Origin: Mycolicibacterium tokaiense
GTDB lineage: Bacteria; Actinomycetota; Actinomycetes; Mycobacteriales; Mycobacteriaceae
Direction of reading: 5' to 3'
Assembly: GCF_010725885.1 (NCBI RefSeq)
Contig: NZ_AP022600.1
Span: forward strand, 6,076,001 to 6,140,000
DNA: 64,000 bases
In this document: piece after piece, positions 1 through 64,000 of the stretch
Numbering within the stretch: the first letter of the stretch is position 1
How the letters are laid out: every line of letters starts with the position of its first letter
Translations under genes and position numbers: made by a program
The notes under the pieces: generated by a model
What the model was told of the DNA's origin: nothing
The model's database searches: none
Seen by the model: only the letters and a program-made list of their open reading frames with translations

Positions 1-257
1 ACGCCGGCGAGGTCGCCGAGACCGTGGCGATCAACCCTGCCCTGAGCATCACCGGTGTGGAGATCCTCAACCAGTGGTGGTACCGCCCCGACTACCACGC
101 GATCATGCACGACTGCTCCAACGTCGACATCGGCGTCTGGTCGGAGAACCTGATCGACCGCACCGTGGTGGTGGCGGTCTACGGCAAGGGTGACGGCGCC
201 AGCCCGGTGCCCGGTCCCGGGCGCGAGTTCGGCAACGTGCCCGGCTGGACGCCCTAG
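1..257 (+). CDS. C-terminal fragment of a probable secreted CAP/SCP-like protein (5' end outside window)
   Basis: The reading frame is open from the first bases and ends with TAG at 255-257, so only the last 84 or so residues are visible. The fragment holds IGVWSEN and DRTVVVAVYG stretches and a WWYRPDYHAIM segment. These resemble the end of mycobacterial CAP (SCP/PR-1)-type exported proteins. No signal peptide can be checked because the N-terminus is missing. It converges on era, and the two stop codons share the palindrome CTAG at 254-257. The family call is from memory of similar sequences, not from a catalytic motif; it could be another conserved exported mycobacterial protein. Confidence 0.45.
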   Translation, partial: AGEVAETVAINPALSITGVEILNQWWYRPDYHAIMHDCSNVDIGVWSENLIDRTVVVAVYGKGDGASPVPGPGREFGNVPGWTP

Positions 258-1156
258 AAGCCCAGCCGCCCAAGCTGTTTGGGGTCACGCTGCCAGTTCT
301 TGGCGACCTTGACCCGGAGATCCAGGAAGACCTTGGTGCCCAGCAGCTTCTCGATCTGTGTACGGGCGGCGGTGCCGACCTCGCGCAGCCTGGCGCCCCC
401 CTTGCCGATGACGATGCCCTTTTGGCTGTCGCGCTCGACATAGAGGATGGCGCGCACATCGATCAGATCGTCACGGTCCTCGCGCTGCTCCACCTCATCG
501 ATGACGACGGCCAGGGAGTGCGGTAGTTCATCGCGTACGCCTTCGAGGGCGGCTTCGCGGATGAGCTCGGCCATGAGCACCTCTTCGGGCTCGTCGGTGA
601 GCTCCCCGTCGGGATAGAACGCCGGGCCCTCCTCGAGGTGCGAGACCAGCACGTCGGTCAACACGTCGACCTGCTCGCCCTTGGTCGCCGACACCGGGAC
701 GATCTCGACGGCCTTGTCCCCGAATGCTTCCTGCACGGCCATCAGCTGCGCGGCGACCTTCTCCTTGGACACCTTGTCGATCTTGGTGACGACGACGATC
801 AGGGTGGTCCGGGGCGCCACCGCGCAGATCTGCTCGAAGATCCACCGGTCGCCGGGGCCGATGGGCTCGTCGGCGGGGATGCAGAAGCCGATGACGTCGA
901 CTTCGGAGTAGGTGTCCTTCACCAGGTCGTTGAGCCGCTGGCCCAGCAGAGTGCGCGGCCGGTGCAGTCCCGGGGTGTCGACCAGCACGATCTGGAAGTT
1001 CTCCCGGTGCACAATGCCGCGGATGGTGTGGCGGGTGGTCTGCGGCCGGTTGGACGTGATGGCGACCTTGGCGCCCACCAGCGCATTGGTCAGCGTCGAC
1101 TTGCCGGTGTTGGGTCTACCGACGAAACAGACGAAGCCGGAACGGAATTCGCTCAT
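254..1156 (-). CDS. era: GTPase Era
   Basis: Ribosome-assembly GTPase of 300 residues, the usual Era length. The N-terminal G domain shows G1 GRPNTGKST (residues 13-21), G3 DTPG, G4 TKID and G5 SATKGE. The C-terminal KH domain carries the RNA-binding signature GIVIGKGGARLREVG. In the family, Era binds the 3' end of 16S rRNA and acts in 30S maturation. It is the last gene of the minus-strand operon. Its ATG overlaps the stop of the cytidine-deaminase-like gene by 4 bases (ATGA), so translation is probably coupled. Proximity to ybeY and rsmE fits a ribosome-maturation operon. Confidence 0.96.
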   Translation of the reverse strand: MSEFRSGFVCFVGRPNTGKSTLTNALVGAKVAITSNRPQTTRHTIRGIVHRENFQIVLVDTPGLHRPRTLLGQRLNDLVKDTYSEVDVIGFCIPADEPIGPGDRWIFEQICAVAPRTTLIVVVTKIDKVSKEKVAAQLMAVQEAFGDKAVEIVPVSATKGEQVDVLTDVLVSHLEEGPAFYPDGELTDEPEEVLMAELIREAALEGVRDELPHSLAVVIDEVEQREDRDDLIDVRAILYVERDSQKGIVIGKGGARLREVGTAARTQIEKLLGTKVFLDLRVKVAKNWQRDPKQLGRLGF

Positions 1157-1473
1157 CTGGGCGTACCCGCGCGATCGGTGACGATGACCGACGCCTCGGG
1201 TGAGAGCTCACGGACGGCAGCCACCCCCGGATCGTCGCCGGCGCCGGCCAGCAGCACGGCAGCCTCGAAGCCCGCGGCGCCGCTGGACACCGCGGCGGCC
1301 ACCGCAGCCTGCAGGGCCGTGAGCTCCAGGGCCCGCAGGCGCACCGGCGCCCCGGCGTAGGTGCGGCCGTCGAGATCGCGCACCGCCGCCCCGGATCCGG
1401 CCTCGGCCCGGGCCATCGCGCCGCGGGCCAGGGTGACCAACTTGGCGTCTTCGGGGTCCAGCTCAGTCGTCAT
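1153..1473 (-). CDS. Cytidine-deaminase-like protein lacking zinc ligands (Rv2365c-type)
   Basis: The 106-residue protein sits between corC and era, where many bacteria carry cdd. The chosen ATG at 1471-1473 overlaps the end of corC by 11 bases. A longer frame exists upstream but lies entirely inside corC. The overall pattern (a short alpha/beta domain with an [18 protein letters not shown] helix) resembles cytidine deaminases. However, the protein contains no cysteine and no histidine, so the zinc-binding H/C-A-E and P-C-x-x-C motifs cannot be present. It is therefore probably not a deaminase and may have a structural or regulatory role. Gene order matches M. tuberculosis Rv2365c. The family assignment is an inference from position and size. 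Confidence 0.7.
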
Positions 1474-2767
1474 CGTGGGACTCCTCGGCGTCGGGTTCGG
1501 GCTCGGTGGGGCTGACGAGCACCGTACCGACCCGCACCCGGCCCCGATGGTCGTGGCCGCCTTCGGCCTGCAGCCGCAGCCCGTGGGACACCACCTCGGC
1601 ACCGGGCAGCGGCACGCGGCCCAGCTCGAGAGCCAGCAGTCCACCTACGGTGTCGACGTCCAGGTCGTCGTCGAATTCGATGTCGTAGAGCTCGCCGAGG
1701 TCCTCGATGGGCAGCCGCGAGGACAGCCGGTAGTTGTCCTCCCCCAGCTTCTCCACGGGGGCCACCTCGTCGGTGTCGTACTCATCGGCGATCTCACCGA
1801 CGATCTCTTCGAGCACGTCCTCGATGGTCACCAACCCGGCGATGGCACCGTATTCGTCGACCAACAGCGCCATGTGCTTGCGGTCGCGCTGCATCTCCCG
1901 CAGCAGTTCGTCCAGCGGCTTGGAGTCCGGGACGAACACCGCGGGCCGCATCACCTCGGAGACGCCGGTGTCGCGGCCGCCGTTGCTGGAGTAGTAGGTG
2001 CGCTCGATGAGGTCCTTGAGGTACACGACCCCCACCACGTCGTCGACGTTCTCACCGATCACCGGGATGCGGGAGTGCCCGCTGCGCACCGCCAGCGAGG
2101 TGGCCTGCCCGGCGGTCTTGTCGTTCTCGATCCACACCATCTCGGTGCGCGGCACCATCACCTCGCGGGCCGGGGTGTCGCCGAGTTCGAACACCGACTG
2201 GATCATGCGGCGCTCGTCGTCGGCCACCACCCCGCTCTGCTGCGCCATGTCGACCACCTCGCGCAGTTCGATCTCCGAGGCGAATGGGCCGTTGCGGAAT
2301 CCCCGCCCCGGTGTCAGCGCGTTGCCGAGCAGGATCAACAGCCGACTGATGGGCGTCAGCAGAATCGAAATGGCTTGCAGCGGAACGGCAGCGCCGAGAG
2401 CGATGGTGTACGCGTTCTGCCTGCCGATGGTGCGTGGTCCCACACCGATGGCGACGAAGCTGACCACCACCATGATGGCGGCGGCGGCCAATAGGCCCCA
2501 GTCCAGACCCCAGAAATCCTCGAGGAACGCCACCAACAGGGCGGTGGCGGTGACCTCGCAGGCAATCCGCAACAGCACGATCAGGTTGATGTATTTGGGC
2601 CGCTCGGCGATCACCTGGTTCAGCCGGACCGCGCCAGGGCGCTCGTCGCGCACCATTTCCTCGACCCGGGCCAGCGAGACGGTGCTGATGGCGGCGTCGA
2701 TGGCGGCGAACAGACCACCCAGCAAGATCAGTGTTATCGCAATCAGGAGAAGGGCTATACCGCTCAC
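1463..2767 (-). CDS. CorC/HlyC-type transporter-associated membrane protein (CNNM plus CBS pair)
   Basis: The protein has 434 residues from a GTG at 2765-2767, whose GTGA overlaps the ybeY stop by 4 bases. The longer frame reaching 2860 lies inside ybeY and is rejected. Order: an N-terminal CNNM/DUF21 region with about four hydrophobic helices (first about residues 1-25, others to about 160), a CBS pair with '[10 protein letters not shown]' and '[25 protein letters not shown]', and a C-terminal CorC_HlyC domain ending in an acidic tail. Relatives affect Mg2+/Co2+ efflux or tolerance. It matches Rv2366c in length and position. The function is inferred from family. Confidence 0.9.
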
Positions 2768-3299
2768 GATTCGTCGTATGCCCTCGACTTGTCGAGCAGC
2801 GTGCGGTCCCGCTCCGCCTGCATGGTGCGGTGGTACAACTGCTCCTGATCGGCGTACCAATCCTCGAGCAGTTGCCGCTGCAACGCGAACATCTCCTTCT
2901 CCTCATCGGGCTCGGCATGGTCGAAGCCCAGGAGATGCAGCACGCCGTGCACGGTCAGCAGGGCGAGTTCGTGCTCCAGGTCGTGGCCGGCCTTCTTGGC
3001 CTGATCCGCGGCGAACTGCGGGCACAGCACGATGTCGCCGAGCATCGACGGGCCGGGTTCGGTCGCATCGGGACGACCGCCGGGCTCCAGTTCGTCCATC
3101 GGGAAGCTCATCACGTCGGTCGGCCCCGGCAGGTCCATCCACCGCATATGCAGGTCCGCCATGGCGGCGGTGTCCAGCAGCACCATGGACAGTTCGGCGC
3201 CGGGGTTGACGTTCATCTTCGCGATGGTGAAGCGCGCGACGCTGATCAGTTCCTCTTCGGAGACGTCCATCCCCGATTCATTGGAGACCTCAATACTCA

Positions 3300-3300
<1 letters not shown>
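2764..3300 (-). CDS. ybeY: Endoribonuclease YbeY (rRNA maturation factor)
   Basis: The 178-residue zinc-dependent endoribonuclease acts in 16S rRNA 3'-end maturation and 70S quality control. The zinc motif [11 protein letters not shown] is present with all three histidines (H-x3-H-x5-H pattern). The start ATG at 3298-3300 shares one base with the phoH stop (TGATG), and the stop overlaps the corC GTG start (GTGA). The gene is thus embedded in a coupled phoH-ybeY-corC-era run, the arrangement usual for this family. Confidence 0.95.
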
Positions 3301-4325
<1,025 letters not shown>

Positions 4326-4393
4326 GTGGGGTTTTACGCCTGCTTTCTACCTACGAGCGCGGGAGGTGACCGCGCGCTGTCAGTTCGGACACC

Positions 4394-4678
4394 TCAGTTT
4401 ACCGTCGGGCCCCGACGCATCCCAATGGATAACCGAACGCCCGCGATCAGCGCCCAGACCGTCAGCACCAGCAGCGCCGGGTAGATGAGCAGCAGATCGA
4501 GCCGGATGTTCGCGTCGGGCCCCTCGGTGACGAACAGTTCCCACGCCAGATAGGCGACCCAGAGCACTGCGGCCACCAGCACCACGCGCGATCTCGACCG
4601 CGCCCAGAGTCCCAGCAGCAGACCGGCCGGCACCAGTGCCAGCCACGGGTACGCGATGAGGATCGTGGTCCACCGCAT
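4394..4678 (-). CDS. Small three-helix membrane protein, unknown function
   Basis: The 94-residue hydrophobic protein has three likely membrane segments, roughly residues 4-22, 27-44 and 62-82, and a basic tail. I chose the ATG at 4676-4678, two bases after the rsmE stop. A second in-frame ATG at 4694-4696 overlaps rsmE and would add six residues. No catalytic motif is visible and I do not recognise a family. Its placement immediately after rsmE suggests co-transcription with the hrcA-dnaJ-rsmE group. Confidence 0.75.
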   Translation of the reverse strand: MRWTTILIAYPWLALVPAGLLLGLWARSRSRVVLVAAVLWVAYLAWELFVTEGPDANIRLDLLLIYPALLVLTVWALIAGVRLSIGMRRGPTVN

Positions 4679-4680
4679 CG

Positions 4681-5415
4681 TCAGGCGGGATCCCACCGCG
4701 GGGTCAGCACACCGAGAGCACCCAGCGCCACCGCAGCGGCCGTCGACGTCCGTAACACCGTGGGGCCCAACCGGACTGCCTGCGCGCCCGCGTCCATCAA
4801 AGCCGCCAGCTCGGCGTCGGTGAGCCCACCTTCGGGACCGACCACCAGCGTGATCGAATCCGTCTGTGCCACATCGACGTTCGCCAACGGCACGGTGGCC
4901 GACTCGTGCAGCGCCAACGTCACACCACCCAGGCTACCCACCACCTCGGCGGTGGAGGCCACCCCGTCGACCTCGGGGATGAAGGCCCGCCTCGATTGCC
5001 GGGCCGCCGAGCGCGCCACCGCCCGCCAGCGTCGTAAGCCCTTGTCTGCCTTCGGTCCGTCCCAGCGCGCCACGCACCGGGTCGCCTGCCACGCCACGAA
5101 CGCGTCCGCGCCGGCCTCGGTGGCCAGCTCGATCGCCAGTTCCGAGCGTTCTGCTTTCGGGATGGCCTGCACCACGGTGACCGAGGGAGTGGGTGCCGGC
5201 ACCAGGCGGCGCTCGACGACGGTGGCCTGCAGTGCGCGCTTCTCTACGGCGTCGACGATGCAGTCGGCCAGCACGCCGGCCCCGTCACCGAGGACGATGC
5301 GCTCCCCCACCCGGATCCGCCGCACGCTGGCGGCGTGGAAACCCTCGTCACCGTCGAGCGTGGCCGCCGATCCGGCGGCGGGAACCGCGTCGAGATAGAA
5401 GACCGGGTCCGACAC
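4681..5415 (-). CDS. rsmE: 16S rRNA (uracil1498-N3)-methyltransferase RsmE
   Basis: The 244-residue SPOUT methyltransferase makes m3U1498 in 16S rRNA using S-adenosylmethionine. The C-terminal trefoil-knot region shows [11 protein letters not shown] and [17 protein letters not shown], the SAM-binding loops of the family. The N-terminal part is the PUA-like RNA-binding domain. The GTG start lies 5 bases after the dnaJ stop, so the two genes are almost certainly one transcript. The same dnaJ-rsmE order is common in actinobacteria (Rv2372c). Confidence 0.93.
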
Positions 5416-5420
5416 CGGGG

Positions 5421-6569
5421 TCAGCGACCGCTGAATGTCTCACGCAGACGGCTGAAGATGCTGCCGTTCTGCCCCGCACCGGAGTGCGTCGATTTGACCT
5501 CGGCGACGTCGCGGCTGCGGTGCTTCTTCAGATCGCGCAGCAGTTCGGCATCGCGGTGGTCGAGCTTGGCGGGCACCACCACGTTGATGTGGCCGTGCAG
5601 GTCGCCACGCACACCGGAGCGCAGGTGTGGCATCCCGTGCCCGCGCAAGGTGGTGACCGCACCGGGCTGGGTGCCCGGCGGGATGGTGATCTCGGTGAGT
5701 CCGTCGAGGATCGCGTCGACGGTGACAGTGGTGCCGAGGGCGGCGTCGACCATCGGGACGTCGATGGTGAAGTGCAGGTCGTCGCCGTCGCGGACGAAGA
5801 TGTCGTGCTGGTCCTCGTGCACTTCGACGTAGAGGTCACCGGAGGGGCCGCCACCGGGGCCCACCTCGCCTTGGGCCGCCAGCCGCACCCGCATGCCGTC
5901 ACCCACGCCGGCGGGGATCTTCACGCTGATCTCGCGGCGGGCGCGCACGCGGCCGTCGCCACCGCAGCGGTGGCAGGGATCCGGGATGACCTCACCCACG
6001 CCGCGGCAGGTGGGGCAGGGACGAGAAGTCATCACCTGACCGAGCAGGGAGCGCTGCACGCTCTGCACCTCGCCGCGACCGCCGCAGGTGTCACACGCCA
6101 CCGGAGACGAGTTGCCGTGCGTGCCCTTGCCCTTGCACAGGTCGCACAGCACCGCAGTGTCGACGGTGACTTGCTTGGTGACGCCGGTGGCGCACTCGGT
6201 CAGGTCCAGGCGCATCCGCAGCAGCGAATCCGAGCCCGGCCGCACCCGTCCCACCGGTCCGCGCGAGCTGGTACCGGCCCCGAAGAACGCCTCGAAGACG
6301 TCACCGAGCCCACCGAATCCGGAGAAGCCGTTGGCACCGCCCGCTGCGGCGTTCTCCATCGGGTCGCCGCCGAGGTCGACGATGCGCCGCTTCTCCGGGT
6401 CTGAGAGCACCTCATAGGCGACGGTGATCTCCTGGAAGCGCACCTGGGCGGCTTCGTCGGGGTTGACATCGGGGTGCAGCTCGCGCGCGAGCTTGCGATA
6501 GGCACGTTTGATCTCCGAATCACTCGCGCCCTTGCTCACGCCGAGCAGACCGTAGTAGTCACGTGCCAC
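5421..6569 (-). CDS. dnaJ2: Chaperone DnaJ (DnaJ2 type)
   Basis: The 382-residue type I J-protein works with DnaK/GrpE. The J domain carries HPDVN (about residues 33-37). A Gly/Phe-rich linker follows, then four CxxCxGxG-type zinc repeats ([32 protein letters not shown]) and a C-terminal substrate-binding domain. The GTG start gives [16 protein letters not shown], matching mycobacterial DnaJ2. It lies 36 bases downstream of hrcA, so its expression should follow HrcA-regulated or constitutive transcription of that gene. Confidence 0.95.
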
Positions 6570-6605
6570 GCTAATTCACACTTCCTTCATCAAGCTTCGT
6601 ACGCA

Positions 6606-7637
6606 TCAGCGGGTGCCCAAGACCTCACCGATGTACAGGGCAACCGCCGCAACGCTGGAGATGGTGCCCGGGTAGTCCATCCGGGTGGGACCGAGAACCC
6701 CCATACCGCCGTAGACCGTGTCCATTGTGCCGTACGTGGTGGACACCACCGACGTGCCCGCCATCTGCTCGTGCTCGGTCTCGTGCCCGATGCGGACGGT
6801 GACCTTGCCTGCCTGCTGCTGGGCGTCCAGCAACTTCAGCACGATCACCTGCTCTTCCAGTGCCTCGAGTACCGACCGCAGAGATCCGCCGAAGTCGGCG
6901 GTGTTGCGGGTCAGGTTGGCCGTGCCACCCATCAGCAGGCGTTCTTCGGTGTGTTCCACCAGAGTCTCCAGCAGCACGGTGGCCGAGCGGCCCACCGCGT
7001 CGCCCAGCCCGCCGGATCCATCCAGCTGACTGGCCAGGTCCGCCACCGCCACCGAGGCCGCCGCGAGCTTCTTGCCGTCCAGCGCGGTACCGAGCATCTC
7101 CCGCAGCTGCCCCAGTTGGTGATCGTCGATCGGGTTGCCGAGTTCGACGATGCGCTGGTCAACGCGACCGGTGTCGGTGATCACCACCAGCAGCAGCCGG
7201 GCCGGGCCCAGTGACACCACTTCCAGATGGCGCACCGTGGAGGTGGACAGGGTGGGGTACTGCACCACGGCGACCTGGCGGGTGAGCTGGGCGAGCAGGC
7301 GGACGGCCCGGCGCAGCACATCGTCGAGATCGTGCCCGGATTCCAGGAAGGTCAGGATGGCGCGGCGTTCGGGGGCCGACATCGGTTTGACGTGGTCGAG
7401 CCGGTCGACGAACTCGCGGTAGCCCTTCTCGGTGGGGATGCGCCCGGAGCTGGTGTGCGGTTGGGTGATGAAGCCCTCGGCCTCCAGCACCGCCATGTCG
7501 TTGCGGACGGTGGCGCTCGAGACACCCAGGTTGTGACGTTCGACCAGGGTCTTGGAACCGACCGGCTCCTTGGTCGAGACGAAATCGGCCACGATGGCGC
7601 GCAACACCTCAAAGCGGCGGTCATCGGCACTGCCCAT
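6606..7637 (-). CDS. hrcA: Heat-inducible transcription repressor HrcA
   Basis: The 343-residue repressor of chaperone genes binds CIRCE operators and is modulated by GroEL in other bacteria. The N-terminal winged helix contains [21 protein letters not shown], and the rest is the GAF-like dimerisation domain. An in-frame GTG exists at 7644-7646. The ATG at 7635-7637 is preferred because AGGAGG lies 8 bases upstream and the resulting [14 protein letters not shown] matches mycobacterial HrcA. No CIRCE inverted repeat was found in the gap up to 7809, so autoregulation through a local CIRCE is not supported. Confidence 0.95.
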
Positions 7638-7740
7638 TTGTTGCACCTCCTCAGTCCTGCCATTTTACGGCGTCGGCCAGCAGCGATACCCCTTCGGCGG
7701 GGCGAACACGCGTAACGGTGGCAATCGGCGGCGAACCGAC

Positions 7741-7746
7741 TAGCCT
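7741..7746 (+). promoter_or_regulatory. Probable -10 box (TAGCCT) for a leaderless transcript
   Basis: TAGCCT fits the mycobacterial TANNNT -10 pattern. It ends 6 bases before an ATG at 7753, the spacing expected when transcription starts at the ATG itself. It would drive the micro-ORF and the Rv2375-like gene. No -35 was assigned. Confidence 0.4.
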
Positions 7747-7752
7747 TTCGAC

Positions 7753-7812
7753 ATGGCCATGATGATCGGGGGGTCGCGTCGGGGGGCAGCAGTGGAGCTG
7801 ACCGACCGATGA
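7753..7812 (+). CDS. Probable leaderless 19-residue micro-ORF coupled to the next gene
   Basis: The ATG opens a 19-codon frame encoding MAMMIGGSRRGAAVELTDR. Its TGA overlaps the ATG of the following gene (ATGA at 7809-7812). A TANNNT -10 six bases upstream suggests a leaderless mRNA. Such short leader ORFs, coupled to a downstream gene by stop/start overlap, are common in mycobacteria. The downstream gene has only a distant GGAG (11-base spacing), so reinitiation from this ORF is plausible. No function for the peptide is implied. Confidence 0.45.
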   Translation: MAMMIGGSRRGAAVELTDR

Positions 7813-8120
7813 TCTTCAAAGGCGTACGGGACGGCAAGCCGTATCCCGAGCACGGGCTGTCCTACCGCGACTGGTCACAGATCCCGCCCCGCCAGATCCG
7901 ACTCGACGAGCTGGTCACCACCACCACCGTGCTCGCGCTGGACCGGTTGCTGTCGGAGGATTCCACGTTCTACGGCGACCTCTTCCCCCACGCGGTGAGA
8001 TGGAAGGGCATCGTCTATCTGGAGGACGGCCTGCACCGCGCCGTGCGCGCCGCCCTGCGCAACCGCACCGTGCTGCATGCCCGGGTGTTCGACATGGACC
8101 AGCCGGCCCCCGCCATCTGA
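7809..8120 (+). CDS. Conserved mycobacterial hypothetical (Rv2375-type, ParB/Srx-like fold suspected)
   Basis: The 103-residue protein lies immediately beyond hrcA on the opposite strand, the position of Rv2375 next to Rv2374c (hrcA) in M. tuberculosis. The segment VYLEDGLHRAVRAAL is reminiscent of the D-G-x-H-R motif of ParB/sulfiredoxin-like domains, and the N-terminal half contains IPPRQIRLDELV. This resemblance is a weak inference. No membrane segment or signal peptide is seen. Translation probably begins by coupling with the overlapping 19-codon ORF. Confidence 0.7.
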   Translation: MIFKGVRDGKPYPEHGLSYRDWSQIPPRQIRLDELVTTTTVLALDRLLSEDSTFYGDLFPHAVRWKGIVYLEDGLHRAVRAALRNRTVLHARVFDMDQPAPAI

Positions 8121-8245
8121 GCGGTCCGATTGCCAGAGTTGCTGGCGCGCAGAGCCTTTGCCTACGCGCCGGCGGGTGGCCCGCCGCAGTCAGCACATAC
8201 TGTCGAACTCGGGTGCCGTCAGTGGCATAGTCATGAACACGGGGA

Positions 8246-8400
8246 TTGCAGGCCAAGGGCATGTTGATGGAGCGGTTCGACATCGACGCCGTGGCAGCCT
8301 TCGATCTGTTGCCCGGCTGTCGCAGCAGACCAACTCCAAGCTCTCGGCGGTGGCCGAGCAACTGGTCAACCTCGAACATCCGCGCGCCGAAGGCAGTTGA
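8246..8400 (+). pseudogene. Frameshifted remnant of an ANTAR-domain (RNA-binding) regulator
   Basis: From 8249 one frame reads QAKGMLMERFDIDAVAAFDLL, a classic first half of an ANTAR domain. The second half, RLSQQTNSKLSAVAEQLVNLE, continues in a different frame (stop at 8398-8400). Loss of about one base near 8306-8310 (ttgcccggctg) would rejoin the two halves. Upstream, the frame is closed by TGA at 8234-8236 and no GAF or other sensor domain is recognisable. ANTAR proteins normally bind hairpin pairs in nascent RNA to antiterminate. This copy is very likely dead, and it marks the left edge of the accessory island. Confidence 0.7.
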
Positions 8401-8406
8401 GCGCGG

Positions 8407-10857
8407 TCAGCGGATCCGCGCGTTGGTCGGGTCGTAGAGCGGCTTGAGTGACACCGTGATCGGGAACAGCGTTCCGCCGACATTCACCTGATACCTGCCG
8501 TCGGCGATCCAGCCGGCGTCGATCACGGCGCCCCCGGCGCGCAGGTAGGCCAGTCCGACGCAGCCGCCGGTGGTCTCACCCCAGGCAGCGGAGGTGACCT
8601 GCCCCGCCACGGCCCCGTCGCGCACGATCAGCTCACCACCCCAGAGCATGGCCTCCGGATCATCGACCCGGAAGCTGACGCACTTCTTGCGTGGGCCTTC
8701 GGCTTTGGCCTTCTCCACCGCGTCACGGCCCAGGAAGTCGATGTCGGTCTTGAGCTTGCAGGCGAACAGCAGCCCGGCTTCGACGGGGTTCTCGCTGGGG
8801 GTGAGCTCCCGGCCGAAGGCGCGGTACCCCTTCTCCAGCCGCAGCGAGTCGATGGCGTAGTAGCCGCCCCGGTGGATCCCGAACCGCTCCCCCGCCGCCA
8901 GCAGATCCTCGTAGACCCCTACGGCGAACTCGGCGGGAACGTAGATTTCCCAGCCCAATTCACCCACGTAGGTGATACGGGTGGCGCGTACGGTCGCGTA
9001 ACCCAGTCCGATCTCGCGGCTGGTGCCGAAACCGAAGGCCGCATCGGAGAGGTCGGCATCGGTCAGCGTGGCCAGCACTTCCCGCGAGTGCGGCCCCATC
9101 ACGCCGAACACCGCATAGGCCGAGGTGACGTCCACGACGGTGGCGGTGAGGCCGTCCGGGATGTTCGTGCGGATGTGGTCCTTGTCCCGCTCGGTCGTGG
9201 CCGCGCTGGAGACGATCAGGAATTCCGTTGCGCCGGTACGGGTGACGGTGACATCCGACTCGTAGGTACCACGGGCGTTGAGCATGCCCGTGTAGACCGC
9301 ACGGCCGATCTCGACACCGACGTCGGCGGTGCACAGCCACTGCAGCGCGGCCTCGGCATCCGGACCCACCACCAGGTACTTCGAGAACGACGTCTGGTCG
9401 AACACCGTCACGCCGGTGCGCGTGGAAGTCTGCTCGGCGGCTGACCACGCCAGCCAGTTCGGCTTACCCCAGGTGTATTCGATCACCGGGTCGGTGCCGG
9501 CCGGGGCGAAGAAGTTGGCCCGTTCCCAGCCCATCCGGCTGCCGAAGTTCGCACCGGCCTGCACCAACAGGTGGTGCACCGGCGAGCGGCGGAACGGCCG
9601 CGCCGTCGTCATCTCGCGATTGGGCCAGGGCACCTCGTAGTGCAGTCCCAGGACCTCGGCCACCCTGTCGTGCAGCCACCGGTTGTTGCCGTTGAACGCT
9701 GCGAACCGGCGAATGTCGACGCCGGTCATGTCGCCGGTGGGAGCGCCGTTCACGATCCACTCCGCCAACGCCTTCCCGGCGCCCCCGGAGGTCGCGATGC
9801 CGACGGAGTTGAATCCGGCGCCGACGAAGAAGTTGGCGCATTCGGGGGCTTCGCCCAGAATGAACTGATTGTCCGGGGTGAAGCTCTCCGGGCCGTTGTA
9901 GAACTTCTTGATCCCGGTGACCTCGAGAGCCGGGATGCGGAGCAGGGCATTGTCCATCAGGATCTCGAAGTGGTCCCAATCCTCGTCCAGCAGCTGGAAT
10001 TCGAACGGGTAGGGGATCTTGTCGGGCGAGACCCAGGGCTTGGCCTCGGGTTCGAACCCTCCGATGACCAGCCCGCCGACCTCCTCCTTGAAGTAGGTGT
10101 AGCCGTCGGGGTCGCGCAGGATCGGCAGATCGGGATGCACACCGGCAATGTCTTCGCTCACCACATAGAAGTGTTCGGCCGAATGCAGCGGTACGTTGAC
10201 CCCGGCCATGGCTCCCACCTGCTTGGCCCACTGCCCGGCACAGTTCACCACGATCTCGGCCTCGATGTCCCCGGCGTCAGTCCGCACCCCGGTCACCCGT
10301 GCGTCATGGGTGAGAACGTCGAGCACCCGGGTCTTCTCGAACACCTGCGCACCCCGCATCCGGGCGCCCTTGGCCAGCGACATCGTCAGGTCGGTGGGAT
10401 TGGCCTTGCCGTCCCCCGGCAACCAGATGGCGCCCACCAGATCGTCGACCCGCATCACCGGGTAGTGCTCGAGCGCCTGCTCCGGGGTCAGCAATTCACA
10501 TTCCATGCCGTAGGCCGCGGCGTTGGCGACGGTGCGGCGCAGCTGGATCATCCGGTCTTCTGTGCGCGCGACGGTGACGCCGCCGCACTGCTTGTATCCG
10601 GCCGACAGACCGGTCTCGGACTCCAGCTCGGCGTAGAGCTGGGTCGAGTACTGCACGATGCGGGTGGCGCTCTCCGAGGCGCGCAGCTGCCCCACCAGAC
10701 CGGCGGCGTGCCAGGTGGTGCCCGACGACAGCTGACCCTGTTCCAGCAGAACGACGTCGGTGTAACCGAGTTTGGTGAGGTGGTAGGCGACGCTGGTGCC
10801 GATGACGCCGCCGCCGATGATGACGACGTGAGTGCGGCTGGGCAGGGTCTTGGACAT
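8407..10857 (-). CDS. Dimethylglycine/sarcosine dehydrogenase-type flavoprotein (DAO + GcvT domains), copy B
   Basis: The 816-residue protein has an N-terminal FAD (DAO-type) domain with IIGGGVIGTSVAYHL at residues 13-27 and TTWHAAGL around His50. That is the position of the histidine that covalently holds FAD in dimethylglycine dehydrogenases. The C-terminal half is a GcvT-like aminomethyltransferase fold that in relatives channels the methyl carbon to tetrahydrofolate. The start ATG at 10855-10857 follows the kinase gene by 10 bases. The longer frame to 11133 overlaps that gene and is rejected. It is third in the operon with copy A and the kinase. An N-methyl amine or amino acid is the likely substrate; which one cannot be told from sequence. 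Confidence 0.85.
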   Translation of the reverse strand: MSKTLPSRTHVVIIGGGVIGTSVAYHLTKLGYTDVVLLEQGQLSSGTTWHAAGLVGQLRASESATRIVQYSTQLYAELESETGLSAGYKQCGGVTVARTEDRMIQLRRTVANAAAYGMECELLTPEQALEHYPVMRVDDLVGAIWLPGDGKANPTDLTMSLAKGARMRGAQVFEKTRVLDVLTHDARVTGVRTDAGDIEAEIVVNCAGQWAKQVGAMAGVNVPLHSAEHFYVVSEDIAGVHPDLPILRDPDGYTYFKEEVGGLVIGGFEPEAKPWVSPDKIPYPFEFQLLDEDWDHFEILMDNALLRIPALEVTGIKKFYNGPESFTPDNQFILGEAPECANFFVGAGFNSVGIATSGGAGKALAEWIVNGAPTGDMTGVDIRRFAAFNGNNRWLHDRVAEVLGLHYEVPWPNREMTTARPFRRSPVHHLLVQAGANFGSRMGWERANFFAPAGTDPVIEYTWGKPNWLAWSAAEQTSTRTGVTVFDQTSFSKYLVVGPDAEAALQWLCTADVGVEIGRAVYTGMLNARGTYESDVTVTRTGATEFLIVSSAATTERDKDHIRTNIPDGLTATVVDVTSAYAVFGVMGPHSREVLATLTDADLSDAAFGFGTSREIGLGYATVRATRITYVGELGWEIYVPAEFAVGVYEDLLAAGERFGIHRGGYYAIDSLRLEKGYRAFGRELTPSENPVEAGLLFACKLKTDIDFLGRDAVEKAKAEGPRKKCVSFRVDDPEAMLWGGELIVRDGAVAGQVTSAAWGETTGGCVGLAYLRAGGAVIDAGWIADGRYQVNVGGTLFPITVSLKPLYDPTNARIR

Positions 10858-10867
10858 GGTTTCCTGT

Positions 10868-11788
10868 TCAGTCGGTTCTGGTGACGTCGGCGAGGAGCCG
10901 GGCGAAGTCCGGTCCGTTGAACTCGGCGATGGCGGCGTCGTAACGCTCCATCGCCCATTCCCAGAAATCGTATTCGATGGGGCACGAGGCATTTTGGATG
11001 CAGCCCCACAGGGTCCAGCCGTACTTCGCCACGATGCCCTGCAGCCGCGCTCGGGCGATCTTGTTGCGCAGTCGGGTTCCGTAGTACGCGGTGACCAGTT
11101 CGTCGAGCTGGTCCAGCGTGAGCCCGCACTCACTCCAGATGTTGCCCAATTCGAAGCAGGGATCGTTGTTGCCGGAGTACTCGTAGTCGATCAGCCAGAT
11201 CTTGTCGCCGTCCTCGACGAAGTTGGCGGCCAGCAGATCGTTGTTGCAGGGCACGGTGGTCTGATCGCCCACCCGTAGTGCGGCCTCGATGTCGGCGAAC
11301 TTGTCGGCGTACTTCAGGTAATCCGCAGGCATCGGGAAGCCGTTGTCCCGCACGGTCTTCAGGTATCCCGGCTGTCGTTCGAACATGTCGAAACGGCCGT
11401 GGAACCGGGGCCCGGCATGCAGGATCCGACAGCTGACCGCGGCTTTGGCGATCACGCCGGGACGTTGGAAGTCTGCGTTGGAGAGCGTCTTTCCGTCCAC
11501 GAACCCCAGGAGCAGGACCCCGATCTCGGGTCGGTAGTCGATCACGGGCGCACCGACGCCCGAGCGCTCGGCGGCGCGGGTGTTGTAGTGCTCCTGATCC
11601 CGGTCGATCTCCAGGAAGTTGGTGCTGGTGTCCGTGCAGCGGGCGACGAACCGCCCGGCGGCGGTGGTGACCTTGAAATTGCGGTTGGTCAACCCTCCGG
11701 AGAGTTCCACCACCTCGCGTGGTCCCGCCAGCGCCGGGAGCTGATCGAGCAGCGCGGTGACCTCAGCTTCGGTGGACAGAAACGACAT
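10868..11788 (-). CDS. Choline/ethanolamine-kinase-like (APH fold) phosphotransferase
   Basis: The 306-residue protein has aminoglycoside-phosphotransferase/choline-kinase architecture: a Gly-rich LSGGLTNRNFKV loop near residue 30, the catalytic-loop equivalent CNNDLLAANF (residues 181-190) and the metal-binding IDYEYSGNNDP (Asp201). The Brenner motif normally reads H-x-D; here the histidine position is Asn182, while Asp184 and Asn189 are kept. The ATG at 11786-11788 has an upstream GAGGAAG. A further 17 residues from an upstream ATG are unlikely. Sandwiched between two demethylating flavoproteins, it probably phosphorylates an amino-alcohol or methylated amine intermediate. Alternatively it handles an unrelated small alcohol. 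Confidence 0.8.
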   Translation of the reverse strand: MSFLSTEAEVTALLDQLPALAGPREVVELSGGLTNRNFKVTTAAGRFVARCTDTSTNFLEIDRDQEHYNTRAAERSGVGAPVIDYRPEIGVLLLGFVDGKTLSNADFQRPGVIAKAAVSCRILHAGPRFHGRFDMFERQPGYLKTVRDNGFPMPADYLKYADKFADIEAALRVGDQTTVPCNNDLLAANFVEDGDKIWLIDYEYSGNNDPCFELGNIWSECGLTLDQLDELVTAYYGTRLRNKIARARLQGIVAKYGWTLWGCIQNASCPIEYDFWEWAMERYDAAIAEFNGPDFARLLADVTRTD

Positions 11789-11846
11789 ACGCACTTCCTC
11801 GCGGCCGGCGGACGGTCCGCACCACTGTATCGCCGACACAAATCAA

Positions 11847-11858
11847 AGGTCTAGACAT
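11847..11858. promoter_or_regulatory. Candidate HutC/GntR operator (GTCTAGAC core)
   Basis: A perfect 8-base palindrome GTCTAGAC (11849-11856) lies between copy A and the kinase gene. Aligned to the TGGTCTAGACCA operator used by DasR-type GntR/HutC regulators, it matches 9 of 12 positions. A HutC-family gene lies in the same island, so this is a likely target that would control an internal promoter. Confidence 0.5.
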
Positions 11859-11874
11859 TCACGTAACAGTCGTG

Positions 11875-14277
11875 TCAAAGCCTGACCCGGGCACCGGCCG
11901 GGTCGTAGAGCGGACCGTTGAGCATGGCCGCCGGGTACCGGACGTTCATCACCTCCACCTCGAACTCGCCCGCGTTGACGCCCGTCGGCAGGTACGCCGA
12001 GAACGACGTGGTGCCGATGGTGTGGCCGTAACCGGCACTGCGCACACTCGCCCGGGTGTCGGTCGGGATGTGCACCAGCATCTCGCCGCCGTGCATCACC
12101 ACGTCGGCATCGGTGCGGAACCAGTGCAACTGCTGCCGGGGACCGGTGGCAGCGATGGCCCGCAGAGCCGGCCCTGCCAGCAGCGCCGGCTTGTCGATCT
12201 TGACCCGGGCCGCCAGCCCGACCTCGAAGGGATTGTTGTCCGCCCGCAGATCCGCGGCCCAGGCCAGGTACTGCTTCTCCAGCCGCAGGCTCTCCACCGC
12301 ACGGTACCCGACGTCCCGAAGTCCGTGCCGGGCACCGGCTTCCATTAGTTTGTCGTACACGTCGAGGACGTATTCACTGGCGATGTGCAGCTCCCAGCCC
12401 AGTTCGCCCACGTAGGTGGTACGCAGTGCCAGCACCGGCGCCCACCCGACATCGGTCCTGCGCGCCGTCATGTACGCGCCGGTGAAGCTGTCGGTGGACA
12501 CGGCCGTGAGCAGCTCGCGCGACTTCGGTCCGCAGACGTTGAGCACGCCGTAGGCGGAGGTGACGTCGATGATCACCACCGACCCGTCGGTGGGCGCGTT
12601 CTGGAGCAGGAAGGTGACATCGTGGCGGCCGAATCCGCTGCCGGTGACCAGATAGAACAGGTCCGGGGCCAGCCGGGTGATGGTCACGTCGGCCTCGATA
12701 CCACCGCGCACGTTGAGCAGCTGCGTGTAGACCACTTTGCCGACGGCGGTGTCCATGTCGGCACCGGCCACCCGCTGCAGCAGGGCCAGCGCACCGGCCC
12801 CCCTGACCTCGAATTTCGAGAAGGAGCTCTGGTCGACGATACCGACGCCGGTACGCACCGCGTGATGTTCGGCGGCGATGTACTCCCAGGCATTGCTGCG
12901 GCCGAAGGTGGGGACCTCCTCGGTGCCGGTGTTGTCGGGGTCGAACCAGTTGGCTCGCTCGTAGCCGAACTTGGCGCCGAACACCGCGCCCCGTTGGTGC
13001 AGCCGGTCGTAGATCGCGCTACGTCGTTGTCCGCGTGGCGGGTTGGCGGCCCGGTTGGGGAAGGCGATCGAGTAGTAGTGCCCGTAGGCCTGCACCGAGG
13101 CCAGGTCCAGCACGGTCGGCACATTCTGCGGCCCCCCGAAGCGCCGCACGTCGAAGTGCCACAGATCCAGGCCGGGATCACCGTCGACGATCCAGTTCGC
13201 CATCGCGTCACCCGCACCGCCGGCGGCGGCGATGCCCGCGGAGAACCCGCAGCACTGGAAGAAGTTGTCGAGGTCCTCGGTGAGGCCCATCAGCGGCTCG
13301 GCGTCGGGCGAGAATGGGATGGGGCCATTGACCCAGGTGCGAATTCCCATGTCGCCGAACGCAGGCAGCCGGTTGGCGGCACCCTCGGCGATGCCTTCGA
13401 AGCGGTCGTGATCCGGCGTGAACAGCTCCGGCCCGAGGTCGCGCGGGATGGTGCGCCAACACGCCCGGGTGCCCTCTTCCCAGCCGCCCACCACCAGGGC
13501 GCCGGCCTCGGGCTTGAGGTAGAAGCGGGCGTCGGGGTCCCGGAAGGTGGGCAGGTCGGCCGGCAGATCGCCGAACTTCTCGGTCACCACGTACTGGTGC
13601 TCGACGGCGTTGACGGCGACGTCCACACCGGCCAGCCGGGCCGTCTCCGCGCCCCACATGCCGGTGGCGTTGACCACCACGTCGCACTCGATGCGCCCCT
13701 GGTCGGTGAGCAGTGCGGTGACGCGCCGGCCGGTGCGCTCGACTCCGGTGACCCGGCACTGCTGGACGATTCGCACCCCGGCCGCGCGGGCGCCGGCGGC
13801 GAAGGAGAAGGTGAGCTGGCTGGGGTCGACGTACCCGTCGGTGGGGGTCCAGGTGGCGCCGTGGACGCCATCGGTGTTGAGCAGCGGGAAGATTCGCTTC
13901 GCCTCCGCAGGATCCACCAGGTGGATGTCGAAGCCGTAGCTCTTGCCCTGGGTGTAGACCCGCTGCAGTTCTTCCCAGCGTTGCGGACTGGAGGCCACCC
14001 GGAGCCCGCCGACCCCGTGCCAGCCGGTGGCGTATCCGGTGGCGGATTCCAGCGTCTGATAGGTCTGCACGCTTTTCTGCATCAGCTGGGTGAGGCTGGA
14101 ACTACTGCGCAGCTGGCCCACCAGACCCGCGGCATGCCAGGTGCTGCCCTCGGTCAGGGACCGCCGCTCCACCACGGTGACGTCGGTCTTGCCGCGCTGG
14201 GCCAGGTGATAGGCGACGCTGACGCCCACGACCCCGCCACCGATGATCACGATCTCACTGCGGCCGGGAAGGCCCAT
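11875..14277 (-). CDS. Dimethylglycine/sarcosine dehydrogenase-type flavoprotein (DAO + GcvT domains), copy A
   Basis: The 800-residue paralogue of copy B has the same order of domains. The FAD-binding IIGGGVVGVSVAYHL is at residues 11-25 and STWHAAGLVG at 45-54, with His48 as the probable covalent FAD site. The C-terminal folate-binding GcvT-like half carries VDQSSFSKFEV and TYVGELGWELHI. It is the first gene of the minus-strand operon (A, kinase, B) and is divergent from the HAD gene across 92 bases that contain an operator-like sequence. The two copies are clearly diverged, so they may act on successive N-methyl substrates, but this is inference. An ATG at 14275-14277 with GGA six bases upstream is the start. 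Confidence 0.85.
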   Translation of the reverse strand: MGLPGRSEIVIIGGGVVGVSVAYHLAQRGKTDVTVVERRSLTEGSTWHAAGLVGQLRSSSSLTQLMQKSVQTYQTLESATGYATGWHGVGGLRVASSPQRWEELQRVYTQGKSYGFDIHLVDPAEAKRIFPLLNTDGVHGATWTPTDGYVDPSQLTFSFAAGARAAGVRIVQQCRVTGVERTGRRVTALLTDQGRIECDVVVNATGMWGAETARLAGVDVAVNAVEHQYVVTEKFGDLPADLPTFRDPDARFYLKPEAGALVVGGWEEGTRACWRTIPRDLGPELFTPDHDRFEGIAEGAANRLPAFGDMGIRTWVNGPIPFSPDAEPLMGLTEDLDNFFQCCGFSAGIAAAGGAGDAMANWIVDGDPGLDLWHFDVRRFGGPQNVPTVLDLASVQAYGHYYSIAFPNRAANPPRGQRRSAIYDRLHQRGAVFGAKFGYERANWFDPDNTGTEEVPTFGRSNAWEYIAAEHHAVRTGVGIVDQSSFSKFEVRGAGALALLQRVAGADMDTAVGKVVYTQLLNVRGGIEADVTITRLAPDLFYLVTGSGFGRHDVTFLLQNAPTDGSVVIIDVTSAYGVLNVCGPKSRELLTAVSTDSFTGAYMTARRTDVGWAPVLALRTTYVGELGWELHIASEYVLDVYDKLMEAGARHGLRDVGYRAVESLRLEKQYLAWAADLRADNNPFEVGLAARVKIDKPALLAGPALRAIAATGPRQQLHWFRTDADVVMHGGEMLVHIPTDTRASVRSAGYGHTIGTTSFSAYLPTGVNAGEFEVEVMNVRYPAAMLNGPLYDPAGARVRL

Positions 14278-14321
14278 TGTCGTCCACTTTCACGCCGAGG
14301 TGTGTTGTGACCTGATGTTAA

Positions 14322-14333
14322 AAGACTAGACCA
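14322..14333. promoter_or_regulatory. Candidate HutC/GntR operator in the divergent promoter
   Basis: The plus strand reads AAGACTAGACCA, matching the TGGTCTAGACCA consensus of HutC-subfamily regulators at 9 of 12 positions. It sits in the 92-base gap between the divergent copy A flavoprotein and the HAD gene. It resembles the palindrome at 11849-11856. Shared control by the GntR protein encoded at 15065-15862 is inferred. Confidence 0.5.
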
Positions 14334-14369
14334 TTGACCGCAGGGTGAGCAGATGGTTGGCTCGCCGGT

Positions 14370-15080
14370 GTGGACGTCGTCGAGCACTGGGCACAGACCG
14401 CCTCACCCGCGGTGATCTTCGATTTCAACGGCACGCTCTCCGATGACGAACCGATCCTGTTCGACATCTTCAGCGAGCTCTTCCGCACCCACCTCGGCTG
14501 GACCATGACCGCACAGGACTACCGCACCGAGCTGCTCGGGAAGTCCGACCGCGAGATCATCGCCCACGCCCATGCGCGGCACGGCCGCCCCGACGCACCC
14601 AGCGTCGACGAACTGCTGACGTTGCGTCATGGCCGTTACAAAGACCGGGTGGCCGACCACAACCCGATCACCGAACCCGCGGTGGCGCTGGTCGAACTGC
14701 TTGTCTCCGAAGATATTCCGGTGGCGATCGTGACCGGCGCCCAACGTGACGACGTGCTGGCGGTGCTGGAACACAGTCCGGTGGGCCCGTGGATTCCCAT
14801 CCTGATCGCCGAGGAGGACGTGGCCCAGGGCAAGCCCCACCCCGAGGGTTATCTGACGGCGGCGAGGCTGCTGCAACGCGACCCGGGCGACATCCTGGTG
14901 TTCGAGGATTCCGTACCCGGGGTGCTGGCCGCCCGCGCCGCCGGGATGCCTTGTATTGCCGTGAGCAGCGACCCGAGCCCGCAACTACGCGAAATCGCCC
15001 CCACCGTCGTCCCCGCGCTGTCCCCCGACCTGGTGGCGCAGGCCCTGGCGCGGCGGGCCGGGCGTCACGACGCCGGATAG
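14370..15080 (+). CDS. HAD-superfamily hydrolase (beta-phosphoglucomutase/phosphatase subgroup)
   Basis: The 236-residue HAD protein has motif I VIFDFNGTLSD (Asp18 nucleophile), motif II VTGA, the motif III lysine in GKPHPEGY and motif IV VFEDSVPGV. In the usual DxDGT motif the second Asp is the acid/base; here it is Asn20 (DFNGT), seen in some HAD subgroups. The GTG at 14370 is the only reasonable start in frame. The gene is divergent from the flavoprotein operon, and its 3' end overlaps the convergent GntR gene by 16 bases. Removing phosphate from a product of the neighbouring kinase pathway is a reasonable guess. Confidence 0.8.
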   Translation: MDVVEHWAQTASPAVIFDFNGTLSDDEPILFDIFSELFRTHLGWTMTAQDYRTELLGKSDREIIAHAHARHGRPDAPSVDELLTLRHGRYKDRVADHNPITEPAVALVELLVSEDIPVAIVTGAQRDDVLAVLEHSPVGPWIPILIAEEDVAQGKPHPEGYLTAARLLQRDPGDILVFEDSVPGVLAARAAGMPCIAVSSDPSPQLREIAPTVVPALSPDLVAQALARRAGRHDAG

Positions 15081-15862
15081 GTGTCGACGCGGCCCTGGCT
15101 GTCGCTGTCCACCCGCGACTTGATCCGGATGCGGCTGCGGTCGGAGCGGTGGTGGTCGCGGGAAAACTCCACGGGTACACCGCTTTCGGTGTACGACGTC
15201 CTGGTGATCAGCAGCAGCGGGAAGCCCGGGTCGACCTGCAGGATCTCGGCCTCCTGATCACCTGCCACGGTGGCCTCGATGTGCTCGTCGGCGGTGAACG
15301 GCGCGGCGCCGTACTCGCGCATGACGGCATAGAGCGATCCGGTGAGCGTCGCGGTGAGCAGACCCGGGAAGATCTCCGCGGGAAAGTAGGTCTCCTCCAG
15401 CACGATCGGCTCGCCGTTGGCCAACCGGGCGCGCAGCACCTCGTGCACCTGCTGCCCGCGCTTGAGTTCGAGCCGGTGGCGAACGTCGCCGTCGGCACGT
15501 CGGGTGGTGGCGCGCAGCACCTGCGCGCCGGCCTCGACGTGGATCCGGCGCATCTGCTCGGTGAATCCGGGCAGACCCGCATGGTCGAACTCGAAGCGCG
15601 GGGTGGCCACGAAGTTGCCCCCGAACCGGCCGCGCCTACGGTCGATCAAGCCCTTGGCCTCGATGGCACTGAGCGCTTGGCGCAGCGTCATTCGGCTGAC
15701 ACCCAGCGCCTGGGCGATCTCGATCTCCGACGGCAGCTTGTCCCCCGGCTCGAGGGCGCGCGAGACGATCAGGCGCTCCAACCAGTGCCCTATCCGGGTG
15801 TGCGCAGGCAGCTCACCGGCACCGGTCAGGTCCGGGCGGACCGCCAGCACCGGATCGGCCAT
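15065..15862 (-). CDS. GntR-family transcriptional regulator, HutC subfamily
   Basis: The N-terminal winged helix contains LPSEIEIAQALGVSRMTLRQALSAIEAKGLIDRR, read in pieces. The C-terminal UTRA effector domain ends in FSRDHHRSDRSRIRI. Starting at the ATG at 15860-15862 gives 265 residues; an in-frame GTG at 15875-15877 would add five. HutC-type proteins bind GTCTAGAC-like palindromes and respond to small ligands, often phosphorylated ones. Two such sequences lie in the flavoprotein operon and its divergent promoter, so this is the probable local repressor. It converges on and overlaps the HAD gene. Confidence 0.88.
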   Translation of the reverse strand: MADPVLAVRPDLTGAGELPAHTRIGHWLERLIVSRALEPGDKLPSEIEIAQALGVSRMTLRQALSAIEAKGLIDRRRGRFGGNFVATPRFEFDHAGLPGFTEQMRRIHVEAGAQVLRATTRRADGDVRHRLELKRGQQVHEVLRARLANGEPIVLEETYFPAEIFPGLLTATLTGSLYAVMREYGAAPFTADEHIEATVAGDQEAEILQVDPGFPLLLITRTSYTESGVPVEFSRDHHRSDRSRIRIKSRVDSDSQGRVDTYPAS

Positions 15863-15877
15863 GCTCAACGCTCGCAC

Positions 15878-16220
15878 GGGGGCAGTCTAAGGCGCGGGCC
15901 CACCGAGGTGGTCACACCACCGCTGGGGTGCCCCCTACAGCTGCATCGTGTCTACGGAATCCGCATATTGATGCGTTTCAGTCGACGGATATCGCGGCCG
16001 CTCCAGCTGCACTTTTGGCTTTACACCTGCGTCAACCTGAGCTTTTTAAGGGTTTACGCGAAGGTGTGTACCCGGTGCGGAATCCGCAGTAAATTTGACC
16101 GCAGGTTGATGGTCCAGCCTTGTGTTCAGGTACTGTGGCGACGCGGTTTGTCGCCGTTTCCACACGAACCGCTCGTACGCGTGCGGCTCGCCAGTTTCTT
16201 CACAACAGGTAGGGGGCTTC
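15878..16220. other. AT-richer intergenic region with repeats, upstream of the STAS gene
   Basis: No gene is visible in these 343 bases. There is a small dyad GGTGGT-CAC-ACCACC (15907-15921) and an 11-base direct repeat CGGAATCCGCA at 15955-15965 and 16078-16088. The second copy is part of the perfect palindrome GCGGAATCCGC (16077-16087). A weak promoter, TTGATG (16106-16111) with TACTGT (16131-16136) and a 19-base spacer, could serve the STAS gene. The repeats look like protein-binding sites, but no regulator can be named. Confidence 0.4.
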
Positions 16221-16667
16221 ATGCCCGGTTCCGGCACCACCCGGTTGTACCGTCCGGATCCCACGTCAGCAGAAGCCGCCAAGCAGTGCGGTGCAGCCGT
16301 TTTCGCCGTTCACCGTCGCAACCCGTTGCGCACCGAGATCACCGTCACCGGTGATATCGACGCTGCCAACGGCCGCGCCCTGGGGCACTATGTCGAACGG
16401 CACACCGGCACGAACACGCAGCTGCTGCTGGACCTGCGCGCCGTCGATTTCTTCGGCAGTCAAGGCTTCACCGCGCTCTTCTACATCAGCGTGCACTGCT
16501 CGCGCAGCGACGTCGACTGGATCCTGCTGGGCAGCCCCCCGGTGCGGCGCCTGCTGTCGATCTGCGATCCCGAGGGTGAACTCCCACTGGCCGCCGACTT
16601 CGAGACTGCCATCGCACGCCTCAACCAGCAGGCCCGCCGACGGCTGCGGGCGGCCTTCGCGGGCTGA
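16221..16667 (+). CDS. STAS-domain protein (anti-sigma-factor antagonist-like)
   Basis: The 148-residue protein has a single STAS domain. The beta-strand/helix unit LLLDLRAVDFFGSQGFTALF matches the region that in SpoIIAA carries the regulatory serine. Here the residues are Gly-Ser80-Gln81-Gly, so the canonical phosphoserine position next to the glycine is glutamine. Phospho-control may be absent or use Ser80. The ATG at 16221 has AGGGGG just upstream; the frame extends 33 codons further without support. No partner kinase or sigma factor gene is adjacent. A role in sigma-factor signalling, as for mycobacterial RsfA/RsfB relatives, is inferred. Confidence 0.8.
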   Translation: MPGSGTTRLYRPDPTSAEAAKQCGAAVFAVHRRNPLRTEITVTGDIDAANGRALGHYVERHTGTNTQLLLDLRAVDFFGSQGFTALFYISVHCSRSDVDWILLGSPPVRRLLSICDPEGELPLAADFETAIARLNQQARRRLRAAFAG

Positions 16668-16668
16668 T

Positions 16669-17916
16669 TCACGCCAGGAAGCGCCGGACGTACGCACCGA
16701 ACTCCGCGCGCAGCCGGTCCTCGGAGAGCCCGAACTGGGCCGCCGAGGTCTCGACGCGGCCCAGCCGCCCCCGCCGGTGACCCTCCAGATACTCCTCCAC
16801 CGACCGCATCTGCCCCTCGGTGAGCTCCTCCCCGGCGACCTCGACGACGCGGCGCAACCAGCCGGTCTCGTCGGCGAGGAAGTCGTCGAAAGTGATGTCG
16901 ATCGAGCGGTCAGCTGCGATGCTCGCCCGGTCCCGAACGAGTGCGTCGAGCATCAACCTCAGGCGTGCCACCCAGTACGCGGCGATCTCGTCCACCGCCA
17001 CCGGTGCGCGGTGCATCCGCGCCGAATAGGCGATCATCGCGATCATCGAGACCGCGACGGGCACCGGGTCACGGTGGGTGACCACCACCGTCAGCCCGGG
17101 GAACACCCGGTTGAGGACGGGCAGCTGTTCGAGGTGCTGAGGGGACTTCAGCAGCCAGCGCCGGCCTCCGCGCAGGAACTGCAGCACCTTCAGTTGGGTG
17201 GCCAGGTATTCGTAGGCCGAGGTCTGGTCGTGCTGGAGGTAGTAGTCGCGCCAGCGGGGCACGTGCCCGAGCGTCTCGAAGAGCATGGTGGAGAAATCGT
17301 TGGCGAGCAGCTGGATCTCTTCATGCGCGTGATCGAACGTCATCTCGTGCATCAGCGGGAAGTGCGGCATCAGCAGATCCACCACCGCCGTGGTGGCACG
17401 CATCCGGGCCTGCCGCGGATCGGGCGACAGCCCGGCTTCCGCTGCTGCCAGCACCGGCTCGTTGCTCTCCCAGTACGGCAGTGTCCGGAATGCTCCCGAG
17501 GCTGCCAGCAGGTTGTGCAGATGGGTTGTGCCCGAGCGCGGCAGGCCCGCGATCACCACCGGCGGCGCCAGGGTGATGTCGTGGATCTCCGGATGCCGCG
17601 CCAGCAGATCGGTCAGCAACAGCCGGTTCTTCAGCCACTGCACGATCTGGGTGTGGAAGTTCACGATGCCCGCGTCGTCCAGGCCGTCGATCTCACGGAT
17701 AGCAGCCAGGAACACCGTCAGCCGTTCCCGGTAGCCCTCGGCGCCGAAGTCCGTCAGACCCGTCTCAGCCACCGCCCTGGCATGCAGCCGGTCGGCGTCC
17801 AGCGGGCATTCGGGCGCCAGCGCGGCCATCGCGTCCCGGATGGCCCGGGCGTCCGGCCCCCACACGGGGCGGGCCAGGTCGTCGAGACGAATCGGCGCCG
17901 GAGTGACGTCTGCCAT
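16669..17916 (-). CDS. Sulfotransferase-family protein
   Basis: The 415-residue protein has the 5'-PAPS-binding loop VIAGLPRSGTTHLHNLL at about residue 120, a conserved KSPQHLEQL and the 3'-phosphate-binding segment VVVTHRDPVPVAVS. This is the mycobacterial Sulfotransfer_3 type, which transfers sulfate (or is predicted to) onto lipids or small molecules. The acceptor is unknown. The ATG at 17914-17916 is preferred over a TTG two codons upstream. The gene is divergent from the DUF1214-type gene across a 61-base gap with an inverted repeat, which suggests joint control. It converges on the STAS gene with no intergenic space. Confidence 0.85.
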   Translation of the reverse strand: MADVTPAPIRLDDLARPVWGPDARAIRDAMAALAPECPLDADRLHARAVAETGLTDFGAEGYRERLTVFLAAIREIDGLDDAGIVNFHTQIVQWLKNRLLLTDLLARHPEIHDITLAPPVVIAGLPRSGTTHLHNLLAASGAFRTLPYWESNEPVLAAAEAGLSPDPRQARMRATTAVVDLLMPHFPLMHEMTFDHAHEEIQLLANDFSTMLFETLGHVPRWRDYYLQHDQTSAYEYLATQLKVLQFLRGGRRWLLKSPQHLEQLPVLNRVFPGLTVVVTHRDPVPVAVSMIAMIAYSARMHRAPVAVDEIAAYWVARLRLMLDALVRDRASIAADRSIDITFDDFLADETGWLRRVVEVAGEELTEGQMRSVEEYLEGHRRGRLGRVETSAAQFGLSEDRLRAEFGAYVRRFLA

Positions 17917-17921
17917 GCCCA

Positions 17922-17946
17922 ATTACGTTACAGTCCGACACGTAAT
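17922..17946. promoter_or_regulatory. Inverted repeat ATTACGT-N11-ACGTAAT, candidate operator
   Basis: Perfect 7-base arms (17922-17928 and 17940-17946) lie within the 61-base gap between the divergent sulfotransferase and DUF1214-type genes. The position suits a shared operator covering both promoters. The regulator is not encoded next door. Confidence 0.45.
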
Positions 17947-17977
17947 CGGTGAGCGTTATCGCGGAAGGATTCCCGAC

Positions 17978-19087
17978 ATGACATCCGAGCACCAGTCCAC
18001 CGCCGCGTGGCGCGACCTCGTGACCACACTCGGCGAGTTGGACCGCTCCTTCCTCACCGGTGACCGCGCGGTCTCCGATGACCGGCACATCGCCGACGGC
18101 TACCGGATGCTGGCCACCACCCTGGGCGTCGCCTTCGACACCTACCTGTTCGCCGATCCGAGCCGGCCGGCCTTCGCCGAGATCAACACCCCGTACCGGC
18201 GCGACCGGCGGTGGGGCGGCGACAACACCGACGCCTACTACCTGATGTGCCCGGTGGACGAGCAACGCAGGTACCGCATCACCGGCAATGCCGGTGACAG
18301 CGTGTACTTCTCACTGACTGCGTACAACGAACCGGCACCGGGGTCCTGGTCGGACCGCATCGTCGGAGCCTGGCGCGACGACGACCTGGACACCAACCCC
18401 AACGGAGACTTCACCCTCGAGATCGGCCCCCTGCCCGGGGCTGCGGTGCTGGTGACCCGCGACTACCAGGCCGACCCCGACACCGGGCGTCCGGTGACCT
18501 GGCACATCGAGGCCCTGGACGAGCCTGATCCCATCCGCCACGGTGATGTCGAGACCGCGGCCCGGCTGCGGGCGGCCACCGCGTGGATGCGCACCATGTT
18601 CGCGATCATGCCGCTGGCGGTCGGAGCCCGGGTGGACGATCAGCATGCCCTCGGTCATCAGGTCAACAACGCTGCCAACGCCTTTGCCGAGCCCTACCAG
18701 GTGTTGGACGCCAACTTCGGCTGGTCGGCACGCGACGCCTGCTACTCCTACGGCAGCTTCGTACTCGAGGACGGCGAGGCGTTGGTGATCACCCACCGGC
18801 CGCCGACGTGCCGGTTCTGGAACCTGGTGGTGTGGAACCAGTTCATGGCCACCCACAACGCCGGCGACGCGCGTAGCTCGGTGAATTGCCATGGCGCCGT
18901 CCCCAACTCAGACGGCACCGTCACCATCGTGGTGTCCCGCGGTATGACGGCGCACCCGAACTCGGTCACCACACTGGACTACCCCCGCGGCAACCTGGCA
19001 TTCCGGTGGTTCCTGGTGGACGCGGTGCCGCAGCGCCCGGTGGTGGAGTTGGTTCCGGTCTCTGAGGCGCCTACCCAGGTGAGCTAG
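17978..19087 (+). CDS. DUF1214-type conserved protein
   Basis: The 369-residue protein starts at an ATG with GGAAGGA upstream. The frame extends 46 codons further 5', through the sulfotransferase start, without support. The C-terminal third has the aromatic-rich pattern of DUF1214 proteins (YSYGSFVLEDGEAL, RFWNLVVWNQFM, YPRGNLAFRWFLVD). No catalytic motif, signal peptide or membrane helix is evident. DUF1214 proteins are abundant in mycobacteria, often beside sulfotransferase or lipid-metabolism genes; the biochemical role is unknown. Divergent pairing with the sulfotransferase suggests a shared substrate or regulation. Confidence 0.75.
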   Translation: MTSEHQSTAAWRDLVTTLGELDRSFLTGDRAVSDDRHIADGYRMLATTLGVAFDTYLFADPSRPAFAEINTPYRRDRRWGGDNTDAYYLMCPVDEQRRYRITGNAGDSVYFSLTAYNEPAPGSWSDRIVGAWRDDDLDTNPNGDFTLEIGPLPGAAVLVTRDYQADPDTGRPVTWHIEALDEPDPIRHGDVETAARLRAATAWMRTMFAIMPLAVGARVDDQHALGHQVNNAANAFAEPYQVLDANFGWSARDACYSYGSFVLEDGEALVITHRPPTCRFWNLVVWNQFMATHNAGDARSSVNCHGAVPNSDGTVTIVVSRGMTAHPNSVTTLDYPRGNLAFRWFLVDAVPQRPVVELVPVSEAPTQVS

Positions 19088-19346
19088 CCGCGGTGAAGCG
19101 TCACACCTGCTGCGCCACGCTGGTATGGCGTCACAACATTACGGCGTGGCTGCCGGACCTCGCCGAGGCCTTGGCATAGCGGGCGCGGTTGAGATCGACA
19201 CCAGACGAGGATCTCGCGCGTTTCTGTTGTCTGATGTCATTCTCGATGATCGCCGAACACCCTGTGCCACTTGAGTATCTGCCGTCACATCACGGCGACA
19301 GCTGACGTTCCCATGCCTTGAAACTCGATCGCGAGGCGATGCTGCT

Positions 19347-19835
19347 TCACCACCCGGCAGTGGCGGCGATCAGGCCGACCACGTCCTGCGGAGTGTGCTC
19401 GCTGCCGATGACCCGCTCGTCGCACTCCGGCAGCGCGTCGTCGCCGCGCCACCACCGCCGAAGCTCCGGTTCACCGAAGTCGGTGCCGTCTTTGGTCCGA
19501 TGACGACGAACGGTTTCGTCAAAGGACAGGTCGAAGCGGAAGAAGTGGGTGTGACCGCGGTGCTCAGCAGCCAGCGCGGCCAGCATCGGCGCGTAGATGT
19601 CACTGCGCAGGATTCCCTCGACGACCACACTGAACCCGCGGTCGAGCGCAAAGCGGGCTGTCTGGGCGATGAGGTCCACCGCGGGGCTGCCGAGGCCGTC
19701 GCTGACACCCAGCACCTCGCGCCGCAGTACATCCTGGCTGACCACCACCAGCCCGAAACGGTCCTGCAGCAGCCGGGCCACCGTCGTCTTTCCGGAACCG
19801 CTGTTGCCGCGCAGGACCACCAACGTTGCCGGCAT
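19347..19835 (-). CDS. Small P-loop kinase at the end of the mbt operon
   Basis: The 162-residue AAA/zeta-toxin-like or adenylylsulfate/chloramphenicol-kinase-like protein has Walker A LRGNSGSGKTTVARLL at residues 8-23. A conserved SQDVLRREVLG follows, then VVVEGILRSDIY. The chosen ATG (19833-19835) lies 11 bases after the mbtH stop; the longer frame overlaps mbtH and is rejected. It is the last gene of the mycobactin operon and thus probably iron-regulated. Its substrate is unknown. Phosphorylation of a siderophore, an antibiotic or a metabolite would all be compatible. Confidence 0.8.
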   Translation of the reverse strand: MPATLVVLRGNSGSGKTTVARLLQDRFGLVVVSQDVLRREVLGVSDGLGSPAVDLIAQTARFALDRGFSVVVEGILRSDIYAPMLAALAAEHRGHTHFFRFDLSFDETVRRHRTKDGTDFGEPELRRWWRGDDALPECDERVIGSEHTPQDVVGLIAATAGW

Positions 19836-19846
19836 CGACTCAGCCG

Positions 19847-20059
19847 CTACGAGCTCAGCGACTTCCGCAGGCTCAGCGGCCGGATGTCGGTCCAGTTCCG
19901 CTCCACGTAGTCCAGGCACTCGCTGCGGCCGGCGGCGCCGAACACCACGGTCCACCCCGCCGGCACGGCGGCGAACTCCGGCCACAGGCTGTGCTGCTCC
20001 TCGTCGTTGATCAGCACGTAGAAGGCGCCGGCTTCGTCATCGAATGGGTTGCTGCTCAT
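19847..20059 (-). CDS. mbtH: MbtH-family NRPS chaperone
   Basis: The 70-residue protein has the complete family signature: NDEEQHSLWPEF, VPAGW and YVERNWTDIRP. MbtH proteins bind adenylation domains of NRPSs and are needed for their solubility or activity. The start ATG has GAGGAG six bases upstream and overlaps the 3' end of mbtG by 23 bases. It is expected to serve MbtB, MbtE and MbtF encoded upstream in the same operon. Confidence 0.97.
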   Translation of the reverse strand: MSSNPFDDEAGAFYVLINDEEQHSLWPEFAAVPAGWTVVFGAAGRSECLDYVERNWTDIRPLSLRKSLSS

Positions 20060-21341
20060 CGGTTCTCCTCGTTGACGGGTAGGAATCGGCGCTCAGGTCT
20101 GCGCCCAGTATCCGATCGGACAGCAGGCCGAGGCAACTCAGATTCGGGAAGCCCGGACCCTGGGTGATGCCGGACAGGTTGGGCAGGAACAACTTCGGCT
20201 CCACATCGGCGACGGCAAGGTCATGGCCGATGGCTTCCTGCAACCGGTCCCCGGTCAGCGGGCCGCCCAACCCGAGCTCCAACAGATCCAGGGCGTCTTG
20301 ACTGAACAGCTCGGTGAACCACAGCGCATCAGCACCCGAACCGTCGACCACCAGGTCGAAACCGTGCACGGTCTCGATGTGCTCACCGCCGCGATTCGTC
20401 GAGAGGGTGAGCCGGATCTGACCGTCCCGGCCGACGGCATGGGCCACCCTGCCCCGCAGGTGACGGATGCGGTCATCGGCCAGCAAGGCGTCCTGTACGC
20501 GGGCCGAGAAGACGCCGCGGTCGGTGCGGGCCATGGCATCGCGTCGTTCGGCGACGGTGAGTTGGGTCCACCCGGTGGGATCGGAGAACAGCGCGTTCTC
20601 GAAGTAGCCCTCACCTCGGGTGAACAGCGTGACCTGCGGCGAGATCACGGTTATGGACGAAACACGGTGCCGGAAGAGCTCATTGAGCATCGAGGCCGCC
20701 GTCTCACCGCCCCCGATCACGGCTACCCGTTCGGCGTTGATCCGATCGTGCTCGGCCACCCGGTGCCAGAACTGAGCGATGGACAGCACCCGCGGATTCC
20801 CGGGCAGGAGCGAGCGTTCTGCCTGGCCGGGGCCGGTCACCATCACCGCATCGGCGTGCACCGTGGTCTCCCGGGTGTGCAGTGCCCAGCGCCTGCCGGC
20901 GGGGCTGTCCTGCACGGCGAGGCTCTCCACCTGCCCGTGCACCACCGTCATCCCCACGGCATCGGCCACCCACTGCAGGTACTGCGCCCAGCGGCGGTGC
21001 GGCGGGGCCGGCCTGCCCCGATCGATCCACTCGGCGAACTGCCCGGTGCTGATCAGGTAGGACTGCCAGCTGTGCCGGGTCATCCGCTCGTCCAGTTCGG
21101 CATTGCGACCGGGGGCCACCGCCGAGCGGTACGGAAAGCCGATGTCCTTCTCCGGACTGGTACCCAGCCGGTGCTCGCCATCGGTCCAGCCCCCACTGGC
21201 CTGCCAGTTGGCCGCGACCGCGGTGCGTTCGACGGCCACCACCTCCGGTGCGGAAATGCCCATGTCGCGCAGCGCGGCGGCCTTGGCCGCGACGGCCACC
21301 GCCTTGGCGCCGGCACCGATGATCGCGAGTGTGCTGCTCAC
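20037..21341 (-). CDS. mbtG: L-lysine N6-monooxygenase MbtG
   Basis: The 434-residue flavin N-hydroxylating monooxygenase makes the hydroxamate of mycobactin's lysines. It has FAD-binding [15 protein letters not shown] at the N-terminus and NADPH-binding [14 protein letters not shown] in the middle. The GTG start overlaps the mbtF stop by 4 bases (GTGA), so the two are coupled. It is the last core biosynthetic enzyme gene before mbtH. The assignment rests on motifs plus exact mbt gene order. Confidence 0.95.
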
Positions 21342-24300
21342 AGTGCCCCTTTCAGTGTTGTGATGGCCCCCCGCCAGAGCGCGGACAGGTGGTCGATGTC
21401 GTCCTGAGTGGACAACAGTTCGCTCCAGCGCCAGCTGGTCAGCAGTTGCGGGCCGTTGTCGGTCGGCGTCACCACGGCGATGACGTCGAAGGTATAGCGC
21501 AGGCCGAGATGGGGCTCCGAGGAGATCGGCAGCTGCTGGTTGAGCACCGGATCAGTGACCAGCGACCACGGCGCGCCCTGTACACCGGCCCCGTCGGACC
21601 CCAAGTCGAAGCGGCCCATGTAGTTGAACTCGATCTGCGGCTGCGGTGCGGCCAGCAGCTCGGGATCACGACCGCGGTAACGCAACAGTCCGTAATCCAG
21701 CCCCCGATTGGGCACGGCCGCAATCTGATCGGTGACCGACCGCACCAGCGCGCGGGCCAGGGCCGGCTCGCGGCCGGCCAGGTCGACGTCCACCGGGCAG
21801 TCCGAAGCGCCAAACCGCACCGGATACACCGACGTGAACCAGCCGAGCGTGGCGGAGGTGTCGACGCCGTCGCCCACCAGGGTGTCCTCGCGCCCGTGGC
21901 CCTCGACCGCCACCAGTGCGCCACCGCGGGCATCCTCACCGCGTGCGATCCGCCACGACGCCACCGTCACGGTGAGCGCAGCCAGGAGGAAGTCCCGCAT
22001 CTCCACCCCGGCCGCGTCGAGGGCCTCCAGCAGGGACTGCGTCTGCGTGGCGTCGACGACGATGTTCTGCTGACGCAGCGATGCCCAGGTATCAGTGGCC
22101 GGGTCCGGGAGCCGCCGACCGAGCAGCGGATCTGCACCGCTGAGCACCTTCTGCCAGTACGGCCGCTGCTCGGTCACCTCGGCGGAGGCGCTGCGCTCGG
22201 CGAGCAGACGACCGAACTCCCGATAGGTGGTGTACTCGGCCTCCTGCAACGGGGTTCGGCCCGCCGCCAGCTCGTCGGCGATGTGCGCAAGGTCGGCCAG
22301 GACGGCGTACCACGACACCACGTCGGTGGCCAGGTGGTGCACGCACGCCAATAGGACCGGCCGTGGGCCGCCGAAGCGCACCAGCGCAAGCATGGCCCCG
22401 GTGGTCGGATCGATGCGCTCGAGCGCAGCAACGGCTTCGACGCCCAGCAGCGCCTCGGCCGGGCCGTTCACCACACGCAGGATGTCGCGGGCGGGCACGG
22501 CGCCCGGCGGTCTGGTCACCAGCACCGATCCGGACAGCACCGAGCGCAGCATGTCGTGGCGGTCCAGTAGCGCCTGCACCACCGCCTCGAGGCGGGCATC
22601 GGTGATGTTGGACGGCAACGCGATCAGCAGGTTCTGGGTGAAGCGGCGGAAGCCGCCGGTCTCCAGCATCCAGTCCACGATCGGGGCCGGTGCCACCTCG
22701 CCGAACCGCTCTGGCTCGACGGCTGCCGGTGCCACCGCGTGGCGGCCCTCGTCGATGGCGGCGGCGAGCTCGCGGATATTGGCGCACTCGAGCATCAGAC
22801 GCGCCCGCAACACCACGCCACGCCGGCGGGCCGCCTGCACGAACGACAGTGCCGCGATGCTGTCCAGACCCAGGTCCAGGAAGTCGGTGGTGACGTCCAC
22901 CCGGGCGGAGTCCAGCACCTCGCACAGCAGCGCGGCGAGCACCGATTCGGTTTCGGTGTCAGGCTCGTCGGCGGTGTCCTCGTTGGGATCAACTGTCGGT
23001 AGGGCGGATTCGTCGATCTTGCCGTTGCTGTTCAGGGGCAGTGCATCGACGGCGATGATGTGCTGCGGCACCATGTACCGGGGCAGGCGACGCAGCAGCA
23101 GGGCGCGCACGTCAGCGATGTCGTCACGACCGGCCACCACGTAGGCACTCAGCCGGTGCCCGCCGCCGTGTCGGCGCACCAAGACATGTGCCGCGCGAAC
23201 GCTGTTGTGCTGCAACAGCGCCGCGACGATCTCGCCCGGTTCGACTCGGAACCCGCGGATCTTGACCTGATCATCGGAGCGGCCCAGGAACTGCAGCCCG
23301 CCGTCTGTACCCCGGCGCACGACGTCGCCGGTGCGGTACATCCGGCGGCCGGGCAGAACCGGATCGGCGACGAACCGGGCGGCGGTCTCCCCTGCCCGCC
23401 CGAGATACCCGCGGGTCAACTGGTCACCGGACAGGTACAGCTCGCCGGCCACCCCGTCCGGAACCGGACGCAACCAGGAGTCCAGGATGTGGGCGACGGT
23501 GGGCGCGGTGGGCCGGCCGATTGCCGGCGAGCGATGGTGATCGACGGCCGCCACCACGGCTTCCACCGTGGTCTCGGTGGGGCCGTAACAGTTGAAGGCT
23601 GCCATCCCGGTGCGGGCGCATTCAGCGGAGATCCGGGCCCAGTCGGTGACGCCGACGGCCTCCCCGCCCAGCGCCAGCACGGCCAGTGGGACATCGGAGA
23701 GCAGCCCAAAACCCCTCAGCTGCCCGAACATCGAGGGGGTGGTGTCGATCATGTCCAGACCGAAGCGCCGGATGACGCCCACCAGCGCTTCGGCGTCACG
23801 TTGGGCGGCGTCGTCGACGATGTGCACGCTGTGCCCGTCCAGCAGGGCGGCCAGGGGTTGCCAGGCCGCGTCGAAGGTGAACGACCAGGCATGCGCGACG
23901 CGCACGGGACGGCCCAGCCGGGTTGCCGCGGGCGCCAGGACGTGCCGTGCGTGGTCGGCGGCGTAGGCCCGGACCGCGCGGTGGGTGCCTATCACGCCTT
24001 TCGGGCGTCCGGTGGTGCCGGAGGTGAACACGACGTAGCAGGCCTGGTCGGGCGCAACGGCGGCCGGGCGGAACTGCGTGGGGTCCGTGTCGATGACATC
24101 CGGATAGGCGGCGGCGTCGAGCACCACCGAGGTCCCGGTCTGGGTGAGGATGTCGTCGATGCGGTCGGCGGGCATGCCGGGGTCCAACGGCACGATGACA
24201 CCGCCGGCTTTCAGGACGCCGAACATGGCGACGACGTACTCCGGTCCGCGGGGCAGGGTGATCGCGACCGGCGTCTCGGCCGACACCCCCCGCAGCACCA

Positions 24301-25792
24301 GCCCGGCCGCCACCCGGTTGGCAGCGTCGTCCAGCTCGGCATAGGTGAGCGAGCCAGAGGACCAACTCACCGACGCCGAATCACGATGTAGCGCAGCAAC
24401 ATCGGCGAACGCGGCGTGTACGCCGCCGGACGGGCTGACGGCCGGGGTGGCGGCCATCCGGGCTGTTTCCGCGGGCAGACGTACGTCGATGGCGCGCAGC
24501 GGCCGGTCCCAGTCGGCCACGATCCTGGTGACGGTGCCCAGCAGCCGCTCCCCCAGCTGATCGGCCGGCATGGATCCCAGTGCGCCGTCGAGGGTCTCGA
24601 CGAACATCACAAGTTCCCCGTCGCCCAGGTGCGCGGCGATGGTGACCGGGAAGTGGGACAGGCTCTCCAACGCCGCCGGGTGGAACACGGCATCGCCTGC
24701 GGGGAACTCGGTTTCACCCACGATGCCGCCGGGGGGAAAGTTCTCGTAGACCAGCAGCGTGTCGAACAGCTCCCCCACTCCGGCCAGGGCGCGCAGCTCG
24801 CCGTGCCCGAGGTAGCTGTGATCACGCAGCGCGGCAGCTTCGCGCTGCAAGGCCAGCGTCTGCTGCCCGACTGTGGCCGCGGGGTCCAGCCGCACCCGCA
24901 GCGGCACGGTGTTGATGAACAGGCCCACCATGGATTCCACCCCGGTGAGCTCGGCAGGGCGCCCGGACACCGTGACGCCGAAGGTCACGTCGCCGCGGTC
25001 GGTCATCGCGGACAGCATTGTGGCCCAGGCCATCTGAACGACGGTGTTGACGGTGACACCGCGACGGCGCGCGGCCTCGGTCAGCGCCGCGGTGGCGGCC
25101 CGTCCCATCCGCACCTCGGTGTGCGCGGGCCGGCCCGCGCGGGGCGGCGCCGACGTCAAGGCCGGACTGAGCAGGGTCGGGGCGTCGATGCCTTTGAGGT
25201 GGTCCCGCCACAACGCCCGGCTGGCTTCCGGGTCACGGCCGGCCAACCAGCCGATGTAGTCGCGGTACGGCCGCGGCGCATCGGGCAGCGCGGCGGTGTC
25301 ACCGCCGCTGCGGTACAACGTGATCAGTTCGCCGATGAACAGCGGCAGCGACCAGCCGTCGATCACGATGTGGTGCGCGGTGACCACCAGGCGCCAGTGG
25401 GACTGCGGCACCTCGACGAGCAGGAACCGGATCAACGGCCCGTTCTCGAGCACGAACGGGCGGGCCCGCTCAGTGGCTTCCAGGGCGGCGACGTCGGCGG
25501 CCGGGGCGGTGACGTGCTGCCACGGCAGGTCCACCCGGGAGGGCACCACCTGCACCGGACGGCTCAGGTTGCCCCGGAAGAAGCCGGCCCGCAGGTTGGG
25601 GTGGCGCACCAGCATGGCGGTGAGGCACCGGCGCAGCAGCGTCACATCCAGTGTTCCGGTGATGTCGGCGGCCATCGCGATGACGTACGGGTCGTCGCCG
25701 GCTTCTCCGGCGTTGAGCGAGGCCAACGAGTAGAGCCCCTGTTGTAAGGGGCTCAGCGCCATCACGTCCTCGATGGCAGGTGTGTTGCTCAC
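21338..25792 (-). CDS. mbtF: Mycobactin NRPS MbtF (C-A-PCP-E type)
   Basis: The 1484-residue NRPS module has a condensation domain with HHIVIDGWS (about residue 120), then an adenylation domain ([16 protein letters not shown], the catalytic-lysine region [10 protein letters not shown]). A carrier domain with Ser978 in [10 protein letters not shown] follows. The last 430 residues form an epimerisation-type domain with [10 protein letters not shown] and [10 protein letters not shown]. In mycobactin assembly MbtF adds the second lysine, which ends as the cyclised hydroxamate. There is no thioesterase at the C-terminus; the E-like domain occupies that place. The GTG start overlaps mbtE (GTGA). 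Confidence 0.95.
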
Positions 25793-28700
25793 GGTCGCCC
25801 GTCGGCGTCGGCACCCACCCAGGACGCGGTGAGTTCGGCGAGTTCGTCGGTGGACAGCCCCGATGCGGTCATGGGGGCGTGGTGGACATCGGAGGCCTCC
25901 TCGGCGCCGGCCCGGTGGTCCACCGCCACCGCCAGGTCGGCCAGCACCGGGTTCTCGAAGATCATCCGGGCGGTGATCGCCAGGCCGGATTCCTTTCCGC
26001 GGGAAGCCATCTGCACCGCCAGGATGCTGTCCCCGCCCAGGGTGAAGAAATCGTCGTGCCGGTTCACCACATCCACGTCGAGCAACCCGGTCAACAGGTC
26101 GGCCAGCGCCCGTTCGGTGTCGGTGACCGGCGGCTGGGCCGGGACGGCGGCGGGCGTGCTCCGGGTGGGGCCGGGGCTGCCGAGGATCTCCAGGCGTCCG
26201 TCGGACAGCCAGCGGGCGCGGTCACCGCTGCGGTAGCACAACGAATCCGGGTTGCCGGCAGAGGGATCGGGCACCAGTCGCGACGGCCCGGGTGAGGTGG
26301 CAGCCCACTGTGCCGTGGCCAGCGGGCCGCCGGTCAGGTAGAGATCACCCACCGCACCCACGGGCACGAGGTGCAGGTCGTCGTCGAGCACGAGAGCCGT
26401 TCCCCCGCCGAACTCGTCGACGATGCGGCGCCGTTCCTCGGCGTCGGTGAGCTCCAGCTCCCCCAGCCGGGAATCCGGCTCGCCGGCGAACCAGGCCAGC
26501 ACCCGGTCCAGCCAACCCGCCAGCCGCTGCACCGTCTCGCGGCGGTACAGCTCGGGGCGGAAGATGATGTGCCCGCTGTAGCCCTCGGTGGTCGACCCCG
26601 GGGTGGCGTAGAAGTTCAAGGAGAGGTCGGCCTGGGTGAGGTCGAACGGAGGTTCCAGGGCGGTGAACGTGGTGTCGCCCTCGGGCCCGGTGTCGATGAC
26701 CCGGCCGGCGGGCAGCTGTTCGCGCACATGGACGACGACCTGGAACACCGGGTTGCGCGCCAGCGACCGGGACGGACGCAGAGCGTCGACCACCTGGTCG
26801 AACGGCAGATCCTGGTTCGCGTAGGCGCCGAGCGCCATGTCCCGGGCGCGCGCCAGGATCTCCCGCGCGGACGGGTTGCCGCTCAGATCGTTGCGCAGCA
26901 CCACGAAATTCACGAAGAACCCGATCAGCTGGTCCAGTTCGGCTTCCGTACGCCCCGCCACCGGGGTGCCGATCGCGACGTCGCGCCCGCCGCCGGCCTT
27001 GTGCAGCACCACTGCCACCGCGGCCTGCAGCAGCATGAACTCGGTGACGCCCAGTTCACGGCACAGCTCGGCCAGTATGCCCCGGGTGGCCGCTGAAACG
27101 TGCAGCGGCACCGAGTCCCCGGCCCCGGACGGCACCGGTGGGCGCGGAAAGTCGTGCGGCAGGCCGGTTTCCTCTCCCAGGCCGGCCAACGTCCGGGTCC
27201 AGTAGTCGCGCTGCGCTGCGACGATGCCGGCGTCGTCGCCGAACAACTGCCCCTGCCAGGCGCCGAAGTCCGCGTACTGCACCGGCAGCGGCGCCCAGCT
27301 GGGCTGGTCCCCGGCCCGACGCGCGCGGTAGGCGGTCAGCAGATCACTGAACAGCACGGTGGCCGACCAGTGGTCACCGGCGATGTGGTGGATCACCAGC
27401 GACAGCACGTGCCGGTCCGGGGCCGCCAGGACCGCGGCTCGGAAGGGCAGATCCTGTTCGAGGTGGAAGACGTGGGTGCGCAGCCGGTCCAGCTCTGCTG
27501 TCAGCCAGTGTTCGTCGCCGGTGCCGGTGTGGACCTCGACGGGCGCGTGCGGGCTGATCATCTGGTAGGGCACACCGTCGATCTCGCGGTAAGTGGTCCG
27601 CAGGATCTCGTGCCGGTTCACCACGTCGTTGATCGCCGCGGCCAGCGCCGCGGTGTCCACCGGTCCGCGCAGTTCCGCCGCGAACGGGATGTTGCCGACC
27701 GCGCTGGGCCCATCCACCTGGTAGGCGAACCAGCTGCGCAGCTGCGAGGCCGACAGCGGCATCGGTGTGTCGTGCGGCAGAGGCAGGAGTTTGGGCCTAC
27801 CGGGGGCGCCATTGCCCGCGGCGGCAGCATCAATGTACTCGGCGAGCGCCGAGACGGTGGCAAGTTCGAAGATCTCACGCACCCCGACTTCCACGCCGAA
27901 CCTGTCCCGGATGGTGGCCACCAGCTTGGTCGCCACCAAGGAGTGCCCGCCGAGGTCGAAGAAAGAGTCGTCGGCGCCCACCTGTTCGCGGCCCAGCAGG
28001 TCCGAGAACACCTGCGCGAGCATGTGTTCGGTGTCGGTGCCGGGGGCGCGGAACTCGGTGACGGCACCGATCTCCGGGTCCGGCAGGGCGCGGCGGTCGA
28101 TCTTGCCGTGCGCGGTGATCGGGATCTCGTCGAGCACGACGTAACCGGCGGGCACCATGTACTCCGGCAATGCTGCCGCGACCCGGGCCCGGATGCTCGC
28201 CACATCAACGGTTTCCGCGCTGTGGCCGCTGACCGGGGTGAGGTAGCCGACCAGGCTGCGGCCCAGCTGCGGCAGGTCGCTGACCACCACCACCGCCTGA
28301 CCCACGGTGGGCTCCACCGAGATGGCGGCTGCGACGTCCCCGAGTTCGATCCGGAAACCGCGGATCTTGACCTGCTCGTCGGCGCGGCCGACGAACTCGA
28401 TGTCGCCGTCGGCATTGCGCCGGGCCAGGTCCCCGGAGCGGTAGAGCCGGGCGCCCGGGGTGAACGGATCGGCGACAAAGCGCTCGGCGGTCAGGCCGGG
28501 CCTGCGGTGGTAGCCGTGGGCGACGTGGGTGCCGCCGATGTAGATCTCGCCGATCACGCCCACCGGCACGGGCTGCAGCGCGTCGTCGAGGAGGTGCAGG
28601 GAAGTGTTGATCTTCGGTGTGCCGATGGGCACGATCCGCGTGCCCTGTTTGCCCTCGACCTTGAAGCGGCTGGCGTTGATCACGGTCTCGGTGGGGCCGT

Positions 28701-30972
28701 AGAAGTTGTGCAGCAGCGCGTCGAAGGTGGCGTGGAACTTGTCGGCGACCTCGCCGGGCAGCGGCTCGCCGCCGATCGGGACCCGCCGCAGCGTGCGCCA
28801 CTCGTTGACGCCGGGCAGCGACAGGAACAGGCCCAGCAGCGAGGGCACGAAGTGCATCGCGGTGATGCCCTCGGTGCGGAGCAAATCGGTGAGATAGCCG
28901 ATGTCGCGCAAGCCGTCGGACTTGTGGATCACCAGCCGTGAGCCCATCGCCAGGGTGCCGAACACCTCCGCGATGGACACGTCGAAACTGGGTGAGGCCA
29001 CCTGCAGCAGGCGGTCGCTCTCGCCGGCGTGGTACTCGTCTTTGAACCAGACGAAGTACTCCGCGACCGGGCGGTGCGGGACCGGCACGCCCTTGGGCAG
29101 ACCGGTGGAACCCGAGGTGTAGATCAGGTAGGCGGTGTTGTCCGGTCCGACCGGGCGTACCCGGTCGGCATCGGTGGGATTGTCGGTGCGGTAGTCCTCG
29201 ACACCGGAAACCGGCTCGCGCAGCACCAGTTCGGCGTCGCAGTCGGCCAGGATGAAGGACAGCCGGTCCTCGGGGTAGGTCGGGTCGATAGGCAGGTAGA
29301 CAGCGCCGGCCTTGGCCACCCCCAGCGCGGTGACCACCAGCTCGGGCGACTTGTCGAGCAGCACGGCCACCCGGTCCTCGGCCCCGACACCCCGATCGAT
29401 CAGCCAGTGTGCCACCTGGTTGGCGGCGGCGTTGAGCTCCCGGTAGCTGATGTGGCGGCCCTCGTACACCACGGCCACGGCATCCGGCGTCCGGTCGACC
29501 TGCTCTTCCACCAGGTCGGCAAGTGTCGTGGGGGTGGTGGAGAACTCTTGGCCGTAGGTGGCGTCCCGCAACCAGGCCGCCTCCCCCGCGCTCAGGTAAT
29601 CCAACCGTGACAGCGGCGAATCCGGTTGCGTCAGAGCAGCTTCCAGCAGCTTGGTGAAGTGGTCGAGCAACTGGCGAGCCAGTGCGGGGTCGATGATCTC
29701 GACCAGGTGCTCGATCTCGATCATCAGGCCGCTGGTGTCGAATTCCACCATGAGGCCCAGCGGGAGTTGGGTCAGGTTGCCGCGCAGCTCGGCGCGTTCG
29801 CAGTGCACGCCGGGCGGGGTGAACCCGAACCGGTCCGGGCCGCGGAAACCGAAGCTGACCCGTGCCATCCGCTCGGCACCGTGCCTGCGGTCCGGGTTGA
29901 GTTCGCGCACCATCCGGTCCAGGCCGACGCGCTGGTGGGCGAACGCCCCCAGCGCGGTGTCGCCGGTGGTGGTCAGGAATTCGCGGAACGTCATGTCCGA
30001 GCGGAGGCGCAGCCGCATCGCGACCGTGTTGCCGTGATAGCCGATGACGCCCCCGGTGGTGGCGTCGCGGTTGAGCACCGGGGTCACGGTGAGGAAGTCG
30101 TCGGTGTGGGTGTAACGGTGCATCAACGCGCCGAACACCGACAGCAGAACAACGTAGGGCGTGGTGCCACTCTCGCGGGCCAGGGCGGTGATGCGCTCCG
30201 CGCTGTCCGCGGTGAGCCGCACAGCGCTGCGCGCGGATCGCCAGCTGGTGGGCACCGCCGAGCCGTGGGGTCCCGGGAGCTCCAGCGGCTCGGGCGGATC
30301 GGCCATCACCTCACGCCAGTACCGGGCGTCGGCCTCGACTGCGGCGGTGTCGTCACGGACCACCCGGGAGGGCTCGGGCCCCAGCTGCGTACCGCAGTAC
30401 GCCGCGGTGAGGTCGGTGAAGAACACCTCCCAGGAGCCGTCGTCCCACGCGATGTGATGGGCCACCAGCAGCATCACCAACTCGTCAGGCCCGGTGCGGA
30501 TGACGGTGATCCGCAGCGGGGCGTCGGCGGCGAGGTCGAACGGCGCGGCGAACTCCCGCTGCGCCAGCACCTCGAGTCGCAGTTTCCGCGACGACGCGGG
30601 CAGCGCCGACAGGTCGTGCTCGGCCCACCCGGGTCGCAGATCGGCCTGCACCGACGCGTGCGGAACCCCGAGCTCGTCGGCACGGTAGGTGGTGCGTAAC
30701 ACGCTGTGCCGGAACGTCACCGCATCCAGTGCGTCGTGCAGCCGGGCGGTGTCGACCTCGCCGGTGATCCGGTAGGACAGGCAGACGTTCAGTAGGGCGC
30801 CGCTGGGGTCGGCGGCATGCACGAAGTACATCCGCAACTGTCCCTCCGACAGCGCATCCGAGGGCGCCGTCGCGGCGGACTCGACCGACGCAGCCCGCAG
30901 GCCACGTTCGGCCAGTTTGCGGCGCAGCAGTTCCAGCCGCTGCGCATCGGTGGTGGTGTCGATGTCAGTCAC
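25789..30972 (-). CDS. mbtE: Mycobactin NRPS MbtE (C-A-PCP-C-truncated A-PCP)
   Basis: The 1727-residue NRPS has a first condensation domain (HHIAWDDGS) and a complete adenylation domain with [16 protein letters not shown] and [11 protein letters not shown] carrier with Ser1011 ([11 protein letters not shown]) follows, then a second condensation domain (HHIAGDHWS). Residues about 1525-1600 are a fragment of an adenylation domain that keeps only the [13 protein letters not shown] and YRSGDRARW parts. A second carrier with Ser1649 ([10 protein letters not shown]) ends the protein. It should activate the first lysine of mycobactin and hand the chain on to MbtC/MbtD or MbtF. GTGA overlaps occur at both ends of the gene. 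Confidence 0.95.
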
Positions 30973-33869
30973 GTGGGGGAATCGCTTTCTTCGAAGGTGG
31001 CGACGAGCTCGCGGACGGTGATGCCGCCCAGCAAGGTCGCCAGCGCCACCGAGCGGCCGGTGACCCGCGTGATGCGCTTGCGCAGATCGAGGGCCAACAG
31101 TGAGTCCATGCCGAGGTCGAACAGAGTCGCCGCGGGGTCCAGCGGACGGTCGGCGAGGTTCAACACGCTGACCAGCTCCGCGCGCACCGCGTCGGCCGCG
31201 TGTGCTGGGCTGTCGACGGCGATGGCGCCGGCCTCGGGTTCCGCGGTGTCGAGGAAGGTACGCAGCCGATCCGGGTCGGCGCTGAGTATCAGCGGGTCGC
31301 CTGCGTGGTCACGCAGCCCGGCTTCGACGGCGGGACGGGCGGCCATCTGCTGCAGGCCGGAGCGCTCCACCCGGTTGATCTCGGCGGCGTCGATGATGTT
31401 GCTGCCCTGCCACAGTCCCCACCGCACGGAGGCACAGCGGTACCCCTGGGTGCGCAGCTGCGCGGCCAGCACGTCCAGCAGGCGGTTGGCTGCGGCATAC
31501 CCGGTGGCACTTTTGCCACCCCACACGCCGATCACCGAGGAGCACAACAGCATTCGGGCATCCGGGTGCAGCGGCCAGAGGTCGACCAGGTTTGTCAGCC
31601 CGGTGAGTTTGGCGGCGCACATCTGCTGCAGGTGTTCACCACTGACCAGCAGCCGCGGTGCGAAAGCCGCGGTACCGGCGGCGTGGATCACCAGCGACGC
31701 ACCACCGTCGGCGTACGCCTCGGCCGCGGCGGCCACCGATTGCCGGTCGGTGATGTCGCACGCGGGCGCGTGCACCTCGACGCCGGCCGGGCAGGTGCGC
31801 AGGAACTCCCGGACCGCGGGTGCGTCGGCGCCGCGGCGGCTGAGCAGGACGACGCGCCGGGCACCCCGCTCGACCAGCCGGCGCGCGAAATGCAGGGCGA
31901 TGGTGCCGGATCCACCGGTGATCACCACGTTGTCGAGCTGGTCGGCGGGCAGCGGGGGTGCGGCGTCAGGCGGGTTCTGCGTGACGTCGCGGCGCAGCAG
32001 CCCGCCGTCGCGCAGCGCCACCTCGCCGTGCGCCGAGCGTACGGCGTCCAGCAGGGTGGTGGCGTCGGTATCCCATCCCGGGAGGTCGAGATGGTGGAAC
32101 GTGTGGTCGGCGGCCTCGTGACCCAGGCTGCGGTGCATGACCGCCAACGCGGCCGGCACGGGTGCGGGGGTCGGGTCCCCTTCTCTGGCGCAGACTCCGC
32201 CCGCCGTCACCAGCCACACGTCGCGGCAGCCGGCACCCAGTGCTTCGACGTAGTCCAGCAGACCGGCGTCCACTCGGGCGGCGAGGTCGGCAGCCGCGCG
32301 GGTGACGTCGGCGCCGGTGTCGCGCGGGGCGAGCACCAGCACCAGGTCGGCGTCGGCGACCGGCACCGCGTCGGCGGCAGCCGCGCGGATGCTCTCGGCG
32401 ATCGTGTCGCCCCCACCCAGGTCGAGCACACCGATGCGTCGGTCGCCGGCACGCGCGGGCGGTGCGGGTGCCCAGGTCTCCGTGAGCACCGAGACCGTGG
32501 GTACCGGTGACATGGGTTGGGGTGCGGCCCAGAAGAACCCGGCCCGCATGGGGGCGGGGGGAAAGTCACGTAGCGCCGGAGAATGCGCCGGCGGCAGCAG
32601 GTCGATCCAGCGGTAGCCGGGATCGACGGTGGCCGCGGCGGCGATGTTGGCCGACAGCTCGTCGACCAGTGGGCGGTCCCGGTGGCCGGAGCCCACCAGC
32701 ACCGCGGGCCCCTCGGGCAGTTCAGGGGCGCTGTCAACGAGGTCGCTGAGGGCGAACAACAGCGCCGGGTGTGCGGAGAGTTCGACGAAGGCGGTCGCCC
32801 CGCATCGCAGGGCCGTGTGCAGTGCCCGGTCGAAGCGCACCGTGTTGCGCAAGTTGGTGTACCAGTAGTCGGCGAAGTCGGTGCCGGGCAGCACCACGGC
32901 GCCCGTGGCCGAGCCGATGAACTGCACGGCGCTGTCGGTGAACTCGGCCCGCGGCAGGCGTGCCTGCAGTGTGCCGCGCAGCGGCTCCAAGGCGCTGGTG
33001 TGGGCGGGGAAGTCGACGTCGATGTGCCGGGCGAAGCGGCCGCTGCGCTCGGCGTCGCGGACCAGTTCGGCGACGGCGCTGCGCTCGCCGGAAACCACCA
33101 CCGAGGAGTCCGCGTTGACCACCGAGAGCTCCAGCCACCCCGGGTTGCCGTCGATCAGTGCGCGGGCAGTGTCGGCGTCGACGCCCAGCACCGCCATCCC
33201 GTACTCGCCGGGCAGTTCGCCGACCACTGCTGCCCGCGCTGCCACCACACCCACCGCGGCGTCGGCGGTGAGGGCGCCGGCGAGGTAGGCAGCCGCCACC
33301 TCACCGAGGCTGTGGCCCACCGTCAGGTCCGGCGTCACCCCGCAGCCCCGCCACACCGCCGCCAGGGCCACAGCGTGCACGAATTGGGCTGCCTGGATCT
33401 GGATCTGGGTGAACTCCCGGGCATCGCCGCGCAGGTAGGGCCCCGGGGTGTCGTGCCCGGCCGCGGCGAACGCGGCCTCGAACACCTCGGCCGTCGCGCG
33501 GTAGTCCGACAACAACCGGTAGGCGTCGGCTCCCATACCCGGCCACTGGTTGCCCTGCCCGGGCAGCACGAAGGCCAGCCGCGGCGCGGCGGCCACACCG
33601 GAGTGCGTCACCAGCGGGTGGTCCTCCCCCGCGGCCACCGCGGTCAGTCCCGCGATCAGCTCGGCCCGGTCGGCTGCCCGGATGACGGCGCGGTACCGGC
33701 GGATTCGCCTGGTACGTAGCAGGTGTGCGGCCACCGCAGCGACGTCGACGTCGGGTCGGTCACCCAGATGACCGAGCACGGCGGCGGCGTCGGCGCGTAC
33801 CAGGTCGGCGGCGTGAGCGGACAGCACCACCGGCACGCGGCCGTCCGGGAAGGACACGGCGCGGCTCAC
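30969..33869 (-). CDS. mbtD: Mycobactin polyketide synthase MbtD (AT-KR-ACP)
   Basis: The 966-residue PKS lacks a ketosynthase, which is supplied by MbtC. An acyltransferase domain with GHSLGEVAAAYLAG (Ser187) comes first. A ketoreductase follows with ITGGSGTIALHFARRL and the YAAANRLLDVL active-site region, then an acyl carrier with Ser923 (DLGMDSLLAL). In mycobactin it builds the beta-hydroxy acid (hydroxybutyrate-type) linker between the two lysines. The GTG start overlaps mbtC by 4 bases. Confidence 0.95.
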   Translation of the reverse strand: MSRAVSFPDGRVPVVLSAHAADLVRADAAAVLGHLGDRPDVDVAAVAAHLLRTRRIRRYRAVIRAADRAELIAGLTAVAAGEDHPLVTHSGVAAAPRLAFVLPGQGNQWPGMGADAYRLLSDYRATAEVFEAAFAAAGHDTPGPYLRGDAREFTQIQIQAAQFVHAVALAAVWRGCGVTPDLTVGHSLGEVAAAYLAGALTADAAVGVVAARAAVVGELPGEYGMAVLGVDADTARALIDGNPGWLELSVVNADSSVVVSGERSAVAELVRDAERSGRFARHIDVDFPAHTSALEPLRGTLQARLPRAEFTDSAVQFIGSATGAVVLPGTDFADYWYTNLRNTVRFDRALHTALRCGATAFVELSAHPALLFALSDLVDSAPELPEGPAVLVGSGHRDRPLVDELSANIAAAATVDPGYRWIDLLPPAHSPALRDFPPAPMRAGFFWAAPQPMSPVPTVSVLTETWAPAPPARAGDRRIGVLDLGGGDTIAESIRAAAADAVPVADADLVLVLAPRDTGADVTRAAADLAARVDAGLLDYVEALGAGCRDVWLVTAGGVCAREGDPTPAPVPAALAVMHRSLGHEAADHTFHHLDLPGWDTDATTLLDAVRSAHGEVALRDGGLLRRDVTQNPPDAAPPLPADQLDNVVITGGSGTIALHFARRLVERGARRVVLLSRRGADAPAVREFLRTCPAGVEVHAPACDITDRQSVAAAAEAYADGGASLVIHAAGTAAFAPRLLVSGEHLQQMCAAKLTGLTNLVDLWPLHPDARMLLCSSVIGVWGGKSATGYAAANRLLDVLAAQLRTQGYRCASVRWGLWQGSNIIDAAEINRVERSGLQQMAARPAVEAGLRDHAGDPLILSADPDRLRTFLDTAEPEAGAIAVDSPAHAADAVRAELVSVLNLADRPLDPAATLFDLGMDSLLALDLRKRITRVTGRSVALATLLGGITVRELVATFEESDSPT

Positions 33870-35152
33870 TCGGGCACCGCCACGATGAGGTGGGAGTTGG
33901 TACCGCTCATCCCGAAGGCGGTCACCGCACCCACGCGGTACCCGCCGGCGGCGACCCAGGGGGTGAGTTTGTCGGCCAGGCGCAGACCTTGTGCCTCCCA
34001 GTCGATTTCGCGGCTCGGCTCGTCGACGTGAAGGGTCGGGGGGACCGCGGCATGCTGGGCGCTCACCAGTACCTTGGCCAGGCCGAGTGCGCCCGCGGCG
34101 GCCTGGGAGTGGCCGACATTGGACTTCACCGAACCCAGCAGCGGACCCCGGCGCGGGGTGGTGGCTCCGTAGGTCCGGCTCAGCGAGTGCAGTTCGGTGC
34201 GGTCCCCGAGCACCGTGCCGGTGCCGTGTCCTTCCACCATGCCCACCTGGTCGGGGGTCAGCCCGGCCCGGTCGAGCGCCCGCCGGAACAGTCGTACCTG
34301 TGCCGTCTCACTGGGGGCGGTCAACCCGGTGGTGCGGCCGTCCTGGTTGACGGCGCCGGCGCGGATCTCGCCCAGGATGGTGCGGCCGTCCCGCAGCGCG
34401 GCGGAGCGCCGCTGCAGCAGGAACATGCCCGCGCCCTCGGCCCAGACCGTGCCGCTGGCGTGTGCGCTGTACGGGCGACACCGCCCGTCGTCGGAGAGTG
34501 CGTGCTGCTTGGCGAACTCGACGAAGAACCCGGGTGAGTTCATCACACACACCCCGCCGGCCAGCGCCAGATCGCACTCGCCCGCCACGATCGCTGTGAC
34601 CGCTGTGTTGAGCGCCACCAGGGCCGACGCACAGGACGCGTCGATGGTCAGCGCCGGTCCGGCCAGGTCCAGCGTGTAGGCGATCCGTCCGGAGATCACG
34701 CCCAGCGCCGTCCCGGTGATGAGGTGGCCGGTCTGATCGGTGTAGTCGCTCAGATCGGGACCGAACCGGGTGACCGACGCCCCGACATAACACCCGACAT
34801 CGTGGCCGGCCAGCTCGTCGGGATTGATGCCCGCGTTCTCCACGGCGCGCCAGGCGACCCGCAGCGCCACCCGCTGCTGAGGGTCCATGGCGACGGCCTC
34901 ACGCGGAGAGATGCCGAAGAACTCGGGATCGAACGAAGCTGCGTCGGTGAGGAACCCACCGAGATCATGGACCGGCTTGAAGCCGTCACGGCGGGAGCCG
35001 TCGATGATGTCGCGGACCGGCCAGCCCCGGTCGGTGGGAAACGGGCCCAGTGCCTCGCGCTGTTCGGCCAGCAGTGACCAGAAACCCGGAGCTGAGTCCA
35101 CCCCGCCGGGGGCTTCGACGGCCATGCCCACGATCACCACGGGGTCGGTCAT
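33866..35152 (-). CDS. mbtC: Mycobactin ketosynthase MbtC
   Basis: A free-standing beta-ketoacyl synthase of 428 residues. The active-site cysteine is Cys174 (DASCASAL) and the two catalytic histidines lie in EGHGTGTVLGD and SNVGHSQAAAG. It pairs with MbtD, which has no KS, to extend the chain by one acyl unit. The ATG start overlaps the mbtT stop (ATGA) and the stop overlaps the mbtD start (GTGA). Confidence 0.95.
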   Translation of the reverse strand: MTDPVVIVGMAVEAPGGVDSAPGFWSLLAEQREALGPFPTDRGWPVRDIIDGSRRDGFKPVHDLGGFLTDAASFDPEFFGISPREAVAMDPQQRVALRVAWRAVENAGINPDELAGHDVGCYVGASVTRFGPDLSDYTDQTGHLITGTALGVISGRIAYTLDLAGPALTIDASCASALVALNTAVTAIVAGECDLALAGGVCVMNSPGFFVEFAKQHALSDDGRCRPYSAHASGTVWAEGAGMFLLQRRSAALRDGRTILGEIRAGAVNQDGRTTGLTAPSETAQVRLFRRALDRAGLTPDQVGMVEGHGTGTVLGDRTELHSLSRTYGATTPRRGPLLGSVKSNVGHSQAAAGALGLAKVLVSAQHAAVPPTLHVDEPSREIDWEAQGLRLADKLTPWVAAGGYRVGAVTAFGMSGTNSHLIVAVPE

Positions 35153-35877
35153 GCGGCCACCCGTGCTGCGAGGGCGTCGAGGTGCTGGTGCAGGTAGAAG
35201 TGCTCGCCGTCGAACAGCTCGAAGGTGAACGCGCCGTCGGTGTGTGACGCCCAGGTGCGCAAGGAGTTCTCGGCCACCCGGGTGTCGGCGGTGCCGCCGA
35301 CTGCGTGGATGTCGGCGGGCACTCGCACGTCGGCATCACGGGCATAGGTGTTCCAGGCCCGGTAGTCGGCGCGGATGGACGGCAGCAGCATGTCGATGAA
35401 GTCGGCGTCGGCGAGCAACCGCGGGTCCGTGCCACCGAGGGCCACCACGTCGCGCAGCAGCTCCCGGTCGGTGGTGGGCACCCGCGGCGCCGCGGCCGCG
35501 GTGGACGGTGCGTCGCTGGCCGAGGCCCACAGCTGCTGCACCGGGACCCCCTGGGAATGAGCGGTTCTGGCGAACTCGAACGCCACCAGGGCGCCCATAC
35601 AGTGTCCGAACAGGCGCAATGGGGCGAGCGCGGACCAGTCCGCGGCGCCGAACAGATCGGCGGCCAGGTGTTCCAGCGTCGGCGCGGGCGGCTGTGTGAG
35701 GCGTTCTGCGCGCTGCGGATACTGCACGATGTAGGCGTCGGCCCCGGCGTGCGCCAGCGCCGTCGCAAAATCCCGGTACGTCGCGGCGGCTCCCCCGGCG
35801 TGCGGGAACACCACCACCGACACGGTGCCGCCGCCGGGGAATCGTTTGATCCACGGCTGGAATTCGAGCCGGCCCAT
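35149..35877 (-). CDS. mbtT: Stand-alone thioesterase MbtT with cysteine nucleophile
   Basis: The 242-residue type II thioesterase (alpha/beta hydrolase) has an oxyanion-region VVFPHAGGAA, a nucleophile elbow LFGHCMGALVAF with Cys93 in place of the usual serine, and a probable catalytic histidine in DGEHFYLH (His226). In M. tuberculosis a thioesterase domain is fused to the end of MbtB. Here it is a separate gene whose ATG shares one base with the mbtB stop (TGATG). It probably removes misloaded or stalled acyl groups from the carriers. The longer frame to 36060 lies within mbtB and is rejected. Confidence 0.9.
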   Translation of the reverse strand: MGRLEFQPWIKRFPGGGTVSVVVFPHAGGAAATYRDFATALAHAGADAYIVQYPQRAERLTQPPAPTLEHLAADLFGAADWSALAPLRLFGHCMGALVAFEFARTAHSQGVPVQQLWASASDAPSTAAAAPRVPTTDRELLRDVVALGGTDPRLLADADFIDMLLPSIRADYRAWNTYARDADVRVPADIHAVGGTADTRVAENSLRTWASHTDGAFTFELFDGEHFYLHQHLDALAARVAA

Positions 35878-38800
35878 CACGACGTCTCGAGCGCCGCAAT
35901 CACGTCGGCGCCACCCATCTCGGTGACCTCGAGGTACAGCTCGGCCACCGCGTCGAGCCGCTGGTTCGTCCCTTCGTGGCCGGTCAGAACGGCCGCGAGC
36001 GCCGAGACGGTACGCGCGGCGAAGATGTCCGACACGGAGACCTGCGGGGCGTCCAGCCATTCCCGGATACGCGCCACCGCCTGGGTCGCGAGCACGGAAT
36101 CACCCCCGAGAGCGAAGAAGTCGTCATTGGTGCACACGCTGTCGCGGCCCAGCAGATCGGCCACGATCCGGGCCAGCGCACGTTCCAGGGTGGTCGACGG
36201 CGCGCTGACGCGGACGCGGTCACCGACTGCCGGTTGGGCGGCCCGCTCGGCCAGCAGGGCGGCCACCGCGCGGCGGTCGATCTTGCCTCCGACGGTGAAC
36301 GGGATGGCGTCCACGATCTCGATTCGGCTCGGAATCATGTGTGGCGGAAGATGTTCGGCCAGGGCCTGCGTCAACGTCTGCGCCGTCAGGGCCGGATCGC
36401 TGACCCGGGCGATGGCCGCCAGCTGCTGGCGTCCGGGCACGTCGAGCACCGTTGCAACGGCGCCGTCGACGCCGCCGACCTTGCTGAATGCGCCCTCCAC
36501 CTCGCCGAGTTCGATGCGGTAGCCGCTCACCTTCACCCGGTGATCGACCCGGCCGACGAAGTCCAGCACCCCACCCGGGGTGTAGCGGACGAGGTCACCG
36601 GTGCGGTACCAGGTGCGATCGTCATACGTGACGAAGCGCTCGGCGGTGAGGTCGGGGCGGCCGCGGTACCCGTTGGCCACACCGCGTCCGGTGACCCAGA
36701 ACTCCCCCGGTACCCAGTCCGGGCAGTCGGTGCCGTCGGCGGCCACCACGCGGCAGGAGTTGTTCGGAAACGGTGCTCCCAGCGGGATGGCCGACCACTG
36801 CGGCTCGAGCGGGCCAGGCTCGAAAATGGTGCAATGCGTGGCAGTTTCGGTGGCGCCGGCCAGTCCGGCCACCCGCACCGTTGGCGCCTCGGCGCGCAGG
36901 GCTCGGACCATCTCCGGGCGCACCCAGTCGCCGCCGGTGGGGACCACCCGCAGCGACTGAAGCCGGCCGTGCCCGACTTCGAGCAGCATCTCCAGCCAGC
37001 CGGGCAGGAAGTTCAGCACGGTGACACCGTGTTGGTGGATGAGCCGGGCCCACTCGTCGGGATTGCGGCGATCCTGCTCATCGACCACCACCACCGACCC
37101 GCCGGCGCGCAACATGCCGAACACGTCGAGCACGGACATGTCGCATTCCAGGGTGGACAGGAACAGCACCCGGTCGCGGGCACCGATCTCGAAGTACCCA
37201 TTGAGGAACTCGATGGTGTTCATGGCGCCGTCGTGGCTCATCTCGACGCCCTTGGGTTCGCCGGTGGAACCCGAGGTGAACAGGATATAGGCGGTATCAC
37301 GCGGGTCGACGCGGGCTGGTTCGGTGTCGGCGATCGAGCCGGCTCCCTGCTCGATGGCCTGGGCGACGGTCAGTGCCGGTATGGGCATGGGCTCGATGGT
37401 GCTGCCACACACCAGGATCGAGTGCGCACCGGCAGTCTCGAGGATACGGCGGGCACGGTCGGCCGGCTGGTCCACTCCGACGGGCAGGTAGGTGGCCCCG
37501 GCCGCGGAGATCCCGAGCAGTGCCGGGATCTGCTCGGCGGTCTTGGGTCCCATGACGGCCACCACGTCACCCGGGCGTACCCCCCGGTGGCGCAGCGTGG
37601 CCGTGACAGCCAGCACCTGATCGCGCAACTGCGCATAACTGAGGTCGCCGAGGCTGCTGAACACCGCCGGGGCGTCGGGAGTGGCTGCCGCGGCGTGGAA
37701 GAACCCGTCGTGCAACGCGTCACCGCTGGGCGCGGCCCGAACGCCGTTGAGCTGGTCGCGGATCTGCTGCTGGTCCGCCGGTACCGGCGATGGATCCGGG
37801 GCATCCCAGGCGGCGTCGTCGGAAGCCAGGCGGTGGAGTTCGGCCAGGTGGTAGGCGAACATCGCGTCGATCACGCCGGGGCGGAAGGCATCCTCGCGGA
37901 CATCCCAGTTGAGCAGCAGGCCGCCGTCGAAGGGCGTGATCTGGGCGTCCAGCAGCACCTGCGGTCCTTGCGAGATGTGCCACACCGGGGTGCCGAACTG
38001 CTCGGTGACGTCGCCGGCGAACAGATCACCCAGGCCCAGTGCGCTGGTGAACACGAACGGCGCCAGTACCTGGGTTCCGCGGTGGCGGGTGAGGTCGCGC
38101 AGCACCGAGAGCCCGGAGTAACTGGAGTGGGCGACCGTGCTGTGCAGCGTGTCCTGCACCACCTGCGCGCGTTCGGCGGCGGTGGTGGTGTCGGTGAGGT
38201 CGATGTCGAGCATCAGCGACGACGTGAAGTCGCCGACCAGTTTGTCGACGTCGGCGTGGTAGGGCTCGCGGCCGAACATCGGCAGGTTGAGCAGGAAGCG
38301 TGAGTTGGTGGACCACCGGCGCAGCACACCGGAGTACGACGCTACGACCGCCATGGCAGGGGTGATCCCGCGGCGCTGGGCGGCGGCGAACAGCGCCTCC
38401 TTGGCGGTGGCGTCGAAGAAGTGGTGCCTGCGGGTGTTGCGGCGCGGATCGGCCTGTTCGGAGCGGGGCACCAGCGGCGGGGCCGGCGGTTCAGGCAGCT
38501 CGGGGATGCGGGCGGCCCACCAGGCTCGGTCCGCCTCGGTGGGCGCGGGGTACTGCGCGATGTACGCCGACCGGTACTGCCGGTAGGTGTAGCGCAGTGG
38601 CGGCAGGTCGTCGCCCTTGTAGAGGGCCGCGAGGTCGGCCATGAAGTTGCGGTAGCTCACCGCGTCGGCGGCCTGCATGTCGAGGTCGACGTGGACGCGG
38701 GTGGCGCCGTCGGGCAGCAGGGTCAGCGCGATCTCGAGCACTTCACCGTCGAGGATCTGATGGCTCTTGCGGTCCCGGATGATCTCCAGCTGCTCGCGGG

Positions 38801-39353
38801 CGGCCGCGTCGTCGAGGTGACGCAGGTCGGTGATCTTGGGCAGCAGTGTGCGGTCGCCGATGCGTTGGGTGCCGTCGGGCAGAATGTCGACCCGCAGCAT
38901 CGGGTGCCGGTCTGACAGGGCCGCGGCGGCCGCCCGCAGGCGCTCGGGATCGACTCCGCGGCCGTCGAATTCGACGTAGAGATGTGCGGCGACACCACCG
39001 AGGGCCTGATCGGAGTTGCGGCCCACCCAGAGCGCGTGCTGGATGGGAGCCAGGGGGAACGGTGCTGCGGGGTCGTCGCCGTCCGTCTGCTCGGGCGGGG
39101 TGGCCGGCGTCTGCGGCGCCGCGCGACGCGAGACCAGGTCAGTCCAGGCCGAGACGGTGGGCTGCTCGGCCAGGGCGGCGAAGCCGACATCGATACCCTG
39201 CTTACGCCAGCGCCCCGACAGCGCCATCATGCGGATGGAATCCAGCCCGGCGGCGATCAGGTCGGCGTGCGGGTCGAGGTCGTGGGGGCTGACACCGAGG
39301 AGTTCGGCCACCTCGGTGTGGACGGTGTCAGCGGTGGTCGCGACGACACCCAC
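35877..39353 (-). CDS. mbtB: Mycobactin NRPS MbtB (ArCP-Cy-A-PCP)
   Basis: The 1158-residue NRPS begins with an aryl carrier domain (Ser39 in AAGLDSIRMM). A heterocyclisation domain follows with the D-x4-D-x2-S motif DMQAADAVS. Then come an adenylation domain (FTSGSTGEPKG, YRTGD) and a carrier with Ser1086 (LGGDSVLATQ). It accepts the aryl acid from MbtA and condenses and cyclises serine or threonine to the oxazoline. The C-terminal thioesterase domain found in M. tuberculosis MbtB is absent and supplied by mbtT. The GTG start has GGAGG eight bases upstream, and an IdeR-type box lies 17 bases from the start codon. Confidence 0.95.
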   Translation of the reverse strand: MGVVATTADTVHTEVAELLGVSPHDLDPHADLIAAGLDSIRMMALSGRWRKQGIDVGFAALAEQPTVSAWTDLVSRRAAPQTPATPPEQTDGDDPAAPFPLAPIQHALWVGRNSDQALGGVAAHLYVEFDGRGVDPERLRAAAAALSDRHPMLRVDILPDGTQRIGDRTLLPKITDLRHLDDAAAREQLEIIRDRKSHQILDGEVLEIALTLLPDGATRVHVDLDMQAADAVSYRNFMADLAALYKGDDLPPLRYTYRQYRSAYIAQYPAPTEADRAWWAARIPELPEPPAPPLVPRSEQADPRRNTRRHHFFDATAKEALFAAAQRRGITPAMAVVASYSGVLRRWSTNSRFLLNLPMFGREPYHADVDKLVGDFTSSLMLDIDLTDTTTAAERAQVVQDTLHSTVAHSSYSGLSVLRDLTRHRGTQVLAPFVFTSALGLGDLFAGDVTEQFGTPVWHISQGPQVLLDAQITPFDGGLLLNWDVREDAFRPGVIDAMFAYHLAELHRLASDDAAWDAPDPSPVPADQQQIRDQLNGVRAAPSGDALHDGFFHAAAATPDAPAVFSSLGDLSYAQLRDQVLAVTATLRHRGVRPGDVVAVMGPKTAEQIPALLGISAAGATYLPVGVDQPADRARRILETAGAHSILVCGSTIEPMPIPALTVAQAIEQGAGSIADTEPARVDPRDTAYILFTSGSTGEPKGVEMSHDGAMNTIEFLNGYFEIGARDRVLFLSTLECDMSVLDVFGMLRAGGSVVVVDEQDRRNPDEWARLIHQHGVTVLNFLPGWLEMLLEVGHGRLQSLRVVPTGGDWVRPEMVRALRAEAPTVRVAGLAGATETATHCTIFEPGPLEPQWSAIPLGAPFPNNSCRVVAADGTDCPDWVPGEFWVTGRGVANGYRGRPDLTAERFVTYDDRTWYRTGDLVRYTPGGVLDFVGRVDHRVKVSGYRIELGEVEGAFSKVGGVDGAVATVLDVPGRQQLAAIARVSDPALTAQTLTQALAEHLPPHMIPSRIEIVDAIPFTVGGKIDRRAVAALLAERAAQPAVGDRVRVSAPSTTLERALARIVADLLGRDSVCTNDDFFALGGDSVLATQAVARIREWLDAPQVSVSDIFAARTVSALAAVLTGHEGTNQRLDAVAELYLEVTEMGGADVIAALETS

Positions 39354-39369
39354 GTGGTTTACCTCCGAA

Positions 39370-39388
39370 TTAGTACAGGCTGCCCTAA
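39370..39388. promoter_or_regulatory. IdeR (iron-regulator) box in the mbtA-mbtB divergent promoter
   Basis: TTAGTACAGGCTGCCCTAA matches the 19-base IdeR consensus TTAGGTTAGGCTAACCTAA at 14 positions and keeps both TTAG/CTAA ends. On the mbtB strand it covers a TACTAA -10-like hexamer (39370-39375). A TATATT -10 for mbtA is seen at 39406-39411. Iron-loaded IdeR would block both directions. Confidence 0.8.
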
Positions 39389-39453
39389 CTGAGGGGACGC
39401 TACCTTATATTCGGGTGACCTGACACTCCTACCCGAAGGGGCCACACCGAGCG

Positions 39454-41130
39454 ATGAGCGCGGGATTCGACGGTCGGCACGCCGATGACCTGGACCATTA
39501 CCCGGATCTGGCCCGCGGCTTCGTGCCGTTCGCGCCCGAGCGCGTGACCGCGTACCGCGAGAAGGGGTTCTGGACCGGCGATCCGCTGGATTCGATCCTG
39601 CGCGACGCCGCCGCGGCCTGGCCGGACCGCACCGCGGTCGTCGACACCGAGCACCGATACACCTTCGCCGAACTCGACGCGCTGGCTGACCGGGTGGCGG
39701 GCCGGATCGCAGCCCTGGGCGTGCTGCCGGGTGACCGCATGCTGCTGCAGTTCCCCAACACGTGCCAGTTCGCCGTCGCATTGTTCGGGCTGCTACGCGC
39801 CGGGGTGGTGCCCGTGCTGTGCCTGCCAGGGCACCGCGCCGCCGAGATGGGGCACTTCGCCGCGGTGAGCGGCGCCGTGGGCCTGGTTGTGCCCGAGCCC
39901 ACCGCCACCTTCGACTCCCGCGCCATGGCCGCACAGCTGGCCGCTGAGCATGCCGCGCTGCGGCACATCATCATCGACGGGCCCGCCGCGGGTGCGCAGG
40001 TGTCGTGGTCGACGCTGACCGCCCCCGGCGGACCGGACGCGCCACCTCGTCTGAGCGTGGACACCACGCTGCCGGCCGTGCTCCTGGTCTCCGGCGGCAC
40101 CACCGGCCTGCCCAAGCTGATCGCTCGCACCCACGACGATTACGTCTACAACGCCCGGACCTGCGCGCAGGCCTGCGGAATGACTTCTCGCGACACGTAT
40201 CTGGTGGTGCTGCCTGCGGGTCACAACTTCCCGCTGGCCTGTCCGGGACTGCTGGGTTCGATGACGGTGGGCGCCACCACCGTGTTCACCACCGACCCCA
40301 GCCCGGAGGCCTGCTTCGCGCTGATCGACCAGCACCGGGTGACGGTGACCGGTCTGGTCAACGCGCTGGCCAAGGTCTGGACCCAGGCCTGCGAGTGGGA
40401 GCCGGTGCTGCCGACATCGCTGCGCTGGGTGCAGGTGGGCGGGTCGCGGATGTCGCCACAGGAGGCCGAGTACATCCTCGACGGCCTGTCCCCCGGGCTG
40501 TCTCAGATCTTCGGAATGGCCGAGGGCATGCTGAATTTCACCTACGTCGGCGACCCGCGGGAGGTGGTGGTACACACCCAGGGCCGCCCGATGTCACCCG
40601 CCGACGAGATGCGGGTGGTCGATGAGACGGGCGCCGAGGTGGCACCCGGCGCCGAAGGTGAGCTGCTGGTGCGCGGCCCCTACACGATCAACGGCTACTA
40701 CCGCGCCGAGGAGGCCAACTCCCGCTCCTTCACCCCCGACGGCTTCTACCGGTCCGGCGACCGGGTTCGTCTGTTCGCCGAGGGACCCCGTGCGGGTTAC
40801 GTCGAGGTGGTGGGCCGGATCAAAGACGTCATCCACCGCGGCGGTGAGACCGTCTCGGCGACCGATCTCGAAGACCACCTGCACACCCATCCGGGCATCG
40901 TGTTCGCCGCGGCGGTGCCGTTGCCCGACGAATTCCTCAGCGAGAAGATCTGTGCTGCCGTGGTTTTCGGCGGGCCACCGATCACCCTCACCGAGCTCAA
41001 CGCCTATCTCGACGAGCGCGGCGCGTCCACACACGCCCGCCCCGACGTGCTGGTGCCGCTTCCTTCACTGCCCACGACGGCGGTGGGCAAGGTGGACAAG
41101 CCGGCTCTGATCGCCCAGCTCCTGGGGTGA
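39454..41130 (+). CDS. mbtA: Aryl-acid AMP ligase MbtA (salicylate/6-methylsalicylate activating)
   Basis: The 558-residue stand-alone adenylation enzyme activates the aryl acid and loads it on the MbtB aryl carrier. The P-loop is LLVSGGTTGLPKL. The aryl-acid pocket segment GHNFPLACPG has a cysteine where 2,3-dihydroxybenzoate enzymes carry serine, which fits a monohydroxybenzoate-type acid. FGMAEG and YRSGD follow, and GKVDKPAL holds the catalytic lysine. It is divergent from mbtB and iron-regulated through the shared IdeR box. The neighbouring 6-MSAS-type PKS suggests the natural substrate may be 6-methylsalicylate. Confidence 0.95.
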   Translation: MSAGFDGRHADDLDHYPDLARGFVPFAPERVTAYREKGFWTGDPLDSILRDAAAAWPDRTAVVDTEHRYTFAELDALADRVAGRIAALGVLPGDRMLLQFPNTCQFAVALFGLLRAGVVPVLCLPGHRAAEMGHFAAVSGAVGLVVPEPTATFDSRAMAAQLAAEHAALRHIIIDGPAAGAQVSWSTLTAPGGPDAPPRLSVDTTLPAVLLVSGGTTGLPKLIARTHDDYVYNARTCAQACGMTSRDTYLVVLPAGHNFPLACPGLLGSMTVGATTVFTTDPSPEACFALIDQHRVTVTGLVNALAKVWTQACEWEPVLPTSLRWVQVGGSRMSPQEAEYILDGLSPGLSQIFGMAEGMLNFTYVGDPREVVVHTQGRPMSPADEMRVVDETGAEVAPGAEGELLVRGPYTINGYYRAEEANSRSFTPDGFYRSGDRVRLFAEGPRAGYVEVVGRIKDVIHRGGETVSATDLEDHLHTHPGIVFAAAVPLPDEFLSEKICAAVVFGGPPITLTELNAYLDERGASTHARPDVLVPLPSLPTTAVGKVDKPALIAQLLG

Positions 41131-41158
41131 CCCCATCCGGCTGCCGCGCAACGGTGCG

Positions 41159-44100
41159 TCAGCAGGCCTCGACCGATTCGCGGCCCGCGGTGAGCAACTC
41201 GACGAGGTGGCTGGTGACGGCCGCCGCGGTGGGGTGTTCCCACAGCAGGGTCGGCGGTAGCGCCAAACCCGTCTGCTTCTCCAGCGCCCGCCGCACCGCC
41301 ACCGTCATGATGGAATCCACCCCGATCTCCACCAGTGGCATGGCGAGGTCCACGTCGTCGGCCGCCAGTCCCAGCTCGGCGCCCACCGCGGCCAGCACCT
41401 GCTGCTGTGCCCACTCGGCCGGATCGGTGTCACCGGGCCCGGCGGGGGTGCCCTCGTGTTCTGTTGCGGCGTGGTGTGATTCGGCTTCCGGCGCCACCGC
41501 GGCCAGCATCGGCACCGCCGCGGCCGCGGGGAGCACCGGCAGCACCGCCAAGTGCGCGCGGTCGGCGCGCAGGGCGTTGTCGAGTGCGGCCAGAGCGTCG
41601 TCGGCGGCTACGGTGCCCATGCCGAGCGCCTCCAGCTGCGCGGCGATGAAGCCGGAGGTGGACCCCATGCCCAGGCCGCGCCACGCCGTCCACGCCACGC
41701 TGGTGGTCCGGTCACCGAGGTTGCGGCGGTGCTGGGCGAACACGTCCAGGAACGCGTTGGCAGCGGCGTAGGCGCCCTGCCCCGGGAATCCGGGCAGGTA
41801 GCCGCAGGACGAGAACAGCACCAGCCAGTCCAGCTCCCCCGGCGCGAAGACCTGATGCAGTGCCAGCGCACCGTCGACCTTGGGGCGCATCGTCGCGGCC
41901 AGGTGAGCGCCAGTGGTGTCCAGCAGAAGCGCTCCCGCTTCGACTCCGGCCGCGTGGATCACCCCACGCACCCGGGGCAGGTCGGCCAGCGCCGCCCGCA
42001 GTGTCTCCGCGGCGTCGGGCGCGCCGATGTCGACCGCGGCCACCTGCACGCTGACACCTCGCTCCTCGAGCGCGGCCACCACCCGCGTCGCCTCGGAATC
42101 GATGCCGCCCCACTGCGATCGCGGCGGCACACCGGACCGCGACAGCAGAACCAGCCGCCGCGCTCCCCGATCGGCGAGGTGCTGCGCCATCCGCAGCCCC
42201 AGCGCTCCGGTGCCGCCGGTGATGACATACGTTCCTGCCGGCGAACAGGTCAGCGGGGCACCGGGCCCGGGTGCGACGGGCTCCAGGTGGGCCACCCGGG
42301 CCACCCCGCCACGCACCATCACCACGCCGTTGCCCGCCAGGGAAGCCAGGGCGCCCAACGGTATCCGCGCATCGGCGAGGTCCAGCACGCCACCCCACAC
42401 CCGGGGGTGCTCGGCGGCGGCCACCCGGGCCACCCCCCACAGCGGCGCGTGGGTCACGTTGTCGCCCTCGTGCACCCGCTGGGTGAGCACCCAGAGCCGG
42501 GCGCGGCCGGTGTGCATCACGGCGAGGGCGTCGAGCACCTGCCGCACCGATTCCGCAGCAGGGTCCTGCTCGCTCGGCAGCATCAGCACCACGGCACCCG
42601 GGCCCAGATCGCCCGGTAACCCTTCAGGATCGGGGCACAGCCGGAACGGGACGCCGGCCGCGGTGAGGACTGCCTGCACCACCGCCAGCGTGTCCGGATC
42701 GCCACCGACGAGCACCACCTCGTCGGGCCGGGCGTCGGCGGGGTACGGCGTCGACGACCACACCAACTCGTGCAAGATCTGTCCGGAGGGGCCCGCGTTC
42801 TCGAGTTCCTCAAAGCCCATGCCATGCAGGTACACCAGCACTGCACCCGCGGTGTCCCGGATGGTGACGTCGGTGATCGTCGTCCCGGGACGACGCACCA
42901 CGTGGATGACGCCCACGGCCGGCGCGGCGCCGTACACGCGCACCCGGTCCACCCGGGCAGGCATGCGCAGCCGGGGTGGCCCGTCGAACACCGTCGAGGC
43001 GGCGGAGGTGGCGGCGTCGAGCAGGCTCGCCCAGCTGGCCGGCACCGAGCCGTCAGCCTCCGCGGACACCCGCGCGAGCAGTTGGCCGGCGCCGCGGCGC
43101 AGATCCAGGATGTCCCAGCCGAATCCCATGGCAGCCACGCCGAGTCCGGCCAGCGTGGACACGACGTGGCCCGGTGCGAGCACCTCCGGGCAGTCCGGTT
43201 GTGCGGGTGTGGGTTCCACGCTGTCGACGGCTACCGCCGCGGTGCTGTGGGTGAGCCACCCGCCCTGTTCGTCATCGATCAACCGGGTGGACAGGGTCAA
43301 CGCGCCGTCGCGGCGAACCAGCTGGACATCGCGGGTGCGTCCGGGTGCCACCGGGGTCCGTAGTCGCACGTCTGACAGATCGGCGCCGGCCGCGGCGAGG
43401 AAGGTGTTCAGCAGCACGGCCGCGGGCACGATCTCGGTGCCCTGCACCGGGTGGTCCCCCGGGTAGGGGCGGGTGTCCAGGTCGAGGCGCGTCTGCCACA
43501 CCACCGTCGAGGTGGTGGCGACATCCAGTCGTCCGCCGAGCAGAGTGTGCGTGGCGACGTCGTGGACGCCATGTCCACCGGGCGGCGGGGTCGGGGTGCG
43601 CCAGAAGTGCCGGTGCTGCCATTGCGTGCCGGGCAGATCACAGGCCCAGGGGCCGCGGCGAGATCGCACCACGACACCGTGGCAGTGCAGCGCCGCCACC
43701 GCCGCGTGGACCGCTCGCGTCTGCGGCTGGTCACGCCGCAGTACCGGGATCACCACCGGGTCGGGCTTCCCCAGGTGCGTCACCGTTTCGATCACGGAGT
43801 GCGCCACCACCGGATGCGCGGAGACCTCCACGAACACGCGGTGGCCGTCCTGTACGGCGGCGCTCACCGCTTCGGCGAACCGGACCCGGCCCCGCAGGTT
43901 GATCACCCAGTAGTCGGGATCGCGGGGCGCCGCCGACCTCGGGTCAGCCAGGGCCGTCGAGTACAACGGGACACATGCGGGCGCGGACGGCCCCAATTGT
44001 GCCGTGAGACGGGCCAAGTCACCGGTCAGAGCGTCCATTGCGGGGCTGTGGAACGCCACGTCGGTGGCCACCCGACGCACCGACACACCCTCATCGGCCC

Positions 44101-46237
44101 ACTCGGCGCACACCGCCTCGACAGCGCCGATCGCACCGGAGATGACGCAGGCCACCGGCGAGGAACTGATGGCCGCCACCACGTCGGTGCGGCCCTGTAA
44201 CCGGGCGTCGGCCTCGTCGTACGGCAGACCCACCAGCGCCATGGCGCCGTAGCCCTGCACGGTGCGGAACCCGCGTGCCCGGTAGCACGCGACGTGAGCG
44301 CCCTGTTGCAAGCTCAGCACACCGGAGACCACGCAGGCGGCCACCTCGCCGACCGAATGGCCGATCACCGCGGACGGTTCGACGCCGCGCTCCCGGAGCA
44401 CGGCTGCCAGCCCGACCTGGATGGCGAATGTCAGCGCCTGGACCCGATCCGTGCCACCGAGTTCACCGGTCCGCAGCGCCTCCCGTGGCGAGAATCCCAG
44501 CTCGTCGGCGAACACCGGCGCCACCGCATCGATCACCTCGGCGAACCGCGTTTCAGTGTCCAGCAGCTCGGAACCCATTCCCGCCCAATGCGATCCGTGC
44601 CCGGAGAACACCCAGACCGCACCGGTGTCCGGCACAGCGGTGCCTGTCACCACCCGGGGGTCGCGCTCGCCCGCCGCAATGGCCCGCAGCGCCGCCGCGG
44701 CGTCGTCCCGGCTCTCGGCGACCACGGCGGCCCGGACGGGCTCGTGTGAGCGCCGGGTCCACAAGGTGGTGGCCACCTGCTCGAGTGGTTGCCCGTCGAG
44801 CGCGTCCGCCAGCGCTGCGGCCTGGATGGTCAGCCGGGCCTGTGATCGGGCCGAGATCGGAAGTACCACGGGGAGAGGTTCTTCGGACGTCTCGGCAGCC
44901 GACTCAGGTGCCTCTTCGAGCAGCACGTGCGCGATAGTGCCGCCGTATCCGTAGCTGCAGACCGCCGCACGCCGTGGGCCCTGCGCCTCTCGCCACGGCT
45001 CGGGCTCGGTGGGCACCCGCAGTCCGCTGGCGGGCCAGTCGAGTGCGCGGGTCATCTTCCGGATACCGGCGGTGGCCGGAATGACTTTGTGGTGCAGCGC
45101 CAATGCGGCCTTCATCAGGCCGACCACCCCGGCGGCGCCTTCGAGATGGCCGGTGTTCGGTTTCACCGAGCCGACGGCGCAGGGCGCGTCACGACCCGCT
45201 CCGTACACCTGCGCCAGCGCAGTGAGTTCGACGGGATCGCCGGTGGGCGTTCCGGTTCCGTGCGCCTCGATGAAGCCCACGGAGTCCGGTGGCACCTGCG
45301 CGACGGCGCACGCCCGGCGGAACAGCTGGGCCTGGGCGTCACCGTTGGGCGACATGATGCCGACGGTGCGGCCGTCCTGGGCCACCGCGCCGCCGCGGAT
45401 CACCGCCAGTACCCGGTCGCCGTCGCGGCGGGCGTCGGACACCCGTTTGAGCACCACCACCGCAGCGCCCTCCCCGCGGCCGTAACCGTCGGCGGATGCG
45501 TCGAATGACTTGCAGCGCCCGTCGGGCGCGGTGGCCCCCGCGACGTCGAGGACGCGGGTGAGGCCGGGCCCGATCAGCGCGCTCACCCCACCGGCGAGGG
45601 CCAGCGTCGTCTCGCCGTCGCGTAGCAGCTGGCAGGCCTGGTGCACCGCGACCAGGGAGGCCGCGCAGGCGGCGTCCAGCGCGACGCTGGGCCCGCGCAG
45701 GTCGAGCAGATGCGACACCCGGTTGGCGACGCCGCACAACGAGGTTCCGATACCGGTCCACGCTTCGATGCCCGGCAGGTCTTCCATCAGCAGCTTGCCG
45801 TAGTCGTCGGAGTTCACGCCCATCAGCACCGCGGTGTCACTGCCGGCCACCGAACGCGGTGCGATGCCCGCGTGCTCGAGGGCTTCCCAGCACACCTCGA
45901 CCGCCAGCCGCTGCTGCGGGTCCATCAGCTCGGCCTCGCGCGGTGACACTCCGAAGAACTCGGCATCGAAGCCGGCGAGGTCGTCGAGGAAGGAGCCAAA
46001 TGGGTTGGTCTCTGTGAGCACGGCTGCGTTGCGGGGATCGCGGCGCAGGTAGGGCTCCCACCGCTCGGCGGGGATCTCGCGGACCGCGCTGCCGCCGTCG
46101 AGCAGGAACTGCCAGAACTGCGCGGGGGTGGTGACGTCGCCGGCAAGGCGGCATCCGATGCCGACGATCGCGATCGGTTCCGGGGCGGGTTGGGGCTCTA
46201 CCGTGGTCTGGGTAGGCTTGCCTAACAACTCGTCCAT
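41159..46237 (-). CDS. Iterative type I PKS of the 6-methylsalicylic acid synthase type (KS-AT-DH/TH-KR-ACP)
   Basis: The 1692-residue single-module PKS is similar in size to fungal 6-MSAS. The KS has Cys191 (DAACAASL), EAHGTGTPTGD and KPNTGHLEGA. Stretches such as GPGLTRVLDVAGA, CKSFDASADGYGRGEGA and GIMSPN closely resemble 6-MSAS ketosynthases. The AT has Ser628 (GHSVGEV). The dehydratase/thioester-hydrolase-type domain has His929 in HPVQGTEIVP. The KR has TGGTGALGLRMAQHL with Tyr1490 (GQGAYAAANAF), and the ACP has Ser1642 (IGVDSIMTV). No thioesterase is present. It lies convergent with mbtA, where M. tuberculosis has mbtJ-mbtI. It is predicted to make the aryl starter of the siderophore. 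Confidence 0.88.
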   Translation of the reverse strand: MDELLGKPTQTTVEPQPAPEPIAIVGIGCRLAGDVTTPAQFWQFLLDGGSAVREIPAERWEPYLRRDPRNAAVLTETNPFGSFLDDLAGFDAEFFGVSPREAELMDPQQRLAVEVCWEALEHAGIAPRSVAGSDTAVLMGVNSDDYGKLLMEDLPGIEAWTGIGTSLCGVANRVSHLLDLRGPSVALDAACAASLVAVHQACQLLRDGETTLALAGGVSALIGPGLTRVLDVAGATAPDGRCKSFDASADGYGRGEGAAVVVLKRVSDARRDGDRVLAVIRGGAVAQDGRTVGIMSPNGDAQAQLFRRACAVAQVPPDSVGFIEAHGTGTPTGDPVELTALAQVYGAGRDAPCAVGSVKPNTGHLEGAAGVVGLMKAALALHHKVIPATAGIRKMTRALDWPASGLRVPTEPEPWREAQGPRRAAVCSYGYGGTIAHVLLEEAPESAAETSEEPLPVVLPISARSQARLTIQAAALADALDGQPLEQVATTLWTRRSHEPVRAAVVAESRDDAAAALRAIAAGERDPRVVTGTAVPDTGAVWVFSGHGSHWAGMGSELLDTETRFAEVIDAVAPVFADELGFSPREALRTGELGGTDRVQALTFAIQVGLAAVLRERGVEPSAVIGHSVGEVAACVVSGVLSLQQGAHVACYRARGFRTVQGYGAMALVGLPYDEADARLQGRTDVVAAISSSPVACVISGAIGAVEAVCAEWADEGVSVRRVATDVAFHSPAMDALTGDLARLTAQLGPSAPACVPLYSTALADPRSAAPRDPDYWVINLRGRVRFAEAVSAAVQDGHRVFVEVSAHPVVAHSVIETVTHLGKPDPVVIPVLRRDQPQTRAVHAAVAALHCHGVVVRSRRGPWACDLPGTQWQHRHFWRTPTPPPGGHGVHDVATHTLLGGRLDVATTSTVVWQTRLDLDTRPYPGDHPVQGTEIVPAAVLLNTFLAAAGADLSDVRLRTPVAPGRTRDVQLVRRDGALTLSTRLIDDEQGGWLTHSTAAVAVDSVEPTPAQPDCPEVLAPGHVVSTLAGLGVAAMGFGWDILDLRRGAGQLLARVSAEADGSVPASWASLLDAATSAASTVFDGPPRLRMPARVDRVRVYGAAPAVGVIHVVRRPGTTITDVTIRDTAGAVLVYLHGMGFEELENAGPSGQILHELVWSSTPYPADARPDEVVLVGGDPDTLAVVQAVLTAAGVPFRLCPDPEGLPGDLGPGAVVLMLPSEQDPAAESVRQVLDALAVMHTGRARLWVLTQRVHEGDNVTHAPLWGVARVAAAEHPRVWGGVLDLADARIPLGALASLAGNGVVMVRGGVARVAHLEPVAPGPGAPLTCSPAGTYVITGGTGALGLRMAQHLADRGARRLVLLSRSGVPPRSQWGGIDSEATRVVAALEERGVSVQVAAVDIGAPDAAETLRAALADLPRVRGVIHAAGVEAGALLLDTTGAHLAATMRPKVDGALALHQVFAPGELDWLVLFSSCGYLPGFPGQGAYAAANAFLDVFAQHRRNLGDRTTSVAWTAWRGLGMGSTSGFIAAQLEALGMGTVAADDALAALDNALRADRAHLAVLPVLPAAAAVPMLAAVAPEAESHHAATEHEGTPAGPGDTDPAEWAQQQVLAAVGAELGLAADDVDLAMPLVEIGVDSIMTVAVRRALEKQTGLALPPTLLWEHPTAAAVTSHLVELLTAGRESVEAC
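46207..46225. promoter_or_regulatory. IdeR-like box within the first codons of the 6-MSAS-type PKS
   Basis: TCTGGGTAGGCTTGCCTAA matches the IdeR consensus TTAGGTTAGGCTAACCTAA at 14 of 19 positions, as well as the mbtA-mbtB box does. It covers roughly codons 5-11 of the PKS gene. No usable ATG or GTG start exists downstream before the KS motifs, so the box is intragenic. With a start-site promoter it would act just downstream of +1. Confidence 0.6.
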
Positions 46238-46244
46238 GCGGCCA

Positions 46245-46250
46245 ATAGTG
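46245..46250 (-). promoter_or_regulatory. Probable -10 box (CACTAT) for leaderless PKS transcription
   Basis: On the minus strand CACTAT lies 7 bases before the PKS ATG (46235-46237). That is the spacing expected if the transcript begins at the ATG. No Shine-Dalgarno is present. The IdeR-like box at 46207-46225 would then lie at about +13 to +31. Confidence 0.4.
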
Positions 46251-46276
46251 GCACAGACCGCCCGACCGCTGGACTG

Positions 46277-47098
46277 CTACCCGAGGGTGATCTCGGCAGC
46301 CAGGGTGCCGAGCACCTTGAGCGCATCGGCGCTGGGTGAGTCCGGTTCGGCGTGGTAGACCACCAACTCCTGGCCGGGACTCGAGCGCACGTCGAAGGTC
46401 TGCATGGTCAGCGTCATCGCCCCCACCGCGGCGTGGCAGAACCGCTTCGACGTCCACGTCTTGCCGCGCGCATCGTGCTCGGCCCACAGCTCGGCGAACT
46501 CCGGACTGGCGTCCAGGAGGTGGGCCAGCACGGCGCGGATGCGCGGGTCGTCGGGAGCCAGCCCGTGCCCGTGGCGGAAGCCCGCCACCGAATCCCGCGC
46601 CACCACCGACCAGTCGGTATAAAAGCTACGGGCGCCCGGCTCGGTGAACACCACGTGCAACAAGTTGGTCGAGTGCGCCCAGCCGCCGAACAGTGCGTCG
46701 GCCATCGCATTGGTGGCCAGGACGTCGTAGGCACGGTTGTAGACCAGCGCCGGGTTGTCCGGCCACATATCCATCAGCTGCAGCAGGGCCGGATCCACGG
46801 CGGTGCTGCCCGCGCCGATCTCCCGCGGGCTCAGCCCGGCGAGCCGGAAGAGGTGGCCTCGGCCGTCGTCGGGCAGTTGCAACGCCTGCGCCAGCGAGTC
46901 CACGACCGCCGGTGACGGCCGGGTTTCACGGCCCTGCTCCAGGCGCGTGTAGTAGTCGACCGACAGGCCCGCCAGCGCGGCCACCTCTTCGCGGCGCAGA
47001 CCGCTGACCCGGCGCTGCCCGTAACTGGTCAACCCGATGTCGGCGGGCGAGACCGCGCTGCGCCGCGCACGCAGAAAATCCCCGAGTTCTCCTGCCAT
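46277..47098 (-). CDS. MmyB-type helix-turn-helix transcriptional regulator
   Basis: The 273-residue protein has an N-terminal XRE-type HTH (RRVSGLRREEVAALAGLSVDYYTRLEQGRE, read in pieces) and a C-terminal MmyB-like ligand-binding domain (NPALVYNRAYDVLATNAMADALFG). The ATG at 47096-47098 gives MAGELGDFLRARR, the usual family N-terminus. Upstream extension is unsupported. It is divergent from an SDR gene across a gap with two dyads. MmyB/SDR pairs are common in actinobacteria, the regulator typically acting on the adjacent oxidoreductase gene. Confidence 0.9.
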   Translation of the reverse strand: MAGELGDFLRARRSAVSPADIGLTSYGQRRVSGLRREEVAALAGLSVDYYTRLEQGRETRPSPAVVDSLAQALQLPDDGRGHLFRLAGLSPREIGAGSTAVDPALLQLMDMWPDNPALVYNRAYDVLATNAMADALFGGWAHSTNLLHVVFTEPGARSFYTDWSVVARDSVAGFRHGHGLAPDDPRIRAVLAHLLDASPEFAELWAEHDARGKTWTSKRFCHAAVGAMTLTMQTFDVRSSPGQELVVYHAEPDSPSADALKVLGTLAAEITLG

Positions 47099-47111
47099 GA
47101 CATCGATGTTA

Positions 47112-47162
47112 GGTCGTGCCGACCGGTCACGACCCGTTCCTGGGTGCGCTGCACCCAGGAAC
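47112..47162. promoter_or_regulatory. Two adjacent inverted repeats, candidate MmyB operators
   Basis: The first dyad is GGTCGTG-N9-CACGACC (47112-47134). The second has perfect 12-base arms, GTTCCTGGGTGC and GCACCCAGGAAC, around GCT (47136-47162). Both lie between the divergent MmyB-type regulator and the SDR gene. The second is strong enough to be an operator for that regulator. Confidence 0.6.
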
Positions 47163-47229
47163 ACCGCATCCTTTTTCGACCGCGGGTTCCGGCGCAGAGT
47201 GACTGGTGACACCGGACCGAAGGAGAATC

Positions 47230-47943
47230 ATGAGCAAGTCCGTAGCGCTGGTCACCGGGGCCAGCAGTGGAATCGGCCGCGCCATCGCCCGCCGGCTGGC
47301 GAACGACGGCATGACGGTGATCGCCGGCGCCCGCCGCCTCGATCTGCTGCACGAGCTGGCCGGCGAGGTCGACGGGATAGAACCCCGCGAGCTGGACGTC
47401 ACCGATCGCGGCTCCGTGCAGGCGGCGGTGGACGACATCGTGGCCCGGCACGGACATCTCGATGTGCTGGTGGCCAACGCCGGGGTGATGCCGTTGTCGC
47501 GGCTGGACGCCGGCCTGGTCGACCAGTGGGACCAGATGATCGACGTCAACGTCCGTGGGCTGCTGCACGGGCTGGCGGCGGCGCTGCCGGTGTTCGGCCG
47601 TCAGGAAAGCGGCCATGTGGTGACCATCGCGTCTGTCGGCGCGCACGAGGTCGGCCCCACCTATGCGGTGTACAGCGGCACGAAGTTCGCCGCGTGGGCC
47701 ATCACCGAAGGGCTGCGGCAGGAGTCGCCGCCGTGGCTGCGGGTGACCACCATCTGCCCCGGCGTGGTGACCAGCGAACTCGCCGAGACCATCACCGACC
47801 CGGTGGCCCGCGACGCGATGGCCGAGTACCGGCGCAACGCCATCTCCCCCGAGGCCATCGCCGATGCGCTGGCCTACGCCGTCGGCACCCCGCCGGAGGT
47901 CGACGTCAACGAGATCATCATCCGCCCGGCCGCCCAGCGGTGA
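47230..47943 (+). CDS. Short-chain dehydrogenase/reductase
   Basis: The 237-residue classical SDR has VTGASSGIGRAIA (cofactor loop), NAGV, and the catalytic YSGTK (Y-x3-K) preceded by a serine in TIASVGAHE. The ATG at 47230 has AGGAG five bases upstream. An in-frame upstream start would add eight residues without support. It is probably controlled by the divergent MmyB-type regulator. The substrate is unknown; NADP(H) preference cannot be told reliably. Confidence 0.9.
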   Translation: MSKSVALVTGASSGIGRAIARRLANDGMTVIAGARRLDLLHELAGEVDGIEPRELDVTDRGSVQAAVDDIVARHGHLDVLVANAGVMPLSRLDAGLVDQWDQMIDVNVRGLLHGLAAALPVFGRQESGHVVTIASVGAHEVGPTYAVYSGTKFAAWAITEGLRQESPPWLRVTTICPGVVTSELAETITDPVARDAMAEYRRNAISPEAIADALAYAVGTPPEVDVNEIIIRPAAQR

Positions 47944-47991
47944 TTTCGGCGCGCGCGTGACCGCGCAGCGGTTACCAGCGCGCCGAAGTCA
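47941..47991. terminator. 51-base dyad spanning both convergent stop codons, likely bidirectional terminator or dispersed repeat
   Basis: Arms of 14 bases, TGATTTCGGCGCGC (47941-47954) and GCGCGCCGAAGTCA (47978-47991), pair with one mismatch. The loop holds a second stem, GTGACCGC with GCGGTTAC. The outer arms contain the stop codons of the SDR gene and of hemW. The structure could terminate both transcripts. Confidence 0.6.
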
Positions 47992-49161
47992 CTCGAGCAG
48001 GGAGCGGACCACGCCGTCGGCGAGCAGTCGCCCGCGGTCGGTGAGCACCAGGCGGTCACCGTGGACGGCGGCCAGTCCCTCGGCCACCACGGCGGGCACC
48101 CGCTCCCGCTCGACGGGGCGCAGCAACTCCAGCGGCAGTCCTGCGCGCAGGCGGACGTTGAGCAGGACGTCCTCGACGTGCCGGTCGCCGTCGGAGAGTT
48201 CCTCGAAGTCGGCGATGGGCAGCTCCCCCGCTTCGAGCTGTGCGGCATAGGCATTGGGGTGCTTGGCATTCCAGAACCGGGTTGCCCCGATGAAGCCGTG
48301 GGCGCCGGGGCCTGCGCCCCACCACTGGCCGCCGCCCCAGTAGCCGAGATTGTGTCGGCACTCGCCACCGGGGCGGCTCCAGTTCGACACCTCATACCAG
48401 TCGAACCCGGCGGCGCGGACCATACCGTCGAGCAATTCGTAGCGCGCCGCCAGCACGTCGTCGTCCACCGCCGCCATCTCGCCGCGGCGGACCCGCCGGG
48501 CCAGCGCGGTGCCGTCCTCGACCACCAGGGCGTAGGCCGACAGGTGGTCGACGCCGGCACCGATGACCGCGTCCACCGAGCGGCGCAGATCGTCGTCCGT
48601 CTCACCCGGCGTGCCGTAGATGAGGTCCAGGTTGACGTGGTCGAAGCCGGCCGCCGACGCCTCGCCCGCTGCGGCGACAGCCCGGCCCGGGGAGTGGGTG
48701 CGGTCCAGCAGGCGCAGCACGTGCGCCGCCGCGGACTGCATGCCCAGCGACACCCGGGTGTAGCCGGCCCCCCGGATCTGGTCGAAGAACTCCGGTGATG
48801 TCGATTCGGGGTTGGCCTCGGTGGTCACCTCGGCGTCCGGCGCCAGCTCGAAGGCGTCCCGCACCGCGTCCAGCACGGCGGCCAGCCCGGAGCCACCCAG
48901 CAACGACGGTGTGCCGCCGCCGACGAACACGGTGTCGACCACCGGGGCGGGCAGCTGCGCGGCGCCGAGCTGCAGTTCCCGGCGGACCGCCGCGAGCCAG
49001 CCGTCGGGATTGGCGCCACCCAGCTCACCCGGGGTGTAGGTGTTGAAGTCGCAGTATCCGCAGCGGGTGGCGCAGAACGGGACGTGCACGTAGATCCCGA
49101 ACGCACCACCGCGGGTCATGGCGAAGCGGGGCGCTTCGCGCGCTGCGGGTGGAGCGGTCAT
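47989..49161 (-). CDS. hemW: Radical SAM protein HemW/HemN-like
   Basis: The 390-residue radical SAM enzyme has the [4Fe-4S] motif CATRCGYC (C-x3-C-x2-C), FVGGGTPSLL, and the HemN_C-type C-terminal domain. Mycobacterial copies are annotated hemN (Rv2388c). The sequence type fits HemW, a heme chaperone/insertion protein, rather than oxygen-independent coproporphyrinogen oxidase, but this is a family-level judgement. The ATG at 49159-49161 gives the M. tuberculosis length; the 638-residue frame extending into nirA is rejected. It is converged upon by the SDR gene. Confidence 0.9.
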   Translation of the reverse strand: MTAPPAAREAPRFAMTRGGAFGIYVHVPFCATRCGYCDFNTYTPGELGGANPDGWLAAVRRELQLGAAQLPAPVVDTVFVGGGTPSLLGGSGLAAVLDAVRDAFELAPDAEVTTEANPESTSPEFFDQIRGAGYTRVSLGMQSAAAHVLRLLDRTHSPGRAVAAAGEASAAGFDHVNLDLIYGTPGETDDDLRRSVDAVIGAGVDHLSAYALVVEDGTALARRVRRGEMAAVDDDVLAARYELLDGMVRAAGFDWYEVSNWSRPGGECRHNLGYWGGGQWWGAGPGAHGFIGATRFWNAKHPNAYAAQLEAGELPIADFEELSDGDRHVEDVLLNVRLRAGLPLELLRPVERERVPAVVAEGLAAVHGDRLVLTDRGRLLADGVVRSLLE

Positions 49162-49299
49162 GCACTCCAGTCTCCCCCAACCAGCGGATCGGTCCCGGCG
49201 CGGGTTTCGCTCAGGGTGAGCCCAAGTCTGGCCTGATTGGGTGCCATGAGGGCGGCGTGGCAGAATGGCCGGGTGATCGCCGCACGTAAGCCAGCTCTC

Positions 49300-49356
49300 G
49301 TGTCGCGGCGGCATGTCGATTTCAAGCGTGTCTGTAGCTGTTGCTGTCTGCCTTGA
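49300..49356 (+). CDS. Polycysteine leader peptide upstream of nirA (cysteine attenuator)
   Basis: A GTG-started 18-codon ORF encodes MSRRHVDFKRVCSCCCLP and ends in TGA at 49354-49356. Four cysteine codons lie within five codons near the end. Leaderless polycysteine short ORFs are known in mycobacteria as cysteine-responsive attenuators: ribosome stalling at low Cys-tRNA opens the downstream mRNA. There is no Shine-Dalgarno before the GTG, which fits a leaderless transcript. The sulfite reductase operon begins 118 bases downstream, and its ribosome-binding site sits in a hairpin. Confidence 0.8.
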   Translation: MSRRHVDFKRVCSCCCLP

Positions 49357-49450
49357 CGGCTTGATCTCGCCCAGCCTGCCCATAACCTCAGCTGGCCGCC
49401 GGATCTGCGTCGACCGGTCAGCCCCCGGTAGCAGCGCGCTCCGAACGCCG

Positions 49451-49466
49451 GCTCCTGTCCAGGAGC
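49451..49466 (+). promoter_or_regulatory. Hairpin sequestering the nirA Shine-Dalgarno
   Basis: GCTCCT (49451-49456) and AGGAGC (49461-49466) pair perfectly around GTCC. AGGAG is the nirA ribosome-binding site, 8 bases before the ATG at 49474. Alternative pairing controlled by translation of the upstream polycysteine ORF would expose it when cysteine is scarce. Confidence 0.65.
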
Positions 49467-49473
49467 ACATCAC

Positions 49474-51165
49474 ATGACATCTTCTGAGAAGAACCCGGCC
49501 AAGGCCCGTCCCGTCAAGCGTCCTCGGGGTGAGGGCCAGTGGGCCCTCGGCTACCGGGAACCGCTGAACCCCAACGAGCAGGCCAAGAAGGACGACAACC
49601 CACTCAACGTGCGGGCGCGCATCGAGAACATCTACGCCAAGGGCGGCTTCGAGAGCATCGACAAGGGTGACCTGCGCGGCCGGTTCCGCTGGTGGGGTCT
49701 CTACACCCAGCGCAAGCCCGGCTACGACGGCACCTGGACCGGTGACGACAACACCGACATGCTCGAGGACGAGTACTTCATGCTGCGGGTGCGCAGCGAC
49801 GGTGGCGCGCTGACCACCGCGGCCCTGCGCACGCTCGGTGGAATCTCCACTGAGTTCGCCCGCGACACCGCCGACCTCTCCGATCGGGAGAACGTCCAGT
49901 ACCACTGGATCCGGGTCGAGGACATGCCGGAGATCTGGCGCCGCCTCGACGAGGTCGGTCTACAGACCACCGAGGCGTGCGGCGACTGCCCACGTGTCGT
50001 CCTGGGTTCACCGCTGGCCGGGGAACACCCCGACGAGGTGCTCGACGGCACCCCGGCGGTCGACGAGATCGTCAAGCGCTACATCGGCAAGCCGGAGTAC
50101 TCGAACCTGCCGCGCAAGTTCAAGACCGCGATCTCCGGCCTGCAGGACGTGGTGCACGAGGTCAACGACGTGGCCTTCGTGGGAGTCCACCACCCCGAAC
50201 ACGGCCCCGGGTTCGACCTGTGGGTCGGCGGCGGGCTGTCCACCAACCCGATGCTGGGCCAGCGGGTCGGCGCCTGGGTGCCGCTGGACGAGGTGCCCGA
50301 CGTCTGGGAAGGCGTGGTCAGTGTCTTCCGTGACTACGGTTACCGCCGGCTGCGGGCCAAGGCCCGGCTCAAGTTCCTCATCAAGGACTGGGGCGTGGAG
50401 AAGTTCAGGGAAGTTCTCGAAACCGAGTACCTGAAGCGGCCGCTGATCGACGGCCCTGCGCCCGATCCGCTCACCCGGCCGATGGACCACGTGGGCGTGA
50501 CCAAGCTCAAGAACGGGCTCAACGCCGTCGGAGTGGCGCCGATCGCGGGGCGCGTGTCGGGCACCATCCTCACCAAGGTCGCCGACCTGGCCGAGGCGGC
50601 CGGGTCCAACCGGGTGCGCTTCACGCCCTACCAGAAGCTGATCGTGCTCGACGTGCCTGATGACGAGGTGGCCAACCTCCAAGCTGCGCTCGAAGAACTG
50701 GGCCTGCCGTCACAGCCGTCGAACTGGCGGCGCAACCTGATGGCCTGCACCGGCATCGAGTTCTGCAAACTGAGCTTCGCGGAAACCCGCAAGCGGTCGC
50801 AGTCGCTGGTGCCCGAACTGGAGCAGCGGCTCGAGGACATCAATGCCCAACTGGACGTGCCGGTGACGGTCAACGTCAACGGGTGCCCCAACTCGTGCGC
50901 GCGGATCCAGATCGCCGACATCGGCTTCAAGGGCCAGATGGTCGACGACGGCGACGGCGGACAGGTCGAGGGTTTCCAGGTGCATCTGGGTGGCAGCCTG
51001 GGCCTGGACAGCGGTTTCGGCCGCAAGCTGCGCCAGCACAAGGTCACCTCCGAGGAGCTCGGACCCTACATCGACCGGGTTACTCGCAACTTCGTGAAAC
51101 AACGAGAGGCCGGAGAGCGTTTCGCCCAGTGGGCTGTGCGAGCCGACGAAGCGGACCTGAGGTGA
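49474..51165 (+). CDS. nirA: Ferredoxin-dependent sulfite reductase (NirA/SirA)
   Basis: The 563-residue siroheme/[4Fe-4S] enzyme reduces sulfite to sulfide. The cluster ligands are in CTGIEFCKL and NGCPNSC. The family repeats are seen in the N-terminal half (LRVRSDGGALTTAALRTL) and C-terminal half (VRFTPYQKLIVLDV). It is the first gene of a three-gene unit with APS reductase and a sirohydrochlorin chelatase (siroheme supply). AGGAG lies 8 bases before the ATG within a hairpin, so translation is probably cysteine-controlled. M. tuberculosis NirA (Rv2391) is a sulfite reductase despite its name. Confidence 0.95.
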   Translation: MTSSEKNPAKARPVKRPRGEGQWALGYREPLNPNEQAKKDDNPLNVRARIENIYAKGGFESIDKGDLRGRFRWWGLYTQRKPGYDGTWTGDDNTDMLEDEYFMLRVRSDGGALTTAALRTLGGISTEFARDTADLSDRENVQYHWIRVEDMPEIWRRLDEVGLQTTEACGDCPRVVLGSPLAGEHPDEVLDGTPAVDEIVKRYIGKPEYSNLPRKFKTAISGLQDVVHEVNDVAFVGVHHPEHGPGFDLWVGGGLSTNPMLGQRVGAWVPLDEVPDVWEGVVSVFRDYGYRRLRAKARLKFLIKDWGVEKFREVLETEYLKRPLIDGPAPDPLTRPMDHVGVTKLKNGLNAVGVAPIAGRVSGTILTKVADLAEAAGSNRVRFTPYQKLIVLDVPDDEVANLQAALEELGLPSQPSNWRRNLMACTGIEFCKLSFAETRKRSQSLVPELEQRLEDINAQLDVPVTVNVNGCPNSCARIQIADIGFKGQMVDDGDGGQVEGFQVHLGGSLGLDSGFGRKLRQHKVTSEELGPYIDRVTRNFVKQREAGERFAQWAVRADEADLR

Positions 51166-51169
51166 ATCG

Positions 51170-51883
51170 ATGACTGTTGAGGTGAGTGGTGTGACGGAGA
51201 CCGACCTGCGGGAGATCGCTGCGCGCGGCGCGGCCGAGCTCGACGGGGCCTCTGCCGAGGAGCTGCTGCGCTGGACCGACGAGAACTTCGGCGGCGCATA
51301 TGTGGTGGCCTCCAACATGCAGGACGCCGTGCTGGTGGAAATGGCGGCCAAGGTCCGGCCCGGCGTGGACATCCTGTTCCTGGACACCGGTTACCACTTC
51401 GCCGAGACCATCGGCACGCGCGACGCCGTGGAGTCCGTCTACGACGTGCACGTGGTGAACGTCGCACCGGAAAACTCCGTGCCCGAACAGGATTCGATCT
51501 ACGGCAAAGACCTGTTCGCCCGGGACCCGGCGGCCTGCTGCCGGATGCGCAAGGTCGAACCGCTGTCCAAGGCGCTCAAGGGCTACACCGCGTGGGTGAC
51601 CGGCATCCGGCGGGTGGAGGCGCCGACCCGCGCCAACGCGCCCCTGATCTCGTTCGACGAGGCGTTCGGGCTGGTGAAGATCAACCCGATCGCCGCCTGG
51701 TCCGACGAGGACATGCAGCGCTACATCGACACCCACGGCATCCTGGTGAACCCGCTGGTGGACGAGGGTTACCCGTCCATCGGCTGCTTCCCCTGCACCG
51801 CCAAGCCCGCCCCGGGTTCCGATCCGCGCAGCGGCCGGTGGGCCGGTCAGGCCAAGACCGAGTGCGGCCTGCACGCGTCATGA
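51170..51883 (+). CDS. cysH: Adenosine 5'-phosphosulfate (APS) reductase CysH
   Basis: The 237-residue thioredoxin-dependent reductase converts APS to sulfite. The [4Fe-4S] cysteines expected of APS reductases are present: Cys123-Cys124 and Cys206/Cys209 (GCFPC). The catalytic ECGLH motif is at the C-terminus (Cys232). The presence of the cluster cysteines argues for APS rather than PAPS as substrate. The ATG lies 4 bases after the nirA stop with GAGGTGA upstream. The stop overlaps the next gene (ATGA), giving a coupled operon. Confidence 0.95.
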   Translation: MTVEVSGVTETDLREIAARGAAELDGASAEELLRWTDENFGGAYVVASNMQDAVLVEMAAKVRPGVDILFLDTGYHFAETIGTRDAVESVYDVHVVNVAPENSVPEQDSIYGKDLFARDPAACCRMRKVEPLSKALKGYTAWVTGIRRVEAPTRANAPLISFDEAFGLVKINPIAAWSDEDMQRYIDTHGILVNPLVDEGYPSIGCFPCTAKPAPGSDPRSGRWAGQAKTECGLHAS

Positions 51884-52596
51884 CGGGGTTCGCCCCGGCG
51901 CTGGTGCTGACCGCCCACGGCAGCGCCGACCCGCGGTCCGCTGCGGTGACGCACGCCGTGGCCGGGCGGATCCGGCGCCTGCGGCCGTGGCTGGATGTAC
52001 GCGCCGCCTTCCTGGAGCAGACGTCTCCCTCGCTGGCCGAGGTGCTGACCGCCACCGAGGACGCGGTGGTGACACCGTTCCTACTGGCCTCGGCGTACCA
52101 CGCGCGGGTGGACATTCCGGCGGTGATCGCGGAGTCCGGACGGTGTGCGCGACGGGCCGACGCCCTGGGTGAGGATCCCGCTCTGCTCGCTGTGCTGCGG
52201 CACCGGTTGGCCGAAGCCGGGGTGTCCGCCGACGAGACCGGCCTGGGCGTGGTGGTGGTGGCCGTGGGTTCGTCGAATTCCGAGGCCAATGCCCGCACTG
52301 CCTCGGTGGCCACGACGCTGGCCACCGGAACCCGTTGGGCCGCAACACAGACGGCTTTCGCCACCGGTCCGTATGCCAATCTGGCGGAGTCCCTTGACGC
52401 CGTCCGCGCTGCCGGCGCCCGGCGTGTGGTGATCGCGCCGTGGTTCCTGGCGCCCGGCCGGATCACCGACCGCGTGGCCGCCTTCGCCGCCCAGCACAAC
52501 GTCGCCATGTCCGAGCCACTGGGCTCCCACAACCTGGTGGCGGCCACGGCGCTGGACCGCTACGACGTGGTGTCGTCCGCCCGCGTGGCCGCCTGA
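51880..52596 (+). CDS. Sirohydrochlorin/ferrochelatase-like protein (CbiX/SirB type)
   Basis: The 238-residue protein is made of two related CbiX-like halves. The first has LTAHGSADPRS with the likely metal-binding histidine, and the second begins near VVVVAVGSSNSEAN. In the family these proteins insert iron (or cobalt) into sirohydrochlorin; the context with sulfite reductase indicates siroheme synthesis. It corresponds to Rv2393 ('che1'). ATGA overlap with cysH couples its translation. The longer frame starting inside cysH is rejected. Confidence 0.88.
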   Translation: MTGFAPALVLTAHGSADPRSAAVTHAVAGRIRRLRPWLDVRAAFLEQTSPSLAEVLTATEDAVVTPFLLASAYHARVDIPAVIAESGRCARRADALGEDPALLAVLRHRLAEAGVSADETGLGVVVVAVGSSNSEANARTASVATTLATGTRWAATQTAFATGPYANLAESLDAVRAAGARRVVIAPWFLAPGRITDRVAAFAAQHNVAMSEPLGSHNLVAATALDRYDVVSSARVAA

Positions 52597-52644
52597 GCTC
52601 TTCCCTCCCATACGTCCCGCGATGACGCACGTCTGAATTTCAAG

Positions 52645-52674
52645 TAGTGACTGTTATTCGAATAGCGGTTACTA
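52645..52674. promoter_or_regulatory. 30-base imperfect palindrome, probable TetR operator
   Basis: The dyad is centred on TTCGAA, with arms TAGTGACTGTTATTC and GAATAGCGGTTACTA matching at 12 of 15 positions. It overlaps a TACTAT -10 (52670-52675) that lies 6 bases before the ATG of the TetR gene. That gene is thus probably leaderless and self-repressed. Confidence 0.65.
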
Positions 52675-52681
52675 TCCAAGT

Positions 52682-53314
52682 ATGGCTCGTGATCAATCAC
52701 CCCGGCGCCTCACCCGCGCCGAGAGCAAGGAACTGACCCGGCGCAAGCTGCTCGATGCAGCAGCCCAGGTGTTCGCCCGCAAGGGCTACGCCGCCGCCTC
52801 CGTGGACCAGGTCGCCGAGGCGGCCGGATTCTCCGTCGGCGCGGTGTACTCCAACTTCGCCAACAAGGACGAACTGTTCTCGGCACTGATGAGCGACCGC
52901 GCCGTCAACCAGATCGGCGAAGTGGCACACATCGTCGACTCCTCCCGCGAACAATCGGCCGACCCGCTGCAGGCACTGGGCGAGATGCTGATCGCCATCG
53001 CCGACAAGGACACCGACGCTGCCGTCCTGCGCACCGAATTCTGGCTGCATGCCGTCCGCAACCCCGAACTCATGCAGATCGAGGCCGACTCGTCGGCGAG
53101 GACAGTCGAGGCGGTGCGCGGGATCCTCGCAGAGATGTTGGCGCGCAACAACGTCGACGACTCCGTCTCGGTCGACGAGTTCGCGATCACCACCATCGCG
53201 CTCTTCAGTGGCCTCATCCGGCAGCGGCGCATCGATCCTGATCGTGTCCACGGCGAGATGTTCGGCCGTGCCCTGCGCTGGCAGCTGGCCGGCATGCCCA
53301 AGAAGGAGAATTGA
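52682..53314 (+). CDS. TetR-family transcriptional regulator
   Basis: The 210-residue protein has an N-terminal TetR HTH (ARKGYAAASVDQVAEAAGFSVGAVYSNFANKDELF, read in pieces) and a variable ligand domain. The ATG at 52682 follows a TACTAT -10 by 6 bases, so the mRNA is probably leaderless; the operator palindrome covers that -10. The stop lies 3 bases before the fatty-acid-hydroxylase-like gene, so the two form an operon and the regulator likely controls it. Confidence 0.9.
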   Translation: MARDQSPRRLTRAESKELTRRKLLDAAAQVFARKGYAAASVDQVAEAAGFSVGAVYSNFANKDELFSALMSDRAVNQIGEVAHIVDSSREQSADPLQALGEMLIAIADKDTDAAVLRTEFWLHAVRNPELMQIEADSSARTVEAVRGILAEMLARNNVDDSVSVDEFAITTIALFSGLIRQRRIDPDRVHGEMFGRALRWQLAGMPKKEN

Positions 53315-53317
53315 CAC

Positions 53318-54235
53318 ATGGACTGGGTCGGCAACATCGCGCTGTACGCGATACCAGCATTCGTCCTGCTGCTCAGCATCGAGTTCCTGGGCGACCACCT
53401 GGAACGGCGCCGAGACCGTCGCCAGGGGCGCGCCGCGGAACCCCGCACCAAAGCCGGTTTTTCCGGCAAGGACACCTTCGCCAGCCTGGGGGTCTACGGC
53501 CTGGGCCGGGTGGGCAACCTGGTCGAGACATTCATCGAACTACCCCTCCTGCTGCTGGCGGCGGCATTCGCACCGCTGGCGCTGTCCGCCTCGGACTGGT
53601 GGGTCTGGCTGCTGGCGATCGTCGGCGCGGACCTGGCGTACTACGCCGAACACCGCATGCAGCACCGGGTCCGGCTGTTCTGGGCCGCACACAGCGTGCA
53701 CCACTCCAGCCAGCACTTCAACATGTCCACTGCGCTACGGCTGCCCACCCTGATCCCCCTGCGCTTCCTGACGAACGTGGTCTACATCCCGCTGGTGCTG
53801 GTCGGAATCCCGGTCTGGATGGTCTTCCTGAGTCAGTCCGTGGTGCTGCTCTTCCAGTTCCCGTTACACACCGAACGCATCGGAAAGCTGCACCCGGCAA
53901 TCGAATACGTGTTCAACACCCCGTCACACCACCGGGTGCACCACGGCGCCAACAACCCGTATCTGGACAAGAACTACGGCGGCATCTTCATCGTGTGGGA
54001 CCGGATGTTCGGGAGCTACGTCGAGGAGTCGGAGCGCATCCGCTACGGGCTGACCCACAACATCGACACCTACAACCCGATCAAGGTCAACTTCGCCGAG
54101 TTCGCCATCATGATGCGCGACGTATGGCATGCCAAGACCTGGCGTGGCCGGATCGGCTACCTGCTGCGGCCGCCCGGTTGGGCGGAGACCGCGCCGTATG
54201 TCGAGACGCCCGCGCCGGAGCTCACGACACGCTGA
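53318..54235 (+). CDS. Sterol desaturase/fatty acid hydroxylase-superfamily membrane protein
   Basis: The 305-residue integral membrane di-iron protein has the histidine clusters EHRMQH, HSVHH and HHRVHH that bind the two irons. A following [16 protein letters not shown] is typical of the superfamily. About four hydrophobic segments are visible (about residues 5-22, 68-110 and 145-185). Members hydroxylate or desaturate lipids or sterols; the substrate here is unknown. It is co-transcribed with the TetR gene. Its end overlaps the convergent cysA gene by 14 bases. Confidence 0.9.
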
Positions 54236-55265
54236 GTTCGCGGTCGGCCGCGCCGTGCTGCCGGCCGGCTGCGATCTGCGGCACCCGGGTGGCCCGGACG
54301 TACACCGTGTCACCGGCTTTGAGGCCCAGCGCCTCGGCATCACCGCGGGTGATCTGCGCGGTGAACGAACCGCCGGTGGTGGCGCTGGTCAGTTCCACCC
54401 GGACCTCGAAGCCCAGAACGACCACCCGATCGACGACCGCCTTGGTCACCCCGGTGGACTCCGCGGTGCCGTCCCCGGCCGCGATCGCCATCTCGGGATT
54501 GCGGCCCACCCGAATGTCATGCGGCCGCACCAGGATTCCGTTGAGGGAGGACACGGTACCCAGGAACGACATCACGAACTCGTTGGCGGGCTCGTCATAG
54601 ACCTGGGTGGGAGTGCCCACCTGCTCGATGCGGCCCTTGTTCAGCACGGCGATGCGGTCGGCGACGTCGAGTGCCTCGGCCTGGTCGTGGGTCACCAGCA
54701 CGGTGGTGACATGCACCTCGTCGTGCAGGCGGCGCAGCCAGGTCCGCAGATCCTCGCGGACCTTGGCGTCCAAGGCGCCGAAGGGCTCGTCGAGCAGCAA
54801 CACCTGCGGATCGACGGCCAGCGCGCGGGCCAGCGCCATCCGCTGCCGCTGGCCGCCGGAGAGCTGGTTGGGGTACCGGTTCTGGAAGCCGGCCAGCCCC
54901 ACGACCTCGAGCAGGTTGTCGACCTTGTCCTTGATCTCCGGCTTGGGTCGTTTGCGGATCTTGAGCCCGAAAGCCACGTTGTCGCGCACGCTGAGGTGCT
55001 TGAACGCCGCATAGTGCTGAAAGACGAAACCGATGCCGCGCTTCTGCGGTGGCACCCGCGTGACGTCTCGGCCGTTGATCGAGATGGTGCCGGTGTCGGG
55101 CTGGTCCAGTCCGGCGATGGCCCGCAGCAGCGTCGACTTGCCGGATCCGCTGGGGCCCAGCAGCGCCGTCAGCGACCCGGCCGGGACCGCGAAGTCGACG
55201 TTGTCGAGCGCGGCGAAGTCGCCGTAGTGCTTGTTGGCGCCGCTGACGGTGATCGCGTCGGTCAT
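54222..55265 (-). CDS. cysA: Sulfate/thiosulfate ABC transporter ATP-binding protein CysA
   Basis: The 347-residue ATPase has Walker [10 protein letters not shown], signature LSGGQRQR, Walker B VLLLDEP and the H-loop THDQAEA. A C-terminal TOBE-like regulatory domain follows. It powers the CysT-CysW permease with the binding protein SubI and is the last gene of the minus-strand subI-cysT-cysW-cysA operon, 11 bases after cysW. Transcript level is expected to respond to cysteine through the leader upstream of subI. Confidence 0.95.
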
Positions 55266-55276
55266 TGTCGGTCTCC

Positions 55277-56089
55277 CTATTTCTCGGTCCGGGAACGCCG
55301 GGCATCGAGGACCACCTGTACGACCAGCACCAGAACCGCGACCGCCATCAACACCGTCGCGATGGCGTAGGCCCCGTACTCATTGGCGCGGTTGTACCGG
55401 TCGGCCACCAGCAGCGTCAAGGTCTGCGACTGCCCGGGCAGATTGGACGACACCATGATGACGGCGCCGAACTCCCCCAGGGTGCGGGCGATGGTCAGCA
55501 CGATGCCGTAGGTCAGGCCCCAGCGGATGGACGGCAGGGTGATCCGCCAGAAGGTCTGCCACCACTGCGCCCCCAGCGTTGCCGAGGCCTCTTCCTGATC
55601 GGTGCCCAGCTCGTGCAGCACCGGCTCGACTTCGCGGATCACGAAGGGCACGGTGACGAAGATGCTCGCCAGCACGATGCCCGGGAAGCTGAAGATGATC
55701 TTGAGCCCGAAGTCGTTCTCGACGAAGCCGAACAGCCCGGCCGAGCCCCACAGCAGGATCAGCGCCACACCGACCACCACCGGGGAGACCGCGAACGGCA
55801 GGTCGATGATCGCCTGCAACGCGCTCTTGCCACGGAACTTGTTGCGCGCGAGCACCAGCGCAGTGGGCACCCCGAAGAGCACGTTGAGCGGCACCACGAT
55901 GGCGACCACCAACAGCGAGAGCTGCAGGGCGGAAATGGCCGCCGGGGTGGTGATGGAACCGACGAAATCCCCGATGCCCGGTTCCAGCGTGCGCCACAGG
56001 ATCAGGCCCACCGGCACGATCACCAGAATGCCGATGTAGGCGATGGCGATGAAACGCAGCAGATAGCGGACTGCCGGTGAGAGAGTCAT
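55277..56089 (-). CDS. cysW: Sulfate ABC transporter permease CysW
   Basis: The 270-residue permease has about six membrane helices. The EAA loop is visible as [23 protein letters not shown] (read in pieces), which contacts CysA. The ATG at 56087-56089 overlaps the cysT stop (ATGA); the longer frame to 56503 lies in cysT and is rejected. It forms the membrane channel with CysT for sulfate and thiosulfate import. Confidence 0.95.
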
Positions 56090-56937
56090 CGCGCCTGCTC
56101 CTCCCGGCGTGCGGCCCGCGAGCCGACGGCGCGCAACACGAACAGCACCACGAACGAGATGGCCAGCAGCACAATCGAGATCGCGGCCGCGCCGGTGCGG
56201 TCGTCGTTCTCGATCAGGGTGCGGATCCACTGCGAGGACACCTCGGTCTCGCCGGGCACCGCGCCGCCGATCAAGACCACCGATCCGAATTCGCCGATGG
56301 CGCGCGAAAACGCCAGGCCCGCACCAGACAGCAGCGAGGGCAGCAGGGCAGGCAGGATCACCTTGTTCAGGATGGTGATGTTCTTCGCGCCCAGCGAGGC
56401 TGCGGCCTCTTCGACCTCCCGATCGAGTTCGAGCAGCACCGGCTGCACCGAACGCACCACGAACGGCAAGGTCACGAACAGCAGCGCGATGCCGATGCCC
56501 CACTTGGTGTGCTGCAGGTGCAGATCCACCGGGCTGTTGGGGCCGTAGAGCGCCAGCATCACCAGACTCGCGACGATGGTGGGCAGCGCGAACGGCAGAT
56601 CGATCACCGCGTCGACCAGTCGTTTACCCGGGAAGTCGTCACGGGTGAGCACCCAGGCCACCAGCAGACCGAAGACCCCGTTGATGACGGTCACGCCGAT
56701 GGAGACCGTCAGCGTCACCTCGAAGGACCGCAGTGCCGACGGCGAGGTGACCGCCGCCCAGAACGCCGCCGCGCCGCCCTTGGCCGACTGCCACAGGATC
56801 GCGGCCAACGGCAGCAACACGATCACCGACAGCCACAACGTCGCAGCACCCACCCGCAGTGAGGTACTGCCGTGACGACCGAACGCCCGGCCCGAATCGA
56901 GTTCGGGCCGGGCGTCGGTCGCAGCAGTCTGCGTCAT
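56086..56937 (-). CDS. cysT: Sulfate ABC transporter permease CysT
   Basis: The 283-residue permease has about six membrane helices after a hydrophilic N-terminus of about 30 residues. The EAA-type loop reads EEAAASLGAKNITILNKVILPALL in pieces. It is the partner of CysW. The ATG overlaps the subI stop by 4 bases (ATGA), consistent with the coupled four-gene sulfate uptake operon found in mycobacteria. Confidence 0.95.
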   Translation of the reverse strand: MTQTAATDARPELDSGRAFGRHGSTSLRVGAATLWLSVIVLLPLAAILWQSAKGGAAAFWAAVTSPSALRSFEVTLTVSIGVTVINGVFGLLVAWVLTRDDFPGKRLVDAVIDLPFALPTIVASLVMLALYGPNSPVDLHLQHTKWGIGIALLFVTLPFVVRSVQPVLLELDREVEEAAASLGAKNITILNKVILPALLPSLLSGAGLAFSRAIGEFGSVVLIGGAVPGETEVSSQWIRTLIENDDRTGAAAISIVLLAISFVVLFVLRAVGSRAARREEQAR

Positions 56938-57968
56938 CCAGTGGCCTGCTTGTAGATCTTGGTGATGGTGCCGTTGTCCTTGTCGAAGAGCGCGGGATCC
57001 ACCTCACCCCATCCGCCGAGATCGGAGATGGTCCACAGCTTCTCCGGCTCCGGGAAATCGGCGGCGAACTGCTCGGCAACGGCCGGGTCGACGGGGCGGA
57101 AGCCGGCTTCGGCCCAGATCTTCTGGCCCTCGGGGGTGTAGAGGAAGTTCTTCAGGGCGGTGGCCTGCTCCAGGTGCGCGCTGGCGGAGACCACGGCCAC
57201 CGGGTTCTCGATCTTGAACGTCTGCGGCGGGTTCACGTGCTCGACGGGCTTGCCCTGGCGCTCCACGTAGATGGCCTCGTTCTCGTAGCTGAGCAGCACG
57301 TCGCCGGTGCCCTGCAGGAACACGTCGGTGGCCTCGCGGCCCGAGCCCGGGCGGGTCTTGACATGCTCGGTGACCAGCTTGTTGACGAAATCGATACCCG
57401 CCTCGGGGTTTTGGCCCCCGTTGCTCTTGGCGGCATACGGCGCGAGCAGGTTCCACTTGGCCGACCCGGAACTGAGCGGGCTGGGGGTGACCACCTCGAC
57501 GCCGGGCTGCAGCAGATCGTCCCAGTCGCGGATGTTCTTCGGGTTGCCCTCTCGGACCACCAGCGACACCACCGACCCGAACGGCAGACCCTTGGTGGCG
57601 TCGGCGTTCCAGTCCGCCGCCACCTTGTCCGCCTTGACCAGACGGGTGACGTCGGGCTCCACCGAGAAGTTCACGATGTCGGCGGGCTTACCGTCGACGA
57701 CGGCCCGGGACTGGTCGCCCGAGGCGCCGTAGGAGGTGGTGACGGCGACGCCCTTGCCCGCGTCGGTGGCCGCGAAGGCCGGGATGATCTTGCTCCACCC
57801 CGGTTCCGGGACGGCGTAGGCCACCAGCGTCAGGGTGGTCTCGGCGTCCGAGGCGCCGCCGTCCTCACCCACCACGTCGCTGGCGCCGCCACCACCACAC
57901 GCCGCCACCACGGAGGCGGTCAGGGCCAGTGCGGCGGCGGTCTGCCATGTTCGGAGAGTTCTGCGCAT
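56934..57968 (-). CDS. subI: Sulfate-binding lipoprotein SubI
   Basis: The 344-residue periplasmic/cell-envelope solute-binding protein has a signal peptide with basic MRRTLR and a hydrophobic core. A lipobox VVAAC with Cys24 as the acylated residue is followed by a Gly-rich linker. The body shows family motifs such as TTSYGASGDQSRAV and the anion-binding region around NFSVEPDV. It captures sulfate/thiosulfate for CysT-CysW-CysA. Its 5' leader contains a polycysteine short ORF. Confidence 0.95.
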   Translation of the reverse strand: MRRTLRTWQTAAALALTASVVAACGGGGASDVVGEDGGASDAETTLTLVAYAVPEPGWSKIIPAFAATDAGKGVAVTTSYGASGDQSRAVVDGKPADIVNFSVEPDVTRLVKADKVAADWNADATKGLPFGSVVSLVVREGNPKNIRDWDDLLQPGVEVVTPSPLSSGSAKWNLLAPYAAKSNGGQNPEAGIDFVNKLVTEHVKTRPGSGREATDVFLQGTGDVLLSYENEAIYVERQGKPVEHVNPPQTFKIENPVAVVSASAHLEQATALKNFLYTPEGQKIWAEAGFRPVDPAVAEQFAADFPEPEKLWTISDLGGWGEVDPALFDKDNGTITKIYKQATG

Positions 57969-58101
57969 TTCGAGGTGCCTTTCGTGGGAACGGGAGCCGG
58001 GGATCGGAGGCCCGTCGCAACGGAAAGCGTGTGTTCAGATTCTGGCTACAGCGCACACAACGAGAGCCATCACCGACACCCAACCGCGCACGGGCGTGGG
58101 G

Positions 58102-58194
58102 TCAGCGACAACAACACACATCAGCGACGGCACAAAAACCCACGGCAATGAGGGCCAGGACATGGCCACCCTTGTTGCCGGACGCCGTACGCAT
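58102..58194 (-). CDS. Polycysteine leader peptide upstream of subI (cysteine attenuator)
   Basis: An ATG at 58192-58194 opens a 30-codon ORF whose last codons are GCT GAT GTG TGT TGT TGT CGC TGA, i.e. ending A-D-V-C-C-C-R. It lies 133 bases upstream of subI on the same strand. A TACTCT -10 (58202-58207) ends 7 bases before the ATG, so the transcript is probably leaderless. This is the same design as the leader before nirA and is typical of mycobacterial cysteine-responsive attenuators. A shorter start at the GTG 58141-58143 is possible. Confidence 0.72.
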   Translation of the reverse strand: MRTASGNKGGHVLALIAVGFCAVADVCCCR

Positions 58195-58201
58195 GGGCGG
58201 A

Positions 58202-58207
58202 AGAGTA
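58202..58207 (-). promoter_or_regulatory. Probable -10 box (TACTCT) of the subI-cysTWA operon
   Basis: TACTCT on the minus strand fits TANNNT and ends 7 bases before the ATG of the polycysteine ORF. This supports leaderless transcription starting at that ATG. It lies after the stop of the 28-residue membrane protein gene, so the sulfate operon has its own promoter. Confidence 0.5.
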
Positions 58208-58236
58208 GCAGAGTTACGCGCCGTCACCAGAGCGGG

Positions 58237-58323
58237 TCAGCGTGTGACCAGCCACATGACGACCACCAGCACCACCAGCAGCACCAAAATCAAGGTCACG
58301 CGTGAGCGTGGCAGGCCGTTCAC
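58237..58323 (-). CDS. 28-residue single-pass membrane microprotein
   Basis: A GTG at 58321-58323 opens a 28-codon frame: a short basic N-terminus (NGLPRSR) followed by about 18 very hydrophobic residues (VTLILVLLVVLVVV and on) and a final TR. AAGGAGG lies 6 bases upstream, an excellent ribosome-binding site. The start overlaps the stop of the preceding 64-residue gene (GTGA). These two facts make it a real gene despite its size. The function is unknown; it may partner the larger membrane protein. Confidence 0.75.
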   Translation of the reverse strand: MNGLPRSRVTLILVLLVVLVVVMWLVTR

Positions 58324-58514
58324 CGGTCACCTCCTTGATCGCTGCGCAGCCGGTGCAGCAACCGAACCCCGTTGCCCAGCAGCGCGTCCAGCACCACCGC
58401 GACGATGTAGGCCAACAACAACACCACCGGCATCACCACCATGGTCTGCAACACGAAGCCGAGGCCGGTCAGCCACAATTCGACGCCGTCCCACCAGCTC
58501 AGCAGTCCGTCCAT
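58320..58514 (-). CDS. Small membrane protein (Rv2401A-like position)
   Basis: The 64-residue protein has an amphipathic N-terminus (LLSWWDGVELW), one long hydrophobic stretch at about residues 20-47 (LQTMVVMPVVLLLAYIVAV within it) and a basic C-terminus. The ATG at 58512-58514 is preferred over a TTG one codon upstream. It is the first gene of a two-gene micro-operon with the 28-residue protein, just upstream of the sulfate transporter. M. tuberculosis carries a small membrane protein gene near this place (Rv2401A); orthology is suggested by position only. Confidence 0.7.
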   Translation of the reverse strand: MDGLLSWWDGVELWLTGLGFVLQTMVVMPVVLLLAYIVAVVLDALLGNGVRLLHRLRSDQGGDR

Positions 58515-58557
58515 CAAAGCGATCGTCCACCCACGCCCACCACCCTACGATCTAGGG

Positions 58558-59799
58558 GTGGGCACGACCGACAGTGCTACCGAATCCACCACCTGTCTGG
58601 TCGCCGGCGGAGGCCCGGCAGGGGTGATGCTCGGCCTGCTGCTGGCCCGCGCCGGCGTCGAGGTCACGGTGATGGAGAAACACGCCGACTTCCTGCGCGA
58701 CTTCCGCGGCGACACCGTGCACGCCAGCACCCTGCGCCTGCTCGACGAACTGGGGCTGGCCTCCGCCTTCGCGACCGTGCCGCACCGCCTCATCGACGAG
58801 ATCGCCCTGGATGTCCGCGGCAACGCCCTGACGATGGACCTGCGCAGGCTGCCCGGTGATCACCAGCACATCGCGCTGGTGCCCCAGTGGGATTTCCTGG
58901 AGATGCTGGCCCGCGCCGCCGAGCGGGAACCGACCTTCCGGCTGATGCGCAGCGCGGAAGTCCTCGGCCCGCTCTCCGCCGACGGCCGCGTGAGGGGGGT
59001 GCGGTTCCGGGACGCCGACGGCCGCGAGCGCCAGATGGCGGCCACGCTGACGGTGGCCTGCGACGGCCGGGCCTCGACGTTGCGCTCGGCCTGCGGCCTG
59101 CGGCCCCGCAGCTTCGGAGCACCGATGGATGTGTGGTGGTTCCGGCTGCCGCGCATCGAGGGCGACCCGCACGGGCTCAACGGCCGCTTCGAGAACGGTC
59201 AGGCGGTGGCACTGATCGATCGCGGCGACTACTTCCAGGTGGCCTACCTCATCAAGAAGGGCTCGGATGCGGCGATGCGCGCCGAGGGCATCGAGTCGCT
59301 GCGCTCGCGGGTCGGCGCCCTCGTGCCCTGGCTGGCGGACCGCACCGATCAGCTCCGGTCCTTCGACGACGTGAAATTGCTTGACGTGCAACTGAATCGC
59401 CTGCGCAGATGGTATGCCGACGGCATCCTGTTCCTCGGCGACGCGGCGCACGCGATGTCCCCGGTGGGTGGTGTCGGCATCAACCTGGCCGTGGCGGACG
59501 CGGTGGCAGCGGCGCGCATCCTGGCCGGGCCGCTGCGCGCGGGCACGGTGTCCCGCCGGCACCTGGCGCTGGTCCAGGCCCGGCGCTGGCTACCCGCCGC
59601 CCTGATCCAGCGGGTGCAGCGGTTCGTGCACGACAACGTGATCGCCCGAGCGTTCAGCGGGCCCATCACCGACGAGCCGGCAGCGCCACCACGGGCACTG
59701 CGCCTGGCCCGGCGCTTCCCGATCCTGCCCCGCATCGGCGCCTACGGCGTGGCCATCGGGCCCTTGCCCGAGCACGCACCGGACTTCGCGCGACGCTAG
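58558..59799 (+). CDS. FAD-dependent monooxygenase (PHBH fold)
   Basis: The 413-residue flavoprotein has VAGGGPAGVMLGLLLARAG (FAD loop) and the second FAD motif FLGDAAHAMSPVGGVGINLAVADA. These define group A aromatic hydroxylases and related epoxidases. The GTG at 58558 follows a TACGAT -10 (58546-58551) by 6 bases, suggesting a leaderless mRNA. The frame open from 58441 overlaps the small membrane gene and is rejected. No nearby pathway genes reveal the substrate. It converges on a TetR gene, with stop codons sharing CTAG at 59796-59799. Confidence 0.88.
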   Translation: MGTTDSATESTTCLVAGGGPAGVMLGLLLARAGVEVTVMEKHADFLRDFRGDTVHASTLRLLDELGLASAFATVPHRLIDEIALDVRGNALTMDLRRLPGDHQHIALVPQWDFLEMLARAAEREPTFRLMRSAEVLGPLSADGRVRGVRFRDADGRERQMAATLTVACDGRASTLRSACGLRPRSFGAPMDVWWFRLPRIEGDPHGLNGRFENGQAVALIDRGDYFQVAYLIKKGSDAAMRAEGIESLRSRVGALVPWLADRTDQLRSFDDVKLLDVQLNRLRRWYADGILFLGDAAHAMSPVGGVGINLAVADAVAAARILAGPLRAGTVSRRHLALVQARRWLPAALIQRVQRFVHDNVIARAFSGPITDEPAAPPRALRLARRFPILPRIGAYGVAIGPLPEHAPDFARR

Positions 59800-60389
59800 G
59801 CGGCGATGACCTCGCTGATGAAGGTCGTGCACGTCGTTCGCATCAACTCCAAGGACATGTTCGGCGATTCCAGGACCACCTGCACCGCCAGCCCGTCGAG
59901 CATGCCGATCAACATGTTGGCCTGCACGCGCGCATCGCCGGGCCGCGCCGTTCCAGCGGCCTGCGCGTCGCCGATCACCCCGGCGACCACGTCCCGCCAC
60001 TGGCCGTAGAGGCGGTCGTTGATCTCCTGCAATACCGCATCGCGACTGCCCTCGGCCCACAGCGCCAGCCACACCTTCCACGCCCGCACCGACAACTCGT
60101 CGTTGGGCAGGTAGGACTCCACCAGGTCATGCAGGATCGCCAGGCTGTCTTTGCCCGAGGTGAGCAGCTCCTGGCGCCGCGCCAAGGAATCGGAGAGGTT
60201 GAACTCGAACGCCGCGGTGATGACTTCCTTCTTGGTCTCGAAGTAGTAGTGCACCGTGCCGGAACTGACTCCCGCTTCGCGGGCGACGTCGGAGAGGCGC
60301 AGGGCCGGGATCCCCGCCGTGGCGATGACTTCACACGCCGCGGCGAGGATCTGTGGCCGGCGCTCGGCTTCCACACTGGGGCGCGGCAT
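59796..60389 (-). CDS. TetR-family regulator (BetI-like N-terminus)
   Basis: The 197-residue protein has an HTH at LRLSDVAREAGVSSGTVHYYFETKKEV, read in pieces. The ATG at 60387-60389 has CGGAGG seven bases upstream; the longer frame has no support. It is last in the acyl-CoA synthetase/ligase, reductase, dehydrogenase operon (75-base gap), and probably represses that operon in response to an acyl-CoA or related ligand. Confidence 0.88.
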   Translation of the reverse strand: MPRPSVEAERRPQILAAACEVIATAGIPALRLSDVAREAGVSSGTVHYYFETKKEVITAAFEFNLSDSLARRQELLTSGKDSLAILHDLVESYLPNDELSVRAWKVWLALWAEGSRDAVLQEINDRLYGQWRDVVAGVIGDAQAAGTARPGDARVQANMLIGMLDGLAVQVVLESPNMSLELMRTTCTTFISEVIAA

Positions 60390-60464
60390 CGGTTCCTCCG
60401 AGTCGGGCGGACAGCTCAAACCCTTCGATGGTACAAGTGAGATAACTGGCCGCCCGATCAAACC

Positions 60465-61628
60465 TCAGCCCAGATTGCGGGAGATCACCAGACGCATGAT
60501 GTCGGAGGTGCCTTCCTCGATCTCCTCCAACTTGGCGTCGCGCATCCACTGCTCCACGGGATACTCCCTCGAGTAGCCCCACCCGCCGAGGGTCTGCACC
60601 GCGGCATGCGTGACGAACATGGCGGTCTCGGAGGCGGTCAGTTTGGCCATCGCGGCGATACCGCGTGCCTGCACCCCACTGTCGATCAGGCGCGCCGCGT
60701 GCAACACCAGCAGGCGGGCGGCTTCGATCCTGGTGGCCATCTCGGCCAGCCGGAAGGCCACCGCCTGATGATCGATGATCGGCACGCCGAACTGCTTGCG
60801 GGTCTTGGCGTACTCGTGGGCGTACTCGTAAGCGGCGCGGGCGGCACCCACCGCGGCCGCGCCGAGCACCACCCGGGAGATGTCGAAGGTGCCCATCAGC
60901 CCGTAGAAACCCTGCCCCTCGTCGCCCAGCCGGTCCTCCTCGGGCACGAACACGCTGTCGAGGAAGATCTCGCGGCACACGATGGCCCGCTGTCCCATCT
61001 TCTTCATGGGCTCGCCGAAGCTCAGTCCGTCGGTGTCCCTGTCCACCAGGAAGGCCGAGATACCCGCGGACCGCTTGGAGGGATCGGTCTTGGCGAAGAC
61101 CACATAGGACTGGGCGGCGCCGGCATTGGAGATCCACGCCTTCTGGCCGTTGAGGCGGTAGCCACCCTCGACGCGGGTGGCGGTGGTGGCGATGGACGCG
61201 GCGTCCGAACCGGATTCGGGTTCGGTGGTGGCCAGCGAGGTCATGATGGCGCCCGGCCCGGTCAACGGGGTCAGCCACCGCTTCTTCTGCTCCTCGGTGC
61301 CCAGCACCATGATCGGGTCGGAGAAGAACCCGTTGGAGCACACCAGGTTTCCGATGCCCGGGTCCCCCCAGCACAATTCCTCCTGAACGAGGCACTGGGT
61401 GAAGACGTCGGTGAAACCGCCGCCGCCGTACTCCTCGGGGATCATGAAGTCGGTGATGCCGACCGCGGCGGCCTTGGCGAAGATGTCCACCGGGGTCACG
61501 GTGTCGGCCTCGTCCACCTCACGGCCTCGGGGGCGGATCTCCTTGGTGGCGAAGTCGCGGCACAGTTCGACGATCTGCTTCTGCTCGTCGGACAGCGGCC
61601 AGGCCGGGATGTTGGTGGTGACAGTCAT
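60465..61628 (-). CDS. Acyl-CoA dehydrogenase
   Basis: The 387-residue FAD enzyme oxidises acyl-CoA to trans-2-enoyl-CoA. Family signatures are LATTEPESGSDAASI, the FAD/substrate region YAKTRKQFGVPIIDHQAV and the catalytic-base region EEIEEGTSDIMRL (Glu372 probable). Length and motifs are those of the short/medium-chain type. It lies 39 bases after the dienoyl-CoA-reductase-type SDR gene and is probably co-transcribed. The chain type is not determinable by eye. Confidence 0.93.
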   Translation of the reverse strand: MTVTTNIPAWPLSDEQKQIVELCRDFATKEIRPRGREVDEADTVTPVDIFAKAAAVGITDFMIPEEYGGGGFTDVFTQCLVQEELCWGDPGIGNLVCSNGFFSDPIMVLGTEEQKKRWLTPLTGPGAIMTSLATTEPESGSDAASIATTATRVEGGYRLNGQKAWISNAGAAQSYVVFAKTDPSKRSAGISAFLVDRDTDGLSFGEPMKKMGQRAIVCREIFLDSVFVPEEDRLGDEGQGFYGLMGTFDISRVVLGAAAVGAARAAYEYAHEYAKTRKQFGVPIIDHQAVAFRLAEMATRIEAARLLVLHAARLIDSGVQARGIAAMAKLTASETAMFVTHAAVQTLGGWGYSREYPVEQWMRDAKLEEIEEGTSDIMRLVISRNLG

Positions 61629-61667
61629 CGGGATGCTCCTTCGAACGCGGTTGTGCGCCTGCTGGTT

Positions 61668-62471
61668 TCAGCGGCGTGAATAGACGGGTTTGCCGAGCCA
61701 CTGGCCGCCGTCAGCCACCAGTACTTCGCCGGTGACGTAACCGGCGCGGTCGCCGAGCAGGTACGCCGCCGACTCCGCGATCTCTGCGGGTTCGGCGAAT
61801 CGGTTGGCCGGCACACTGGCCAGCACCTCGCGGCGGGCCTCGGCATCGCCCCACAGGGCCGCGCCGGCACCGGCGGTCTCGGTGGGTCCCGGCGCCAGGC
61901 AGTTCACCCGCACACCGCGTGCGCCCCACTCGACGGCCAGGGTCCGGGTCATCGCGACCACTCCGCCCTTGGCCGCAGCGCTGTGCACGGTGCCGGGATG
62001 ACCGTGCCAGGCGTAACTGGCGATGATGTTGAGGATGGTCCCGCTTCCCGCCGCGAGCATGTGTTGGGCCGCGGCGTGGGTGCAGTAGTAGGTGCCGTTG
62101 AGCACGATGTCGGTCACCGCTTTCCAACCGCCCGGCGACAGCTCCTCCGACGGCACCACGAAGTTGCCCGCGGCATTGTTGACCAGAGCATCCAGGCGCC
62201 CGTGCCGGGCGGCCAGGCCGTCCACCGCGGCGGACACAGCCTCGTGGTCGCGGACGTCGCAGACCAGCGCCTCGGCCTGTCCGCCGGCGTCGGCGATCAG
62301 TGCCACGGTCTCATCGAGGGCCTCCTGGCGCCGGCCGAGCACCGCGACCACGCCACCGGCCAGGGCCCAGCGTTGCGCGATGGCACGGCCGATGCCCGAG
62401 CCGCCGCCGGTGACCAGTGCGACGCGGCCGGCGAACTCCGCGGCGAGATCGGGCAGGGTGGGGGTCGTCAT
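61668..62471 (-). CDS. 2,4-dienoyl-CoA reductase-type SDR
   Basis: The 267-residue SDR has VTGGGSGIGRAIA and NNAAGNF. The classical Y-x3-K motif is replaced. Lys168 is preceded at -4 by Ser164 (HSAAAK) and at -15 by Tyr153 (IIASY). That is the Tyr-Ser-Lys spacing of 2,4-dienoyl-CoA reductases (human DECR1 Tyr199/Ser210/Lys214). This supports a role in degrading unsaturated or otherwise modified acyl chains. The ATG overlaps the end of the upstream synthetase gene (ATGA). The longer frame to 62978 is rejected. Confidence 0.85.
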   Translation of the reverse strand: MTTPTLPDLAAEFAGRVALVTGGGSGIGRAIAQRWALAGGVVAVLGRRQEALDETVALIADAGGQAEALVCDVRDHEAVSAAVDGLAARHGRLDALVNNAAGNFVVPSEELSPGGWKAVTDIVLNGTYYCTHAAAQHMLAAGSGTILNIIASYAWHGHPGTVHSAAAKGGVVAMTRTLAVEWGARGVRVNCLAPGPTETAGAGAALWGDAEARREVLASVPANRFAEPAEIAESAAYLLGDRAGYVTGEVLVADGGQWLGKPVYSRR

Positions 62472-64000
62472 GAGAGAACCTTTCCGGTTGGGCTGCACCG
62501 GGTTACGACCAGCGCATCGACGGCGAGCGCCCCGGTGGCGGTGGCGCGGACGGGGTTGAGCTCGATCTCGTCGACGCCCGCGTGGGAGGCAACAAGACGC
62601 GACACGGTGACGATCACGTCGGCGAGGGCGGCCACGTCCACCGGAGCACGCCCGCGCCAGCCCCGCAGCAGGGGTGCGATGCGCAGGGCTTCGAGCATGG
62701 CGGTGGCGGTGGCGGCGGTGACCGGGGCGCATTCCATCCTGATGTCGCGGTGCACCTCGGTCTCGGTGCCGCCGGCGCCGACCACCACCACGGGCCCCAG
62801 GTCGGGGTCGCGCCGGGCGGCCACCAGCACTTCGACGGCATCGGGTCTGCGGTCCAGTTCCTCGAGCACGTAGTCGCCGTCGCCGAGTCGGGCGCGCATG
62901 TCGGCGAGCGCCTCGCGGGCCTGCAGACCGGTGAGGTGGGTGTGCACACCGCCGGCCTCGCTCTTGTGTTCCAGCCACCCGGCCTTGAGCACCAGCGGTT
63001 CCCGCAGGCCGGCTGCGAGGTCGGCGTCGTCGTGCACCAGGACGCCCGGGGGAAATTCGATGCCGGCCTCCCCCAGCCAGGTCCGGGCCGCCCAGTATCC
63101 GGCCCCGATGGTGGTGGTGTCGTCACACGGTGGCACCTCGGCCGGCGGGGTTGCGGTGGCGGCGGCCAGGTGGGCCAGCACCCGCATTGCCGCTTCGATA
63201 CTGCCGTAGACCGGCACCCCACTGCGCCAGAGCACCTGTGCGGTGTCCGAATCCGGCGCCATGGAGTGCACGATCACAGGAATGCCTGCCACGCCCAGCT
63301 TCTCGGCGACAGCCGCTTCGGCCCCCGCCAGGGCAGGGGTGTCCTGGCCATAGCAGCCGAAGTATCCGGTGAGCACCACGGCGTCCACGCCGCCGGTGGC
63401 GCCCACCTGTTCGACCACCCGGGCGTAGTTGCGTAGATCCTGCTCGCCGGCACCGGCCAGATCCACCGGGTTGCTGCACGCCGCACCCGAGGGAAGTTGC
63501 GCGGCAAGTGTTTCCGCGAGGGCCTCGGGAAGCTGCGGCACCGTCAGCCCGGCCGCGGCGGCCACGTCGGCCGCGATCCCGCTCTGTCCACCGCTGTCAC
63601 CCACGATGGCGATGCGCCGGCCGCGCGGCAGGGACGCGGCGAGCAAACCCCGCGCGACGTCGATGAGTTCGGTGGGGGTGGACACCCGTACCACTCCGGC
63701 GGCGCGGCAGGCGGCGTCAACGACATCCACTGGTGCGGTGAGTGATCCGGTGTGGGTACGGGCCAGTCGGACGCTGGCGTTGCTGGCCCCGACGGTCAGC
63801 AGTACCGTCGGCTTGCCCGATGCGCGCAGTGCGGCCAGGGTTTCGAACAGGGCCTGCCCGCCGGCGAAGCTCTCCAGGTACAGCGCGATGACGGCGGTGT
63901 CGTCACGGTCGGCCAGGTCAGCGAGCAGTTCGGTGGCGGTGACGTCGGACTGGTTGCCGATGGACAAAAATCGTGAGATGCCGATCCCGGCCCGGCGGCC
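62468..64000 (-). CDS. Acetyl/acyl-CoA synthetase (ADP-forming) family protein, N-terminus outside window
   Basis: The frame is open to the window edge with no start needed: GIGISRFLSIGNQSDV continues upstream, so the first domain (CoA-binding) is cut off. At least 510 residues are visible. They include the succinyl-CoA-ligase-like flavodoxin domain with IVGDSGGQSGIAADVAAAAG, and an ATP-grasp domain near the C-terminus (VLKAGWLEHKSEAGGVHTHL, VVVVGAGGTETEVHRD). This architecture fits acetate/acyl-CoA ligases or acyl-lysine acetyltransferase-like relatives. It is the first visible gene of the acyl-degradation operon and overlaps the SDR by 4 bases. Confidence 0.87.
   Translation of the reverse strand, partial: GRRAGIGISRFLSIGNQSDVTATELLADLADRDDTAVIALYLESFAGGQALFETLAALRASGKPTVLLTVGASNASVRLARTHTGSLTAPVDVVDAACRAAGVVRVSTPTELIDVARGLLAASLPRGRRIAIVGDSGGQSGIAADVAAAAGLTVPQLPEALAETLAAQLPSGAACSNPVDLAGAGEQDLRNYARVVEQVGATGGVDAVVLTGYFGCYGQDTPALAGAEAAVAEKLGVAGIPVIVHSMAPDSDTAQVLWRSGVPVYGSIEAAMRVLAHLAAATATPPAEVPPCDDTTTIGAGYWAARTWLGEAGIEFPPGVLVHDDADLAAGLREPLVLKAGWLEHKSEAGGVHTHLTGLQAREALADMRARLGDGDYVLEELDRRPDAVEVLVAARRDPDLGPVVVVGAGGTETEVHRDIRMECAPVTAATATAMLEALRIAPLLRGWRGRAPVDVAALADVIVTVSRLVASHAGVDEIELNPVRATATGALAVDALVVTRCSPTGKVLS

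Follow-up and report, generated by a model that had tools for sequence, protein, structure and literature searches.

A probable 6-methylsalicylate synthase gene takes the place of mbtI in mycobactin clusters across the genus Mycobacterium

The window analysed here, 64,000 nucleotides of the complete, single-contig genome (6.33 Mb) of Mycolicibacterium tokaiense, has its nearest related loci in Mycobacterium and Mycolicibacterium. It contains the mbtA/mbtB pair, MbtD and iron-box-like site by which we recognize a mycobactin cluster, and a large polyketide synthase (PKS) gene beside mbtA:

20037–21341, minus strand: MbtG-like lysine/ornithine N-oxygenase (PF13434)
21338–25792, minus strand: large open reading frame (ORF) at the mbtF position, named by order only
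25789–30972, minus strand: large ORF at the mbtE position, named by order only
30969–33869, minus strand: MbtD (NF037940, above cut-off, 1304 bits)
33866–35152, minus strand: ketosynthase at the mbtC position (profile scan)
35149–36060, minus strand: thioesterase (PF00975)
35877–39353, minus strand: mbtB, an NRPS (adenylation domain TIGR01733 above cut-off; named by position)
39370–39388, no strand given: IdeR-type iron-box-like site between mbtA and mbtB (14/19)
39454–41130, plus strand: mbtA, aryl-acid AMP ligase of the PKS-associated class (profile search, nearest solved chain, MbtA tree)
41159–46237, minus strand: iterative PKS of 6-methylsalicylate synthase (6-MSAS) type, KS-AT-TH/DH-KR-ACP, 1692 residues, start codon uncertain (ORF, Pfam, residues, KS tree, TH match)
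46207–46225, minus strand: IdeR-type iron-box-like site at the PKS 5′ end (14/19 in the better reading, 13/19 in the PKS-strand reading)
46277–47212, minus strand: MmyB-type regulator between hemW and the PKS (Pfam), listed as a neighbour only
47206–47943, plus strand: divergent SDR-like ORF, named from sequence only
47989–49905, minus strand: hemW (TIGR00539 above cut-off), ORF over-long at its 5′ end, domain from about residue 271

The mbtA and PKS genes converge with 28 bp between their ORFs, as a sequence-only reading of this DNA had described. That reading also had the PKS followed by hemW, which is a landmark of the ancestral mbtI site; hemW is genuine but is not the next gene, the MmyB-type regulator and the SDR-like ORF lying between. 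Of the loci compared, none but the two closest to the window (L058 and L059) has this regulator. Shared with the M. tuberculosis type of cluster are the divergence of mbtA from mbtB, MbtD, the iron-box-like site in the mbtA/mbtB gap and the nearby hemW; the window differs in having a PKS for MbtI and another class of MbtA. Near the far window end, two large ORFs (8407–11133 and 11875–14277) have the same DAO–GCV_T (dimethylglycine-oxidase-like) domain make-up.

No mbtI lies in the window, in agreement with the earlier reading, and the whole-genome search that it had named as a check returned no salicylate synthase above the family cut-off (TIGR03494) in the rest of the genome either, which places this genome outside the canonical mycobactin type. 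Three matches below the cut-off (172, 82 and 78 bits against 325) were identified as TrpE, an isochorismate synthase and PabB, so that a hidden MbtI among them was rejected. Salicylate via a PchB-type lyase was likewise discarded, TIGR01803 giving two weak matches in the genome (25.6 and 22.2 bits; cut-off 73.35).

The KS-AT-DH/TH-KR-ACP protein of 1692 residues proposed from the sequence is borne out by the ORF and its Pfam domains (KS 20–391, AT 541–855, DH-N 897–972, KR 1335–1520 and ACP 1612–1678), with the second DH half below its cut-off (19.5 against 23.7 bits). The Pfam scan of the 1692 residues lists no thioesterase, and a single KS-AT-TH/DH-KR-ACP module without thioesterase is the architecture by which we assign a protein to the 6-MSAS type. 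Across 64 orthologue rows of the alignment, the main KS, AT, TH/DH, KR and ACP catalytic residues are kept in 63–64 and the KR motif residues are identical in all; Gly933 of the HxxxGxxxxP motif is kept in only 47. A whole-genome search finds a single copy of the gene, at 3740 bits; no other PKS match there exceeds 686.

By both sequence and fold, the best solved match of the TH domain is the AviM product-template domain (PDB code 7vwk), with which the His/Asp pair of the TH/DH domain aligns; we take such a match as the mark of an aromatic PKS. Mycocerosate synthase and erythromycin modules give the top whole-length structure scores, over KS-AT, yet are not nearest for the TH domain and were rejected as closest relatives. 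In the KS tree, from which eight short loci without a KS row (L118–L125) were dropped and L130–L133 left out, the window PKS stands among actinobacterial PKSs, some of which lack a KR and have the architecture of an orsellinate synthase, in a set of rows without a named 6-MSAS. It is separate from four rows of mycocerosate-type/modular mycobacterial PKSs (second-class matches of the TH-region search, with no further annotation); the iterative clade also leaves out L046 and the two KS copies of L047. This separation and the AviM match both run against the kinship with unrelated modular PKSs that the sequence-only reading had singled out as fatal to its proposal.

AviM is the orsellinic acid PKS of the avilamycin pathway, and related iterative PKSs are credited with the naphthoic acid moiety of neocarzinostatin (PMC2636887). 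With its nearest named domain coming from an orsellinate PKS, the mycobacterial enzyme might instead make another ortho-hydroxy aromatic acid (orsellinate-like, or longer and naphthoate-like) that MbtA loads as the cap. We consider this improbable: unlike AviM, the mycobacterial PKS has a KR domain, and its invariant motif argues against orsellinate. Mycobactins carrying 6-methylsalicylate are known from classical chemistry, and we know of none carrying naphthoate. Because the KR is intact, and in view of this chemistry, we favour 6-methylsalicylate over other aromatic acids as the product.

To place the locus within the genus, we searched 198 Mycobacterium genomes (a single genome per species, completeness of 90% or more, evenly drawn over the genus), all with the same queries: the PKS TH region, the salicylate synthase family and MbtA (E 1e-110 or better). 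PKS calls are clear-cut, with a best match of at least 290 bits in 76 genomes and at most 120 in the others; 102 genomes have mbtI above cut-off, including G069 and G171, where the gene is broken, and mbtA was found in 167. Among the mbtA genomes, 65 have the PKS only, 91 mbtI only and 11 both, and none has neither, against about 35 expected under independence; the Fisher p of 3e-35 for this complementarity is descriptive only, because related genomes are not independent. The exchange of mbtI for the PKS is a genus-wide pattern, and it supports the earlier proposal that a polyketide route has replaced the chorismate route with stronger evidence than that reading had offered. Under these thresholds the 31 genomes without mbtA also lack mbtI and the 6-MSAS-type PKS, and they are presumed not to produce mycobactin; one of them (G081) has a partial salicylate-synthase-like match of 202 bits, below cut-off. 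Outside the genus, relatives of the PKS are rare and distant: an order-wide sample gave matches at E 1e-50 or better in 27 of 298 genomes (18 Mycobacterium, the other nine 38–48% identical), and a phylum-wide sample in 7 of 396, six of these Mycobacterium.

PKS and mbtA share one contig in 72 of the 76 PKS genomes. The TH and mbtA matches lie no more than 6.3 kb from each other in 71 of these and 14.2 kb in G011; the two genes converge in 53 genomes and run in the same direction in 19. Three genomes have them on different contigs, and G069 was left out of the linkage count. Environmental species with the PKS only include M. parafortuitum (L024) and M. vanbaalenii (L026). Among 44 PKS loci, 32 of the 36 mycobacterial ones contain mbtA and the other four have contig ends less than 160 bases from the PKS match; the 8 non-mycobacterial loci have no MbtA match of at least 90 bits. 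The mycobacterial loci are arranged (a) as in the window, with hemW, then PKS and mbtA convergent and no mbtI between; (b) as hemW, mbtI, PKS, mbtA, with mbtI beside the PKS in 8 of the 36 loci (among them M. septicum, M. porcinum, M. setense, M. senegalense and M. houstonense) and, by coordinates, in genomes G018, G118, G125, G131, G167 and G182; or (c) with the PKS behind mbtA on the same strand. The five other genomes with both genes have mbtI elsewhere, open in G027, G102 and G154 and broken in G069 and G171, and hemW adjoins the displaced gene in all three that were examined (G102, G069 and G171). In two loci in the MbtA clade of arrangement (b), L034 and L043, hemW is the immediate neighbour of the PKS and mbtI is absent from the locus. 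Transitional states exist: mbtI adjoins the PKS in the M. fortuitum complex, and in other genomes it lies elsewhere, intact or broken. The broken mbtI of the PKS carriers G069 (L054 and L055), whose PKS frame is also split, and G171 (L057) may reflect decay or draft-sequence error.

Iron-box-like sites were scored against an IdeR consensus, the window in the better of both readings and 60 distinct PKS upstream regions in one reading. The window has two sites of at least 14/19, at the PKS start and in the mbtA/mbtB gap, against an average of 0.2 in five window shuffles. Of the 34 convergent loci, 31 have a box of at least 13/19 upstream of the PKS (three fall under 13), as do 7 of 8 where mbtI is upstream of the PKS and 4 of 5 without mbtA, but none of the 13 where the PKS is codirectional with mbtA (0/9 behind mbtA and 0/4 in L056, L084, L086 and L087); shuffled PKS upstream regions reach the threshold in 3 of 300 cases. 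For mbtA the count is 67 of 67 (shuffles 1/335) and for mbtI 16 of 21, and iron boxes have been reported at mbtA and mbtI of M. abscessus (PMC9505556). Since the box tracks gene arrangement, we read PKS genes with their own promoter as having a box and those readable from the mbtA promoter as being without one. The start codon of the window PKS is unsure, as the site at 46207–46225 runs into its first predicted codons; the four relatives whose upstream sequence was compared (L058, L059, L026 and L010) have a GTG after the box.

Distribution, linkage and boxes together bear on whether the PKS could serve another metabolite or a cell-wall lipid and lie beside mbtA by chance, the cap being salicylate made from isochorismate by an unrecognized lyase. 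The source genome does encode an isochorismate synthase, and a Pseudonocardia plasmid carries a PKS 50% identical to that of the window within a different type of cluster, one that also encodes an adenylate-forming enzyme and a P450. We nevertheless give this account very little credence, as it is opposed by the complementarity with mbtI in 167 of 167 mbtA genomes, by linkage in 71 of 72, by iron boxes that follow the gene arrangement and by the lack of a PchB-type lyase above cut-off.

MbtA falls into two classes. The solved chain closest to the window MbtA is 5kei (782 bits). In a tree of 77 rows, among which three pairs have identical sequences, 18 mbtI-only rows (from the 91 mbtI-only genomes) are set apart from 59 rows of PKS-bearing genomes with support 100. 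Seven positions discriminate (PKS-type/mbtI-type: 303 N/P, 332 R/K, 352 I/V, 359 M/L, 380 M/L, 450 V/L and 525 S/A), and the 14 rows whose genomes contain both genes have the PKS-type residue at every one, except for a single row at 359. The numbering of the window MbtA equals that of M. tuberculosis MbtA from about 212 to 436 and then drifts, being some four residues off from position 448 onward. Docking contacts of the M. tuberculosis enzyme include 332, 352, 302 and 360 (PMC10745912); two diagnostic positions (332 and 352) coincide with these contacts, and 303 and 359 adjoin 302 and 360. Up to residue 380, two of five diagnostic positions are docking contacts (p 0.046), and four of the seven fall among aryl-side contacts and their neighbours (p 0.0002, for a set chosen after seeing the result). 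In the solved salicylate-AMP ligase 5wm2, which we take to be CahJ, positions 303, 352 and 359 are occupied by Pro, Val and Leu, the residues of the salicylate type. CahJ is proposed to load 6-methylsalicylate (PMC4757757); the PKS-type residues are therefore not required. The diagnostic residues all track a single deep split in the tree and may be no more than markers of lineage.

The genomes with both genes (11 of 167) would also suit a reading in which both routes count, giving mixed caps, and the PKS is accessory to salicylate taken up from the surroundings or made elsewhere; cahuitamycin producers do use both starters side by side (PMC4757757). We find it barely credible, given that 65 of the 167 have no mbtI above cut-off and that MbtA is of the PKS type in the both-gene genomes.

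The evidence computed here (domain architecture, conservation of the catalytic residues, the mbtA linkage, the iron-box-like sites, the complementary distribution and the two MbtA classes) points with high probability to a 6-methylsalicylate synthase dedicated to mycobactin, whose product MbtA would load. Under iron limitation, IdeR would release the PKS and mbtA/mbtB promoters. The PKS would condense one acetyl and three malonyl groups with one KR reduction, and its TH/DH domain would cyclise and release the chain, presumably as free 6-methylsalicylate. The matching class of MbtA would then adenylate this acid and load MbtB, yielding a mycobactin whose aryl cap is methylated, with MbtI, the enzyme that turns chorismate into salicylate, having been lost.

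ChlB1 of chlorothricin is a bacterial 6-methylsalicylate synthase; it and the 6-MSAS of cahuitamycin, like the mycobacterial enzyme, have KS-AT-DH-KR-ACP on one protein. A 6-MSAS that feeds an assembly line through a salicylate-AMP ligase has already been proposed for cahuitamycin (PMC4757757). There the 6-MSAS gene is unlinked and its enzyme operates alongside a salicylate synthase, CahI, whereas the mycobacterial PKS gene adjoins mbtA and 65 of the 76 PKS genomes are without mbtI at the cut-off. A Mycobacterium PKS clade sister to fungal 6-MSAS was described in 2009 and left unexplained (PMC2636887); of the same genus and KS type, it is very likely the family of the window PKS, and the present reading offers it a function.

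More tentatively, and at somewhat short of an even chance, we propose two genus-wide mycobactin lineages, in which a 6-MSAS and a re-specialised MbtA were joined once, passed through a two-route stage that persists in the M. fortuitum complex and then saw repeated loss, displacement or breakage of mbtI, the PKS family being the Mycobacterium clade sister to fungal 6-MSAS. If so, the nearest bacterial relative of the enzymes behind patulin and lichen acids would be a gene for iron scavenging. The main reading, for its part, gives the 6-methylsalicyl mycobactin chemistry a likely gene and accounts for the mycobactin pathways without mbtI in 65 of the 198 genomes, and the transitional loci offer natural intermediates for the exchange of one biosynthetic logic by another. 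Drug discovery has taken up MbtI as a target (PMC10675255 and PMC7918538); in PKS-type species, MbtI inhibitors are unlikely to shut down siderophore production, whereas MbtA inhibitors might.

The linked PKS gene, the replacement of mbtI, the genus-wide complementarity and the transitional states appear to be new; we found no earlier account linking a 6-MSAS to mycobactin in the open-licence PMC literature (titles and abstract starts), which does not prove absence. On the Pseudonocardia plasmid pLS1-1 (L134), the cluster that holds the related PKS spans 9717–22367, is flanked by insertion sequences and also encodes a cupin and an acyl-CoA reductase, and may represent another use of the same enzyme type.
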